Of a stretch of DNA of 51,206 bases, positions 1 through 51,206 are shown one piece after another. The DNA is from Paracoccaceae bacterium (GTDB taxonomy: Bacteria > Pseudomonadota > Alphaproteobacteria > Rhodobacterales > Rhodobacteraceae), in the NCBI GenBank assembly GCA_947371955.1, contig CANBRQ010000010.1:1-51206 (forward strand), given 5' to 3'. The translations under genes and the position numbers were made by a program. The stretch's first letter is position 1. Every line of letters starts with the position of its first letter. The notes beneath the pieces are model-generated. The model made no database searches and was not told the origin of the DNA. It saw nothing but the letters and a program-made list of their open reading frames with translations.

Positions 1-140
1 GGTCCGACGCCGCACTAAGTCCCTCGTAGCACAGGGAATTTAGCGCGAGCCTCGGAGAGCTTCAACCCGCAAAGTAGCTTGCGGGCATGATTTTCTGCTG
101 CCTGACGGTCGGACGTCCTCACTTGAAAAGGACTGCCCCC

Positions 141-977
141 ATGGACCTCACCTCCGGTGCGATTCTGCGCCGCATCATCGCCACCCCGCTCTCCGTAACG
201 GCCCACAAACTTGCGACCATCATCCTTGACGGCACCTCCTGGAAGGACGGCTACAACGGGCTCGAGCGCGGGACCGCCGCCTTCACACTCACCCACCTCA
301 TCGACCTCATGGGCATATCCCGGCAGCACATGAGCACGCTTCTGGGTGAACTGGACGCCTCAGGTTTGGGCCTGGAGCGCTCCAAGCCGGGCGGCAAGTT
401 TGCGCCGTGGATCTTCCGTTGGATGCCTGTGGATAACTCCGAATCGTGCGACAAGGACACGGCAAGCCGAGGCGAAACGTCTCCTTTATTGGAGTCTCAT
501 AACAAAACTATATTCACCGGAATGATCGAAATTGGGATAGATGACGACCCGAAGCGCAAGATCTGGCTGGACTTGATCAAGGCTGCAAAGCGCTCCCTGC
601 CCTGCTGGAATATTGAGGCCAAGGCGATTTGGGACCGATTCCTCGCATTCAACCGCGCCAAGGGAAACAAGTCTGTGCCGGCAGGGTTCCTGCTCGGCTT
701 CATGCGGAAATGGCGACTGGCACCAGAAGCGCAGGCTCATGTGCCAGAACGGGTTGAAGCCATCATGGACGAAGGGATTCTACGCGCGCAGGAAATGGCG
801 CGGTATGCACCAACCAGAAACCGGGCATTCCACCAGCGAGATCTCGAGCGCCTTATCGGAGTCGCGGCCTATCGGAGCAGGATTGCCGGGATGGCTGAGA
901 AGCTCGGGCTTGGTCGCTTCACAGCCGCACTGGCCGTCCATGGGGAAGCCGTCAGGTCGGGTGAAATTGTCCCGTGA
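141..977 (+). CDS. Uncharacterised protein with winged-helix-like N-terminus
   Basis: 278 aa. I do not recognise the family. The ATG at 141 is chosen because AAAGGA lies about 8 bases upstream. The first ~90 residues read like a winged helix: a segment around residues 45-75 contains 'LMGISRQHMSTLL', typical of a recognition helix in plasmid or phage regulatory/replication proteins. A polar linker follows, then a basic helical C-terminal half rich in Arg and Lys. No catalytic motif is visible. It stands alone, convergent with the LacI-type gene. It could be a plasmid replication accessory protein or a DNA-binding regulator; this is inference from the helix-turn-helix look only. Confidence 0.6.
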   Translation: MDLTSGAILRRIIATPLSVTAHKLATIILDGTSWKDGYNGLERGTAAFTLTHLIDLMGISRQHMSTLLGELDASGLGLERSKPGGKFAPWIFRWMPVDNSESCDKDTASRGETSPLLESHNKTIFTGMIEIGIDDDPKRKIWLDLIKAAKRSLPCWNIEAKAIWDRFLAFNRAKGNKSVPAGFLLGFMRKWRLAPEAQAHVPERVEAIMDEGILRAQEMARYAPTRNRAFHQRDLERLIGVAAYRSRIAGMAEKLGLGRFTAALAVHGEAVRSGEIVP

Positions 978-1063
978 GAAGGCAGCTTTAGGTCACCGCC
1001 CGTCGCCAGGAAGTAGTGATCGGCCCTTTGCGGCCGTTCGGTCCACCCGGTCGGGCGACTGCT

Positions 1064-2098
1064 TCAGATGTTCTCGCGGGTATAGATCTGAAACGGAACG
1101 ATGCGGGTGTGGTTGACGCCATCGTTCGGCGACCGGGTCGCTTTGATCATGCCCTTGATCAGTTCCTCAGCCAATTGACGAAGGGGATGGGCGATCACGA
1201 CTTTCAAGGTGCCGTCCAGCAAACCGGCCTTTGTGCTGTCCATCAGGTCATAGCCGACCACCACCAGTTCGGACGCCCGACCCGAGGCGCGGAGTGCTGC
1301 CATGGCTCCGGTGATCCCGCCGCCCGACACGAAAAGCGAGGTCAGGTCGGGGTGCTGGTTCAACAGTTTTTCGGTCATCTCCTCGGCCACGGCACTGGCT
1401 TCGAAGGTGGACAGCGGCTCCAGCAAGGTAAAGTCCGGGGCATGCTCGCGGAAGTAGGACCGGAAGCCACTCTCGTTCATCTCTTGATTGCGATAGCGCG
1501 GGTTGCCCATCAGGATCCCGATCTTGCCGGGTTTCTTACACAGGCTCTCAATCGCCCACGCAGAGGTACGGCCAACTTTCCAGTTGTCCAGCCCAACGTA
1601 ATGCACCAGCCCCGCAGCAGAGAGTTGCGCGATCAGAGCAAAAACCGGCAAACCACGGGCCTGAAGGGTCTCCACCGCTTGCGTCACTACAGGATGCACG
1701 GCCGAGGTGATGCAGATCGAATCACACTGCGCCCCCAAAGCCATAGCATGGGCCGCTGTGTTCTGTGGCGAGAGGTCGTCCAAGAACTCGATCCGCGCCT
1801 CGACCTCAACGCCCTGATCCGCCATGGCGACGGCGGCTTCACGGATGGCGGCAGCGACGTTCTGGTAGAACTGGCGGTGCGGCTGAAGGAGCAGAAAGCC
1901 GAAGCGCATCCTTTGGCGGCTGGCCGAGACCTTGGCCTGGATGGTGCCCAGTCCATAAAATCCAATGCTTTCCGCCGCTTCCTGCACCAGATGCCGGGTC
2001 CGGGCGCGCACATTTCCGGCCCCGGACAGCACGCGGTTGACGGTCGCAACAGAGACTCCTGCCGCTGCGGCCAGATCAGGGATGGTGGGACGGGGCAT
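1064..2098 (-). CDS. LacI/GalR-family transcriptional regulator
   Basis: 344 aa, the usual LacI-family length. Residues ~4-25 carry the LacI helix-turn-helix ('TIPDLAAAAGVSVATVNRVL') followed by the hinge region. The rest is a periplasmic-binding-protein-like effector domain with the typical 'GYDLMDSTKAGLLDGTLKVVIAHP' region near the C-terminus (quoted in part). It is transcribed divergently from the catabolic/ABC operon beginning at 2406, with about 300 bp between them containing palindromes. By family precedent it is a repressor that binds the operon's sugar-like substrate or a metabolite and de-represses uptake and catabolism. The effector cannot be named from sequence. Confidence 0.93.
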   Translation of the reverse strand: MPRPTIPDLAAAAGVSVATVNRVLSGAGNVRARTRHLVQEAAESIGFYGLGTIQAKVSASRQRMRFGFLLLQPHRQFYQNVAAAIREAAVAMADQGVEVEARIEFLDDLSPQNTAAHAMALGAQCDSICITSAVHPVVTQAVETLQARGLPVFALIAQLSAAGLVHYVGLDNWKVGRTSAWAIESLCKKPGKIGILMGNPRYRNQEMNESGFRSYFREHAPDFTLLEPLSTFEASAVAEEMTEKLLNQHPDLTSLFVSGGGITGAMAALRASGRASELVVVGYDLMDSTKAGLLDGTLKVVIAHPLRQLAEELIKGMIKATRSPNDGVNHTRIVPFQIYTRENI

Positions 2099-2115
2099 TG
2101 GCCTTCATCTCATTT

Positions 2116-2155
2116 CATATCAAGATTCGTCTCCATTTTGATATGATGAGACGAA
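2116..2155. promoter_or_regulatory. Nested inverted repeats, candidate LacI-type operator
   Basis: Two interleaved perfect inverted repeats lie just upstream of the LacI-type start. CATATCAA (2116-2123) pairs with TTGATATG (2138-2145), and TTCGTCTC (2126-2133) pairs with GAGACGAA (2148-2155). Each pair is 8+8 bp with a 14-bp spacer, and the second is shifted by 10 bp (one helical turn). This suits a dimer or tetramer covering the divergent regulatory region. Assignment to the neighbouring regulator is inference. Confidence 0.55.
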
Positions 2156-2405
2156 ATCGATCGCGACACAACATCGCACCTTGATTCGCTTACCGTCAAG
2201 CTGCCATGTTCTGCCTCGTGACGAAGCGCCTCGGTTCAAGGGTCGGGGTCTGCGTCGAGGGAAATCTAAGGACAGGTCAAAGAGCCAAGCCGCCCGGAAA
2301 CCGCTGTTCCGGAGACGGTATTGTCATGCCCGACGCACTCCGCGTCGGCCTCTGAAGACTTGTCCGAATGAGACACGGGGCAAGAAGCCGACTGTGAGGG
2401 ATGCG

Positions 2406-3428
2406 ATGGACGATCTGAAATTCGGCGCACGCAACAAACGCGGCGATTGGGCGCCGAGCGCCCCGCTGGAGATTGCCTCCAGTTGGGTCTGGCCGTTCAA
2501 TCTGATGAAGTTCCTGCAGTTTGTCGTCGGCTATCTGTGGCCGTGGAATGCCTTCCACATGGCGATGACGCTGATGTATTGGTACTACGTCATCCCGGAT
2601 GTCGAGACGATGAAGACCCTCAGCTTCGGTTGGGCACTGTGGCTTTACGCGGTCAACACTGCGGCGATCTTCGTGATGTACGGCGCGGTGGAGCTGTTCT
2701 GGTACGTCAAACGCAAGCAGGGCACCCGCTTCAAGTACAACGGCAAGTTCCCGGCGGACAATCCGTCAGACGTGTTCTGGTTCAAAAGCCAGAACATCGA
2801 CAACTTCCTACGGTCATTCTTCATCTCTATCCCACTGTGGACGCTGGTTGAGGTTCTGTTCCTGTTTGCCTTCGCCAACGGTTATGCGCCGTGGCTGACC
2901 TGGGCTGACCATCCGGTTTACCTTGCCGTCCTGACCCTGCTGGTGCCTGCGATCCACGAGGTGCACTTCTTCTGCATCCACCGCCTGATCCACACGCCGT
3001 TCCTGTATAAGTGGGTGCATTCGGTCCACCATAACTCGGTCAATCCCAGCCCGTGGTCTTCGCTGTCGATGCACCCAGTGGAAGGCTTCCTCTATCACGC
3101 CGTGGCCTTCTGGCACCTGATCATCCCGTCCAATCCCATCGTGGCGCTGTTCCAGTTGCACGCAGCGGGGTTCGGCGCGGTCAACGGCCACATCGGCTTC
3201 GACAAGCTGGAAATCACCGAGGACACCCCCTTGGAGAGCCACGCCTACGCCCACTACCTGCACCACAAGTACTTTGAGGTGAACTACGGTGGCGATGGCC
3301 TGATCCCCTTGGACAAGTGGTTTGGCTATTGGCACGACGGCACCAAAGAGGGCGAGGCCCGGATGGATGCCCGCTTCGAAAGGAAGAAAGCCCGCCTGAA
3401 CGCCAAGGGCAGCCGCGCCAACCCCTGA
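2406..3428 (+). CDS. Fatty acid hydroxylase / sterol desaturase superfamily membrane di-iron protein
   Basis: 340 aa. The start at ATG 2406 follows GTGAGGG; a longer reading from 2181 would translate leader sequence. Five or so hydrophobic stretches (about residues 28-60, 75-95, 140-160, 165-183 and 240-260) suggest an integral membrane protein. The eight-histidine signature of the superfamily is present: an H..H....H..H cluster from residue 184, HSVHH at 205 and HYLHH at 283. Such enzymes use a non-haem di-iron centre and O2 to hydroxylate, desaturate or cleave C-H or ether bonds, with electrons from a ferredoxin or cytochrome. A Rieske ferredoxin lies 3 kb downstream in the same operon and is the likely donor. 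The substrate is unknown; co-transcription with a sugar-type importer suggests a cyclitol- or sugar-like molecule rather than a lipid (inference). Confidence 0.88.
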   Translation: MDDLKFGARNKRGDWAPSAPLEIASSWVWPFNLMKFLQFVVGYLWPWNAFHMAMTLMYWYYVIPDVETMKTLSFGWALWLYAVNTAAIFVMYGAVELFWYVKRKQGTRFKYNGKFPADNPSDVFWFKSQNIDNFLRSFFISIPLWTLVEVLFLFAFANGYAPWLTWADHPVYLAVLTLLVPAIHEVHFFCIHRLIHTPFLYKWVHSVHHNSVNPSPWSSLSMHPVEGFLYHAVAFWHLIIPSNPIVALFQLHAAGFGAVNGHIGFDKLEITEDTPLESHAYAHYLHHKYFEVNYGGDGLIPLDKWFGYWHDGTKEGEARMDARFERKKARLNAKGSRANP

Positions 3429-3505
3429 AATTCCAAGATCGGATTGCGCTTCGTATGGAGGCGGCGCGCGACCGTAAGGGCTGTCCGAAACCGGGCGCCT
3501 TCACC

Positions 3506-3521
3506 TGAAACCATGGTTTCA
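3506..3521. promoter_or_regulatory. 16-bp perfect palindrome upstream of the binding-protein gene
   Basis: TGAAACCATGGTTTCA is a perfect palindrome located 36 bp before the ATG of the ABC binding-protein gene, in a 129-bp intergenic gap, and followed by an A-run rather than a T-run. It therefore looks more like an operator or an mRNA hairpin than a terminator. It could be a second regulatory input for the importer. It does not match the repeats at 2116-2155. Confidence 0.45.
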
Positions 3522-3557
3522 AAAAACAGCCGCAAGGCAAAATGGGAGGAGACTGCA

Positions 3558-4523
3558 ATGAAACTCGTGAAGACCCTGCTGAAGGCAACCGCCGTGATGG
3601 CCCTGATGGCCACCACAGCCAGCGCCGCGACCATCGCCGTGATCGGCGGTTCCAATGACGACGCGTTCTGGAACATCATCAAGAAGGGGATCGACGATGC
3701 AACCCCGGCGGTTGTCGCCAATGGCGGCTCTGTCAACTATCTGCGTCTGGTGAACTATGACAACTTCGCCCCGGACGTGGTGCAGTTGATCCAGACCGCG
3801 ATCAGCATGAAGGTTGACGGGCTGGTGATCCCGGATTGGGTGACCGATGCGGAAGATCCGGCGATCAAGCAAGCTGTGGCGGCGGGCATCAAGGTCATCC
3901 TGATGAACGCTGGTGGTGCGGACAAGGCGCGCGAACTGGGTGCGATCAACTACGTCGGCTCGGATGAATACGTGGCAGGCCAAGCCGGTGGCGCCTATTT
4001 CGGCTCCCACGGCCAGAAGAACGTTCTCTGCATCAACACCCTGCCCGGCACGGCCAACATCGAAGCGCGCTGCAAGGGCGTGATCGACGGCATCACTGCC
4101 GCCGGTGGCAAGGGCGCGCAACTGCCGCTGCCGTCAACCTCGTTCGGTGACCCGACGGCTGTGGCCGAGGCGATCAAGGCCGAGATGATCAAGGATGACA
4201 CCATCGACGGCGTGATCACCATCTCTGCCGGTGACGCCGACAGCGCCTCGGTCGCGATCGAGCAGGCTGGCAAGACCGGCAAGACCTTCCTTGGCACCTT
4301 CGACCTGAACCAGGCCGGGCTGGACCGCATCAAGGGCGGCACGCAAGCCTTCGCCATCGACCAGCAGCCCTATCTGCAATCCTTCCTGGCTGTCAGCCTG
4401 CTGGCTTCCGCCATCGACTTCGGCACCGCTTTGCCGACCTTCCCCGTGCTGACCGGCCCGGGCATCGTGGACGCCTCCAACATCGACGCCACGCTGGCTG
4501 GCGTGACGAAGGGTGCCCGCTAA
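3558..4523 (+). CDS. ABC transporter periplasmic sugar-binding protein (Peripla_BP_4 type)
   Basis: 321 aa. The start at 3558 follows GGGAGGAG. A classic Sec signal peptide (MKLVKTLL..., cleavage after ASA near residue 23) is followed by the family opening 'TIAVIGGSNDDAFWN'. The fold matches ribose/inositol-type binding proteins: 'PAIKQAVAAGIKVILMNAGG' in the middle and 'AFAIDQQPYLQSFLAV' near the end. It delivers a small polar ligand to the permease and ATPase encoded next. The ligand class (pentose, inositol, amino-cyclitol, quorum-type sugar) cannot be fixed by eye. MocB, the rhizopine binding protein, is a relative by context. Confidence 0.93.
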   Translation: MKLVKTLLKATAVMALMATTASAATIAVIGGSNDDAFWNIIKKGIDDATPAVVANGGSVNYLRLVNYDNFAPDVVQLIQTAISMKVDGLVIPDWVTDAEDPAIKQAVAAGIKVILMNAGGADKARELGAINYVGSDEYVAGQAGGAYFGSHGQKNVLCINTLPGTANIEARCKGVIDGITAAGGKGAQLPLPSTSFGDPTAVAEAIKAEMIKDDTIDGVITISAGDADSASVAIEQAGKTGKTFLGTFDLNQAGLDRIKGGTQAFAIDQQPYLQSFLAVSLLASAIDFGTALPTFPVLTGPGIVDASNIDATLAGVTKGAR

Positions 4524-4535
4524 GCCTTTGCCTCT

Positions 4536-4559
4536 GGCCCGTCGCTTCGGTGGCGGGCC
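4536..4559 (+). promoter_or_regulatory. Intercistronic hairpin with UUCG tetraloop
   Basis: A ten-pair stem (GGCCCGTCGC / GTGGCGGGCC, including G-U pairs) closes a C(TTCG)G tetraloop, an exceptionally stable RNA loop. It lies directly after the binding-protein stop and before the permease. There is no U-run. Such hairpins commonly protect the upstream mRNA and let the binding protein be made in excess over the membrane components. Confidence 0.65.
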
Positions 4560-4583
4560 TATCAAAACTTTCGGGGGAGCCCC

Positions 4584-5591
4584 ATGAACAGCAATTCCGC
4601 ATTGGGTGGCCTGCTGCGCCGTCCTGAAGCCGGGGCCTTCCTTGGCCTGATAGCCGTCCTCGCCTTCTTCGGCGTCTTCGGCGGACTGACCTTTCTGCAA
4701 CCTGCCGGCATGGCAAGCTGGATGAACGTGGCGGCCAACCTTGGCGTCATTGCCATCCCGGTCGGCCTTCTGATGATCGCCGGCGAGTTGGACATTTCCG
4801 TGGGCGCGATGGTGCCGTTTGGCGCCATGACCGTGGCCGTGATTTCCGGCCACTACGGCATGAGCATCTGGCTCGGCATCGCCGTGACGCTGAGCTTTGG
4901 TGTGCTGATCGGCCTGCTGAACGGCTATCTGGTGATCAAGACCGCCGTGCCCTCGCTGATCGTGACGCTGGGCAGCCTGTTTGCCGTGCAGGGCATCGTT
5001 CTGGGCCTGACGGTTCTGATCACCAAATCGACCTCGGTCGCGCTGAAGGTCGAAGGCCCCGCCAAGGCGCTGTTCGGAGATTTCGTCTTCGGCGGCCAAG
5101 TGCAGGCGATGGTTCTGTGGTGGCTGGTGATTGCAGTCGGCTATATCTACTTCGTCCACTTCTCGCGCTACGGGAACTGGATCTTCGCGATGGGCGGCGA
5201 CAAGGTTTCCGCCCGCAACGCAGGCATCCCGACCGAGCGGATGACGATCATCCTGTTCGTCCTCTCCTCGACCTCCGCCGCGTTTGTGGGGATGTGTCAG
5301 GCGATGCTGTACAACTCGGCCCAGGTGGCGGGCGGCCAAAGCTTCATCTTCAACGCGATAATCTCGGTTGTGGTGGGGGGCGTCCTGCTGACCGGAGGCT
5401 TCGGGTCGATCATCGGCATCTTTTTCGGCACGATCACCTTCGCCATCGTCAACCAGGGCATCTACTACACCAACTTCGACCGCAACTGGTCTTCGCTGAT
5501 CATTGGCGTGCTGCTGCTGGTGGCCGTCTTGATGAACAACACCTTCCGCAAGATGGCGCTGTCCTATGCGCCCAAGAAAGGGGCCAAGTGA
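4584..5591 (+). CDS. ABC transporter permease (BPD_transp_2 / RbsC-like)
   Basis: 335 aa with about eight to ten hydrophobic helices. It includes the family segment 'GELDISVGAMVPFGAM' near residue 65 and 'GGVLLTGGFGSIIGIFFG' near residue 270. It forms the inner-membrane channel of a carbohydrate-type importer with the ATPase encoded immediately after. The RBS is GGGGGAG. The stop overlaps the next start by one base (TGATG at 5589-5593), indicating translational coupling. Confidence 0.93.
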   Translation: MNSNSALGGLLRRPEAGAFLGLIAVLAFFGVFGGLTFLQPAGMASWMNVAANLGVIAIPVGLLMIAGELDISVGAMVPFGAMTVAVISGHYGMSIWLGIAVTLSFGVLIGLLNGYLVIKTAVPSLIVTLGSLFAVQGIVLGLTVLITKSTSVALKVEGPAKALFGDFVFGGQVQAMVLWWLVIAVGYIYFVHFSRYGNWIFAMGGDKVSARNAGIPTERMTIILFVLSSTSAAFVGMCQAMLYNSAQVAGGQSFIFNAIISVVVGGVLLTGGFGSIIGIFFGTITFAIVNQGIYYTNFDRNWSSLIIGVLLLVAVLMNNTFRKMALSYAPKKGAK

Positions 5592-6421
5592 TGGGCGAGA
5601 CGATCCTTTCCCTGCAGGGCATCAACAAGTCATTCGGACCTATCGACGTCCTGCACGACATCAGCCTAGAGGTGAAGGCGGGCGAAGTCCTGTGCTTGCT
5701 GGGCGACAATGGTGCTGGAAAATCCACCGTGATCCGGCTTCTGTCCGGGGTGCACCAACCCACATCCGGCCAGATGGTCATGGACGGTCGACCCGTCCTG
5801 TTCCGCAACCCGCGTGAGGCTGCCGACCACGGCATCGCCACCGTCCACCAATTCGGCGGCACCTTTCCCCTGATGTCCATCGGCCGCAGTTTCTTCGTGG
5901 GCCGCGAGCCGACCCGCTGGTTCGGCCCCCTGAAAATCTACGACCGCAAGAAGGCGAATGAGATCGCCGTCAAAGCCGTGCAGAACTTCGGCATCACCCG
6001 CATCGACGACGGCGACCGCTTGGTCGGCGGCCTGTCCGGTGGCGAGCGTCAGGCACTGGCGATTGCCCGCGCCGTCCATTTCGGCGCACGTGTTCTGATC
6101 CTCGACGAACCCACCGCCGCGCTTGGCGTCAAGCAGGCCACGCACGTCCTGCGCATCGTCAACGAGGCCAAGCGCCGGGGTCTGGCGGTCATCTTCATCA
6201 CCCATCAGGTGATGCACGCCATGGCCGTGGGCGACCACTTCGCCGTCCTGATCCGCGGTGCCGTCGCCGCCGACTTCCGCAAGGGCGAGAAGACCCGCGA
6301 GGAAATCACCGACCTGATGGCCGGTGGCGCCTCGATGGCCAGCCTTGAGGCCGAGATCGAAACCTACATGACCACCCATGACGGCCATCCGCCGCCAGTT
6401 TCATCGGCTGCGGCGCATTGA
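5591..6421 (+). CDS. ABC transporter ATP-binding protein (single-domain, CUT2-like)
   Basis: 276 aa. Walker A 'GDNGAGKST' near residue 38, Q-loop 'HQFGG', signature 'LSGGERQALAIAR' near 147, and Walker B 'VLILDEPTAALG' near 168, followed by the His switch 'FITHQ'. It is a single ATPase domain, unlike RbsA/MglA, which have two fused domains. This matches the shorter ATPases found in rhizobial and Rhodobacter sugar importers. The start overlaps the permease stop. The C-terminal tail past ~250 is variable. Confidence 0.93.
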   Translation: MGETILSLQGINKSFGPIDVLHDISLEVKAGEVLCLLGDNGAGKSTVIRLLSGVHQPTSGQMVMDGRPVLFRNPREAADHGIATVHQFGGTFPLMSIGRSFFVGREPTRWFGPLKIYDRKKANEIAVKAVQNFGITRIDDGDRLVGGLSGGERQALAIARAVHFGARVLILDEPTAALGVKQATHVLRIVNEAKRRGLAVIFITHQVMHAMAVGDHFAVLIRGAVAADFRKGEKTREEITDLMAGGASMASLEAEIETYMTTHDGHPPPVSSAAAH

Positions 6422-6467
6422 ACTCCCCGCCTGCTGCGGGCTCCACCCCAAAGCAGGCAAACCGCAG

Positions 6468-6495
6468 GCCGGGCCGGGCTCTCCTCCGGCCCGGC
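6468..6495 (+). promoter_or_regulatory. Strong GC hairpin between importer and ferredoxin genes
   Basis: GCCGGGCCGG (6468-6477) and CCGGCCCGGC (6486-6495) form a perfect 10-bp stem with an 8-nt loop. No U-run follows and the next gene starts 23 bases later. This favours an mRNA-stabilising or attenuating element between the transport and catabolic halves of the operon over a full terminator. Confidence 0.55.
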
Positions 6496-6518
6496 TGACC
6501 CTACAGAAAGGCAAAGAC

Positions 6519-6830
6519 ATGGCGACCTGGACCCGAGCCTGCGCGACAGGCGATATCGACCTTGAAGACCTGATCCGCTTTGACCACGGCGGGCAGAGCT
6601 TCTGCATCTACCGTTCCCCGGACGACACCTTCCACGCCACCGACGGCCATTGCAGCCATGAAAAGGTGCATTTGGCCGATGGTCTGGTGATGGACTACAC
6701 GGTCGAATGTCCCAAGCACAACGGCGTTTTCGACTATCGCAGCGGAGAGGCCAAGCGCGCCCCGGCTTGCGTCAACCTGCGCTCCTATCCCGTCAAGGTC
6801 GAAGACGGCCACGTTTACATCGAGGTTTGA
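6519..6830 (+). CDS. Rieske [2Fe-2S] ferredoxin, MocE-like
   Basis: 103 aa, small and soluble. The start at 6519 has GAAAGG upstream. The Rieske ligand pattern is complete: C-x-H in 'GHCSHEKVHL' and C-x-x-H in 'ECPKHNGVF', 17 residues apart. This length and pattern match the ferredoxins that feed Rieske or di-iron oxygenases, including MocE of rhizopine catabolism. It most likely passes electrons to the membrane di-iron enzyme at 2406-3428. No ferredoxin reductase is encoded nearby, so one must be supplied from elsewhere. Confidence 0.9.
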   Translation: MATWTRACATGDIDLEDLIRFDHGGQSFCIYRSPDDTFHATDGHCSHEKVHLADGLVMDYTVECPKHNGVFDYRSGEAKRAPACVNLRSYPVKVEDGHVYIEV

Positions 6831-6831
6831 C

Positions 6832-7605
6832 ATGAGCTTCCAACTCGCCGCCTGCGCCGAAATGCTGTGGCGCGACCGCCCGATTGACTGGCGCGCTTCC
6901 CGCCTGAAAGAGATGGGCTTCGGCGTCGGCCTGTGGAACTGGCCCGCCTGGGATCTGGCCAAGCTGGAGAAGACTGGCGCCACTTTCACCATCATGAACG
7001 GCTACCTTGAAGGCCGCCTGACCGATGCCGAGGGCTGCGCGATGCTGCTGGCTTCAGCGGCTGAGACGGCCAAGGTCGGCCAGCGCCTTGGCGTCCATCG
7101 CCTGAACCTGCACGGCACCGGGCTTGGTGACATGGGCATCCCGATCCCCAAGATCGGCGCCTTCGCCCCCGGCATGGCGATCCGCGCCCGCGACACGTTG
7201 CACCGAATTTGTGACTTGGCCGAGGCCTCGGGTCAGGTCTTCACCCTTGAAAACCTCAACCCCATCGACCATCCCGGCTGCCCCTTCGGATCGACTGCCG
7301 ACGTGCTGGCGCTCGTAAGTGCAGTCAACCGCCCGCAACTGCGCATCAACCTCGACCTCTACCACACGCAAATCGGAGAGGGCGACTTGATCCGCTGGTG
7401 CGAAGCCTGCCTGCCGTGGATCGGTGAAGTGCAAGTGGCTGACAATCCGGGCCGCTGCGAACCCGGCACCGGAGAGATCAATTATGCAGGCTTGGCCAAG
7501 GCCTTGACCGCAATGGGATATAACGGCGCCGTCGGGATGGAGGCTTTCGCCAAAGGCGAAGAAGAAGCCGCCCTCGAAGCCTTCCGCAACGCGTTCTCGG
7601 TGTAA
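6832..7605 (+). CDS. Xylose-isomerase-like TIM-barrel protein (hydroxypyruvate-isomerase group)
   Basis: 257 aa. It begins one base after the ferredoxin stop. AP-endonuclease-2/xylose-isomerase fold: 'LENLNPIDHPGCPF' supplies the first metal Glu, 'RINLDLYHTQIGEG' the Asp/His pair, 'GEVQVADNPGRCEPGTGEINY' (quoted in part) a second acidic/His-type region, and 'GMEAFAKG' the last Glu. These resemble hydroxypyruvate isomerase (Hyi) and IolE/IolI-type enzymes. Expected role: metal-dependent isomerisation or epimerisation of an oxidised sugar or cyclitol intermediate produced by the dehydrogenase at 8434. Confidence 0.85.
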   Translation: MSFQLAACAEMLWRDRPIDWRASRLKEMGFGVGLWNWPAWDLAKLEKTGATFTIMNGYLEGRLTDAEGCAMLLASAAETAKVGQRLGVHRLNLHGTGLGDMGIPIPKIGAFAPGMAIRARDTLHRICDLAEASGQVFTLENLNPIDHPGCPFGSTADVLALVSAVNRPQLRINLDLYHTQIGEGDLIRWCEACLPWIGEVQVADNPGRCEPGTGEINYAGLAKALTAMGYNGAVGMEAFAKGEEEAALEAFRNAFSV

Positions 7606-7607
7606 TC

Positions 7608-8417
7608 ATGGTCCAGTTTCACAACCGCCCCAACGTCGCCGACATCCGCGCCATGAAGGCGCGCGGCGAGAAAATCTCGATGCTTTACGTCACCACGCAA
7701 GAGGAGGCCGCCGCCGCCGATGCGGCTGGCATCCACATGCTGTCGATTGAAAGCCGCTTCTTTTCCCCCGAAATGCGCGAGGCGGCGGGCCGTTGCTTTG
7801 TGCAGGTCGGCCTGCCCTTCGGCCCCTATGGCGGGCTGGCGACAGCGGAAGACTACCTGCGCGCCGCCTTCAAATACACCGCGATGGGGGGCGATTGTTT
7901 CTATTGCGCGGCGTCCTTGGATATCCAGAAAGCCTTGTGTGACAATCACATGCCCGTCGTAGCCCATGTCGGACTGATCCCCAGCTACATCACCTGGACC
8001 GGTTGGCGTGCGGTGGGCAAGACCGCGACGGAAGCCCGCGCCGTCTGGGATCACGTCAAGCAACTTGAAGCCATCGGCTGCTTTGGCGCGGAACTGGAAG
8101 TCGTGCCGGACCGCTTGGGAGAGATGATCAGCCGCGATACCCCGATGATCATGCTGGGCATGGGCGCGGGCCCCGGCGCCGACGCGCAGTACCTTTTTGC
8201 TGAGGATGTTCTGGGCCAGACCAATGGCCACAAGCCGCGACACGCCAAGACCTACCGCAACTTCGCCGCCGAATATGCCCGGCTTCAGACCGAGCGGGTC
8301 GCCGCCTTCAAGGAATTCATCGCCGACGTCAACACCGGCGCCTATCCGCAGCCGCAGCACAACGTCCCGATGCAGGATGCCGAATTCGATGCTTTCAAGG
8401 CCGGTCTCGGTCTGTAA
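7608..8417 (+). CDS. PanB-like (ketopantoate hydroxymethyltransferase superfamily) protein, altered active site
   Basis: 269 aa, same length as PanB. Recognised from the order of core motifs: a PFG-containing strand ('VGLPFGPYGG'), 'MPVVAHVGLIPSY' matching PanB 'GHIGLTPQ', and 'AELEVVPDRLGEMI' matching the PanB catalytic-Glu region. By memory of the family, PanB has D/D metal ligands and a Lys/Glu pair in a 'KLEGG' strand. Here the first Asp strand reads 'LSIESRF', the second lacks Asp ('VGLPFG'), and the KLEGG strand reads 'CFYCAAS'. The catalytic Glu is kept. So it is unlikely to be a pantothenate enzyme; a lyase or C1-transfer role in this catabolic pathway is inference. Confidence 0.8.
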   Translation: MVQFHNRPNVADIRAMKARGEKISMLYVTTQEEAAAADAAGIHMLSIESRFFSPEMREAAGRCFVQVGLPFGPYGGLATAEDYLRAAFKYTAMGGDCFYCAASLDIQKALCDNHMPVVAHVGLIPSYITWTGWRAVGKTATEARAVWDHVKQLEAIGCFGAELEVVPDRLGEMISRDTPMIMLGMGAGPGADAQYLFAEDVLGQTNGHKPRHAKTYRNFAAEYARLQTERVAAFKEFIADVNTGAYPQPQHNVPMQDAEFDAFKAGLGL

Positions 8418-8433
8418 CCCCCAAGGAAAACCC

Positions 8434-9435
8434 ATGCTCAACACTGCCCTCCTCGGCGCTGGCCGTATCGCCGGCGTTCATGCCACCGCCATCTCGACCC
8501 ATCCGGGCAGCCGTCTGGTCGCCGTCTCGGACATCAACACCGAGGCCGCCGCAAAGCTGGCCGCCCAATACGGCGCAGCAGCCCGCACCACCGAGGATAT
8601 CCTTGCCGATGCGTCGATCAACGCCGTGCTGATCGCGACCTCCACCGACACCCACTCTGACCTGATTGAACGCGCCACCGCCGCCGGCAAAGCCGTGCTG
8701 TGCGAAAAGCCGGTCGATCTGTCTCTGGCGCGGGCGCTGGCCTGCCAGAAGGTTGTCGCCCAAAATGGCCGCCCGGTGATGATCGGCTTCAACCGCCGCT
8801 TCGACCCGAACTTCTCGGCCCTGAAAGCCGCACTCGACAAGGGCGAGATCGGCAAACCGGAACTCCTTTCCATCACCTCCTTTGACCCGGCCCCACCGCC
8901 GGTGGCCTATATCAAGGTCTCGGGCGGGATTTTCCGCGACATGATGATCCATGACTTCGACATGGCGAATTTCCTGATGGGTGGGGCACCTGCCACCGTT
9001 TCGGCGGTGGGTTCTTCGATTGTTGACCCGGCTATCGGGGCGGCGGGAGATGTCGATACCGCCGTCGTGACCCTGACCTATGCCGACGGGCGTATTGCCG
9101 TCATCAAGAACTCTCGCCGTGCCGTCTATGGCTATGACCAGCGGGTGGAATTGCTGGGCTCCGAAGGCCTGCTTCAAGCTCAAAACATGCTGGAGAACAC
9201 CGTGGTCAAGTCCACTACCGCGGGCGTGACCGGGGCCAAGCCGACCTATTTCTTCCTGGAACGCTACATGCCCGCCTACAAGGCCGAATGGGCCGCTTTC
9301 GTCACCGCCGTCAATGCTGGTTCCCCTTTGCCCGTAACGCTGGCCGATGGCGTGGCGGCTCTCGCCATGGCCGAAGCAGCAGCACTTTCGCTGCGGTCTG
9401 GCACAACGGTGCATCTGCAGAGCCTTTTGGCCTGA
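8434..9435 (+). CDS. Gfo/Idh/MocA-family NAD(P)-dependent oxidoreductase
   Basis: 333 aa. The start at 8434 follows AAGGAAAA. Rossmann motif 'LLGAGRIAGVHA' at the N-terminus, the family hallmark 'CEKPVDLSL' near residue 90, and 'RRFDPNFSALK' afterwards. 'IHDFDMANFLMG' contains the conserved D-x-x-x-x-x catalytic/substrate region. Closest by eye to inositol 2-dehydrogenases (IolG) and MocA. Expected to oxidise a ring hydroxyl of a cyclitol or sugar. Last gene of the operon. Confidence 0.92.
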   Translation: MLNTALLGAGRIAGVHATAISTHPGSRLVAVSDINTEAAAKLAAQYGAAARTTEDILADASINAVLIATSTDTHSDLIERATAAGKAVLCEKPVDLSLARALACQKVVAQNGRPVMIGFNRRFDPNFSALKAALDKGEIGKPELLSITSFDPAPPPVAYIKVSGGIFRDMMIHDFDMANFLMGGAPATVSAVGSSIVDPAIGAAGDVDTAVVTLTYADGRIAVIKNSRRAVYGYDQRVELLGSEGLLQAQNMLENTVVKSTTAGVTGAKPTYFFLERYMPAYKAEWAAFVTAVNAGSPLPVTLADGVAALAMAEAAALSLRSGTTVHLQSLLA

Positions 9436-9525
9436 TCCAAAGTCACAGCGGTCGTTCAAGCCCTGAACTTGATCGACCGTTTTCCGCCCCTTGCGACGAT
9501 GAGGAGATGATTTGGGGAACAGAAT

Positions 9526-10078
9526 TCAAATTGCCGCACGCCACATGCGGAACCGCCCCTGACCTGTGACCTCACGGACCAGCCCCTGGTCTTGCATCCA
9601 TGTCATGTTCCGTTGCACAGCGGCGCGGCTGACGCCAGTTATCTGCTCGGCCATGGGTGCCGAGACCATGGGCCACTCCACTAACACCGCCCGAAGTAAC
9701 TCTGGCGTCCGGCCCGACAAAGGGGACATGACAGTCCCTGCCTTGTCCGACCATGCTGCGATTTCGTCCAGATGGCGCATTGACGTCAGGATCGCGCTCT
9801 CCATCCCGTCGAGCCAACGAAGCATGCGAACCTCGAGCGTTCCTCCCGATCGAAGGCCTCCGGCACCACCCATGGCCAGCGGTGCAAACACGGCGGTTGT
9901 TCCCTCTGAGGCGACGATGCGGCTGGCTGTCACCGCGGCCTCAATGCGATCTCCGCTTAGGGACAGTCCCGCCAAAGACCATAGGTGATACCCGACACAG
10001 GCCCTTGAGATAGGGTGAAGGTGTCTGCCAGCCTCCATCAAATCAAGCCATCCTGCCGCGCGATCGCCGAAGAGCTCC
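9526..10078 (-). pseudogene. RHE_PE00001/DUF1612-HTH protein, 5' part removed at transposon end
   Basis: The reading frame matches the C-terminal half of the intact homologue at 15649-16698 (shared blocks such as 'LHPI.RAC.G.HLW', 'VEWPMVSAPMAEQ' and 'EVTGQGRFR.WR'). It includes the C-terminal winged helix. The homology stops exactly at the transposon terminus at 10079. An open frame continues 26 bases into the terminal repeat and could use a GTG there, so a ~190-aa fragment might still be made. These proteins are uncharacterised DNA-binding-type proteins common on alphaproteobacterial plasmids. Confidence 0.85.
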
Positions 10079-10138
10079 TGTCGCGTTGCCCTTAAATTCG
10101 GCACACGGCGCGTTGGGCAGCGGTTGTTGCCCTTAAAT
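10079..10138. repeat. Left transposon end: terminal repeat plus one subterminal TniA site
   Basis: TTGCCCTTAAAT occurs at 10086-10097 (inside the terminal repeat) and again at 10127-10138. Two sites at the tniQ-side end versus four at the tniA-side end gives the left/right asymmetry seen in Tn7-type elements. Confidence 0.85.
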
Positions 10139-10145
10139 GTGACAT

Positions 10146-10931
10146 TCAGACGCCAGCTCGTCGGAGTTTTTCCCTGTTTCGCAGTACAATCCGGTCAACT
10201 GCTGCAAGAAGACGGGGCTCTTTTTCAAACGCACGAAGCAAGGCAACTCTTGCGTACCCATCGAGGCCAGTGCTGAATATAGCCGCCTTGGCCAGTGGAC
10301 GTGACTGAGCCACGGCGATGGCAGCAAGGCAGAATAGTCTCACGTCGGGTCTGGGACTTTGAAGGGCAAAGGCCGTATCCGCGCGAACGGACTTGAGCGC
10401 CTTGGCATAGGTAGCCGCCCGCATGGCGCGTCGAAGTTTGTTGGCGCAGTTGGACGTCACCGCGCTTTCGAGCAGCCCTGCCCCGCTTCGGGCACGACGC
10501 ACCAGCTTTTCGGATATTCGGCTGCGATCAGGCTTGATAAGGATCGAAAGGAGTCGGGTGCCGCAGATCTGGCAGTCGAATGCCCAAAGCTTCCGCCACT
10601 GTTTGACCGCTATGCCACGCCGAGAGCAGTCGGGACACGACTGGAACGCGACTTGCGCCGTCATCAAGCCTTCGGTTTGAGTCATTGTCCCAAAGGTAAG
10701 AGATTGAACAGTTTCAGCAGTAACCCGGGCGGCAATCGATATCTTTTCTGCAATGTTAGCGTCCACCTCAACTTCAAAATCCAGCATGGCGGCCTGTCGC
10801 GTATCGACCCCGATATGCGCCAAAAGTTCGTCGACCTCGCAATGGTTCGTGACCGCCAGTCGCGTCAGCCATCCAGACAGCAGTTCATCTGCAAGAGGCG
10901 TGACAGTTTTCGGCAACGGGCGCTGCTTCAC
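10146..10931 (-). CDS. tniQ: TniQ-family target-selection protein
   Basis: About 261 aa from a GTG at 10931 that overlaps the tniB stop (GTGA), with AGAAGG upstream; a longer reading from 10991 is possible. The TniQ N-terminal signature 'PLADELLSGWLTRLA' is followed by a zinc-finger-like C..C...C..C arrangement ('SCPDCSRRG' ... 'FDCQICGTRLL'). TniQ proteins link target choice to the TniB ATPase and TniA transposase. Shorter than many TniQ proteins, ending in an Arg-rich tail. Confidence 0.88.
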   Translation of the reverse strand: MKQRPLPKTVTPLADELLSGWLTRLAVTNHCEVDELLAHIGVDTRQAAMLDFEVEVDANIAEKISIAARVTAETVQSLTFGTMTQTEGLMTAQVAFQSCPDCSRRGIAVKQWRKLWAFDCQICGTRLLSILIKPDRSRISEKLVRRARSGAGLLESAVTSNCANKLRRAMRAATYAKALKSVRADTAFALQSPRPDVRLFCLAAIAVAQSRPLAKAAIFSTGLDGYARVALLRAFEKEPRLLAAVDRIVLRNREKLRRAGV

Positions 10932-11848
10932 GCTCTGGCCTTCTCGAGCAGCCGTTGGGCGTTCGCATGGCGCGACCAGACCGGTGTCCATTTGGCAATT
11001 GCCTCATCCGTGATGCATTCCTCGCCCGTGACGATTGCGTCGATGGAGAGGTCCTTGACCAAGGAAAAGATGCGCGAGGTTACCCCGCCGGTCAGCGCCA
11101 GTATCTGTTTGAGCGATTTGACCTTCAGATTGGACTTCTTCGCGAGCGGCATCGCCGCGATCAAGGTCTGGATCATGTCCGAGAACTCGGCATCATCGCG
11201 CCAGTTTGGCAGGTGGTGTTCGTCCAGGCGTCGCGCGAGTTGGACATCGCCGCGAATGGCATCGACCGCTTCGCTGACTCCAAAGCAAACCAGCGATGCC
11301 TCGAGTTCATTGCTGAGATAACGCAGAACATTCAGGAAGCGGCGTTGTTCGCGATGGGTTCCCGCGAGGAGGTTGTGGACTTCGTCAATCATGATCATCC
11401 GAAGCCCGAGGTCGCGAAGAAGGCCAACAACGCGGACCTCAAGTGAAGCGACGCTTTGGGCCCGCAAACTTAGCGCCGATGACGGGGCGCCGACGGCAGC
11501 GAGGATGTGCATATAGAACCGCCGTTCGTCCGGGGCCGGTGGTGCCTGCAAAAGAAGCAGCGGGGTGCGCGTGATACCTGATTCCGGATCGTATTCCGGC
11601 GCGTACCTGCGCGACAGGTTGCGGGCGATCATCGTCTTCCCGATGCCAGAGGCCCCATGCACGAGAAGGCCCGGCATTCGAGTCTGCCGTGGCATCTCGA
11701 TGAGGCCTTGCAGCCGGTCCAGCACTTGTTCTGCCCGCGGAAAGCCGATCCAGATATCCGATTGAATGAGGGCGATGCGGCCGTCTTCTTCAGTTTCTGC
11801 CCTCAATTCACCAGCGCTCCACCTTAAACATGGGGCGCGATGTATCAC
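10928..11848 (-). CDS. tniB: TniB-family AAA ATPase of transposon
   Basis: 306 aa if started at ATG 11848, which overlaps the tniA end by ~40 bases; an internal TTG near 11805 is an alternative. Walker A 'VHGASGIGKTMIARNL' near residue 84, Walker B 'LRMIMIDEVHNLL' near 160, sensor-like 'SLVCFGVSEA'. This is the TnsC/TniB-type regulator that assembles on target DNA and activates the transposase. Middle gene of the tniA-tniB-tniQ operon. Confidence 0.92.
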   Translation of the reverse strand: MIHRAPCLRWSAGELRAETEEDGRIALIQSDIWIGFPRAEQVLDRLQGLIEMPRQTRMPGLLVHGASGIGKTMIARNLSRRYAPEYDPESGITRTPLLLLQAPPAPDERRFYMHILAAVGAPSSALSLRAQSVASLEVRVVGLLRDLGLRMIMIDEVHNLLAGTHREQRRFLNVLRYLSNELEASLVCFGVSEAVDAIRGDVQLARRLDEHHLPNWRDDAEFSDMIQTLIAAMPLAKKSNLKVKSLKQILALTGGVTSRIFSLVKDLSIDAIVTGEECITDEAIAKWTPVWSRHANAQRLLEKARA

Positions 11849-13469
11849 CGGTGTCTACCGGTCGCAGCCCCTCCGACACCCGATCATCGGCGGCCAGACC
11901 CTTCATCGAAGAATTCCTTTCACGGGATCGGCGCTCTGCCTTGGTCAGCGCGCGGCTTTCACCCTCGATTTGGCGTTGCTGCCGGATCAATTCGGCGAGG
12001 ACCAATTCATTCGTCCCCACCTTCCCCATGGCTCGTGCCTTTTGCATGGCCTCGCGGTATTCCCAGAGCGACACCGGCGGAATTTCCAGGTTGCGGTACC
12101 GGGCCTCGACACATCTGCCGCCGTCCAGTTCGACCCAGACGGCCGAGAGATCGCGGGGATCGTAGCGGACGACCACCCTTCCGTCCCGGCGACCGACATA
12201 ACCCGCGAGGGCGTCGGACCAATAGCGCAGGTCAAACAGATGGATGCCGTCACGACGTACTTGCCGCTGCTCACTTGGCAGGAAACTCACCCGAAACGCG
12301 TCCATGTCGAAGGGGATGTCGCCGGACATTTCCCCGGCAAGCGCTTCCCACTTGGCGACAGGTGTGCAGCCGAGGCTCGAATGAATGCTGTTGTTGTAGC
12401 GACAGATTTCCAAGGCAAACCATCGATCGAACTCTCGCAAGGTCATCGCCGCCATGGCTTCTGCGTCATAGCCGCCTTTGGCCGCGACCGACGACTGAGT
12501 TGTTCCCGGCAGGAGATGCACTGCGCCCATCATGGTCCCGATCAGCCGCTCGACATGCCCACCAAAGTGAGGGCTTCCCGGCGGTCGATAGACCAGATTG
12601 ATCCCCCATTCGGCGCAGGCCGATTGAAAGGCGCGTGACCGGAAATCGCGGCCATTGTCGACGTGAATGCTGTCGGGCTTGCCCTGCGCGGGCCACGGGA
12701 TGTTACATTCGAGGTCAGCCAGAAACTCTGCTTTGGGGGCGACGGCCCGCGTGAGGCACAAGGCCACCGCAAGGCGGGACGGCGCCTCGAAGCTGACGTG
12801 GTATCCCGTCACCATGCGCGTGGCGATGTCGATCGCCAAGGTCACCCAGGGCCGGCCGATGGGTTTGCGCTCGAAACTGTCGACAAGGATGATGTCCGCT
12901 GGTGTGTGATCGATCTGCACAACGTCCAACGGTCGTTCTGATCTGTTCCTTCCCGTCACCGGCGCAAACCTTTGGCGCGCTGCCTTTGCGCCCTCGCGCG
13001 CTTTCATGACTTCGCGGGCATCCATTGAATCAAGCCGCCGCTGAACGGTGCGGCGCGTCGGGGGCTGAAGCCCCTGCTCACGGCAAGCACTGCGGATTTC
13101 AGTCACAACTCGCGCCAGACTGGGGCGCTCTCGCCGAAGGTAGTATCGAGTCAAATGGTCTTCGATGATGCCTTCGACATCACCGGGCACCATGACCGTC
13201 CCCGTGGGTCGGCCGCGTTTGCGGGGAACAAGAGCGCTTGTCCGGCCACCTTCTTCTGCAAGCCGTCGGATCCAGCGCCAGACAGTGGTCTTGCTGACGC
13301 CAAGCTCCCAGACTGCATCACGTATACCGCCCTCCAAGCTCCCGGTGCGATTGAGATACGCCTGTACAAGCGGTCGAAGGACCGATGCTCGGCGCAGCGC
13401 CTCAGCACCAGCATTGCCACAGTCTTCGTCATTATCCACTATCGCCGCCAACCGTCCAACCCCGCGCAC
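11808..13469 (-). CDS. tniA: TniA DDE transposase (Mu/TnsB-like integrase core)
   Basis: 553 aa. An N-terminal helix-turn-helix ('LGVSKTTVWRWIRRLAEEG') is followed by a second DNA-binding region ('QPPTRRTVQRRLDSMD') and an rve-type DDE core. The catalytic residues are D in 'VVQIDHTPADI', D in 'IHVDNGRDF' and E in 'FGGHVERLIGT'. A Mu-transposase-like beta barrel and a charged C-terminal tail follow, the latter likely contacting TniB. The GTG start at 13469 is uncertain; another GTG lies at 13439. It reads inward from the four-site right end. Confidence 0.92.
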   Translation of the reverse strand: MRGVGRLAAIVDNDEDCGNAGAEALRRASVLRPLVQAYLNRTGSLEGGIRDAVWELGVSKTTVWRWIRRLAEEGGRTSALVPRKRGRPTGTVMVPGDVEGIIEDHLTRYYLRRERPSLARVVTEIRSACREQGLQPPTRRTVQRRLDSMDAREVMKAREGAKAARQRFAPVTGRNRSERPLDVVQIDHTPADIILVDSFERKPIGRPWVTLAIDIATRMVTGYHVSFEAPSRLAVALCLTRAVAPKAEFLADLECNIPWPAQGKPDSIHVDNGRDFRSRAFQSACAEWGINLVYRPPGSPHFGGHVERLIGTMMGAVHLLPGTTQSSVAAKGGYDAEAMAAMTLREFDRWFALEICRYNNSIHSSLGCTPVAKWEALAGEMSGDIPFDMDAFRVSFLPSEQRQVRRDGIHLFDLRYWSDALAGYVGRRDGRVVVRYDPRDLSAVWVELDGGRCVEARYRNLEIPPVSLWEYREAMQKARAMGKVGTNELVLAELIRQQRQIEGESRALTKAERRSRERNSSMKGLAADDRVSEGLRPVDTGDTSRPMFKVERW

Positions 13470-13479
13470 CCTGTGTCAG

Positions 13480-13588
13480 CTTTAATGGCAAGAATGTTGG
13501 ATTTAAAGGCAAGATACCATATTTAATGACAAAACCGCCCCATTGATTTTGTTGACTTTCGTATACCGCATTTAAGGGCTACGCGACA
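13480..13588. repeat. Right transposon end: terminal repeat plus three subterminal TniA sites
   Basis: Read on the minus strand, variants of TTG(C/T)C(A/T/C)TTAAAT occur at 13570-13581, 13521-13532, 13501-13512 and 13481-13492. The inner three are spaced by exactly 20 bp. They overlap the tniA promoter region, so TniA may also autoregulate here (inference). Confidence 0.85.
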
Positions 13589-13851
13589 CCCGCGTTACGG
13601 GCCACAAGGAACCCATCGACCGGTTGATGACCCACGGCATCCTGATAGACGGCGAAGGCGTCATCGGCGGGGGAGAGACGCGTATCCTGCTGCAGATCTT
13701 CTCGAAAACCGTGATCGGGCCGATCTTCTTCGAATTCATCCAGCGCAAGGGTGATGACGGCTTTGGCGAAGGCAACTTCAAAGCGCTGTTCGAATCCATC
13801 GAAGAAGATCAAGTGCGCCGGGGTTTGTTGCAGCCCGCCGTCGCAGAGTGA
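13589..13851 (+). pseudogene. hppD: 4-hydroxyphenylpyruvate dioxygenase, C-terminal fragment
   Basis: The frame carries the highly conserved HPPD C-terminus: '[20 protein letters not shown]', '[20 protein letters not shown]' and '[18 protein letters not shown]'. The Glu of 'FFEFIQRKG' is the last iron ligand. Everything upstream of the last ~85 residues is missing and the fragment begins exactly at the transposon terminus. No other hppD piece is in the window, so it is non-functional here. Confidence 0.88.
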
Positions 13852-13901
13852 CTTCAGCAGTGGGCCGCCATCTCGTGGCGATATCCTTTTGCTGACAGAG
13901 T

Positions 13902-15224
13902 TCACATAATCTGCGTGTCGTCGGCCATCAACCGAGCCGCTCGCCGGTCGAAACCCGACTTTACCGAAGCCGCAAGCGCTGAAGGGAAGTCCTCGGGCAT
14001 TGAACCCGTAGTTTGGGCGAAGGCCGTCGCACTCGAACTGCGGATCTCGTCGAATACAGATAACACCTGCTTTCTTGAGAGGCCTGCTTGCACGCCCGTT
14101 TCCAAATAGTGCCGCCCGAAGATCTCTGACACCCGGTAATGCCGGTTCGTTCCAACGCGCATAGCCAGTTTCATGTCTTTGATTTGTAGATGACCTGCAT
14201 CCACGGCCGGTTGAATGCTCAGGACATCATAGAGTGGCGTCATCGTAAAGAAGCCGCCCGGAGCCATTGCGATGCTGAAGTTCTTGGCATGGCCATCGGT
14301 CGCTCCGATCAACCAGAACAAGACATTCGCCTTGAAGAAGGCAAGTTGCTCGCGAATAGGATCATCGCTGGCTTGCATGAGCTTGATGATATCGACAATC
14401 CCAGGACCTCCATCGCTCTGATATTTGCGCGTCGGCGGAACCGACAGGGCCTGACAGCAATCCTCTTGCGGCAACCGGATCAGGCGGCCGTCGCGGGCCC
14501 AACGGCGGTCAAATCGCTCGACCACCAGACTTTTCACATCCCCAAAGTGAAGGATCTCGGATTTTGCCGCAGGCAGCCCGAAGGACTCCATCAGGCGCAG
14601 GCAGAAATGCTCGTTTTCAACGCTATCCGTCATGTCTATCCCGTTCGGAAGTCTGCCGATCGGCGGCTTGAGGATATGTGTCGTTGGTGTCGTGCCACTT
14701 GGAAGGATCCACTGGCCATCCTTGTAGAGAAGCGCGGTCTTTTCCTGGGCTCCAGCTACAGATATCCGGAAGTCATTTTCGCGCCGAATGCCCAAGGGCG
14801 TAGATTTCAGGTTCTTGAGTATCCCTGCAATCTGTTGTTCGGTCTGCCTATCACCGGTCAACACGTCAAGCGGCGCAGGCTCCATGCCTTCAGGCATGAA
14901 TTGCAGGGCGCCAACACAGTCTCTGCCGATGCGCGCAAGTAAACTGTAGGCATCCGTGCCATCCGCCCCTGTTCGCTCGGCCACCTGCCGGCGGATCTCA
15001 TCGTTGTCTGGCAGGAGGTTTTCGAAAACGGCAATCACGGGCGGGCCGACATACCGTTGATCTCTCAGAGGCAAAGACCGCGAAATCGGCAGCCTGTTCT
15101 CCCAGGCGAGCCAATCGCGGTCATATGCGAAGGCATAAGCGCCATTCGGATCGCGCAAGAACTGACCAACTTTACGTCGATTCATATAGACGTCGAGGGG
15201 CGCAAAGGTGCGCTTGCGACCCAT
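13902..15224 (-). CDS. hipA: HipA-like serine/threonine kinase toxin
   Basis: 440 aa, usual HipA length. The N-terminal subdomain ('VYMNRRKVGQFLRDPNGAYAFAY', quoted in part), then 'RISVAGAQEKTALLY' as the ATP/P-loop-like motif, and 'ATDGHAKNFSI' containing the catalytic Asp, then 'LYDVLS' with the metal-binding Asp. HipA phosphorylates a translation component (GltX in E. coli) and arrests growth. It overlaps the upstream hipB by one base (TGATG), so the pair is coupled. No truncation is visible. Confidence 0.92.
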   Translation of the reverse strand: MGRKRTFAPLDVYMNRRKVGQFLRDPNGAYAFAYDRDWLAWENRLPISRSLPLRDQRYVGPPVIAVFENLLPDNDEIRRQVAERTGADGTDAYSLLARIGRDCVGALQFMPEGMEPAPLDVLTGDRQTEQQIAGILKNLKSTPLGIRRENDFRISVAGAQEKTALLYKDGQWILPSGTTPTTHILKPPIGRLPNGIDMTDSVENEHFCLRLMESFGLPAAKSEILHFGDVKSLVVERFDRRWARDGRLIRLPQEDCCQALSVPPTRKYQSDGGPGIVDIIKLMQASDDPIREQLAFFKANVLFWLIGATDGHAKNFSIAMAPGGFFTMTPLYDVLSIQPAVDAGHLQIKDMKLAMRVGTNRHYRVSEIFGRHYLETGVQAGLSRKQVLSVFDEIRSSSATAFAQTTGSMPEDFPSALAASVKSGFDRRAARLMADDTQIM

Positions 15225-15475
15225 CAGAAGGCATCCTCGATGTCGACCGGTCGTGAGGTGCTACGTGGCTTGATATGAATTTCCAGATCAAGGGCCGCGC
15301 AGAGGCTGAAGATCGTGTCGAGCTTTGTTCCACTCGCATCGGTCTCGATATTTGAGATTGTGCGCTGCCAGATGCCTGAACGGTCCGCAAGTTGGCCTTG
15401 CGTCAGGTTCTTCGCTTTGCGTACGCTGCGGAGGGCGATGCCAATATCTTTGGGTGTGCGGGCGATCTTGTCCAT
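15224..15475 (-). CDS. hipB: HipB-like HTH antitoxin
   Basis: 83 aa from the ATG at 15475, chosen because GAAGGAG precedes it at ideal spacing. A Cro/C1-type helix-turn-helix ('NLTQGQLADRSGIWQRTISN') is followed by a dimerising strand ('LDLEIHIK') and a flexible tail. It neutralises HipA and represses the operon by binding the operator array just upstream (15498-15594). Confidence 0.9.
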   Translation of the reverse strand: MDKIARTPKDIGIALRSVRKAKNLTQGQLADRSGIWQRTISNIETDASGTKLDTIFSLCAALDLEIHIKPRSTSRPVDIEDAF

Positions 15476-15497
15476 GCGATACTCCTTCGGGAGCACG

Positions 15498-15594
15498 ATG
15501 ATCCGGAGAACATAAACTGTCAATATGATCTATTGGTCATAATTGTCTAATATGACCTCTAGATTATTCTCTTGGTAGATGATCTGGAGATCAT
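15498..15594. promoter_or_regulatory. Four 16-bp hipBA operators at exact 27-bp spacing
   Basis: Sites at 15498-15513 (ATGATCCGGAGAACAT), 15525-15540 (ATGATCTATTGGTCAT), 15552-15567 (ATGACCTCTAGATTAT) and 15579-15594 (ATGATCTGGAGATCAT, a perfect palindrome around GG). Each begins exactly 27 bp after the previous one. E. coli hipBA also uses four operators, so HipB is the natural binder; the binding itself is inferred. Confidence 0.8.
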
Positions 15595-15648
15595 AGCAGC
15601 TGGAGACTTGCTGCTGAGCACCGGGCACCTCACGGGAGTTCTTGCTGT

Positions 15649-16698
15649 TCAAAGGGCACACCGCCAAAACCGAAAACGCCCCTGCCCTGTCACTTCGTGA
15701 AGAAGTCCGCGTTCTTGAAGCAGCACAAGATTCCGCTGCGCCGCAGCACGACTGCATTGCGAGAGGTGTTCGGCCATCGGCGCCGACACTAGTGGCCATT
15801 CGACCAAAGCTGCGATCACGCGCGATGGCGTCTTTCCGGAAAGGTCCGCGATGGTCGCTTCTGCTCGTCGTTGCCAACCTTCGATCTGATCCAAGAGGCG
15901 CATCACGGCATTGGTCGCAGTCTCAATCCCATCCAACCAGTACTTCAACCTCCTGAAGGGGTCACCCCCGGCGCGCAAACCGGTAGCACCTCCCGATGCG
16001 AGCGGCGCAAAGACAAGGCCGCCTCGGCAATCTGCGGCTGCGATCCGCGCGGCGGTGACTGCGGCCTCAAGCCCTTCTCCCTCGGGTCCGATCCCTGCAA
16101 ACGGCCAAAGGTGAAAGCCGAAGCAAGCACGCACGATCGGATGAAGGCCCCCTGCCCGCGTCATCATCTCGCGCCAACCGTCAATCCGCTCACCCAAAGG
16201 ACTCTCATTCCCTTTGGCCTCTTGTCGTCCTAGGAAAGTGGCGAGATCAGCGTCTGGTCCCGGTCCCCCGACAAGACGCCGAAAGGCCCACCCTGTCTTG
16301 GACAGACCTTGTTCTTCGCCGTCCAAACTACCGCTTCGCAAGTTGAGCCAGAGCGCAAGCCGGTCGAGGGCAATGCGATGTCCGGCGATCCAGCCCAAAT
16401 CCGAAGCCTCTGAAAGCGCCAGTCTTTGGCGCCATCCGGCTGGACCGCGCAGCATGCGATCATCCAGCGCACCCATGCGCATGGCGACCTTTGCAAGTTG
16501 AGGCGTATGAGCAGCTTGGGCCAGGCGCCATTGTTCGAGGATGTCCCACTCCTTGGGACCCGACCTAGGAAGAGGTGGAAGATAGTCAGGCTCCACATCC
16601 ACAGGTCCGGGCAAGAACCATAGGTCCGTCTCGTCAGTTTGATCCACCAGATTGGCGGAGCCAGAAAGAAATTCATTTTCATCGGGTTGCGCAATCAT
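15649..16698 (-). CDS. RHE_PE00001 family protein (DUF1612 + C-terminal HTH)
   Basis: 349 aa, apparently full length. It has an N-terminal variable region, a DUF1612-like middle ('GGLHPIVRACFGFHLWPF') and a C-terminal winged helix ('APMAEHLSQCSRAAAQRNL'). Uncharacterised family common on rhizobial and rhodobacterial plasmids. A TATAAAT box ends about 10 bases before the ATG, with TTGTAAG further up, and there is no clear RBS, so a leaderless mRNA is possible. A truncated relative sits at 9526-10078. Confidence 0.82.
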   Translation of the reverse strand: MIAQPDENEFLSGSANLVDQTDETDLWFLPGPVDVEPDYLPPLPRSGPKEWDILEQWRLAQAAHTPQLAKVAMRMGALDDRMLRGPAGWRQRLALSEASDLGWIAGHRIALDRLALWLNLRSGSLDGEEQGLSKTGWAFRRLVGGPGPDADLATFLGRQEAKGNESPLGERIDGWREMMTRAGGLHPIVRACFGFHLWPFAGIGPEGEGLEAAVTAARIAAADCRGGLVFAPLASGGATGLRAGGDPFRRLKYWLDGIETATNAVMRLLDQIEGWQRRAEATIADLSGKTPSRVIAALVEWPLVSAPMAEHLSQCSRAAAQRNLVLLQERGLLHEVTGQGRFRFWRCAL

Positions 16699-16919
16699 AT
16701 GCGCAATTTATACATGTTCTGCTTACAACTAAAGGCTTTTCGGGAAATGCCTCCATACACAATAGAATCGCGTGCGCGCGACGCGCCCCGGCCTCGCTAC
16801 GCCTGAGCCAAGAAAATGGACCTCATATCGAGTTTGCGCGGGGAATTCGGCCATTGCATTCACTTTCAAACGACCGTTTGCTCCTGACATCAGCAATTGC
16901 AAAAAAGGCCCCCTGCCCC

Positions 16920-17804
16920 GTGCCACTCATCGGATACGCGCGTATTTCCACCGAAGATCAGACCGCCCTACCCCAGGTTCGGGAATTGCACACCGCGGGC
17001 TGTGTAGAGATTGTCGAAGAGCAAGCCTCGGGCGGCAGTCGCACTCGGCCTGTTCTGGCGCGTGTGCTGGATCAGTTGCAGGCTGGCGATACATTGGTTG
17101 TGGTGCGGATTGACCGGCTTGCCCGCTCGCTTTCTCACCTCTTGGAAATTATCGAGCGGCTGGAGGCAAAAGGTGCGCATTTCCGTTCCTTGCAGGATCC
17201 GATCGACACGGCGTCGCCTCAGGGCAAGTTTACACTGCAGGTTCTGGGCGCAGCCGCCGAGTTTGAACGGGCCCTGATACGCGAGCGCACCAGGGCCGGG
17301 CTGCGATCTGCGAACGCAGAAGGGCGGGTTGGCGGCAACCCAGGGCTAAAGGCGGGCGATCCCGGGGCAATCCGCAGGGCAAGGGCCGCGCGAGTGGAAA
17401 GCCATTTCCAGAAACTGAACGCCAGTGCCAACCAATGGGTGCCCGAGGTCCGCCGTCTGAGACCCGGCCTGCCTTGGGAAGACGTGCTGCGCATCGTCAA
17501 TTCAGGCCTGCCGCGCGAGGTGCAGCCTTGGTCCCTGCCCCGCCTGATCCGCGCCGCCAAGACATTCGTACGCGAAGGCTTGCTGCCGGAAACCATCCTT
17601 TCCCGCGCCACCGCATCCGACAAGGATGATCGCCTGCCCGCCATCGTCGCGGGCATCAAAGGCGCAGATCCCAAGATGACTCTTCAAGCCATCTGCGACC
17701 GGCTGGAGACTATGCGCGAACGGACGCCAAGGGGACGAAGCAAGTGGGGGCCGTCATCGGTCAAGATGATCTTGGAGCGGGCCGAAAGGCTTAGTTTACT
17801 CTGA
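16920..17804 (+). CDS. Serine recombinase (resolvase/invertase family)
   Basis: 294 aa from GTG 16920; longer upstream reading overlaps the divergent DUF1612 gene and is unlikely. The N-terminal catalytic domain has 'LIGYARISTEDQ' with the nucleophile Ser, 'ASGGSRTRPVL', 'LVVVRIDRLARSL' with the conserved Arg pair, and 'GAAAEFERALIRERT' marking the start of the E helix. The C-terminal ~120 residues are longer than the simple HTH of Hin/TnpR and contain two helical, Arg-rich repeats. Likely roles are plasmid multimer resolution or inversion; no res site was found by eye. Confidence 0.88.
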   Translation: MPLIGYARISTEDQTALPQVRELHTAGCVEIVEEQASGGSRTRPVLARVLDQLQAGDTLVVVRIDRLARSLSHLLEIIERLEAKGAHFRSLQDPIDTASPQGKFTLQVLGAAAEFERALIRERTRAGLRSANAEGRVGGNPGLKAGDPGAIRRARAARVESHFQKLNASANQWVPEVRRLRPGLPWEDVLRIVNSGLPREVQPWSLPRLIRAAKTFVREGLLPETILSRATASDKDDRLPAIVAGIKGADPKMTLQAICDRLETMRERTPRGRSKWGPSSVKMILERAERLSLL

Positions 17805-17855
17805 ATCGACACTTTAACCTTGTAAATCACCCATGCTGTGGAGTATTTTCAAGGT

Positions 17856-19022
17856 ATGTACCCGCGAAAGACCAATCAGATTGTGTTGTCCGCCCTTGAT
17901 GAGCAAGCGGCGGTCGTCCTTTTGGGCCCTCGGCAGGTTGGCAAGACCACTCTTGCACTCGAAATCGCAGCACACCGCCCATCAGTCTACCTTGACCTCG
18001 AGCGGGCAGCAGATCGACAAATCTTAGCCGAGCCAGACCTTTATCTGGACGAGCAGGCCGGAACACTGGTGATCCTCGATGAGGTTCAGCAGATGCCGGA
18101 TCTATTCTCAAGCCTGCGTGGACAGATTGACATGCGACGACGCAAGGGTTTGCGCACAGGGCAGTTCCTGTTGCTGGGATCTGCGTCAAATGTGCTTCTG
18201 CGCCAGTCAGCCGAGTCACTTGCCGGTCGCGTCCGTTATATCGAGATGCCGCCATTGCTCCTGGAAGAAGTGGGCAATGACCGTCTGAACGACCTTTGGC
18301 TGCGCGGCGGTTTTCCTGACAGCTTTCAGGCGCTCACCGATCAGGCAAGCCTGGCTTGGCGCGAAGACTTCCTGCGCACCTATCTTGAACGCGACATCCC
18401 TGCCCTAGGCCCGCGTATTCCAGCCACCACCTTGCGTCGTTTTTGGACGATGCTGGCCCATGCCCAAGGCGGTTTGCTGAATGCGGCCGCTTTGGCTGAG
18501 GGGTTGGGCGTGTCAGGCCAGACGATTGGGCGATACCTGGATCTGCTTGTCGATCTTATGCTGGTAAGACGGCTAATGCCTTGGCATGAAAATGTCGGCA
18601 AACGACTCGTCAAATCACCAAAAGTCTATGTCCGTGACAGCGGCCTGCTGCATGCGTTGCTCGGACTCGGCTCAGTGGAAAGCTTACTGGGCCATCCGGT
18701 GGTCGGTGGCAGTTGGGAGGGGTTCTGCCTTGAAACCCTGATCGCCGCAGCACCCGCTGGCACTGAAACCTTCTTCTATAGGACGTCGGCTGGTGCCGAA
18801 CTTGACCTTGTCCTTCGCCTTCCCGGCGGCGAGACTTGGGCCATCGAGATCAAGCGCACCACCGCCCCCAAAGTCTCGCGCGGCTTTCACCTGGCCATTT
18901 CAGACATCAAAGCTGACAGACGCATTTTGGTCTATGCCGGCGCGCATGAGGTTCCCCTCGGAGAGGGTTTGCGCGCCATGCCACTTGATGTAGCTGTGCA
19001 GCAGCTGCGGCACCAATCTTGA
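17856..19022 (+). CDS. AAA_14 / DUF4143 ATPase
   Basis: 388 aa from ATG 17856; a GTG at 17838 would add six residues. The family opening 'MYPRKTNQIVLSALDEQAAV' is followed by Walker A 'LLGPRQVGKTTLALEIA', Walker B 'TLVILDEVQQMPDLF' and a winged helix. Then the C-terminal DUF4143 nuclease-like fold with 'GSWEGFCLETLIAA' and 'GAELDLVLRLPGGETWAIEI' then K. The E..D...E-x-K pattern there resembles a PD-(D/E)xK core. Function unknown; often isolated on plasmids. Confidence 0.88.
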   Translation: MYPRKTNQIVLSALDEQAAVVLLGPRQVGKTTLALEIAAHRPSVYLDLERAADRQILAEPDLYLDEQAGTLVILDEVQQMPDLFSSLRGQIDMRRRKGLRTGQFLLLGSASNVLLRQSAESLAGRVRYIEMPPLLLEEVGNDRLNDLWLRGGFPDSFQALTDQASLAWREDFLRTYLERDIPALGPRIPATTLRRFWTMLAHAQGGLLNAAALAEGLGVSGQTIGRYLDLLVDLMLVRRLMPWHENVGKRLVKSPKVYVRDSGLLHALLGLGSVESLLGHPVVGGSWEGFCLETLIAAAPAGTETFFYRTSAGAELDLVLRLPGGETWAIEIKRTTAPKVSRGFHLAISDIKADRRILVYAGAHEVPLGEGLRAMPLDVAVQQLRHQS

Positions 19023-19423
19023 GCCCAGCTCATGGAGCGAAGGCACAATCAAAGTTGCTCACCCTTGCAGCCAACACCCTTCGAATCGAGAGCGCGCCGA
19101 GGACAGACTTTCGCCAATCCCCACACCAAACCCTTGAAGCCGAAAACCCGGCTACAAGATGTTGATGGCCAGCAAATTCGAAGTCTCAAATTTAATTGAT
19201 TTATTTCAGTAGGTTAAGTCTACAATCCTCCAGACTACGCTGCCCGCCCTGCAACTGGCCTGCGTCTATCAGTAGAATTTTCTTGCGCGAACGAAAAAGT
19301 TGGCGCATTTCTACCCGTAGCGCGAAAAGGTGAGAATTTCAGGTTTCTGCGCTACAAAAGAAAAGCTCGAAAAGAGCGCGCTGCGTGTACCTCGGTTGCG
19401 ACAGCACAAAACGTGAGGGCAGT
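19023..19423 (+). promoter_or_regulatory. AT-richer region upstream of repABC with inverted repeat
   Basis: No gene is seen in these 400 bases. GTAGCGC (19317-19323) and GCGCTAC (19349-19355) form an inverted repeat with a 25-bp spacer. Several short GCGC-plus-A-run motifs (19285-19380) follow. An AT-rich stretch at 19185-19225 with TTGATT and TACAAT could be the repA promoter. In repABC plasmids RepA/RepB autoregulate from this region; the exact operators are inferred. Confidence 0.5.
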
Positions 19424-20599
19424 ATGTCAGCAGAGCGAGTATTTGCCGAGCTTCAAACCGACGCATCTACGCTGCACGCGTCCATTCGCTTGCATCTGGA
19501 GCGCAATTTTGCGCCTGACGCAAGGAAGTATCTAAGAACCTTTTCGTCCACCGAGGCCGCTGACTTCTTGGGGCTCGCGCCCGGGCACCTGCGCAAACTG
19601 CATGCCGAAAACAAGATCCCGGACGTTCCTTTGGACGAGAGAGGCCGCAAGTTCTATTCCGCCGAAGACTTGGGGCAGATCCGGCTGGCTCTCGCACGGA
19701 ACACGCGGGATCCGTCGCTTTATCTGCGTGGAAGGGTCGGGCAAGAACCGCTTCAAATTATCTCCTGCGTCTCTTTCAAGGGCGGTTCGGCAAAAACAAC
19801 GACGGCGGCTTACCTCAGCCAATGGTACGCCCTTCATGGCTACCGCGTCCTAGTGGTCGATATGGACCCGCAGGCGTCGTTGTCCTCGATGACAGGCCTG
19901 CGTCCTGAGATCGATTTCACGCACAAAGGGACCATCTACGACGCAATCCGCTATGACGACCCGCTACCGATGAGCGAGGTCATCCGAAAAACCTACTTTC
20001 ACGGCCTCGATATCGCTGCAGGCGGTCTGATCCTGTCCGAGTACGAAACGGAAACGCCCTACGCGCTGCGCCGCGGTGCTGAGCCGCCCTTCTACTTGCG
20101 TCTGCGCGAGGCAATCCAGTCGGCGGAAGCAAACTATGACCTTGTTTTCATTGATTGTCCGCCACAACTTGGTTTTCTGACTTTGTCGTCTTTGGTCGCG
20201 TCATCTTCGATCATCATCCCGGTTGTGCCCAACTTCATCGACGTGGCGTCGTTGGCGCAGTTCCTGACCATGACATCATCCCTGCTCGACACCATCCGAG
20301 ATGCCGGGATGACGCTGGACTATGACTTCCTGCGTTACCTCGTCTCACGGTTCGAGCCATCCGATGGCCCTCAGGCGCAAGTTGCCGGCCTCTTGCGTGC
20401 AAACTTCGGCAAACGCGTGATGACCGAAACCTTCCTGAAATCGACCGCCATTTCGGATGCTGGTCTGACACATCAAACCCTGTTTGAGGTCGGGCGTGGC
20501 AGCATGAACCGGAACACCTATGACCGCTCCATGGAATCGGTGAACGCGGTCGCGCGTGAGCTGGAACAAGAGATCCACAAAGCTTGGGGAAGGCACTGA
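19424..20599 (+). CDS. repA: Plasmid partitioning ATPase RepA (ParA-like)
   Basis: 391 aa. The start at 19424 follows GTGAGGG. An N-terminal extension with an HTH ('TEAADFLGLAPGHLRKLHAE') is typical of repABC RepA. Deviant Walker A 'SFKGGSAKTTTAAYLSQW' near residue 118, Walker A' 'VLVVDMDPQASLSSMTG', Walker B 'DLVFIDCPPQLGFLT'. It moves plasmid copies apart with RepB and represses the operon. First gene of repABC, one base before repB. Confidence 0.96.
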   Translation: MSAERVFAELQTDASTLHASIRLHLERNFAPDARKYLRTFSSTEAADFLGLAPGHLRKLHAENKIPDVPLDERGRKFYSAEDLGQIRLALARNTRDPSLYLRGRVGQEPLQIISCVSFKGGSAKTTTAAYLSQWYALHGYRVLVVDMDPQASLSSMTGLRPEIDFTHKGTIYDAIRYDDPLPMSEVIRKTYFHGLDIAAGGLILSEYETETPYALRRGAEPPFYLRLREAIQSAEANYDLVFIDCPPQLGFLTLSSLVASSSIIIPVVPNFIDVASLAQFLTMTSSLLDTIRDAGMTLDYDFLRYLVSRFEPSDGPQAQVAGLLRANFGKRVMTETFLKSTAISDAGLTHQTLFEVGRGSMNRNTYDRSMESVNAVARELEQEIHKAWGRH

Positions 20600-20600
20600 T

Positions 20601-21593
20601 ATGGCCCGAAAGAACATGTTCGAAGGCATTACCCCGGCTCAACGGTCTGAAGACGCGGAGATGTCTATTCAGCCGCGTAGTGCAGCGAAAATGCCGGAGG
20701 TATTTCAAAGTGCGGGCCCGATTGCTGCAATTCGCAATGACCTGCGCAGCCTAAGCAGCCGTTCGGTTCAAGAAATTGACCCCGAGATGATCGAGGACAC
20801 CGGTCTCAAGGATCGTTTGGGCAGCTTGGACGACGATGTCGCAGAACTCCGGGATAGCATCGCCAAACACGGCCAGCAGGTTCCCATTCTCTTGCGCCCC
20901 CACCCTACTCTCAGCGGCCGCTATCAGGTGGTCTACGGACGCCGACGGCTTGCTGCCATTCGCGCGTTGCGAACACCCGTCAAAGCACTCATCCGAACCT
21001 TGTCTGATGAGGAAGCCGTCCTTGCTCAAGGGCAAGAAAACAACCTTCGCAAGGACCCCTCTTTCATCGAAAAGGCTCTTTTTGCGGGCGACCTGGAAGA
21101 AGCGGGCTATGATGCAAGGGTTGTGCAGGATGCGCTGAACGTCAATCGAAGCCATACCTCTCACATGCGCAAGGTGCGCGAGGCCATCCCACGCGAAGTT
21201 ATCGAACGCATCGGTGCGGCACCGTCGATTGGCTGGAAACGCTGGTACGAACTTGCCTCCCGCATTCTCGATGAAAAGATCAATGCAATCGCCGTGCACC
21301 CTGCCCCGTTTCCGGCGGGCCTGACGTCTGACCAAAGATTCGATGCCTGGTCGAAGTTGGCGGTGAAAACTGGAAAGAACAGCACAACTCGCAAAGTCCA
21401 GCAGGCACAGTCCGTATTGGTCAAGGCGCAGGATGGCTCGGTCATTGGCACTATTGCACTGCAGAAAGACACGCTGAGCTTTCAGGCCGCCTCCAAAGCC
21501 GATCCGTTCACGGCCTGGCTGCATGGGAACGCCGAGACGGTGTTCCCGCGGCTACATGAAGAATTCCTCGCCCGCTCCGTCAAGCCGGAGTGA
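20601..21593 (+). CDS. repB: Plasmid partitioning protein RepB (ParB-like)
   Basis: 330 aa. The start at 20601, one base after the repA stop, is coupled to it. ParB/RepB N-terminal domain: 'ELRDSIAKHGQQVPILLRPH', 'YQVVYGRRRLAAIRAL' and 'AQGQENNLRKDPSFIEKALF' (ParB boxes), followed by the HTH 'ALNVNRSHTSHMRKV'. It binds centromere-like palindromes and RepA. The 20-bp palindromes at 23039 and 23094 are candidate sites. Confidence 0.95.
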   Translation: MARKNMFEGITPAQRSEDAEMSIQPRSAAKMPEVFQSAGPIAAIRNDLRSLSSRSVQEIDPEMIEDTGLKDRLGSLDDDVAELRDSIAKHGQQVPILLRPHPTLSGRYQVVYGRRRLAAIRALRTPVKALIRTLSDEEAVLAQGQENNLRKDPSFIEKALFAGDLEEAGYDARVVQDALNVNRSHTSHMRKVREAIPREVIERIGAAPSIGWKRWYELASRILDEKINAIAVHPAPFPAGLTSDQRFDAWSKLAVKTGKNSTTRKVQQAQSVLVKAQDGSVIGTIALQKDTLSFQAASKADPFTAWLHGNAETVFPRLHEEFLARSVKPE

Positions 21594-21631
21594 GCAAGCG
21601 ATGCAACGAAAACAACAGAGGAGCAGTGTCG

Positions 21632-21717
21632 GAAAAGAATAGGCCTCCCGAATGGAACCCACCCGGAAGGCCCGCGCAAAACACAGGGCGCCAACCCTGA
21701 GAATGCTCATCTCTAGC
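21632..21717 (-). ncRNA. Predicted antisense ctRNA between repB and repC
   Basis: On the minus strand a promoter-like pair TTGCTT (21752-21747) and TAACTT (21729-21724) with 17-bp spacing would start RNA near 21717. It would end at a stem formed by 21664-21672 and 21642-21650 (GGCCTTCCG / CGGGAGGCC on that strand) followed by a T-rich tail (TATTCTTTT). This matches the position and size of the antisense RNA that limits RepC synthesis in repABC plasmids. Ends are predictions. Confidence 0.7.
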
Positions 21718-21876
21718 CAGAGCAAGTTAGCGCAGGCCCGAATCGCAAGCAACATCGCATCGCGGTGATCTGATATCTTTTATCCTTTATCTGAACAAAA
21801 GACCCAGAACACCGGCAGAAATCTGCGCAAAACGGTCCTCATTCGGACAGCCCTGAACGTTCCGCGTGAATCAATC

Positions 21877-23031
21877 ATGGAACAGATCACATCCACGCCC
21901 ATGCTTCGGCATGCCAGGCGCCCCAGTTTGTCATCGCTGAAATCTCAGGTGCAGACCCCTGCAGCCAACAAGGACAAGCGTTGGCACATCCTTGATCTGG
22001 CAAAGACCTGCCGCCAACGACTGAAGCTTCGTGATCGCGACATCGCGGTCTTACGGGGTTTGCTGTCCCTCCTGCCCTCGCAAGCGCGACCTGACCAAAT
22101 GGTGGTCTTTGCATCCAACCGGGTTCTGATTGATCGCTGCGATGGCATCGACGAACGCACTCTTCGTCGTCGGATTGCTCACTTGCAAAACTGCGGGATG
22201 CTTGAACGCCGGACAAGCCCCAACGGCAAGCGATATCAAGTCCGCGGCGATCACCAGGCCGCGCTGCTGACCTATGGCATCGATCTCACGCCTCTTTTCC
22301 ACATCCAGAGCCATTTGGAAGCCTTGGCAGAAGACTGCCGCCACGAAACCGTAAGGATCAAGATGCTTCGCAGCTTGATCAGAGATGTTTTGTTCAAAAC
22401 GCCACCACATGAAATCACTGACATTCAAAACCAAGCGCAAAGGGCACTTAGGAGAGTGCTCGATAGCAATCAGTTGCAGCAAATCCTGTCTCAGCTTGAA
22501 AAGGCTGCACCCGTTATGATCCCTCAATTTACGGACAACGTGACTCTGCCGACAACACACCTGTCCGTCAGCGACGGTCAAAATGACCGGCATATTCAGA
22601 GTTCGTATAAAGATAATTTGGAATCTGAAAGGGCTGAGAGCGAAACTGTAAGCAACCCTGCCCGTGAAAAAAAATCTGCCAACGTAGATCATGCCGACAT
22701 CACAGTCGCTGAATGCATGGACCTTGCCCGAACTGCCAGAGAAATGGCCCCTAAACAGCCCCGATGCTGGGAGGATCTGATTGATCTTTCAACAACCCTT
22801 GCCCCTGCCATCGGACTTCAAGGCACGGTGATCCATGAAGCCGAGAAACACTTGGGCAGACACGGCTGCGCTTTGGCCGTTCTTGGCCTTGTCGAAGCGT
22901 TTGGCAGAGTTCGCAACCCGGAAGCCTATCTAACCGCTCTTGTGCAACGTCGTCTCAAGCAAGGCCTTGATCTCGTCCGAATGTTTCGTTCCCTCGTTCG
23001 GCCCGGTAAGCCAACACCTGCCTTCGCTTAG
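21877..23031 (+). CDS. repC: Replication initiator RepC
   Basis: 384 aa. RepC N-terminal winged-helix domain ('RDRDIAVLRGLLSLLP', 'FASNRVLIDRCDGIDERTLR'), a variable polar middle (residues ~230-280), and the C-terminal helical domain ('CALAVLGLVEAFGRVRNPEA'). RepC initiates replication; in this family the origin lies within repC itself. It is preceded by the ~280-bp intergenic region encoding the ctRNA. Confidence 0.95.
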   Translation: MEQITSTPMLRHARRPSLSSLKSQVQTPAANKDKRWHILDLAKTCRQRLKLRDRDIAVLRGLLSLLPSQARPDQMVVFASNRVLIDRCDGIDERTLRRRIAHLQNCGMLERRTSPNGKRYQVRGDHQAALLTYGIDLTPLFHIQSHLEALAEDCRHETVRIKMLRSLIRDVLFKTPPHEITDIQNQAQRALRRVLDSNQLQQILSQLEKAAPVMIPQFTDNVTLPTTHLSVSDGQNDRHIQSSYKDNLESERAESETVSNPAREKKSANVDHADITVAECMDLARTAREMAPKQPRCWEDLIDLSTTLAPAIGLQGTVIHEAEKHLGRHGCALAVLGLVEAFGRVRNPEAYLTALVQRRLKQGLDLVRMFRSLVRPGKPTPAFA

Positions 23032-23038
23032 AACAAGG

Positions 23039-23058
23039 ATGTTTACCCCGGTAAACAT
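23039..23058. repeat. 20-bp palindrome, candidate par/operator site 1
   Basis: ATGTTTACC-CC-GGTAAACAT: 9-bp arms around CC, starting 8 bases after the repC stop. It contains GTT...AAC ends at 16-bp span, resembling the repABC centromere pattern GTT-N10-AAC. The binder could be RepB or the ParB-like protein encoded at 23220. Confidence 0.75.
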
Positions 23059-23093
23059 TTGTTGGGCGTGCTCTGCTGGGGCCGAAGTGTGTG

Positions 23094-23113
23094 ATGTATA
23101 CCGGGGTAAACAT
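23094..23113. repeat. 20-bp palindrome, candidate par/operator site 2
   Basis: ATGTATACC-GG-GGTAAACAT: one mismatch from a perfect palindrome and nearly identical to the site at 23039-23058, 55 bp away. The two bracket the start of the likely promoter region of the large ParB-like gene. Confidence 0.75.
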
Positions 23114-23180
23114 GAGGCTGTCGCTCTGCGCTGCGGAGAGTTTGAGAGTGGTTGGTTTGAGGGTGGCGGGAAGTGAGATC

Positions 23181-23206
23181 GGGAGAGTGGCTCCCGGCGC
23201 CCGTCG
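23181..23206 (+). promoter_or_regulatory. Conserved leader element, copy A
   Basis: A 26-nt block identical to 29481-29506. It contains a 6-bp hairpin (CGGGAG-AGTGG-CTCCCG, counting one base before the block) followed by GCGCCCGTCG, and ends exactly 13 bases before the ATG at 23220. Probably a 5'-UTR RNA element. Confidence 0.7.
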
Positions 23207-23219
23207 TGGAGACAACCTG

Positions 23220-25412
23220 ATGGCCCAAGCTGCCCAGAAGATTACCCTTTCATCCTCACGGGACATCCCCTTTGATAGGCTGGTATTAAGCCAGTCCAAC
23301 GTCCGGCGCATCAAGGCCGGTGTGTCGGTGGAAGGGTTGGCCGAGGACATCGCCCGTCGTGGCCTGTTGCAAGGCCTCAGCGTGCGGCCTTTGTTGGATG
23401 CCGATGGTGTCGAGACCGGCAAGTTCGAGATCCCGGCGGGTGGAAGGCGCTTCCAGGCGCTGTCGCTGCTGGTGAAGCAGAAGCGTTTGGCAAAGACGGC
23501 GCCTGTGCCTTGTGTGATGCGTGATGTGACATCAGATATTCTGGCCGAGGACGACTCCCTGGCTGAGAATATGCAGCGCGTTGCCTTGCACCCGCTCGAT
23601 CAGTTCCGCGCCTTTGTCGCATTGCGGGAGAAGGGTCAGGGTGAGGAGGCGATCGCTGCGGCCTTCTTCGTGACACCACAGATCGTGAAGCAGCGGTTGA
23701 AGCTCGCGTCCGTGGCCCCTGCCCTGCTCGAGGTCTATGCCGAGGATGGCATGATGCTGGAACAACTGATGGCCTTCACGGTGAACCCCGATCACGCGCG
23801 TCAGGTGCAGGTTTGGGAAGCGGTGAAGAATTCCTGGAACAAGGAGCCTTATTCGATCCGGCGCATGTTGACCGAAACCTCTGTGCGGGCTTCGGATCGG
23901 CGCGCGGTGTTTGTTGGTGTTGATGTCTATGAGGCGGCGGGTGGCGTTGTCCTGCGCGACCTCTTCCAAGGCGATGATGGTGGCTGGTTGGAGGACCCTG
24001 CCCTGCTCGACCGTTTGGTCACGGACAAACTGCAAGTCGAGGCGCAGGCAATCGCCGCTGAGGGTTGGAAGTGGATCGAGGTGTCAACTGATCTGCCCTA
24101 TGGCTATAGCCACGGTCTGCGGCGTCTGGTCGGCGATCCATCGCCGCTCAGCGCTGATGAAGCTGCAGACCACGCCAAGCTGCTCGCGGAGTATCGCGCA
24201 CTTGAAGAAGAATACTCTGGTCAAGACGAATACCCCGAAGAGATCGATGCGCGGCTTGGTGAATTGGAAGCTGCCATGGAGGCCTTTGAGCAGCGTCCGC
24301 TGATTTTCGAAGCGGCCGAGGTTGGTCGCGCTGGCGTCTTCGTGACGCTGGATCGGGACGGTGGCCTGGCTATCTATCGCGGCTATGTCCGGTCGGAAGA
24401 TGAGCCGTGCGAAGAGACCGTGGCCAACTTCGGCGATGACCTAGGTGCGGAAGGGCAGGGGGCTGATGACGATGTCTCAGCCTATCAGCTATCCGCTGGC
24501 ACATCTGCGGCCACCGTCATCACTTCTGGGGGCCAGCCGGTCAGTTCGGGCCTCGTGGACGACGAAGATGATGGCGCGTTGAAGCCTTTGCCGGAGCGTC
24601 TGGTCATGGAGCTGACTGCTCATCGCACCCTCGCATTGCGCGAGGCGATTGGGCGTTCGCCCGACGTCGCCCTGACGCTGCTGCTGATGAAGCTGATCAA
24701 TGACACCTTCTGTAGTTCCGGGGCTTCGGGCAGTTGCCTCGAGGCTTCTGTGCGACCCGTCTACATCTCGGCACAGGCCCCCGATCTGAAGGACAGTCCG
24801 GTGGCCAAGGCCGTGGACGATCGTCATGCCGCCTGGGAGGCCGATCTGCCGTTTGGCGACGATGCCGTGCTTTGGGATTATCTCTCGGCCCTCGACCAGG
24901 CCAGCCGTCTGGCTCTGCTGGCGCATTGCCTGAGCTTCGGGATCAGCGCGCTCCACGAGAAGGTCAACCCTTACGGCGCGGGCATCTCGGCCAGCGGGTT
25001 GGCCCGCCGCATGGCGCAGTCGGAGATTGTGGCTAAAGCAGTCGATCTCGACATGGTCGCGGCGGGGTGGGAGCCGACAGCGCACAACTATCTGAATCGT
25101 GTGCCCAAGGCGCGTATCCTTGAAGCCGTGCGTGAGGCGAAGGGGGAGGGCACCGCGCAGCTGCTCGACCATCTGAAGAAGGGTGAGATGGCGACGGAAG
25201 CCGAGCGCTTGCTCAAGGGCAGCGGCTGGTTGCCGGAGGTTCTGCGGCGCAGTGATCTTGCTGCTCTGGACGGGGATGCCGCAGCAGAAGGGCAGGGGGC
25301 TTTGAGCGAAGAATTCTTGGGCGATTCTGACACCGTCGAGGAAATCGACTTGCCCGCCTTCCTGACGGCCGATTTGCCCGTGGAAAGCACCGCGATGATG
25401 GCTGCGGAGTGA
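23220..25412 (+). CDS. Large ParB N-terminal-domain protein
   Basis: 730 aa, about twice ParB size. The start at 23220 is chosen because it sits at the same distance from the shared leader as in the DUF932 gene. The ParB/Spo0J nuclease-like domain spans residues ~15-115 ('IPFDRLVLSQSNVRRIKAG', 'ARRGLLQGLSVRPLL', 'IPAGGRRFQALSLL', 'EDDSLAENMQRVALHPLDQF'), then a KorB-like HTH ('IAAAFFVTPQIVKQRLKLA'). After that come a long acidic, partly coiled segment and a helical C-terminus of no known family. Such proteins are common on alphaproteobacterial plasmids near ssb and DUF932 genes. It may act in DNA metabolism or regulation rather than partition. Confidence 0.88.
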   Translation: MAQAAQKITLSSSRDIPFDRLVLSQSNVRRIKAGVSVEGLAEDIARRGLLQGLSVRPLLDADGVETGKFEIPAGGRRFQALSLLVKQKRLAKTAPVPCVMRDVTSDILAEDDSLAENMQRVALHPLDQFRAFVALREKGQGEEAIAAAFFVTPQIVKQRLKLASVAPALLEVYAEDGMMLEQLMAFTVNPDHARQVQVWEAVKNSWNKEPYSIRRMLTETSVRASDRRAVFVGVDVYEAAGGVVLRDLFQGDDGGWLEDPALLDRLVTDKLQVEAQAIAAEGWKWIEVSTDLPYGYSHGLRRLVGDPSPLSADEAADHAKLLAEYRALEEEYSGQDEYPEEIDARLGELEAAMEAFEQRPLIFEAAEVGRAGVFVTLDRDGGLAIYRGYVRSEDEPCEETVANFGDDLGAEGQGADDDVSAYQLSAGTSAATVITSGGQPVSSGLVDDEDDGALKPLPERLVMELTAHRTLALREAIGRSPDVALTLLLMKLINDTFCSSGASGSCLEASVRPVYISAQAPDLKDSPVAKAVDDRHAAWEADLPFGDDAVLWDYLSALDQASRLALLAHCLSFGISALHEKVNPYGAGISASGLARRMAQSEIVAKAVDLDMVAAGWEPTAHNYLNRVPKARILEAVREAKGEGTAQLLDHLKKGEMATEAERLLKGSGWLPEVLRRSDLAALDGDAAAEGQGALSEEFLGDSDTVEEIDLPAFLTADLPVESTAMMAAE
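24003..24453. other. Strand-switch point of KOPS-like octamer GGGCAGGG
   Basis: All 12 copies found left of this interval (595 to 24003) read CCCTGCCC on the plus strand. All 11 found to its right (24453 to 48585) read GGGCAGGG. The interval lies about 1 kb past repC, the presumed replication origin. Positions are listed in the findings. The count was made by eye. Confidence 0.6.
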
Positions 25413-25423
25413 TCTGAGCCCCC

Positions 25424-25445
25424 GAGGGCGGGGAAACCCGCCCTC
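25424..25445 (+). terminator. Hairpin after the ParB-like gene
   Basis: GAGGGCGGG and CCCGCCCTC form a perfect 9-bp stem with a GAAA tetraloop, 11 bases after the stop. The T-run is weak, so it may act by pausing or as a 3'-end stabiliser. Confidence 0.65.
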
Positions 25446-25511
25446 AATCACAATAAAATACAACAATATCAATATGATGAATGCAAATGTTCGCATTCAG
25501 GATGAGGAATC

Positions 25512-25982
25512 ATGTCCGCAACCACAATCATCGATACTGCGCCTTTGGGCGCGCTCATTCGTTACACCGACGGCAGTCCAAAGCCGCCTGCACGCTTCAC
25601 CAAAAAGCTGGCAGCATGGGAGAGGTCCAACGGTGTTGGCCGTCTGGTAAAGAAGGAACCGCCGCGGCCTTATCCAACCTGGACGGCTCCGGCGTCCTTC
25701 ACGCTGCATGAGGGGAACTTCTCCTCGGACGGGGTCATCCTTGTCACCATCATGCGCAGCCATTCGGCCGACAGTTCGCTCAGCTTTGAGGTGGTCGAGG
25801 AGCCCAAGGTGGGGCAGGTCCGCGTGCTTCTGGATTTCGGGGGCAGCGCCGAGCTTTTGCATCTGGCGGCGTCCGTCACAGCGGCAGAGCTTTGGATTGC
25901 CAAGGAGGGCTATCGCAACGCGCGGCTGCAGGTCGTCGGCGACGAAGGCGACGGGGCAGGGGAGGCGGGTATTGCCGCCTGA
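25512..25982 (+). CDS. Hypothetical protein
   Basis: 156 aa, family not recognised. Start ATG 25512 follows GATGAGGAA. Mixed alpha/beta composition with a Pro/Lys-rich N-terminal third and a Gly-rich acidic tail ending GEAGIAA. A small hairpin (GAATGC...GCATTC, 25480-25502 region) lies in the leader. It is the first of several small plasmid genes following the ParB-like gene. Confidence 0.65.
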   Translation: MSATTIIDTAPLGALIRYTDGSPKPPARFTKKLAAWERSNGVGRLVKKEPPRPYPTWTAPASFTLHEGNFSSDGVILVTIMRSHSADSSLSFEVVEEPKVGQVRVLLDFGGSAELLHLAASVTAAELWIAKEGYRNARLQVVGDEGDGAGEAGIAA

Positions 25983-26373
25983 GCCTTCTCATAGACCAAG
26001 GGGGCCCGCCGCACGTGGGCCTCTCATCCAGCGCCAACCTGTCCCACGCATCTGCGCGGGGGACCAAAGGCTCCATCCCCAGTAGGGCCTCGGTCAACCA
26101 AAAGCATGTCCGCAACGCTGGCGGGGTGAGCATCGGCGGGACAATTCGGCTCCTTGTGGCAAAGCACCATCCCCCGCTTGCCAGTCCCTTCCTTGGCCCA
26201 AATCCAGTCTTCGAGATCAAACCACAAGGGCTCGGACTACGGGGCAAGCCCGTGCCGCCGGCCGGATTCGGGGCAAGCCCGAACGCACCCGGTGATGTCA
26301 GACCGTCTTTGGGCCTGCGGGTTCCTGTCAGCGCGAGGGATCGTCCCCCGCCTCCAAACAGGAGCCAAAACAA
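25983..26373. other. 391-bp non-coding stretch
   Basis: No convincing gene on either strand; the open frames here are GC-driven and lack RBS or domain-like composition. GGGGCAAGCCCG occurs twice (26241-26252 and 26270-26281). A distant inverted pair GCGGGGGAC/GTCCCCCGC spans most of it. It may be a long leader for the small gene at 26374. Confidence 0.4.
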
Positions 26374-26538
26374 ATGTCCCGCAAAGATGCTCACGCCTTC
26401 GCAGCCTCCCTCGCCGCCACGCTCATGGTTTCGATCGTGGTCTTCCAGGCAGGGGATGGAACCTATGGTGCCGTCCCCGCCGATGAAATCGACGGTGACG
26501 AGGTTTTGGTCGTGGCTGAGCACGACCCGTGGGCGTAA
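26374..26538 (+). CDS. Small hypothetical protein (54 aa) with one hydrophobic segment
   Basis: ATG at 26374 preceded by AGGAG at good spacing, ending TAA at 26536-26538 and followed by a strong terminator. The N-terminus is polar, then 'FAASLAATLMVSIVVFQAG' is hydrophobic, then an acidic tail. It could be a single-pass membrane or secreted peptide. The RBS plus terminator make it credible despite its size. Confidence 0.6.
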   Translation: MSRKDAHAFAASLAATLMVSIVVFQAGDGTYGAVPADEIDGDEVLVVAEHDPWA

Positions 26539-26555
26539 TGCCCACGGTCTTTAAG

Positions 26556-26595
26556 AAGGCCCGGGCTCGGCGCTATCGCGCCTCCGGGCCTTTCG
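26556..26595 (+). terminator. Intrinsic terminator
   Basis: AAGGCCCGG (26556-26564) pairs with CCGGGCCTT (26584-26592), with an inner GGCGC/GCGCC pairing, followed by T residues. It directly follows the 54-aa gene. Confidence 0.75.
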
Positions 26596-26810
26596 CCTGT
26601 CTGCCCTCAAGAGCCTGACAGGCCCACTCCGCCGAAGTCTTGTCGCATTCCGAAATCCAAAGAAGGCGGTGGCAAGAAACAGAAGCAAATAGGGCAGGGG
26701 GCTTTCTCATGTTAGGAGAACTACGCTCTATAAATATGATCGAGGCGACATGTTCACAAAAGTAGATTTCTATACCACGAACGTCCTACTGCTCGGTCAC
26801 GCACAGGCGG

Positions 26811-27131
26811 TCAGTTGACGGCCATGTCCTCGGGCGATTTGCCTGCGTCAAGGGCTGCGACAAACCACAGCGGTTTGCGCCCCCGGCCTGACCAGGTGAG
26901 GGCCGCGTTTTCCGGGTGGCGGTATTTCGCGGCGGCGGGCGCACGGGTGGGTTTCACCTCGGTGCCGACCAGGTCGGCAAGAGAATAGCCCATCTCTTTG
27001 GCAATGATCTCGAGCTTGCTGCGGGCATCGCTTTTCTGCCGGTCCTCAAATGTGGAAATGGCCTTGGCCAGATCCTTCTGCAGGCTCTTGAGCTCCTTGA
27101 GTGACATTGCCTCGATGTTGAATTCAGTCAT
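26811..27131 (-). CDS. H-NS family nucleoid-associated protein
   Basis: 106 aa from the internal ATG (MTEFNIEAMSLKELK); upstream in-frame sequence is not family-like. The N-terminal coiled coil ('LKELKSLQKDLAKAISTFED') oligomerises. The C-terminal DNA-binding motif 'YRHPENAALTWSGRGRKPLW' matches the H-NS consensus (YRxP.N...TW.G.GR.P.W). This is the HvrA/Spb-like subgroup seen in Rhodobacter. Plasmid-borne H-NS homologues silence foreign genes and reduce plasmid burden. No operon partner. Confidence 0.92.
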   Translation of the reverse strand: MTEFNIEAMSLKELKSLQKDLAKAISTFEDRQKSDARSKLEIIAKEMGYSLADLVGTEVKPTRAPAAAKYRHPENAALTWSGRGRKPLWFVAALDAGKSPEDMAVN

Positions 27132-27570
27132 AGGTGCCTCGTGTCCAAAATGATGCCCTTGGGATAGCCGTCCAAGCGGCATCTCGCAACTCCGATCGGG
27201 CATGGGCGCGGGCGGCGAGAAGAAGGGCTCTCTCGTGACCAGCCGCATTGGGGCGGACTTTGGGCAGACAGTTTGAGCAGGGCGAGAGAAGCCATGTTCT
27301 GCAACAACCCCCGGTCATTCCTATCCCCGATGCCATCCCTTCGACTGACAATCCCCTAAGCCTGTTCGGCCTCTGGCGCGCAACCCCGCGTCAGTCCGGG
27401 CCGTGTTGGCTAGCGTTTCTTTGGAAACGCGGCACCTGCCCGCTCCACCCCGGCCCTTTGGGGGTTTCCGTCTGGTCTGATGGCCCAGCCGTGCACGCCT
27501 CACCCGACAGGCTTCTTTCGGGTCTTGTCGAAGGGACGGTCCCAGGGACAGGAAAAACAGGAGCTACCAA
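27132..27570 (+). promoter_or_regulatory. Divergent H-NS/ssb regulatory region
   Basis: No gene is supported in these ~440 bases. A hairpin GCGTTTC-TTTG-GAAACGC lies near 27413-27430. The length upstream of ssb suggests a long leader or two promoters. An RBS-like AGGAG sits before the ssb ATG. Confidence 0.4.
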
Positions 27571-27975
27571 ATGCAGAACATCGTCATCCTCGCCGGCAAC
27601 ATCGGTCAGAGCCCCGAAGTCCGCACCACCCAAGGCGGCAAGAAGATCACCAACTTCACCCTCGCCACCTCGCGCCCGCGCCTGGCCGAAGGCCGGGTCC
27701 AGCGCGACGAGAACGGCTACCGCGTGATGGACACCGAATGGCACCGCATCACCTGCTTCAACGGTCTCAGCAAGACGGTCGCAGAGCACTGCGAAAAGGG
27801 CATGAAGGTCATGGTCCACGGCCGTATCCACTACACCAAATGGACCGACGCAACCGGCGTTGATCGCTACGGCTGCGAGATCATCGCCGAGAAGGTCGAC
27901 TTCCTGAGCCGCCCGAAGTCGACTGAGAACGAAAACCCCGAGCTGGTCGACCGCGACGACGAAATCCCGTTCTGA
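27571..27975 (+). CDS. ssb: Single-stranded DNA-binding protein
   Basis: 134 aa. OB-fold SSB with 'MQNIVILAGNIGQSPEVRTT', 'TNFTLATSRP', 'TEWHRITCFNGLSKTV' and 'KGMKVMVHGRIHYTKW'. It ends in the acidic tail DDEIPF that recruits repair and replication partners. Shorter linker than chromosomal SSB, as in plasmid copies. Such ssb genes protect incoming single strands during conjugation. Own RBS (AGGAG) and own terminator. Confidence 0.96.
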   Translation: MQNIVILAGNIGQSPEVRTTQGGKKITNFTLATSRPRLAEGRVQRDENGYRVMDTEWHRITCFNGLSKTVAEHCEKGMKVMVHGRIHYTKWTDATGVDRYGCEIIAEKVDFLSRPKSTENENPELVDRDDEIPF

Positions 27976-27998
27976 AAAGAACGGGGTCTCTACCTCGG

Positions 27999-28022
27999 GC
28001 CCGGCGGGTTTCCCCGCCGGGC
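27999..28022 (+). terminator. Terminator hairpin after ssb
   Basis: GCCCGGCGGG and CCCGCCGGGC form a perfect 10-bp stem with TTTC loop, 23 bases after the ssb stop, followed by AAAAGG. Strong stem, weak U-run. Confidence 0.7.
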
Positions 28023-28073
28023 AAAAGGCGATTCTCGCCTATTTGGATGTCCAAGGCCGCGCAGGCTCAGCTG

Positions 28074-29216
28074 TTATCGGTTCTCGTCCCTTTCTTCGAT
28101 GATGCCGTGACTACGATAGGCATCAAGCATCATGCGAGTGTATTCCGCCGCGCTCTGGGTCACAGTGCCTAAACCGGGCCATCCAAACAGCGGGTCCGAC
28201 CAAAAAACTTCCAGCTCAATCTCGATCCCAAGCACTGCAGCCACTTCGATCGCAGCGGTCGGCTCCTTTTCCTCGGGCCAGTAGTGATCCTCGAAGGAAA
28301 CAACGACGTCGAGATCGTCATCTACCCAGATTTCGGCCAGACTCGCTCCCATGCGCTCGCTGGCATTGATCGCATCCTCGAACAGAGCTGCCCGGATCAA
28401 ATGGGTCACCTGGTCCTTGCTGAGATCAAGCTTCGGCCGCGGATCGACGACAGAGACGATGGGCTCAATCTCTTGCCCTTCGGCGCGAGCTTGGACCGGC
28501 ACTGGCTTTTCCTCGTTCGGTCCCAGCCAGAAGGCTTCTGGAAAAATGTTGATCGGTGATGCACCGCAGCCGGGGCAATGCCAATGGTTTCCAGCGATCT
28601 GTGAGCCGGTAATTTCTGCGTTGCAGTGCAGGCAGTACCAGCGGCTTGATTCCTCCATCTGCAAGAACGGATGGCGGACTTTCTCCTCTGCATCCGGTTT
28701 CGTGGCGCGCCGCGGCCAATCGGCAAATCGTCGCGCCTTCACGCTCTGCATCAAGTCCTTGGCAGTTCCTATCGCCTCTGCAAGCAGCACTCGATCGTTC
28801 ATCGGGCTGTTCTGGGCGTGATTGATGTGGATCTCGACACGAGGGGCGGCCGAGGGGTTTTCTGGCAGCACGATCCGCCAGCCGTCACCTTCCATAAGAA
28901 CATCGCCAAGCATTATTTTCAGCTCGTAAGGATGCCCCCGTACTTCTCCTCGAGTGATGGCATCTGGCCCTCCGAAGATATGGTCAAAGGTCCTATCCTC
29001 GTAGGACGTAATCCGCTCCACGAAAGCCTTGATCGATGCGGTTTGCGCTTCGGATGGGGTCCATTCTGCTTTGACGCTGCCCGTCAATGCGTTCCAATGA
29101 GGAAAGCCTAATCGATTGGCAACAAAGTCAAGCGCCACGTGCTGCGGCTTTCCGGTCGCCCTGGCGTACCGCTTTGCAAGAAGTTTCAGTGTCTTAAGTT
29201 GGTCGTTGTTTGTCAT
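28074..29216 (-). CDS. Uncharacterised protein: Glyoxalase_8-type N-terminus plus zinc ribbon
   Basis: 380 aa. Residues ~5-45 ('LKTLKLLAKRYARATGKPQH', then 'LGFPHWNALTGS') resemble the small helical motif found at the start of glyoxalase-superfamily (Glyoxalase_8) and related plasmid proteins. The middle has a zinc-ribbon-like 'YCLHCNAEI...HWHCPGCGAS'. The C-terminal third is acidic. No catalytic residues were identified. It faces the DUF932 gene divergently. Function unknown. Confidence 0.65.
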   Translation of the reverse strand: MTNNDQLKTLKLLAKRYARATGKPQHVALDFVANRLGFPHWNALTGSVKAEWTPSEAQTASIKAFVERITSYEDRTFDHIFGGPDAITRGEVRGHPYELKIMLGDVLMEGDGWRIVLPENPSAAPRVEIHINHAQNSPMNDRVLLAEAIGTAKDLMQSVKARRFADWPRRATKPDAEEKVRHPFLQMEESSRWYCLHCNAEITGSQIAGNHWHCPGCGASPINIFPEAFWLGPNEEKPVPVQARAEGQEIEPIVSVVDPRPKLDLSKDQVTHLIRAALFEDAINASERMGASLAEIWVDDDLDVVVSFEDHYWPEEKEPTAAIEVAAVLGIEIELEVFWSDPLFGWPGLGTVTQSAAEYTRMMLDAYRSHGIIEERDENR

Positions 29217-29480
29217 GATCCATGTCCAAGCTGGATCCGACTAGGTGCCCGCTGCTAATCAGACCCGCAAATGGCATGAAGTCTGCTGTTCGAAGTCAAA
29301 AACGCTGCAAAGCTTCGCGTGGCGGGCACACCGGCCTGCGAGAAAGGCCACCTTCAATCTCTGCGATTTGCCAGGGTCGGTCAACACCAATAATTCGAGG
29401 GCGCAATACTATTTCGACTGAACGCCGTCCGTCCGAGAGAGTCCGAGTTTGGCCGGTTTCCCGGTGACGGGTTGAGGGCT

Positions 29481-29506
29481 GGGAGAGTGGCTCCCGGCGC
29501 CCGTCG
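29481..29506 (+). promoter_or_regulatory. Conserved leader element, copy B
   Basis: Identical over 26 nt to 23181-23206 and again ends 13 bases before the start codon (ATG 29520). Hairpin GGGAG-AGTGG-CTCCC, then GCGCCCGTCG. The identity sits in untranslated sequence while the downstream genes are unrelated, which points to an RNA or regulatory function. Confidence 0.7.
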
Positions 29507-29519
29507 CGGGAGATAGCCG

Positions 29520-30719
29520 ATGGGCGTTGTGGAAGTTCTGGATCCGGTGCGGTCGACGCGGGCTGGCGGCTGGAAGGTGGACGTGAGCCGGGGTGAGCGG
29601 AATGGGCGGGTGTCGTCCGAATGGTTCAATCGGCCCGACGATGAGCGGTATCTGTCGCTCGACGATCTTTGGGCATCGGTGAAGGGTCGGTCCGAACGCA
29701 GCCGGTCCCGCGTTGTCGCCACGGCGGATATCCGGGTCGAGGCTGCACGCGACAACCCCGAGCGGTTGCACCTGATCCTGCCGAAGGCCGAGGCACCCAT
29801 CGCGCCCACGCATTGGGCGTTCGGCCAGCTTGCCAGTATCGTCGGTGCCCCGGCGTCCTACCTGCGTCAACTGCCCGCGCCGCTGGCGGGGATCAACCTG
29901 CAGTACGGCCTCTCCAACCACCGCGCCGAACAGGTGAAGACCTTCGAGACGGAAGACGGCCGCACCGAGTTGCGCGCGGTCACCGGCCCAGACTACGGCC
30001 GCATCCACGACCATGAGCTGGTCGAGGCGGCGCAGCGCATCGCGGGCAACGGCACCGGCGACACGCGCTGGAAGGTGCCGGGCGTGCTCGACTGGTCGAC
30101 CGGGGTCTACAACCCCGATGTCGAGATCAGCCGCGACACGACCACGCTCTATGCCTCGGACCGCGACGTCTTCCTGTTCTTGGTCGATGATCACAACCCG
30201 ATTGAGGCGGGCCGGCTACCCGACGGCTCCCCCGATCTCTATTTCCGGGGCTTTTATTGCTGGAATTCCGAGGTGGGTGCCAAGACCCTTGGCATGGCAA
30301 GCTTCTACTTGCGGGCGGTGTGCCAGAACCGGAACCTCTGGGGCGTCGAGGATTTTCAGGAAATCACCATCCGTCACTCGAAGTATGCCGCCTCGCGCTT
30401 TGCCCAAGAAGCGGCACCAGCACTTACACGGTTTGCCAATTCCTCGCCGCAGGGATTTGTGAACGGCATCAAGGCGGCGCGGCAGCAGATCGTCGCATGC
30501 ACGGATGAAGACCGCGATGATTTCCTGCGGAAACGCGGCTTCTCCAAGGCTGAATCCGGCAAGATCATTGAGAAGGTGCTGATGGAAGAGGGCCGCCCGC
30601 CCGAAAGCATCTTCGACTTCGTGCAGGGCATTACGCGGCTTGCGCGCGACAAGACCCAGCAAGATGCGCGCCTCGACATGGAGGGGCGCGCCAAGAAGCT
30701 CCTCGATCGAGTCGGCTAA
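29520..30719 (+). CDS. DUF932 domain-containing protein
   Basis: 399 aa. Recognised by 'LGQLASIVGAPASYLRQLPA'-like sequence near residue 105 (here beginning FGQL), 'RAVTGPDYGRIHDHELVEAA', 'LYASDRDVFLFLVDDHNPIE' and 'YFRGFYCWNSEVGAKTLGMA'. DUF932 proteins occur on phages and conjugative plasmids, often in early or leading regions; activity unknown. It has the conserved leader and a terminator, so it is probably a single-gene unit. Confidence 0.9.
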   Translation: MGVVEVLDPVRSTRAGGWKVDVSRGERNGRVSSEWFNRPDDERYLSLDDLWASVKGRSERSRSRVVATADIRVEAARDNPERLHLILPKAEAPIAPTHWAFGQLASIVGAPASYLRQLPAPLAGINLQYGLSNHRAEQVKTFETEDGRTELRAVTGPDYGRIHDHELVEAAQRIAGNGTGDTRWKVPGVLDWSTGVYNPDVEISRDTTTLYASDRDVFLFLVDDHNPIEAGRLPDGSPDLYFRGFYCWNSEVGAKTLGMASFYLRAVCQNRNLWGVEDFQEITIRHSKYAASRFAQEAAPALTRFANSSPQGFVNGIKAARQQIVACTDEDRDDFLRKRGFSKAESGKIIEKVLMEEGRPPESIFDFVQGITRLARDKTQQDARLDMEGRAKKLLDRVG

Positions 30720-30725
30720 CGCGGT

Positions 30726-30758
30726 GCCGGAGGCTCCTTTGCCTCCGGCCACTTTATT
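30726..30758 (+). terminator. Terminator after the DUF932 gene
   Basis: GCCGGAGGC and GCCTCCGGC form a 9-bp perfect stem with TCCTTT loop, followed by CACTTTATT. It starts 7 bases after the stop. Confidence 0.8.
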
Positions 30759-30809
30759 GCCAAACTGGATTGCTACTTGCTTGCAGTGATTCAAGTTGGG
30801 CGAAAAAGC

Positions 30810-31310
30810 ATGGATGATATCGATTGGTCTGATCGCGCGTTCTACGATGATGGCGAATGGGTTACTTGGTCGGAAATTGACGAGCAGCTCCGCTACAAAG
30901 AGTGGGGAGCAAAATACCCCAACGCCATCCGATCAATGATCCCCTACTTTGAGGATCTGATATCGCTTGCGGAAAGCTATCACAGGGAGACTGGTCTTCA
31001 TCTCGCCGTCTACGGCGACATCGGTGAACTTTTCGGCGCCATCACGTATGGCATCAAGCTAAACAAAACCTACGCGCAAGGCGCTGACGGAAGACTTGGC
31101 AACGACCACGTCGAAGTAAAGACGATTACCCCGTTCAAGACAAAGGATGTTGTGGTGGTCGATACTGCCGGGAACTTCAACAAGCTGCTTGTGGTCAAGG
31201 TCAACGAGGACTTCCAAGTATCAGGTCGAATGATTGACCGAAAGGATTTGCCCAAGCGGCAGGGTCGTTACCTGCGGGTCCGGTGGAGTGATTTGCCGTC
31301 GGCAGGTTGA
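30810..31310 (+). CDS. Hypothetical protein, DUF6998-like
   Basis: 166 aa from ATG 30810 (MDDIDWSDRAFY); the upstream in-frame TTG at 30777 is less likely. The core 'LHLAVYGDIGELFGAITYGI', then 'GNDHVEVKTITPFK', resembles a PD-(D/E)xK nuclease-like arrangement (D...E-x-K), but this is by eye only. Lower GC and different codon use from its neighbours hint at separate acquisition. Confidence 0.65.
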   Translation: MDDIDWSDRAFYDDGEWVTWSEIDEQLRYKEWGAKYPNAIRSMIPYFEDLISLAESYHRETGLHLAVYGDIGELFGAITYGIKLNKTYAQGADGRLGNDHVEVKTITPFKTKDVVVVDTAGNFNKLLVVKVNEDFQVSGRMIDRKDLPKRQGRYLRVRWSDLPSAG

Positions 31311-31370
31311 TCAGTATCGGCCGCCCCTTCGAGGAAGAGTGCGGCGGTTTGGTCTTTGACGGATGAGGTG

Positions 31371-31398
31371 GGGAGAGAGACTTCCCGCGCCGTCGGAG
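31371..31398 (+). promoter_or_regulatory. Conserved leader element, copy C (diverged)
   Basis: GGGGAG-AGAGA-CTTCCC then GCGCCGTCGGAGG, 9 bases before ATG 31408. Same hairpin length and loop size as copies A and B, with base-pair changes that keep the stem (including one G-U). Confidence 0.6.
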
Positions 31399-31407
31399 GT
31401 TTCCCCT

Positions 31408-31926
31408 ATGCTCGACTTGCGCTTGCCCACCCACCCGACCACCGGCTCTCGGGGCTTCATGCCGCCTTTTCCCTCGGGCGACACTGACCCCAAGCACCCC
31501 TTTGCCCTGACCCTGTCGCGCCGCGCGCCGGCCGATCTGATGTCGGGCCGCGCCGCGCCCCTAGTCCTCGCCCGCTTCGCAACGCTGGCGGACGCAATGC
31601 AGGGCGCAATCGACCATGCCGAGGGGATTGCTCCGGATCCCGCGTCCCAGCTTCTGGCGATCCTCGATCGCGATGAGCGCCTCGTGTTGGCCGGGGCGGC
31701 CAGCGACCACGCCTTCGCGTGGTGTCACCCGGTGATGAGCACCACCGAAGCGCGGGGCGTGGTTATCGAGGCGAGCCATCTGCGCGCGCAGGCGGGCCGC
31801 GCATCGGCATGGGGTGAGCCCGCTCTGGCGCGGCGGCTGCGCCACTGCGCCGATCTTCTGGACGGGCGTCTCGTCGACCCGCTCTGGCGCGCTTTCGCCG
31901 CCCGGGCGCTGCAGGTCGCTGCGTGA
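31408..31926 (+). CDS. Hypothetical protein
   Basis: 172 aa from ATG 31408, next to leader copy C. Family not recognised. The N-terminus is Pro-rich, then an alpha-rich Ala/Arg/Leu body with 'SDHAFAWCHPVMSTTEARGV'. GC-rich with strong codon bias, similar to the following genes. Likely first gene of the 31.4-33.9 kb small-protein cluster. Confidence 0.7.
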   Translation: MLDLRLPTHPTTGSRGFMPPFPSGDTDPKHPFALTLSRRAPADLMSGRAAPLVLARFATLADAMQGAIDHAEGIAPDPASQLLAILDRDERLVLAGAASDHAFAWCHPVMSTTEARGVVIEASHLRAQAGRASAWGEPALARRLRHCADLLDGRLVDPLWRAFAARALQVAA

Positions 31927-32027
31927 GGCCCGAGAGACAGAGAAGGGCAGGGGGGATTTGGAGCTTGTCCGGGGGAGAGAGATCGCCCGGCCCGGCTCCG
32001 ATCCCTTCCCCTTTCCGGAGAACCCCG

Positions 32028-32537
32028 ATGAACATGACTGAACCCACCCTCGCGCCCCCGATGGCGCTTTCAACCGTCGACATGGCGCAGATCTTCGCCG
32101 CTCATGCCGCGCGCGCGGCCCGTATCGAAGCGCTGCGCCCTAGCAACAAGGGTCGCCTCTTCGATGGTCTCATGGCCGCCGGTATCACCCATGTCACCGT
32201 GACCTTCGGCGGTGCTGGGGACAGCGGCCAGATCGAAAGCATCGGCGCATGGTCCGGCGAGACCGCCGTCGACTTCCCTGCGACCGAGATCGCCTATGCG
32301 GCACTGATCTCGGACGACCCCGAGGTCGAGATGCGCAGCCTGTCGCTGGAGGATGTTGTCGAGCAGCTGGCCTATGACTTCCTTTCCGACGCCCATTGCG
32401 GTTGCGAAAACAACGGCGGCGCTTACGGCGAGTTCTGCTTCGACGCCGCGGCCCGCTGCATCCACCTTGAGTTCAACCAACGTATCGAGGCGCTGGTCGA
32501 TCCGCATTTTGCCTCACCCGTGGTCGAGGTCATCTGA
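32028..32537 (+). CDS. DUF6878-like protein
   Basis: 169 aa from ATG 32028 with CCGGAGAA upstream. Recognised tentatively by 'VTFGGAGDSGQIE', 'ENNGGAYGEFCFDAA' and 'IHLEFNQRIEA'. Family uncharacterised, frequent on Rhodobacterales plasmids. The stop is followed one base later by the next start, so the two are coupled. Confidence 0.7.
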   Translation: MNMTEPTLAPPMALSTVDMAQIFAAHAARAARIEALRPSNKGRLFDGLMAAGITHVTVTFGGAGDSGQIESIGAWSGETAVDFPATEIAYAALISDDPEVEMRSLSLEDVVEQLAYDFLSDAHCGCENNGGAYGEFCFDAAARCIHLEFNQRIEALVDPHFASPVVEVI

Positions 32538-32538
32538 G

Positions 32539-32736
32539 ATGACCGATCCGGCCTATCAGCGCCTGGGCCTGCCAATGACCGCTTCGCCCTATGCCGTCGT
32601 GCGCGCGGCGGTCAGGGCGCTTCATCCCGACACGCGCGCTGTTCGCGGCTTCCGGACGGCGCGCAAGCGCTTCTATCGGCAGATGCTCTGCGCGCATGCA
32701 GCGCGACAGGCGGCGGGCGACAAGTCGACCGGCTGA
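32539..32736 (+). CDS. Small hypothetical protein (65 aa)
   Basis: Starts one base after the DUF6878-like stop (TGAGATG). Basic, Arg-rich: 'AVRALHPDTRAVRGFRTARK' then 'RFYRQMLCAHAARQ'. It looks like a small nucleic-acid-binding or J-domain-like helical peptide (HPD present at residues ~30-32). The tight coupling supports its being real. Confidence 0.65.
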   Translation: MTDPAYQRLGLPMTASPYAVVRAAVRALHPDTRAVRGFRTARKRFYRQMLCAHAARQAAGDKSTG

Positions 32737-32770
32737 TCGCAGCTACACATCCTTTCATCACGACACAGTG

Positions 32771-32795
32771 CCCGGCCTCTTGGCCGGGTCTTCCC
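32771..32795 (+). terminator. Hairpin between small genes
   Basis: CCCGGCC-TCTT-GGCCGGG followed by TCTTCC. It separates the 65-aa gene from the one at 32812. Confidence 0.65.
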
Positions 32796-32811
32796 CATTC
32801 AGGAGGTCCTC

Positions 32812-33231
32812 ATGGCAGATTGCTTCACCCATTTCTCATGCCTGATCGACGTCGGCACGGCCGACAATGCTGCCCGCGCACTCGTGCTGTTTCAGGAGCT
32901 GCGCGCTACGGATCAGGACGCAGTTGACCCCGAGGTCTCGGGCTTCACTCTTGCGCGGCAGGACGCGCCCGAGGGCAGCACCCTCTGGATCCATGACAAC
33001 GAGCACGGCGATGTCGAGGCGGTTATCCGCTTCGTGATGCGCCTCGCCGAAGACCTCGACCTCACTGGCCTCTGGGGGTTCCAGTATGCTCTGACCTGCA
33101 CCCGGCCGCGCCTCGACGCCTTCGGCGGAGGCGCGCATGTCATCGATCTCGGTGCCCGCAAATCCATCGGCTGGACCAGCAGCCAGGAATGGCTTGCCGC
33201 CGCGCTGAACGGGGATGACGTCGATGCCTGA
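32812..33231 (+). CDS. Hypothetical protein
   Basis: 139 aa. Strong RBS (AGGAGG) six bases before ATG 32812. Family not recognised. Acidic, with 'LWIHDNEHGDVEAVIRFVMR' and 'LWGFQYALTCTRPRLDAFGG'. It overlaps the start of the next gene by 8 bases (ATG 33224), so the two are translationally coupled. Confidence 0.75.
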   Translation: MADCFTHFSCLIDVGTADNAARALVLFQELRATDQDAVDPEVSGFTLARQDAPEGSTLWIHDNEHGDVEAVIRFVMRLAEDLDLTGLWGFQYALTCTRPRLDAFGGGAHVIDLGARKSIGWTSSQEWLAAALNGDDVDA

Positions 33232-33868
33232 AGTCATCTGCACCACCGTCTACCAGTTCCCCGAACTCTCGGATGCAGCCAAGGAAAAGGCGCGCAGCTG
33301 GTATCGCGAGCTCGGCCCCCACGACGATTGGTGGGGCGCGGTCTACGAAGATTTCGAACGGGTCTGCGAGATTCTCGGCGTCCGCCTGAAGACCACGCCC
33401 GTCCGCATGATGGGCGGCGGGACGCGGGCCAAGCCGTGCATCTGGTTCTCTGGGTTCTGGAGCCAGGGTGACGGGGCCTGCTTCGAAGGCTTCTGGTCCC
33501 ACACCAAAGGAGCACCAGCGCGCATTCGGGACTACGCCCCGACGGACGCGACGATGCACGGCATTGCCGACCGCCTGCGGGACATCCAGCGGCGGAACTT
33601 CTACCAGCTCACCGCTGAGGTCAGCCACCGTGGTCGTTACTACGACGAATACACCATGTCGGTGAATGTCGCGCGCGACAGCCCGACTTGGCAGCCGCCG
33701 ACCGAAGAGGCCGAGGAGATCGTGACCGAGGCGCTCCGCGATCTGGCCCGCTGGCTCTACCGCCAGCTTGAGGCCGAATATGACCACCTCACCTCGGACG
33801 AGTCCATCGAGGAGGGGATCATCGTCAACGAGTACACCTTCACTGACGGAGGGCGGCGCTTCGGGTGA
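33224..33868 (+). CDS. Hypothetical protein, often labelled toxin-antitoxin stability protein
   Basis: 214 aa from ATG 33224. It begins 'MPEVICTTVYQFPELSDAAK' and is rich in Trp, Tyr and Glu. Relatives on Rhodobacterales plasmids are commonly annotated as antitoxin-like, but I see no antitoxin DNA-binding motif. Its 3' end overlaps the convergent AbiEii-type gene by 29 bases. Confidence 0.7.
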   Translation: MPEVICTTVYQFPELSDAAKEKARSWYRELGPHDDWWGAVYEDFERVCEILGVRLKTTPVRMMGGGTRAKPCIWFSGFWSQGDGACFEGFWSHTKGAPARIRDYAPTDATMHGIADRLRDIQRRNFYQLTAEVSHRGRYYDEYTMSVNVARDSPTWQPPTEEAEEIVTEALRDLARWLYRQLEAEYDHLTSDESIEEGIIVNEYTFTDGGRRFG

Positions 33869-34529
33869 TGGCTGCGGCCAAGATTTCTGTCGCAATCATC
33901 TGCGCGCGGCCCTGAAGGCCAAGAAATCCTTCGGAAACCAGCAATTTCTTGGTAACCGCTTCAACAAGCTTCGGGTTCATGTTTTCGGTGACCCGCAGCG
34001 CCTCCCGACACGCATCAGGAAACCTGGAACATGCCTCAACGACATATTCGCTGCCTATGGCTTGGGCGACGGCGGCGATGTCGAACATGTCCCGGGGCTG
34101 AAGTTGCGAACCCCGAAAGACCACTTTTTTCGCCAGAATTTCAGCGGGTGTCTCGAGCCTGACATTTCGCCCGCGAATTTCAGCTTTGGTGAAGGGCGTT
34201 TCAGTGACCGGGTCGCAGCAGATAAAATCGATCTCACCGACGCCCTCGAACACGATCTTCAAAGCGCGGGTGCCATCGGTTTCGTAGTCGCTTGGCGCAA
34301 GCGCCAGATCGTAGTCTTGCGTTTCGGGGTTCAGGTAGGGGAGATACTGGGCATCCTCGATGAAGAGGTCGATGTCGTGACTTTCGCGATGGTTGATTTG
34401 CAGCATAAGTGCTGTGCCGCCGCCAAAGCTCCAGCTGTTCATCCCGATGCCCTGGGCATTGGCCTGATCGATGATTGCCATTGCCATGTCGAAAAGCTCA
34501 GGCCAGCGGCTCGGCAGAGGCGTATTCAT
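33840..34529 (-). CDS. AbiEii/AbiGii-type nucleotidyltransferase toxin
   Basis: 229 aa. DNA polymerase-beta-like nucleotidyltransferase motifs: 'SFGGGTALMLQ' (GG[GS]TAL), 'HDIDLFI' (the D-x-D-type metal motif reads DIDLF), then 'GEIDFICCD'. This is the DUF1814/AbiEii group, which transfers nucleotides to tRNA acceptor ends and arrests growth during phage infection. The ATG directly follows the upstream gene's stop (TGAATG). Lower GC than surrounding genes. Confidence 0.85.
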   Translation of the reverse strand: MNTPLPSRWPELFDMAMAIIDQANAQGIGMNSWSFGGGTALMLQINHRESHDIDLFIEDAQYLPYLNPETQDYDLALAPSDYETDGTRALKIVFEGVGEIDFICCDPVTETPFTKAEIRGRNVRLETPAEILAKKVVFRGSQLQPRDMFDIAAVAQAIGSEYVVEACSRFPDACREALRVTENMNPKLVEAVTKKLLVSEGFLGLQGRAQMIATEILAAAITRSAALRQ

Positions 34530-34793
34530 TCAGACCGCAAGCGGCAGCTGAAATCCGGCGAGGACGGAGAATTTCTTGGCCACTTGGGTGACCGCATCCT
34601 TGCTCACACCCATCTCGTCGATGAACGATTGCTGCAGTTTGGGCGACACTTCGGACAGGAAGGCGAAGACGCTGCAATCGTAGGAATCGGCACTTTTGAT
34701 ATCGGCGAGTTTCTCGGCAAGCTGCGCAGCCGTCACCAGCACGCCGTAGGGCGCGCTGACTGTCGACATCACCTTTGCGGCAACCGAGGCCAT
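34530..34793 (-). CDS. Putative antitoxin partner of the AbiEii-type toxin
   Basis: 87 aa. Abuts the toxin with zero spacing and precedes it in the operon, the antitoxin position. It lacks the winged helix of canonical AbiEi and is far shorter. Sequence: small helical protein with 'VLVTAAQLAEKLADIKSADS' and 'SKDAVTQVAKKFSVLAGF'. Not a recognised family, so the pairing rests on context. Confidence 0.65.
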   Translation of the reverse strand: MASVAAKVMSTVSAPYGVLVTAAQLAEKLADIKSADSYDCSVFAFLSEVSPKLQQSFIDEMGVSKDAVTQVAKKFSVLAGFQLPLAV

Positions 34794-34877
34794 GGCATCA
34801 ACTCTGTGCAGATTTCTATTCCATCAATGTAGTCGATGTCCCTCAACAAAGCAATAAAGCCCCATCTGCGCTGGTTT

Positions 34878-35174
34878 TCACCTGTTCCCGTCGATCCACT
34901 TCGACATCAGGCCCTTGTCGCGGAAGCATTCATCCGGGACAGCGCGTCGCTTGATGCGAGCGAGACGCTCAGCAAAGGCGACCTGCTTCGACGACGGCAG
35001 TTGGTCGAGCGCGGAGACCGGTTTCAGCTTGGCCTGCGCATCGATCCAAGAACTCAAAGCCCGCCGGTCCTGCTGCACCTCCCAAGGTAACAGCGTCTGG
35101 TTCTTGAGCGCCAGTGACCGCGCGTAGGCGATCTGCTTGGGCGTGACGGGTACTGCAAAACTGGTGTCTTCCAT
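34878..35174 (-). CDS. Small hypothetical protein with internal duplication, LexA-controlled
   Basis: 98 aa. Two tandem copies of a ~35-residue unit: residues ~11-45 ('TPKQIAYARSLALKNQTLLP' ... 'SSWID') and ~61-95 ('SSKQVAFAERLARIKRRAVP' ... 'SKWID'), each ending in S-x-WID. Basic, probably nucleic-acid-binding. The family resembles short segments found beside plasmid topoisomerase or primase domains, but I cannot name it. Its promoter contains a perfect LexA box (35211-35225), so it is probably induced by DNA damage or by entry of single-stranded DNA. Confidence 0.75.
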   Translation of the reverse strand: MEDTSFAVPVTPKQIAYARSLALKNQTLLPWEVQQDRRALSSWIDAQAKLKPVSALDQLPSSKQVAFAERLARIKRRAVPDECFRDKGLMSKWIDGNR

Positions 35175-35204
35175 CGGAGAAACGCCCTTGCTGCTTGGTC
35201 TTTA

Positions 35205-35233
35205 TATATAGAACATAACAGGAACAAAATCAA
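35205..35233 (-). promoter_or_regulatory. Promoter with LexA/SOS box in the spacer
   Basis: On the minus strand: -35 TTGATT (35233-35228), -10 TATATA (35210-35205), spacer exactly 17 bp. The spacer contains GTTC-N7-GTTC (35225-35211), the alphaproteobacterial LexA site. It drives the 98-aa gene; the same box lies 127 bp upstream of the strawberry-notch gene on the other strand. Confidence 0.8.
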
Positions 35234-35351
35234 CCACCGCTCTGCCAAGGATCGACGATCGAGAGGCAGAGGCAGGATGGGGCAGGGGGAGCTGGAAGGC
35301 CGCGCGAGAGCGCCTTCGGCTCTGCCAATTTCCCCAACCTGAGGTGTTCTG

Positions 35352-37970
35352 ATGACCTTCCAACCGTTGATCCCGACCGTGCTGACGCCGGTCGCTGTTT
35401 CTGTTCTGACTGATCCTGCGACCGGGATCCTTGCCGTGGCCGAGGCCCTGCAGCCCGACCTGGCGCAGGGCTTCCAAATCGACGCGCTGCGCCTGCGGCT
35501 GGAGATGGAGCGCGCCTTTGGCGGCTCAGATGCGGATGGCGCCTGGGACTGGAAGCTTTCCTATGAGGCGGGCGAGGTGGCGCTCGTCCTCTTTCTGCGG
35601 AAATTCGGCCGCGCGCTGCTGGCACGGGTGGGCTCGCTGGGTGCGCTGCTCCCCATCCTCGCCAAGGTGACTTGCCTCCTGCCCACTCACACTAGGCGTT
35701 CGGAGGAGATGGAGCGCTTCCAGCAGTTCTCGACGCCTTTGCCCATGGGGTTGGCGGCTCTGGCGGCAGGGCAAATCACGCCCCGTGATCTGGTCCTGGA
35801 ACCTTCGGCCGGGACCGGACTTCTGGCGGTCCTCGCGGAGATCGCGGGCGGTAGCCTTGCGCTGAACGAATTGGCCGACACCCGCGCCGATCTTCTGCGG
35901 CTCCTGTTTCCGGGTTGCTCCGTCACCCGTTTTGACGCCGCGCAGATCGACGATCATCTGGGTGCCGGGCTGCGCCCAAGCGTCATCCTGATGAACCCGC
36001 CATTTTCGGCTGTGGCCAATGTCGACAGCCGCAGCACCGAGGCGACGGCGCGGCATCTGCGTTCGGCGCTCGCACGCCTTGCGCCGGGCGGGCGTTTAGT
36101 CGCCATCACCGGCGCCAATTTCGCGCCCGATGCGCCAGCCTGGGCTGGGACCTTCACCCGTTTGGCCGAGACCGCACATCTGGTCTTTACGGGCGCTTTG
36201 ACGGGCGGTGCTTTTGCCAAGCACGGCACCAGCTTCGAGACACGGATTTCCGTGTTCGACAAATGTCGTGGTGGGGAGCACGGCGGCATCATCGCCGACC
36301 TCGCGCGGCCGATGTCGCCAGACGTGGCGCATCTTCTAGCCCGGATCACCGCCGAAGTTCCGCCGCGGCTTGAACTGGTACAGGGCACCGCGACCGGGCT
36401 GAACCCCTCTTCCCCTTTGTCGGGAAGTCCTGCCCGCGCCGCAAACACCACAGTCAGCATATCTCGGGCTTCCGCCTCGGCCTCGTCTTTCGGCGCAAAC
36501 GCGAAGTTCGACGCCGAAAATCTCGCCTATATCCTGCGCGAGGTGACCGAAGACGACAGCGCTGCGCGCCTGTCGGATGCGATCTACGAGACCTTCCGAC
36601 TTCAGGCCTTCGACATCCCCGGCGCGGCCCCGCATCCGACCAAGCTCGTGCAATCGGCGGCCATGGCCTCGGTCGCGCCCCCGAAGCCGACCTACCGTCC
36701 GAAACTGCCTGCTGCCGTGGTGCGGGATGGGCTCCTGTCGGATGCCCAACTCGAAACCGTGATCTACGCGGGCGAAGCGCACGGCGCCTATCTCGCGGGA
36801 TCCTGGACCGTCGATGAGACCGGCTACATGGTTTCGGCCGCGCCGGAAAATGCCGCTGACGCCATCTGCTTCCGCCGTGGATTCTTCCTTGGCGACGGCA
36901 CCGGGGCAGGTAAGGGCCGCCAGTCGGCCGGGATCTTGCTCGACAACTGGGCACAAGGCCGCCGCAAGGCGCTCTGGATTTCTAAGAGCGACAAGCTTCT
37001 GGAGGACGCGCAGCGCGACTGGTCGGCACTTGGCCAGGAGCGGCTGTTGGTGACGCCGCTGTCGCGCTTTGCGCAAGGCCGCGACATCCCGCTCACCGAA
37101 GGCATCCTTTTCACCACCTATGCCACGCTGCGCTCCGAGGAGCGCGGGGCCAAGAAGTCCCGCGTCGACCAGATCGTCGACTGGTTGGGGTCGGATTTCG
37201 ACGGGGTGATCCTGTTTGACGAAAGCCATGCCATGGCCAATGCCGCTGGGTCCAAGGGTGAGCGCGGTGACACCGAAGCGTCGCAGCAGGGCAGGGCGGG
37301 CCTGCGCCTGCAACACAAACTGCCCAATGCCCGTGTGGTATATGTCTCGGCCACGGGTGCTACGACGGTGCACAACCTCGCCTATGCACAGCGGCTCGGA
37401 CTTTGGGGAGGGGAAGATTTCCCCTTCGCAACGCGAGCCGAATTCGTCGAGGCAATCGAGGCAGGCGGGGTCGCCGCCATGGAGGTTCTCGCCCGCGACC
37501 TGCGGTCTCTTGGTCTCTACACCGCCCGGTCGCTCTCCTATGACGGTGTCGAATACGAGATGCTAGTTCACGCTCTCAGCCCGGAGCAGCGCAGCATCTA
37601 CGATGCCTATGCCGGGGCCTTCGCCATCATCCACAACAACCTGGCCGCCGCGATGGAGGCCGCCAACATCACGGGTGAAAGTGGAGGCACCCTCAACCGA
37701 CAGGCCAAGTCCGCCGCGCGCTCGGCCTTCGAGTCCGCCAAGCAGCGCTTCTTCGGCCATCTCCTGACCTCGATGAAAACCCCCACGCTGATCGCCACCA
37801 TCGAGGCCGATCTGGCCGCTGGCCATGCGGCCGTCATCCAGATCGTCTCGACCGGAGAGGCGCTGATGGAACGCCGCTTGTTGGAGATCCCGACCGAGGA
37901 GTGGAATGACATCCGCGTCGACATCACCCCGCGGGAATATGTGTTATCCGGAGCTCCGGATAAAACGTAA
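35352..37970 (+). CDS. Strawberry-notch-type methylase/helicase, N-terminal part (interrupted)
   Basis: 872 codons open. Residues ~130-320 form a methyltransferase-like domain ('LVLEPSAGTGLLAVLAEIAG' and 'VILMNPPFSAV' = NPPF motif). Residues ~510-830 are the SF2 helicase first lobe: Walker A 'GDGTGAGKGRQSAGILLDNW', 'DGVILFDESHAMAN' (DESH box) and 'VVYVSATGATTVHNLAYAQR' (motif III). Native sequence ends at '...DITPREYV' (about 37943). The next eight codons and TAA come from the inserted RIT element. The second helicase lobe continues in frame-compatible form at ~44303. Such SBNO-like proteins are standard on large alphaproteobacterial plasmids; role unknown. The split protein probably lacks ATPase-driven activity unless the two halves associate. 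Confidence 0.9.
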   Translation: MTFQPLIPTVLTPVAVSVLTDPATGILAVAEALQPDLAQGFQIDALRLRLEMERAFGGSDADGAWDWKLSYEAGEVALVLFLRKFGRALLARVGSLGALLPILAKVTCLLPTHTRRSEEMERFQQFSTPLPMGLAALAAGQITPRDLVLEPSAGTGLLAVLAEIAGGSLALNELADTRADLLRLLFPGCSVTRFDAAQIDDHLGAGLRPSVILMNPPFSAVANVDSRSTEATARHLRSALARLAPGGRLVAITGANFAPDAPAWAGTFTRLAETAHLVFTGALTGGAFAKHGTSFETRISVFDKCRGGEHGGIIADLARPMSPDVAHLLARITAEVPPRLELVQGTATGLNPSSPLSGSPARAANTTVSISRASASASSFGANAKFDAENLAYILREVTEDDSAARLSDAIYETFRLQAFDIPGAAPHPTKLVQSAAMASVAPPKPTYRPKLPAAVVRDGLLSDAQLETVIYAGEAHGAYLAGSWTVDETGYMVSAAPENAADAICFRRGFFLGDGTGAGKGRQSAGILLDNWAQGRRKALWISKSDKLLEDAQRDWSALGQERLLVTPLSRFAQGRDIPLTEGILFTTYATLRSEERGAKKSRVDQIVDWLGSDFDGVILFDESHAMANAAGSKGERGDTEASQQGRAGLRLQHKLPNARVVYVSATGATTVHNLAYAQRLGLWGGEDFPFATRAEFVEAIEAGGVAAMEVLARDLRSLGLYTARSLSYDGVEYEMLVHALSPEQRSIYDAYAGAFAIIHNNLAAAMEAANITGESGGTLNRQAKSAARSAFESAKQRFFGHLLTSMKTPTLIATIEADLAAGHAAVIQIVSTGEALMERRLLEIPTEEWNDIRVDITPREYVLSGAPDKT
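37944..37963. repeat. 20-bp perfect palindrome at left element junction
   Basis: TTATCCGGAGCTCCGGATAA is self-complementary. It lies between the broken helicase gene and the left 170-bp inverted repeat and has no counterpart at the right junction. It could be a recombination core, a terminator-like hairpin or a scar of an earlier insertion. Confidence 0.7.
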
Positions 37971-38137
37971 TATGCCGCGTCCGCGTTATGCAGAGCGCGG
38001 CGCTTCATGTCGTTGATATGCTGATTCATTTTGGGATCTCCACTTGGCATAATCATGATGCCTCTGCTCTCAACCGCAGAAGGACACCCCGACATGACCT
38101 CCCCCTCCTCTCACCCCGGCGGCACGACAGCCGCCGG
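37968..38137 (+). repeat. Left 170-bp inverted repeat of RIT element
   Basis: Begins TAATATG and ends CGCCGG; matches the reverse complement of 44129-44298 at 168 of 170 positions by eye. It contains the ATG of the first recombinase (38094). Confidence 0.9.
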
Positions 38138-39623
38138 GGCCACCGTCAACCAAGCACTTGTTTCCGGCTATCTTGCTGACAATTCCAACTTGTCCGCCGG
38201 GGCCCTTAGCGCCGCCCGGCATCTTCTGAGATGGGCCACAGATCGGCAGATCACGATCAGCGATCTTGATGCGACAGCCGTCGATCGTTTTGCGCGGCAC
38301 CGCTGCCGGTGTGGCCGCTATAGTTCCGCGCAGTTGCGGAACCCGAGCTACATGACCGATGCCCGGAGGTTTCTTCGCTATCTGGAAGGAATCGGCCATG
38401 TCGCCATTCCCGACGAGGTCGCCCCGCTCGGCCCGCATTTGGCGGACTTTTCAGCGAACCTCGCGGCACAGAGCTACAGTAAGGTCACCTGCAGCTCTCG
38501 CATGAGCCAAGCTCGACATTTTGCCGAATGGATTCTGCAAATGCGAGTTCCGGCGGACAGCATCGACGATGACATGGTCGCGCAGTTTGCCCATCACGAT
38601 TGCCAATGCGGAATCAGGACCAAGCGCGGCAAACGGGTTGTCAGCACGGGTGCCAAGGATCGCCGTCGTGGTGCCCTCGCCTTTGTCGCTTTTCTCAGAG
38701 TTAAGGGGTTGATCCCGCCCGCAAAGATCATCGGGCCTAATCCGGACCCAAGGCTCGCCGCTTTCGATCATTGGTTGCGACGTGAGCGCGGCGCCACAGC
38801 GGAGACCGTTCGACGCTACCTGCAAGAATTGGGTCGCTGGCTGGAGCGGCTTGGTACTGAACCGCAGGAATTAAATGCGGCAGTCATTCGCGCAATCGTT
38901 CTGGATCAGGGCGAGGACCGTTCCCGATCGTCAGTCCGCATGACGATAACAGTCCTGCGCACATTCTTGCGTTTCATGATCGGCGAAGGGTTGTGTGCTC
39001 CGTCGCTGCTTCTTGCGGTGCCGTCAGGGGTGCGACGCAGGCTTTCCACCGTCCCAAAGACGATCCCGGCTTCGACCATCGAAGAGATCGTCGCGTCCTG
39101 CGGCACAGGCACAGCGGTTGAGGTGCGGGACCGCGCCATCATCCTGCTTCTCGCGCGGATGGCCCTGCGGGCTGGCGATATCTGGCAACTCCATCTCCGC
39201 GACATCGACTGGCGCGCGAGCAGGTTGCGATTGCACGGCAAAAGCCGACGTGGGGTGTTTATGCCTTTGCCGCAAGACGTCGGTGATGCGCTGCTCGCCT
39301 ATATCGAGGACGCCCGCCCGGTGGTTGCATCCGATCGGGTCTTCTTACGCGTCCAAGCCCCTTTCACCCCATTTCGCTCATCGGCCGAGATCGCCGGTAT
39401 CGTCTCTCGAGTTCTTTCCCGCGGCGGCTTCGTCGGCCTGCCGACCGGCGCACATGTGTTTCGGCATTCGCTGGCTTCGACATGGCTGCGCGGTGGGGCG
39501 GAACTGGATCAGATTGGGGCCGCGCTGCGCCACGCTTCACGCGACACAACCGCAATCTACGCCAAGGTCGATATCGATATGCTGGGGGCCGTGGCCCAGC
39601 CTTGGCCGGGGTACGCAACATGA
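38094..39623 (+). CDS. Tyrosine recombinase, first of RIT trio
   Basis: 509 aa from ATG 38094 (AGAAGGA upstream), the longest of the trio. N-terminal part has two Cys-rich knots ('RHRCRCGRY', 'HDCQCGIRT') and SAM-like core-binding helices. The catalytic domain shows R in 'ARMALRAGDIWQL', H-x-x-R in 'HVFRHSLAS' and the Tyr in 'TTAIYAKVD'. The start codon lies inside the left repeat. The stop overlaps the next start (ATGA). Confidence 0.9.
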   Translation: MTSPSSHPGGTTAAGATVNQALVSGYLADNSNLSAGALSAARHLLRWATDRQITISDLDATAVDRFARHRCRCGRYSSAQLRNPSYMTDARRFLRYLEGIGHVAIPDEVAPLGPHLADFSANLAAQSYSKVTCSSRMSQARHFAEWILQMRVPADSIDDDMVAQFAHHDCQCGIRTKRGKRVVSTGAKDRRRGALAFVAFLRVKGLIPPAKIIGPNPDPRLAAFDHWLRRERGATAETVRRYLQELGRWLERLGTEPQELNAAVIRAIVLDQGEDRSRSSVRMTITVLRTFLRFMIGEGLCAPSLLLAVPSGVRRRLSTVPKTIPASTIEEIVASCGTGTAVEVRDRAIILLLARMALRAGDIWQLHLRDIDWRASRLRLHGKSRRGVFMPLPQDVGDALLAYIEDARPVVASDRVFLRVQAPFTPFRSSAEIAGIVSRVLSRGGFVGLPTGAHVFRHSLASTWLRGGAELDQIGAALRHASRDTTAIYAKVDIDMLGAVAQPWPGYAT

Positions 39624-40531
39624 TGCATCGCCATGTCGACCGCTACATCAACCTGCATCGCGCCCTCGGAAAGGGGTTTGCCAAACATGAGAGGTCCTTG
39701 CGCGAGTTCGCCGCATTTGCTGCTGACCGGACCGATCCGCATGTAACTGCGGCACTGATCCTCGAGTGGGCGGGAAGCGCGGCCACGCCCAATTCAGCGC
39801 AAGACCGGTATGATCATGCTCGCGCCTTCGCGATGTTCCTGCATGCAGAGGACGTGCAACATGAGGTTCCAGTCGCAGGATTGTTCGGGCGGTCAAGACG
39901 CCGCCGACCCGCTCCCCACATTCTGTTGCAAGACCAGATCAATGGCATCCTGGCGGAGGCGCTTCTGGTTCCTGGCCTGTCCCCGATCAGCCCGCAGACC
40001 TATCACACGCTGTTCGGATTGCTGGCCTCGACAGGTCTGCGCATCTCGGAAGCTTTGTCCCTCCGTTGTGCTGACCTGGGGGAAGACGGCCTTTTGATCC
40101 GCAAGGGTAAATTTGGCAAGAGCCGCCTCGTCCCTCTTCATGCCTCGACCCGCGCAGCTTTGGAGCGCTATCTCGAGCGTCGCCGTACCGTCCGCGATGC
40201 CGGTCATGACCTTTTCGTGCTCGGCCACGGTCATGCACCGACGGCGACAAGGGCACACGTGGTCTTCGTGCGGATCGTGCGCAAACTCGGCTATCGCAGT
40301 CCGACAGGTCCCGGGCCCCGGCTGCACGATTTGCGCCACACCTTCGCAGTTCGGTCCCTTGAATCCTGCGGAAACGATCCGCAGTCGGTCTCGCGGCACA
40401 TGCGGGCCCTGAGCACCTATCTTGGTCATGTCGATATCGCCAATACCTATTGGTACCTCGAAGCCACCCCCGTCTTGCTGCAAATGATCGCGGCAAGGGC
40501 GGAAGAGACGTGGATCGGGGGTGCGGAATGA
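39620..40531 (+). CDS. Tyrosine recombinase, second of RIT trio
   Basis: 303 aa. The start at 39620 overlaps the stop of the first recombinase by four bases. Catalytic residues: R in 'LASTGLRISEALSL', K in 'GKFGKSRLVPL', H-x-x-R in 'LHDLRHTFAV', H in 'YLGHVDI' and Tyr in 'TYWYLEA'. XerC/D-like size. All three proteins are probably required together for transposition. Confidence 0.92.
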   Translation: MMHRHVDRYINLHRALGKGFAKHERSLREFAAFAADRTDPHVTAALILEWAGSAATPNSAQDRYDHARAFAMFLHAEDVQHEVPVAGLFGRSRRRRPAPHILLQDQINGILAEALLVPGLSPISPQTYHTLFGLLASTGLRISEALSLRCADLGEDGLLIRKGKFGKSRLVPLHASTRAALERYLERRRTVRDAGHDLFVLGHGHAPTATRAHVVFVRIVRKLGYRSPTGPGPRLHDLRHTFAVRSLESCGNDPQSVSRHMRALSTYLGHVDIANTYWYLEATPVLLQMIAARAEETWIGGAE

Positions 40532-41538
40532 CCCCGCTCGCGCCGGACCTGTCGGCTTTCCTGCAGAAGCATCTGCCCGATGAGCGTGGAGCCAGCCAAC
40601 ATACCATCGCCGCTTTTGCCCACGCGTTCACACTCTTGCTGCGGTTTGCGGCCACACGCCTCAAACGACAGCCTTCTGACCTTGCGATCGAGGATCTCGA
40701 CGTCAGCCTGATCAGGGCCTTTCTCGAGCACATCGAAGAGGGGCGAGCCAATACCGTGCGATCCCGCAATGCCCGGCTGGCAGCGATCAAGGCGTTTTTC
40801 CGCTTCCTTGAACCAAGGCGTCCAGCCTGCCTCGAACAGGCGATGATGATCAGGTCGCTGCCCGTCAAACGCACGGATGTAAAGCTGATCGACTACCTGA
40901 CGAAGGACGAGGTGCGCGCCTTGCTTGCGGCCCCGGACGGCAGAGTGCCGGCTGGGCTGCGTGATCGGGCGATGCTTCACCTGGCCTACGCCGCAGGACT
41001 GCGGGCGTCTGAACTTCTCGCAGTTCGGATGGACGATTTCCCGCGGGGCTCGTTCGCAAACATCCGGGTGCTTGGGAAGGGCCGTCGGGAGCGGGTGCTA
41101 CCGCTCTGGACGGAGACGCAAGCTGCTATTCGGGCTTGGCTGGCCGTCCGTCCCAACGATGTCGGGCCGGAACTGTTCCTGAACCGCGATGGCGGCCCGA
41201 TGACACGGGATGGTTTTGCCTACCGGCTCCGTCAACATGTGGCCGTGGCCGAACGCGCGACCCCTTCGATTGCCGACAAGCACGTGACGCCGCATGTGCT
41301 GCGGCACAGCTGCGCCATGCACACTTTGCAGGCCACAGGCGATGTCCGCAAGGTCGCCCTTTGGCTGGGTCATGCCAGCCTCCAGACGACCGAGATGTAT
41401 TTGCGCGCAGACCCGACTGAGAAGCTTGCCCTTCTCGACGCCCATCATGCCCCGCTGATCAAGCCGGGCAAGTTTCGGCCGCCCTCGGACAAATTGATGG
41501 CTATCCTCGCTGTCGCAACCGGCGCGAAGCCGCGATAG
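40528..41538 (+). CDS. Tyrosine recombinase, third of RIT trio
   Basis: 336 aa. The start at 40528 overlaps the preceding stop by four bases. SAM-like N-terminal helices, then R in 'AYAAGLRASELLAV', K in 'GKGRRERVLPL', H-x-x-R in 'PHVLRHSCAM', H in 'LGHASLQTT' and Tyr in 'EMYLRAD'. The complete catalytic set suggests an active enzyme. Confidence 0.92.
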   Translation: MTPLAPDLSAFLQKHLPDERGASQHTIAAFAHAFTLLLRFAATRLKRQPSDLAIEDLDVSLIRAFLEHIEEGRANTVRSRNARLAAIKAFFRFLEPRRPACLEQAMMIRSLPVKRTDVKLIDYLTKDEVRALLAAPDGRVPAGLRDRAMLHLAYAAGLRASELLAVRMDDFPRGSFANIRVLGKGRRERVLPLWTETQAAIRAWLAVRPNDVGPELFLNRDGGPMTRDGFAYRLRQHVAVAERATPSIADKHVTPHVLRHSCAMHTLQATGDVRKVALWLGHASLQTTEMYLRADPTEKLALLDAHHAPLIKPGKFRPPSDKLMAILAVATGAKPR

Positions 41539-41586
41539 TGGACATTTCACAGACCTGCGCTGCTCCGGGCGCGCCATTCGACAGCA

Positions 41587-41609
41587 GCGTTCCGCCTCAG
41601 GCGGGGCGT
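41587..41609 (+). terminator. Hairpin between the recombinase trio and the convergent cargo gene
   Basis: GCGTTCCGCC and GGCGGGGCGT pair around TCA (10 pairs including G-U), followed by TGCTATT. It lies in the 73-bp gap between two convergent stops and may act in both directions. Confidence 0.5.
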
Positions 41610-41611
41610 TG

Positions 41612-44053
41612 CTATTCCATCACATAACCAAGCGCGCGATATCCAGATCGCCGTTTTGCAGCCATCCTCGCCAGAACGGGCACAGCGCTGTCCACGTAAT
41701 CCACGACCAGGACATCCTTCTTGCCGTCATGTTGTCGGTGCAGGCGACCAACATATTGCGCAAGCGTTCCCTTCCACGCGATCGGCATCGTCAGGAACAA
41801 GGTGTCAAGTCGAGGGTCGTCAAAGCCCTCCCCGATGTAGCGTCCTGTCGCCAGAATCAACCGCTCCTCGTCATCGGGGACATTCAGCGCGGCGGCGGCA
41901 GACTTCCGGTCCTTCGCCGACATGCCACCCCGCAGAACGACCAGGTTCTTCGCAAATTTCGAGAACCGCTGGTGCAGGTAATCCAGATGGTCTTTGCGTT
42001 CAGTCAAGACGATCGGGGAGCGCTTCGCCTCGAGCGATTTCAGCACGTCATCAAAGATCTGATCATTCCGTCCGGTGTCGTCGGCCAGAGCGGCATAGAT
42101 CGCTGGCATCGATGGCCGTTCCGCCATCGCAAGCACTTCAGGCAGTCTGAACCGCGTGTGACGCTCGCGCGCCCGATGCCGAATGCCGCTCTCAGCAGCC
42201 TGCGACCTAGCATGAACCTGATGCCGAACGGGGCCGCATTGCATGAAGATGATGGGATGGTGCCCGTCTTTTCGGGCGACGGTTGCCGACAAACCGGCGA
42301 TATAGCGCGCCTTCGTTCTGCGCGCGACAAGTTCAAAACTCGCCGCTGACAGGTGGTGGCATTCATCAACGATGAGCTGGCCATAGTCCGCTACGATGTC
42401 GTCGACTTCGCCGTTTCTGACCAGGCTCTGGATCAGCGCCACGTCGACAATGCCAGTCGGTTTCCGCTTTCCGCCGCCAATTGCACCGATCTGATTGGGG
42501 TCGATGTGGAGGAAGGTCTTCAGCCGCTCGACCCATTGGTCGAGAAGTTCCCGACGGTGTACCAAAACCAGCGTGTTCCGGGCGCGATGGCCGATCAGGG
42601 CGGAAGCGACAACCGTCTTGCCAAACGCGGTTGTGGCAGCGAGCACACCAGTATCATGCGCGGTGAGCGCCTCGAAGGCACGCTGTTGCGGCGGCCGAAG
42701 CTCGCCAAGGAACTGGACTGTGTCCGGCAGCGGGGTTCCGTCGCTGCGCTGGTCGTCCAATTCCATTTGAGCGCCGTGTTCGGTCAGGATTTCAACCGCC
42801 TCATCAAAGCAGCCCCGAGGCAAGGCGATGTGCCGGGGGTGCAGTTCTGCGCAGGACACCACGCGGGGCTTTCCAAATGTGGGCAGTCGCATAGCCTGTG
42901 CTCGATAGAATTCGGGGTTCTGGAATGCAGCGACCCGTATTAGTTGGGCAATCATGGGAGGGGGCAACCCAGTTCGGTCGATGTAGACCTGATCGCCGAC
43001 AGTCACCTTGATGGTGTCCGGGATCACCACGCCCGCAGGCTTTGCTTTCGGGCGGCGCGACGGGGACATTTTCCAGGGCTCGTCAGCATTTTCATCTTCC
43101 ACCGGCAACCGGACTGCCAGGACCTGACCAGAGGCCTCTGCGGCCGCCACAATGTTGGCCACTGCCTCGGTCGGCATTCTCGGCAGAGTGGACAGGTACG
43201 CCCACTGATCGTCGTATGGCCGCAGGTCCGGATCAAGGAAGACGCTGTTGCCGTCCTTTCGCGCAAAATACTGCAGCGGCAAGGCGATCAGATTTCCAAA
43301 GCCGCCAACGGGCATCGTGTCCTGGTTCGGGAAGAGGCGGTCATAAGACGCAAAACCGATCTCCGGTCGCTTCTCCATCGTCTCCGTGATCAGCGCCGAT
43401 CCAAGCTGACGGGCCGCCCGAGCCGATACCGGTTCGGCGAAGAAGATCCAGACATGGCCGCCATTGCCTGATCGGGACCGTTCCAGTGCAGCAGGCACGC
43501 CCTTCGCCCGACAAGTTTCAAGCTGGGCACTGGCGTCCTCCGCCCAAGACACCTTGTCAAAATCTGCGGCAAGGAACCAACAGGTGTCGTCCCGCAGCAA
43601 CGGGTAGACGCCCGCAACGAAGTTGGCCGAATGACCGTCGCCGCCCCGCAGGTGCCGTTCAATGATGCCGACGTCGGAAGGTATGAACCGCTGATGCTTG
43701 CAGTCTCCGCATTTGACGGTCGGCTTTCCGCAGATGCCTTTCACCCATTCATTGAAGCAGGCGGGCGAATACCCGGCGCGCCCTGTCTTGCGGTTTTCCC
43801 ATCGCACTGGGAATACGTCCTGGCGGCCAGAAAACAGGCGACGGAACAGTTCGACCTTTTCGTCCGATGTCGACGTGTTCGTGACCGGGGCGTTTTCGAA
43901 TGACGGACGCTTAGTTTGTGCCGTTGTTTCTGCGGCCTGCTGGGACTCCAACGCCGAAAGAGCCTGGTGAAGCTGCCGTTGCTCTTCAGCCAACTCGGCA
44001 AGTCGCGCCCGAACCCGCGCCAGTTCTGTTGCCGTGCTGCTGTTATCCACCAC
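41612..44053 (-). CDS. TOTE-type archaeo-eukaryotic primase fused to SF2 helicase
   Basis: 813 aa from GTG 44053. Order: coiled coil (residues ~10-45), a Cys-containing segment ('KCGDCKHQRFIPSD'), then the AEP primase core with 'WFLAADFDKVSW' (D-x-D) and 'RSRSGNGGHVWIFF' (the s-G-x-G-H signature) plus 'GNLIALPLQ'. The SF2 helicase has Walker A 'TTAFGKTVVASALI', 'LIVDECHHLSA', 'GLSATVARKDGHH' and motif VI 'VGRLHR'. This is the TOTE conflict-system primase-helicase architecture, thought to act against invading DNA. No companion nuclease gene is visible. A short ORF (MAEFTGGG, stop) with a strong RBS overlaps the GTG start; see findings. Confidence 0.87.
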   Translation of the reverse strand: MVDNSSTATELARVRARLAELAEEQRQLHQALSALESQQAAETTAQTKRPSFENAPVTNTSTSDEKVELFRRLFSGRQDVFPVRWENRKTGRAGYSPACFNEWVKGICGKPTVKCGDCKHQRFIPSDVGIIERHLRGGDGHSANFVAGVYPLLRDDTCWFLAADFDKVSWAEDASAQLETCRAKGVPAALERSRSGNGGHVWIFFAEPVSARAARQLGSALITETMEKRPEIGFASYDRLFPNQDTMPVGGFGNLIALPLQYFARKDGNSVFLDPDLRPYDDQWAYLSTLPRMPTEAVANIVAAAEASGQVLAVRLPVEDENADEPWKMSPSRRPKAKPAGVVIPDTIKVTVGDQVYIDRTGLPPPMIAQLIRVAAFQNPEFYRAQAMRLPTFGKPRVVSCAELHPRHIALPRGCFDEAVEILTEHGAQMELDDQRSDGTPLPDTVQFLGELRPPQQRAFEALTAHDTGVLAATTAFGKTVVASALIGHRARNTLVLVHRRELLDQWVERLKTFLHIDPNQIGAIGGGKRKPTGIVDVALIQSLVRNGEVDDIVADYGQLIVDECHHLSAASFELVARRTKARYIAGLSATVARKDGHHPIIFMQCGPVRHQVHARSQAAESGIRHRARERHTRFRLPEVLAMAERPSMPAIYAALADDTGRNDQIFDDVLKSLEAKRSPIVLTERKDHLDYLHQRFSKFAKNLVVLRGGMSAKDRKSAAAALNVPDDEERLILATGRYIGEGFDDPRLDTLFLTMPIAWKGTLAQYVGRLHRQHDGKKDVLVVDYVDSAVPVLARMAAKRRSGYRALGYVME

Positions 44054-44128
44054 CTGTGAATTCCGCCATTTTGTCCCCTCCTCCGACCATAGCGGCCAAA
44101 CGGCTCTGCTGTAAGCATGCCTCTGCGA

Positions 44129-44298
44129 CCGGCGGCTGTCGTGCCGCCGGGGTGAGAGGAGGGGGAGGTCATGTCGGGGTGTCCTTCTGCGGTTGAGAGC
44201 AGAGGCATCATGATTATGCCAAGTGGAGATCCAAAAATGAATCAGCATATCAACGACATGAAGCGCCGCGCTCTGCATAACGCGGACGCAGCATATTA
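44129..44298 (-). repeat. Right 170-bp inverted repeat of RIT element
   Basis: Reverse complement of 37968-38137 with two differences. It contains an RBS-ATG pair (GGAG ... ATG 44237) whose reading frame runs out of the element into the helicase gene. Confidence 0.9.
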
Positions 44299-46084
44299 TG
44301 TCCTGGACTACCTCGCCCATTCCTTCCCGGTGCAGCTCTATGAGCCCTTCACCGACAGCGAGGGCAATCTCTCCTCGCGGCCCGTCATGCGTGACGGCCA
44401 GCCGGTCGAATGCCGCGAGGCCGCGCGCAGGCGTGATGCACTGATTGAAAAGCTTGCCTCGCTGCCGCCCGTGCCGGGGGCGCTCGACCAGATCGTCCAG
44501 CGCTTCGGCACCGATCTCGTGGCAGAGGTCACAGGCCGCTCGCGCCGCATCGTGCGCAAGGGCGATGGTCCTTCGGCGCGGCTCGTCGTGGAAAACCGTG
44601 CCGGCTCCGCCAACCTCGCGGAAACCGCTGCCTTCATGGATGACCAGAAGCGTATCCTGATCTTCTCAGATGCGGGCGGCACGGGCCGCAGCTATCACGC
44701 CGATCTCGGCGCAAAAAACCAGCGTCTGCGCGTCCACTATCTTCTGGAACCGGGCTGGAAGGCCGATGCCGCCATCCAGGGTCTCGGGCGGACCAACCGC
44801 ACCAATCAGGCGCAGCCGCCGCTCTTCCGGCCCGTGGCCACGGATGTGAAGGCGGAGAAGCGGTTCCTGTCGACCATCGCGCGCCGCCTCGACACGCTGG
44901 GTGCCATCACGCGGGGCCAGCGCCAGACTGGAGGGCAGGGGCTGTTCCGTCCCGAGGACAACCTCGAGTCGCCTTACGCCCGCGATGCCCTGCGCCAGCT
45001 TTACCGCCGCCTCTATCGCGGCGATGTGGCGGGCTGTTCACTCGAGGCATTTGAGGATGCCACCGGCCTTAGCCTGACCGATGGCAACGGGCTGAAGGAC
45101 GACCTGCCCCCGATCACGACCTTCCTCAATCGTCTGCTGGCGCTGACGATCGACATGCAGGCTGTGCTCTTCTCGGCTTTCGAGGAATTGCTCGATCAGC
45201 GGATCGAGGGTGCCATCGCCGCCGGGGTCTATGACCTCGGGCTCGAGACGCTGCGCGCGGAAAGCTTCCGCGTCACGGATGCCCGGGTGATCTACACCCA
45301 TCCCGGCTCTGGCGCGGAAACCCAGCTTCTGACCATCGCGGAAAAGCGCCGCAACATGCCGACTTCACTGGCCGATGCGCTCGACTGGCTGGATGACCCC
45401 AAGGCGCGGCTTCTGGTCAACAGCCGCTCTGGCCGAGCGGCTGTGCAGGTGCCCGCCACCAGCCTGATGCTGGATGACGGCACCATTGAACCCCGCTTGC
45501 GCCTGATCCGTCCGACCGAAGCCAGCACGGTTCCGGCGAAGATCATGGACGACACCCACTGGCTCGAGGCGGATCGCGTCGCCTTCGCCGCTGCCTGGAC
45601 GACTGAACTGGCTGCGGTGCCGGAGTTCTCGGAATCCACGATGCACATCGTGGCCGGGCTCCTCCTGCCGATCTGGAAGCAGCTCCCGCAGGACGAAACC
45701 CGCGTCTACCGGCTGCAGACCGATGACGGTCAGCGCATCATCGGTCGCCGCGTTTCGCCAGCCTGGGTCGCGGCCACGCTTGCAGCCGACGCGCCGAAGC
45801 TCACGGCCGCTGAGGTCCATGCCCTCGTTCTTGAAGGCAAGATCGTCGTGCGGCTTATCGAAGGTCTGGAGCTGCACCGGTCCCGCGTCATGGGGGTCAA
45901 CCGGATCGAACTCTCGGGCTTCACGGAAACCCAGAAAGATCGCCTCAAGGCGGACGGTTTCTTTTCGGAGATCATCGCCTGGAAACTCAGGCTTTTCTGT
46001 CCGACAGATTTGTCCGGTGTCCCCATTTGCGGGTCCCTTCTTGCGCGGTTTCCGATCCTCGCCCTAGAGCCTCGGCATGGCTGA
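44237..46084 (+). CDS. Strawberry-notch-type helicase, C-terminal part (interrupted)
   Basis: 615 aa if started at ATG 44237 in the element's right repeat (GTGGAGAT upstream). The first ~22 residues (MNQHINDMKRRALHNADAAY) are element-derived, then native sequence begins 'LDYLAHSFPVQLYEPFTDSE'. Helicase second lobe: 'KRILIFSDAGGTGRSYHADL' and motif VI 'AAIQGLGRTNRTNQ'. The C-terminal SBNO domain follows and ends overlapping the toprim gene. Open throughout, so it has not decayed since insertion. Confidence 0.88.
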   Translation: MNQHINDMKRRALHNADAAYYVLDYLAHSFPVQLYEPFTDSEGNLSSRPVMRDGQPVECREAARRRDALIEKLASLPPVPGALDQIVQRFGTDLVAEVTGRSRRIVRKGDGPSARLVVENRAGSANLAETAAFMDDQKRILIFSDAGGTGRSYHADLGAKNQRLRVHYLLEPGWKADAAIQGLGRTNRTNQAQPPLFRPVATDVKAEKRFLSTIARRLDTLGAITRGQRQTGGQGLFRPEDNLESPYARDALRQLYRRLYRGDVAGCSLEAFEDATGLSLTDGNGLKDDLPPITTFLNRLLALTIDMQAVLFSAFEELLDQRIEGAIAAGVYDLGLETLRAESFRVTDARVIYTHPGSGAETQLLTIAEKRRNMPTSLADALDWLDDPKARLLVNSRSGRAAVQVPATSLMLDDGTIEPRLRLIRPTEASTVPAKIMDDTHWLEADRVAFAAAWTTELAAVPEFSESTMHIVAGLLLPIWKQLPQDETRVYRLQTDDGQRIIGRRVSPAWVAATLAADAPKLTAAEVHALVLEGKIVVRLIEGLELHRSRVMGVNRIELSGFTETQKDRLKADGFFSEIIAWKLRLFCPTDLSGVPICGSLLARFPILALEPRHG

Positions 46085-47132
46085 AGTGAGATTGTCCCCC
46101 ATGTCCTTGGAAACCGAAGAAATCCTGCGCGAGCTTGCGCAAAACGCTGAAAGCGTTTGTCGTCACTACCTTCCTGCCGGACGGCGGGAAGGCTCCTACT
46201 GGATCGTGGGCGATCTGCAGAATAACCCCGGTCGGTCGCTGTTCGTGCGGTTGACTGGGCCCACATCGGGACCAGGTGCCGCCGGTAAATTCTCCGACGG
46301 CGCGACCGGTGAACATGGCGACCTCCTCGATATCATCCGCGAGCGCACCGGGATCTCCCGCTTTCCCGACCTTCTCGCCGAGGCCCGCGCACATCTTGGT
46401 CGTCCAGCGCCGGTTTTCCTGGATGGCCGCGCACCGAGAAGATCGAAGTCCCCCGGGGGCACGCCAGAAGCAGCGGCGCGCTTGTTTGCGGCCTCGGTCC
46501 CTGTTCCAGGCACGCTTGCGGAAACCTATCTCCGTTCCCGGGGCGTCAGCCTTAGCGACCAGACGAGCGCCCTTCGCTTCCACCCGAAGTGCTGGCATCG
46601 AGATGAGGGCCAGACCAAGAGCATTCCCCGACCGGCGCTGATCGCCGCAGTCACCGACGGGGCAGGGGCCTTGCAGGGTGTGCATCGCACCTGGCTTGCG
46701 CCTGACGGCCGAGGCAAGGCATCTGTCGAGACGCAGCGGCGGGCCATGGGTCACCTTCTGGGCAATGCCGTGAGGTTAACCCCGCAGGATGACATCCTCG
46801 TTGTCGGCGAGGGCATCGAGACCATGCTATCCGTTCGTGAGGCCGCCCCTGGCCTTCCCGTCTGGGCCGCTCTCTCATCGGGTCACCTCGGAGCCGTCCA
46901 GCTGCCGGAGGGGTTGCGGCGCCTCTACATCGCCATCGACCGCGATCCGGCGGGGCAGCGCGCTGCGGAGAGGTTGAGCGCCAGAGCCACCGAGGTCGGG
47001 ATTGCAGTACGGGTGCTCGAGCCGCAGCTCGGAGATTTCAACGACGATCTTCGCGCGGATGGACCGTCGGTGCTGCGTCAGCATCTGTCAAAGCAGATCG
47101 GCCCCGAGGATCTGCAGCGCCTGGAAATCTGA
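46077..47132 (+). CDS. Toprim-domain primase-like protein (DUF7146/Toprim_3)
   Basis: 351 aa from ATG 46077, overlapping the helicase stop by 8 bases; ATG 46101 is an alternative start. The N-terminal part ('GDLQNNPGRSLFVRL', 'GKFSDGATGEHGDLLDII') matches the DUF7146 region of plasmid primases. The toprim catalytic set is 'LVVGEGIETMLS' (Glu) and 'YIAIDRDPAGQRAA' (D-x-D). Role: probable primase or nucleotidyl-transfer step in plasmid DNA metabolism, acting with the helicase encoded upstream. Confidence 0.88.
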   Translation: MAEVRLSPMSLETEEILRELAQNAESVCRHYLPAGRREGSYWIVGDLQNNPGRSLFVRLTGPTSGPGAAGKFSDGATGEHGDLLDIIRERTGISRFPDLLAEARAHLGRPAPVFLDGRAPRRSKSPGGTPEAAARLFAASVPVPGTLAETYLRSRGVSLSDQTSALRFHPKCWHRDEGQTKSIPRPALIAAVTDGAGALQGVHRTWLAPDGRGKASVETQRRAMGHLLGNAVRLTPQDDILVVGEGIETMLSVREAAPGLPVWAALSSGHLGAVQLPEGLRRLYIAIDRDPAGQRAAERLSARATEVGIAVRVLEPQLGDFNDDLRADGPSVLRQHLSKQIGPEDLQRLEI

Positions 47133-47500
47133 GCTTCTCCGCGCATGGGGCGTTTCAGGATGGCGGGGCAGGGGGACCGGAACCGTCGCAGGTCTGAACC
47201 CTCACCTCCTGCCTCTTCTCGGGGCAGCTCATCCACCCGTCCCCCGAGCGGCCTTCAAGAGATGGGCAGGCGGCCGTCAAAGGTGACGACCCTTCAAGGA
47301 CGGGGGGCAACTGATTTCCGCCGGCGGCAGAGCCGCCTTTGCATCGCGAGAGCCAAATCAGCCGCCCCCCGTCCTCCTCCACATGCGTTCCGGCCCGCGA
47401 CGAGCGCGGGTGAAGGGTCCTCCCCCGTGACGGCTTTCGCAGCCCATGAAGGCCGCGCGGGATGACGCGCGGACCAGACAGGCCCGGAGGCAAGAAGAAG
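47133..47500 (+). promoter_or_regulatory. 368-bp gap with large stem-loop
   Basis: No gene is supported. It contains the structured inverted repeat at 47298-47374 and a KOPS-like octamer at 47166. A GGAGG-type RBS precedes ATG 47501. Confidence 0.5.
47298..47374. repeat. 18-pair interrupted stem with inner hairpin
   Basis: Arms: GGACGGGGGGC (47298-47308) with GCCCCCCGTCC (47364-47374), then CTGATTT (47311-47317) with AAATCAG (47355-47361), separated by a 2x2 internal loop. Inside lies GGCGGC-AGA-GCCGCC (47323-47337). Too elaborate for a plain terminator. Candidate structured RNA, single-stranded-DNA promoter or transfer-origin hairpin. Confidence 0.8.
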
Positions 47501-48436
47501 ATGACGTTCCAAACCCGCGACGACGCTTACGAACCCGCCCACACCGCATCCCAGACCGCCCATGCACTTGAGGAGCTTCAACTCTACGGCTACCGCCCCT
47601 TTGAGGACGAACCCGATTCGCGCCCGATGCCGGATGCAGACCGCCTCCGGGGTGCCGTTGCCGATATCTTTGACGCCCTCGTCGCGAGCCTCGCCGACAC
47701 TCGCATGGAGCCCGACCTCGACGAAGTGCTCTGGGGCCAGGTCAACCTCTTCCACCGCGCCACCGCCCGGATCGAACGGTCGCTCGACGACAACGAGCAG
47801 GCGCAGCGCCGCCTCCAACGTGAGCAGGACGGTTCCGAGGTGAAATCCACCGAGCTCGAGCGTCTGACGTCCGAGGGCCTGACCTTCACCGAACGGCGGA
47901 ACTGCATGGACATGATGCGCGATCACGCCGCCTCCGAGTTCTGGCACCACACTGGGTCAACTTGGCGGCCCCGCACCGGCTCAAAGGTGAACCATCAGCA
48001 CCTGACCGCCGCCCTGATCGACAGCCGCGACTTCCTCGCCGCCAAGCGCCGCGCGGAAACCGAGGTGATGCTGCCCGTGGGTCCCAAGGTCGCCCTCACC
48101 GGCGGGACCGACTTCAACGACCACCGCCTGATCTGGGGCAAGCTCGATCAGGTCCGGACCAAATATCCGGATATGGTGCTTCTCCACGGTGGCGGCATAA
48201 AGGGCGCCGAACTCATCGCCGCCAAATGGGCCGAAGCCCGGGTCGTGACGCAGGTCGCCTTCAAGCCCGACTGGACCAAACACGCCAAGGCCGCACCCTT
48301 CAAGCGCAACGACGCCATGTTGGATGTGCTCCCGGTGGGTGTCCTCGTCTTCCCGGGCAACGGCATCCAGGAAAACCTCGCCGACAAGGCCAAGAAGCTC
48401 GGCATCCCGGTGGTGAAGTTCGAGAGGGGGGCGTGA
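47501..48436 (+). CDS. DUF2493 (SLOG-superfamily) protein
   Basis: 311 aa from ATG 47501. The N-terminal half is helical and acidic. The C-terminal ~110 residues are the DUF2493/YspA-type SLOG domain: 'KVALTGGTDFNDHRLIWGKL', 'MVLLHGGGIKGAELIAAKWA' and 'VLVFPGNGIQENL'. SLOG proteins sense or process nucleotide ligands, and DUF2493 genes often follow SBNO and toprim genes on these plasmids. A diverged remnant of the same C-terminus lies at ~50750. Confidence 0.9.
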   Translation: MTFQTRDDAYEPAHTASQTAHALEELQLYGYRPFEDEPDSRPMPDADRLRGAVADIFDALVASLADTRMEPDLDEVLWGQVNLFHRATARIERSLDDNEQAQRRLQREQDGSEVKSTELERLTSEGLTFTERRNCMDMMRDHAASEFWHHTGSTWRPRTGSKVNHQHLTAALIDSRDFLAAKRRAETEVMLPVGPKVALTGGTDFNDHRLIWGKLDQVRTKYPDMVLLHGGGIKGAELIAAKWAEARVVTQVAFKPDWTKHAKAAPFKRNDAMLDVLPVGVLVFPGNGIQENLADKAKKLGIPVVKFERGA

Positions 48437-48453
48437 GCCCCCCTTTCTTCTCT
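48426..48453 (+). terminator. Intrinsic terminator overlapping the DUF2493 stop
   Basis: GGGGGGC-GTGA-GCCCCCC followed by TTTCTTCTCTT. The TGA stop lies in the loop, a compact arrangement. Confidence 0.85.
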
Positions 48454-48611
48454 TCGTGCTGTTTTCTGAGACAACCTTTTGCCAATTCCGCAGGCCCTTC
48501 GGCGACCAGGCGGTGAAGTTGAAATCTGGTGATCAGGTGCTGGCTCGGTGTTCCAGCTGCTGTGCGAACTCTGCGCGGGGCAGGGTGGCAGTCTGACGGT
48601 GGGGTACCCTC

Positions 48612-49049
48612 GTGAACCCTCACATGCAGTTCAGCGCCTTCAATATTCAGCTGCATGGCATCGGGCCCGACCAGGTCGCCGAAGCTCCTGATTTTCGTGC
48701 AGCCTTTGCCCGCCTCGCGCCGCTCCTGTCGCGACACCACCTGATTCAACACAGCGGCTTCGACAAACGCGCGATTCATGCCGCCTGCGCCGCCGCAACA
48801 CTGGACGCTGTGGAATGGCAATGGGGCGACAGTGTGAAAATTGCCCGGCGTGCCTGGCCTGAGTTCATCGGCAACGGCTGGCATGGGCTGGGCCACCTTA
48901 AGAAGCAACTCGGTCTATCGTTTGCACATCACGATGCTGGCGAAGATGCCAAGGCTGCCGCGACGGTCGTGCTGCGGGCAGAAGACCAGCTGCAGTTGCA
49001 TTTCGACAAAATCCTGGCGGCGCGACCTTCAAGAAAGCTTGCGACCTGA
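48612..49049 (+). pseudogene. DnaQ-like (DEDDh) exonuclease, N-terminus missing
   Basis: 145 codons open. Retained: 'FNIQLHGIGPDQVAEAPDF', the Exo II region 'HHLIQHSGFDKRAI' (Asp) and Exo III 'SFAHHDAGEDAKAAA' (H-x4-D). The Exo I D-x-E motif and the preceding ~40 residues are absent, and the upstream sequence does not encode them in any frame I could see. Truncated proofreading-type exonuclease, probably inactive. Confidence 0.75.
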
Positions 49050-49199
49050 TTTGCGCCCGATCCAGACGGTCGTGCCGCACCTTGACGGTTCAAATCGTTA
49101 CCTCGCTTCCCATTGCAGGATTGAAAGATCGCGGACTTTGCTGATTTGGCGAAGGGCAGTTTACTTTCACCCGCCCCACCCGGTCGTCCTACTTCTCGT

Positions 49200-50138
49200 T
49201 CAAACCGGCATTGAGTGCCGCTTGATCGCCGCTTCGAGCGCGTGTTCAGTCACAAACCGCAGTTTGTAGCCTTCGACGATAAGCTCTTTAGCGCGCTCAA
49301 TCTTCGTGCCAAAATGTGTCGTGCGCCAATTTTTGGAGGCAGCCGAAGACACGACGACATAGTCAGTTTTTCGTGTTGCGGTCTTGCCTACCACCCCACC
49401 ACAGCGTTCGATCTCGCTGATTATGAAGTCGCGGGTGCCCAAACGCATGGGGCCAGTGAGAACAAAGCAAGCGCCTTCGAATTTGACCTGGCTCGCGTCC
49501 CGGATCGGTTCATCAAGTTCAGCGGTGTTTCCAATGTTCGGAATTCCGGTATCGACATAACCGTCGCCGACGAGAAGTGCGATCCATGCGCGGATTTCTT
49601 CAGATTCCCCCTCCGTCAAGATCTTGTCCGCCAGTGCCGCTTCAAGCGCGCGCCACAGGTCGCGAAATACCACCGACGAAGACAGGATCATGCTGTTGTG
49701 GAAGCGGGCCAGTATCGCTTCAGCTTCGGCCTTCAGGATCAGCCCGTCGCAAACGACCCCGGCACAGAACCCGAGAAATTCATTGACCTCATCCCGCTCA
49801 GTATACGGCGCGGCGGCTTGGATTTCTCTGCGCTTTTCTTTGATGACGTTTTCCAATCCCGTCATGAGATCATTCTGACCCGAAAAGCACCGCGCGCGGA
49901 TGTCTTGGGCCAAATCAGATGCGTCGGGGTCCTCGAAGAACTCAACGAACTTGTCGGCCTCGGCAAGGATCGCCTCCTCCTCGCCGGACTCCAGCCGGTC
50001 CGACGACAGAGCACCTTCAAGAAACCCGATCCAGTAGAGCTCGCGCTTGCGGTCGTTGGCGCTTTTCTGGATTTGGTCAATGTCTACTTCAACATCCGGC
50101 CTAGAAATTTGAGAACGTGCTCGATCTGAAAGCGTCAT
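49200..50138 (-). CDS. BRCT-domain protein
   Basis: 312 aa from ATG 50138, chosen for its AGGAGG RBS (a TTG at 50156 lies upstream). Residues ~25-210 are helical and acidic, with two similar ~80-residue halves resembling TerB-like helical bundles. Residues ~225-305 form a BRCT domain like that of NAD-dependent DNA ligase: 'GACFVLTGPMRLGTRDFIIS', 'EIERCGGVVGKTATRKTDYV' and 'VSSAASKNWRTT...KIERAK'. Likely binds DNA ends or phosphorylated partners; no ligase domain. Stand-alone gene. Confidence 0.82.
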   Translation of the reverse strand: MTLSDRARSQISRPDVEVDIDQIQKSANDRKRELYWIGFLEGALSSDRLESGEEEAILAEADKFVEFFEDPDASDLAQDIRARCFSGQNDLMTGLENVIKEKRREIQAAAPYTERDEVNEFLGFCAGVVCDGLILKAEAEAILARFHNSMILSSSVVFRDLWRALEAALADKILTEGESEEIRAWIALLVGDGYVDTGIPNIGNTAELDEPIRDASQVKFEGACFVLTGPMRLGTRDFIISEIERCGGVVGKTATRKTDYVVVSSAASKNWRTTHFGTKIERAKELIVEGYKLRFVTEHALEAAIKRHSMPV

Positions 50139-50321
50139 TTGCTGGGCCTCCTGCAATACCTGACCCGACCCTAAGCGTCGACGTTCTGAAGAATCAATGC
50201 TTTTCCAACTGGGTCGGTGAGCATCATGGTTTTAGATTGAAACCCTCTGGATCGGGCGATTGTTTGGGCGAGGCCGTTTCCACTACTGTGGGGCAGTACG
50301 AACTGCACTCGGACTTTCCCA

Positions 50322-50740
50322 GTGCCGCGCAAGCCTGGCCTGACCATCGACACGCTCAGGGACCATGCTCTCGCTCTCGGCCACGCCGATCCTTACAGCG
50401 CGCTCGAATTCCTCGTGGCTTGGCCTCGGCGAGATCTCCCGGCCCGTCTGGTGGTGAGCCGCTTCGCCGATCGGGATGGCAATCAAAACTACACGCTGTC
50501 ACCCGTCGCCGAGCCGCTGGAGCGCGAGTTTCCGATGGCCGCGACTATCCTCTATCGCGCTCTTCTGGATGACGTCCTGCTCAAAGCCAGGTCGAAGGCC
50601 TATCCCCACGCAGCACGATACCTCAAGAGGCTTGGGGTGACTGCCGTTGCCGCCGAACTCAATCCAGGGGGCCAATCAGGTATCGCACGTCACTCAACCT
50701 ATCTCGCCGGGTTGAAACGGCCATGCCAGGAAAGCCGGTT
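50322..50740 (+). pseudogene. DUF6880-like protein, C-terminal fragment
   Basis: Retained blocks resemble the end of DUF6880 proteins: 'SALEFLVAWPRRDLPARLVV', 'AAEPLE'-like 'VAEPLEREFPMAATILYRAL' and 'RSKAYPHAARYLKRL'. The usual ~300 N-terminal residues are absent. At ~50740 the frame runs into a DUF2493-derived remnant. Decayed. Confidence 0.65.
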
Positions 50741-50749
50741 TTTGGTGCT

Positions 50750-50925
50750 GCGTGGCTGGCTCATAGCGACGGCAAGCCCAACCTCGTACCCCTCAAGCGC
50801 AACGACGCGATGTCGGAGGTTCTGTTGATATGCCTCCTCGACCTCCCGGGAAATGGCATCTTGGAAAGCTTTCCCGACAAGCCAATGAAGGTCGGCATCG
50901 AGTTGTCGAAGTTCGAGAGGGCCGC
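50750..50925 (+). pseudogene. Remnant of a DUF2493 C-terminus
   Basis: The frame reads 'VPLKRNDAMSEVLLICLLDL' and 'PGNGILESFPDKPMKVGIEL' then 'SKFERAA', matching residues near the end of the intact DUF2493 protein ('FKRNDAMLDVLPVGVLVFPG' ... 'VVKFERGA'). Diverged at about half the positions, so an old copy rather than a recent duplication. Confidence 0.75.
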
Positions 50926-51060
50926 GCGAGCGCGTTCCCCCCAAACAAACCGTTCAAAATCGCCGTTGAAAATAGTTTTGTCGTCTCTTCGAGCCTTGGG
51001 GGCCGATTTGGGATTCGGCGCCGCCGCACGAGCGGTGGAACCCCAAAAGAAGGGCGACTA

Positions 51061-51206
51061 GGGTCAGGACTCGTTCTCGTTTCATAGCCAGAACATGACG
51101 GTTGCGGCGAGGGCTACGGCTGAGAGGAAGACTTTTGGACATCTGTCGTAGCGGGTGGCCACACGTCGCCAGTCCTTCAGACGCCCGAACATGATCTCGA
51201 TCCTGT
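51061..51206 (-). mobile_element. IS5-family insertion sequence, one end (runs off window)
   Basis: The putative end begins GGGTCAGGACTCG after CTA at 51058-51060, fitting the CTAG/TA target preference of IS427-type elements. Only the 3' end of the transposase is in the window. Confidence 0.7.
51082..51206 (-). CDS. IS5-family transposase, C-terminal part (partial at window edge)
   Basis: On the minus strand the frame from the window edge reads 'RIEIMFGRLKDWRRVATRYD' and 'RCPKVFLSAVALAATVMFWL' then stop at 51084-51082. 'E.MFGRLK.WRR.ATRYD' is the YREK-type C-terminal signature of IS5 transposases, containing the catalytic Glu. Confidence 0.85.
   Translation of the reverse strand, partial: RIEIMFGRLKDWRRVATRYDRCPKVFLSAVALAATVMFWL

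Follow-up and report, generated by a model that had tools for sequence, protein, structure and literature searches.

The window, i.e., the whole stretch of 51,206 nucleotides analysed here from a Paracoccaceae bacterium (assembly GCA_947371955.1, contig CANBRQ010000010.1), contains a primase-helicase gene next to three tyrosine recombinase genes, which raises the question of whether both belong to one recurrent mobile unit or were brought together in a single insertion, and of what a primase-helicase might contribute to such a unit.

Architecture of the Element

The element consists of a RIT trio and a convergent gene for an AEP primase/SF2 helicase (AEPh) inside 173-nt inverted repeats. It has a size of 6.3 kb, with repeats being 98% complementary and 5,991 nt between them, and interrupts a gene for a strawberry-notch (SNO) helicase, with one helicase lobe being encoded on either side. 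The features are as follows (cores from junction comparison).

35352..37970, + strand, SNO N half with helicase lobe 1 (AAA_34 PF13872, 9.4e-123), ending in PREYVLSGAPDKT and a stop from the element
37938..37943, + strand, core A, TATGTG, at the host/palindrome border
37944..37963, no strand, 20-bp palindrome TTATCCGGAGCTCCGGATAA on the SNO 5' side, present in 15/15 copies
37964..37969, - strand, core B, TACGTT read inverted, at the palindrome/repeat border
37965..38137, no strand, left inverted repeat, 173 nt, RitA start within
38094..39623, + strand, RitA tyrosine recombinase, 509 aa (Pfam Phage_integrase PF00589, 1.3e-19)
39620..40531, + strand, RitB tyrosine recombinase (PF00589, 2e-17)
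40528..41538, + strand, RitC tyrosine recombinase, 336 aa (PF00589, 2.9e-31)
41612..44050, - strand, AEPh, 812 aa (AEP-TOTE PF22548, 3.6e-96; ResIII, 2.6e-21; Helicase_C, 3.9e-6)
44129..44301, no strand, right inverted repeat, 173 nt, 98% complementary to the left one
44225..44228, + strand, SD-like GGAG ahead of an outward ATG in the right repeat (sequence reading)
44237..46084, + strand, SNO C half with helicase lobe 2 (Helicase_C_4, 4.1e-98), open from the repeat ATG with MNQHINDMKRRALHNADAAYYV running on into LDYLAHSFP
44297..44302, + strand, core C, TATGTC, at the repeat/host border

The recombinase genes, all on the + strand, overlap by 4 nt each (RitA/RitB and RitB/RitC). This confirms the original prediction of a RIT element with a trio of overlapping tyrosine recombinases within inverted repeats and a primase-helicase located convergently inside the latter, the borders of which had been placed correctly to within 3 nt. 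The interrupted SNO gene and the palindrome at the left junction were not part of that prediction. A fourth small conserved gene is not annotated between the repeats of the compared copies. The L037 copy holds one additional 144-nt hypothetical gene plus an IS3.

AEPh, for which a GTG start was picked by comparison with annotated relatives, shows an AEP primase domain, a cysteine-rich stretch and an XPB/RadD-like SF2 helicase, with an AEP core related to PDB 7nqd (2.9e-11). Omega values of 0.07–0.10 indicate purifying selection, similar to RitC (0.08–0.10), while values for RitA are higher (0.15–0.31). The proposed TOTE type is borne out only at the domain level, as PF22548 is present. TOTE stands for TPR, OB, TBP and Effector (available text of PMC12458937), and TPR, OB and TBP partners were not found between the repeats, where only the trio and AEPh are supported, nor did their families appear among the 25 of 76 families listed for the neighbours of trio-less AEPh relatives (97 of 206 nearest neighbours scanned). 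With these components missing from the element, its identification as a TOTE conflict system was rejected.

Recurrence and Movement as a Unit

In 17 of 72,556 plasmid records, a single place covers 80% or more of the 6.5 kb. AEPh is present in 17/17 plasmid records that carry a close RitA (13 once D. shibae duplicates are removed) and at 6/6 strong RitA places in a gene-order search. A one-off insertion, which would have left homologous trios always without the cargo, is ruled out by this repeated repeat-to-repeat unit; absence of the cargo is not seen in close trios, whereas more distant trios at SNO genes (L044, L154, L156) are indeed bare. In the source genome, the element is single-copy. 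Thirteen of 60 relatives match AEPh at E 0.001, all partially, via distant helicase or AEP stretches and, in G015, via one 35-residue stretch at 94%. Searching viral contigs gave seven loci, four of them weak and none with a trio, and a class-wide search of 385 genomes at strict limits gave one further RitA (G603, E 2e-127) and six further AEPh genomes, none of the latter shared with the RitA genome.

Four organisms possess two copies. Elements from the same cell are 99.98, 100, 99.98, and 99.98% identical, while the respective SNO-N flanks show 84.5, 90.4, 89.3, and 53.2% (a further RIT disturbs the fourth value) and the SNO-C flanks 85.5, 90.2, 90.7, and 82.1% identity. In 4/4 pairs, the partners are inverted relative to SNO and both still carry the element. 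Near-identical elements in diverged flanks, together with the 17/17 plasmid records, corroborate the predicted recurrence of the composite and, as judged from these comparisons, the whole segment bounded by the repeats, with trio and AEPh, is moving as one unit between plasmids. The same-cell identity might also be due to homologous recombination or gene conversion between the two SNO genes instead of transposition, in line with scored copies occupying the same site of homologous genes. However, inversion of the copies in 4/4 pairs, flanks of about 82–91% (one 53%) beside elements of 99.98–100% identity and an exchange of cores as expected from crossing over at core B disfavour such homologous exchange, which we consider highly improbable.

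As the distant SNO trios are bare, particular RIT lineages have gained or lost the cargo. In the RitA tree, AEPh presence changes three times, at least two of these forced by starred branches, and a second kind of composite shows a different layout, together suggesting more than one capture, although the count is one of changes that are either gains or losses. Hence, AEPh has probably been acquired by RITs more than once, with losses being possible too. The RitA tree left out L021, L037, duplicates (L024, L026, L028, L036, repeated genome-search loci) and rows <330 aa. The AEPh tree left out L021, L037, L073, L083, the same four named duplicates, genome-search loci repeating named ones, rows <700 aa and AEPh of L082–L109 and L111–L131.

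Insertion Site in the SNO Gene

In 15/15 scored copies, insertion is at the same codons, a Tyr-Val pair (TAYGTN), in either orientation, the palindrome being located toward the 5' part of SNO, and empty sites read GA-TAYGTN-YTGGAYTAY in 5/5 cases. A sixteenth copy (L048), not counted, has the same C side and a diverged 5' side with cores GCGTGC and GCTTGC (by reading), and the G344 copy (L135/L145) is outside the junction scoring. The N-half stop lies 6 nt into the element in 12/12 scored copies (L033, L036, and L037 not among them), and in 15/15 copies the C-half frame extends without a stop into the repeat, where an ATG is located at −22. This outward frame has no stops in 18 distinct repeat ends (of 30), while the other two frames each have stops in 18/18, and differences between pairs of repeat ends are distributed over its codon positions as 382/548/771.

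Accordingly arranged, the insertion would split SNO between the helicase lobes without destroying the gene: the element edge would supply the stop for the N half, and the SD-like stretch and ATG of the repeat could restart the C half. Both halves thus appear to stay readable, as far as frames allow such a reading. SNO omega is 0.09–0.13, a value that may predate the insertion, and function of the split protein therefore stays putative. A simple knock-out, with the open repeat frame as a by-product of recombinase binding sites, is doubtful, in spite of binding-site-like motifs (TTATGCnGAG) overlapping the same bases; frame, length, and ATG are maintained in 15/15 copies, and the bare RITs L044 and L154 also yield an in-frame restart (aaggag...ATG, AEYVL followed by DYLAHSFP) from a different repeat sequence. 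The window-element repeat has no blastn match in L044, where the N-half stop is found 78 nt in, away from the edge, and a search for the restart motif found nothing in L156 or L145. The TTATGCnGAG motifs are found near AEPh in many copies (raw counts), with a tandem spacing of 17 bp by reading. A repeat restarting the interrupted gene would explain the life of the element in a conserved plasmid gene.

Junction Cores and a Possible Hop

The cores would be compatible with a circular intermediate joined in the order repeat, core C, palindrome, core B and repeat, which might insert by crossover at core B. Such a crossover would therefore flip the element with each hop, the 3' side would retain the core native to the new host, and the donor copy would remain filled. 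The resulting rule on the 6-bp cores applies to 4/4 same-cell pairs versus 3/52 other opposite-orientation pairs (null of 0.067 per pair for the cores alone), but is post hoc, being derived from the very four pairs for which it is to account. Opposite orientation in all four pairs by itself has a chance of 1 in 8. A same-orientation core rule was discarded, fitting 0/4 same-cell pairs and 3/101 others, as was a simple rule equating the 3' core with the partner's host-side 5' core, which by eye fits only one of the four pairs (D. shibae). Recombination between the repeats can also change orientation, as L023 suggests. With four natural near-identical pairs bearing readable donor marks, the hop model is concrete and testable.

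Possible Role of AEPh

AEPh is predicted to keep its catalytic residues and might benefit plasmid or cell on its own, most likely as a defence/exclusion or repair cargo with single-stranded DNA, either foreign or damaged, as its substrate. We lean toward AEPh being such plasmid-benefiting cargo. A mobile defence cassette, in which AEPh would serve defence or the exclusion of DNA with the RIT as its vehicle, had already been part of the original prediction and is possible, albeit tentative. It agrees with a match to the PADLOC PrimPol model (3.6e-89), with neighbours of trio-less relatives matching PDC-S01 (5/97) and AbiEii (2/97), with an E. coli AEPh relative adjoining AlpA and YfjI genes and with an AEP of an ICE lowering DNA uptake in Thermus, as described in the available part of PMC7693054. 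On the other hand, the neighbour counts are raw and without background, the TOTE partners are absent from the element and AEPh missed the cut-off of NCBIfam NF040561 (CRISPR PrimPol) with 86.5 versus 200 bits.

The main rival to a cargo role is copying of the element. As transposition machinery, AEPh would prime and unwind an intermediate, either single-stranded or bridged, in a copy-out, copy-in process like the one proposed for strand-biased circularizing elements. It is the sole extra gene and, wherever a copy has both ends, lies between the repeats without exception, the sequence upstream of it duplicates the repeat in which RitA starts, both partners of each same-cell pair retain the element, and the changes on the RitA tree together with the other composite layout suggest more than one capture; moreover, copy-out and a 6-bp footprint are described for SEs and Tn554 in the accessible part of PMC10214605. 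Against this, bare RITs also occur at SNO genes, and AEPh relatives occur widely with no trio visible, a trio being found at 8/80 genome AEPh loci, many of which are cut by contig ends. Furthermore, AEPh is a single full ORF in five decayed loci with the AEPh-side repeat and without an intact trio (L029, L030, L038, L049, L050), thus outlasting the latter, although this set favours AEPh-keeping loci because it was found by AEPh search. A further five close AEPh loci lack the trio and the repeat alike (L051, L053, L060, L061, L067), and genes are broken throughout the L021 copy (RitA, RitC, AEPh, SNO N half). A copying role is disfavoured because AEPh is dispensed with by moving bare RITs and element replication was not affected by T. 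thermophilus Ppol, at least in the available text of PMC7693054, and we regard it as somewhat unlikely. Whichever role applies, the repeated occurrence of a primase-helicase within RIT repeats indicates a genuine partnership with a testable purpose.

Taken together, cargo of self-standing benefit in a composite RIT transposon that inserts into the SNO codon pair, hops with flipping and donor retention and provides stop and restart for SNO is, from sequence evidence, a fairly probable overall explanation. Distinctly less probable is a joint reading in which such RITs would be gene-preserving, orientation-flipping, and copy-making transposons: every hop would invert via the inner core of the palindromic junction, the repeat would serve at once as recombinase site, upstream region of RitA and the primase-helicase and translation restart, and the primase-helicase, captured probably on more than one occasion, would complete copying.

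Comparison With Known Systems

Like the RIT elements of Cupriavidus metallidurans CH34 and pHG1, the element has three adjacent and overlapping RitA/B/C recombinases, terminal inverted repeats, a palindrome at one end and an insertion site inside a gene; its mobility is supported by sequence evidence. Traits described for RITs in the consulted part of PMC8138268 are two core-binding domains in RitA and an extra C-terminal helix in RitC. In the portion of the 2012 paper PMC3414803 available to us, movement of RITs is unproven, the need for three recombinases is not explained and two identical D. shibae copies are already listed, while the words 'primase' and 'helicase' are absent from its main text. 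The D. shibae RIT pair, probably the listed one, belongs to the clade of the window element. In contrast to known RITs of about 3.5 kb with repeats of 28–34 nt, the element comprises 6.3 kb with repeats of about 150–180 nt in its type and differs by an internal AEP primase-helicase, a fixed SNO target and an in-frame stop and restart.

SCCmec and ICETh2 employ recombinases of another kind than the RIT trio. These mobile elements likewise encode their own primase and helicase, according to the parts of PMC7581432 and PMC7693054 available, but as separate genes, whereas both are fused in AEPh. CRISPR-associated PrimPols (CAPP; PDB 7nqd, 7nqf) have a related AEP core, and PrimPol followed by helicase is one CAPP type (PMC8211822, in part), but AEPh stays below the NF040561 cut-off; a cas gene is not named in the annotated plasmid stretches around the copies. 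With TOTE conflict systems, the element shares the AEP domain PF22548 without having TPR, OB/CSD, and TBP genes. SEs, GInts and Tn554 also use several tyrosine recombinases and, as the window-type element may do too, 6-bp cores recording the donor and a donor that is apparently kept (available text of PMC10214605), but differ by a fourth small gene (srap/ginD/tnpC), not seen in the window-type element, which in turn shows a symmetric palindromic junction, a putative orientation flip and a related but different core rule (4/4 pairs, post hoc).

Gene Content of the Element

On the sequence evidence, the element is real, recurrent and mobile and is a novel form of recombinase-in-trio (RIT) element, the strongest new points being transfer as a unit, a fixed, gene-preserving target and a rule for the 6-bp junction cores. 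In the window, it is delimited as follows.

37965-38137 and 44129-44301: inverted repeats, 173 nt each, 98% complementary

Between these repeats, the tyrosine recombinase genes RitA, RitB and RitC are all encoded on the + strand, neighbors sharing ATGA overlaps, and a single gene for an 812-aa AEP primase/SF2 helicase (AEPh) is convergent to this trio. The AEP domain matches PF22548 (3.6e-96) and the solved CRISPR PrimPol core 7nqd (2.9e-11), and the helicase part matches the XPB and RadD structures. Two alignments of diverse homologues (34 and 35 sequences, that of the window among them) show D163 and D165 (DxD motif), H199 (GNGGHVW), G477 and K478 (Walker stretch) and the DECHH box to be invariant. 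RitA starts within one repeat, and the other copy of this repeat forms the region upstream of AEPh, suggesting common control of the two genes. ParA-like, ParB-like and RepC-like genes follow one another at 19385-23031 (read from translations), giving the contig the appearance of a repABC plasmid.

Recurrence of Trio and AEPh

A plasmid search with the 6.5 kb gave 314 records, 17 with at least 80% of the query in one place; six of the latter are from three D. shibae strains with the same identities at nearly the same positions (DFL 12 was read for all), and merging these duplicates left 13 distinct copies. The original prediction that a repeat-bounded unit of trio and AEPh recurs is borne out, as AEPh is present in all 17 plasmid records matching RitA at 60% identity or more (tblastn) and, among 390 genomes of the order with 12 RitA places, about 2 kb from each of the six strong ones. 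The genomes of the six weak places are without AEPh at the same limit, and AEPh without a strong trio occurs in four genomes. Below 60% RitA identity, one of 43 listed plasmid records (Rhizobium CB3090) is among 60 listed AEPh records, a comparison among the matches listed, with 40 more AEPh and 29 more RitA records existing. The best 80 of 537 genome loci with AEPh, many of them incomplete (the L047 trio ends at a contig end), include six with the same kind of trio and two with another kind. By these counts in plasmids and genomes, AEPh is evidently a widespread gene and the composite, a RIT with AEPh, one of its homes. No close trio lacking AEPh was found in the plasmid records or the 390 genomes; hence, the expectation that homologous trios carry this cargo stands for close trios but not for the bare RITs of loci L044 and L154, inserted at the same target site.

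Two short contigs (L046, 1-6227; L110, 1-5993) start and end inside repeats, as would be expected from a multi-copy or circular element. In a genome of the same genus, a 35-residue stretch near a contig end (L005, G015:C26 10109-10213) is 94% identical to the AEPh C end and may be a remnant or cut copy.

Other arrangements were also observed. In L032 (1156-8650), L059 (2651-10139) and L054, AEPh is collinear with another RIT and inner repeats of 590-630 nt are present, with outer repeats of about 90-100 nt in L032 and L059. This second composite kind has apparently broken a DUF736 gene (in L059 judged from one flank), an intact copy of which lies in an inner repeat of L032 and L059, while the other inner copy in L032 has a stop. 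The CB3090 composite, with 95-nt perfect repeats, appears to break a DUF932 gene; the end (DFVQGIT...) of a DUF932-like gene in the window (29520-30719) resembles its flank, as read from sequence. In L058 (2575-5276), AEPh alone lies between 65-nt inverted repeats (88%) with RIT2-like ends; this form, lacking a trio, may be mobilized in trans.

In a RitA tree of 30 rows, a single clade with full support unites the 14 composites of the window's kind, whereas CB3090 falls among bare RITs at low support and the L032 group, with its different gene layout, stands apart. AEPh presence requires three changes, at least two of them forced by starred branches, a count which does not separate gain from loss and is thus also compatible with a single early gain followed by losses; moreover, the deep joins are unsure, as several long branches meet there. 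AEPh has likely been captured more than once. Rows with and without a trio are intermixed in the AEPh tree, which has 52 rows.

Selection on AEPh

Omega is 0.07-0.10 for AEPh, compared with 0.15-0.31 (RitA), 0.10-0.16 (RitB) and 0.08-0.10 (RitC); dS exceeds 1 in the wider pairs. Five loci found by searching with AEPh (L029, L030, L038, L049, and L050; the proteins of two of these recur in L146 and L147) have kept the AEPh-side repeat and a full-length AEPh ORF, with the trio lost or broken. This persistence of AEPh beyond the trio, together with the lack of close AEPh-free trios in the searches, favors a benefit of AEPh apart from transposition. Neither repeat nor trio accompanies close AEPh genes in L051, L053, L060, L061, and L067.

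Target Gene

The element splits a plasmid-borne strawberry-notch helicase gene (SNO) between its two helicase lobes, the N half forming the left and the C half the right flank. In related plasmids, SNO is whole and the site empty (L039-L041) or the site is also empty but SNO is frame-broken elsewhere (L042, L043), all five showing GA-TAYGTN-YTGGAYTAY. Among 15 copies, the N half stops 6 nt inside the element in all 12 with the frame scored, and the C half is always in frame with an ORF starting in the repeat, from an ATG 22 codons upstream preceded by GGAG, GGAA or GGGA. In 18 distinct repeat ends, the outward frame has no stops, the other two frames having stops in all. Interrupted SNO would accordingly stay readable in both halves. 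A similar device with a different repeat is found in the bare RITs L044 and L154 (aaggag...ATG, peptide AEYVL joined to DYLAHSFP), the N-half stop of L044 lying 78 nt into the element. With a motif list, no restart was found in L156 or L145; for L156, a separate SNO C-terminal gene is annotated from 9361. Since a second, unrelated RIT trio also sits in SNO (L034, 3-4045; L036, 10286-14292; L156, 1712-5297), this gene is evidently a target of at least two RIT kinds.

Movement as a Unit

Plasmid pairs from the same organism (Gemmobacter fulvus, Pukyongiella litopenaei, D. shibae DFL 12, and Sagittula MA-2) carry copies 99.98-100% identical from repeat to repeat, with SNO flanks of 82-91% identity over 1.4 kb each, except for one N flank (53%) containing another RIT. 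In line with the prediction, trio and AEPh would thus move together in all four pairs, in each of which orientation relative to SNO is opposite.

Junctions were scored in 15 copies (window, L021-L028, L033-L037, and L052), the trio running with SNO in eight and against it in seven; L048 and L135/L145 are outside this count, and flanks are absent for L045, L046, L047, and L110. In all 15, the palindrome TTATCC(N8)GGATAA faces the 5' part of SNO. Three 6-bp cores with the pattern TAYGTN can be read in every scored copy, namely A (host/palindrome), B (palindrome/repeat) and C (repeat/host), with one exceptional A core (AACATC, Pukyongiella p2). The composite in SNO of L048 (8751-15034) has the palindrome N-side and the usual C side, with a different 5' side and cores unlike TAYGTN. 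In all four same-cell pairs, there is one direction in which core A of the recipient equals core B of the donor and core B of the recipient equals core C of the donor, a rule derived from these same four pairs and obeyed by 3 of 52 other opposite-orientation pairs, compared with 0.067 per pair for random core draws. This is the pattern expected if a circle joined as repeat-C-palindrome-B-repeat were to cross over at core B, which would flip the element and leave the host core on the 3' side.

Between the window (38094-44050) and L023, divergence is mosaic, and the mismatch of dS for RitC (0.12) and AEPh (0.60) suggests recombination between elements. Relative to the trio, the palindrome center of L023 is oriented opposite to that of L021, L022, and L024, which looks like an inversion of the interior between the repeats.

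Comparison With Known Systems

The predicted TOTE-type membership is not sustained: TOTE, as defined in PMC12458937, comprises TPR, OB, TBP and Effector, whereas the element consists of trio and AEPh, TPR/OB/TBP genes not being among its genes and the label stemming from the Pfam domain. Among 97 neighbors of trio-less relatives, the commonest families are DUF4143/AAA, TniB, TniQ and AbiEii, no TPR, TBP or OB family is among the 25 listed of 76, and PADLOC assigned PDC-S01 in five and AbiEii in two (raw counts). Neither a primase-helicase in a RIT nor SNO as RIT target was found in the open papers searched; as the two original RIT papers are outside this literature, priority is not certain. 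A pair of identical D. shibae RITs is already listed in PMC3414803, where the length of a RIT is deduced to be about 3.5 kb; the words "primase" and "helicase" are absent from its main text. For SEs and Tn554, PMC10214605 describes a copy-out route and a 6-bp record, to which the record left by this RIT appears related, although the core rule differs.
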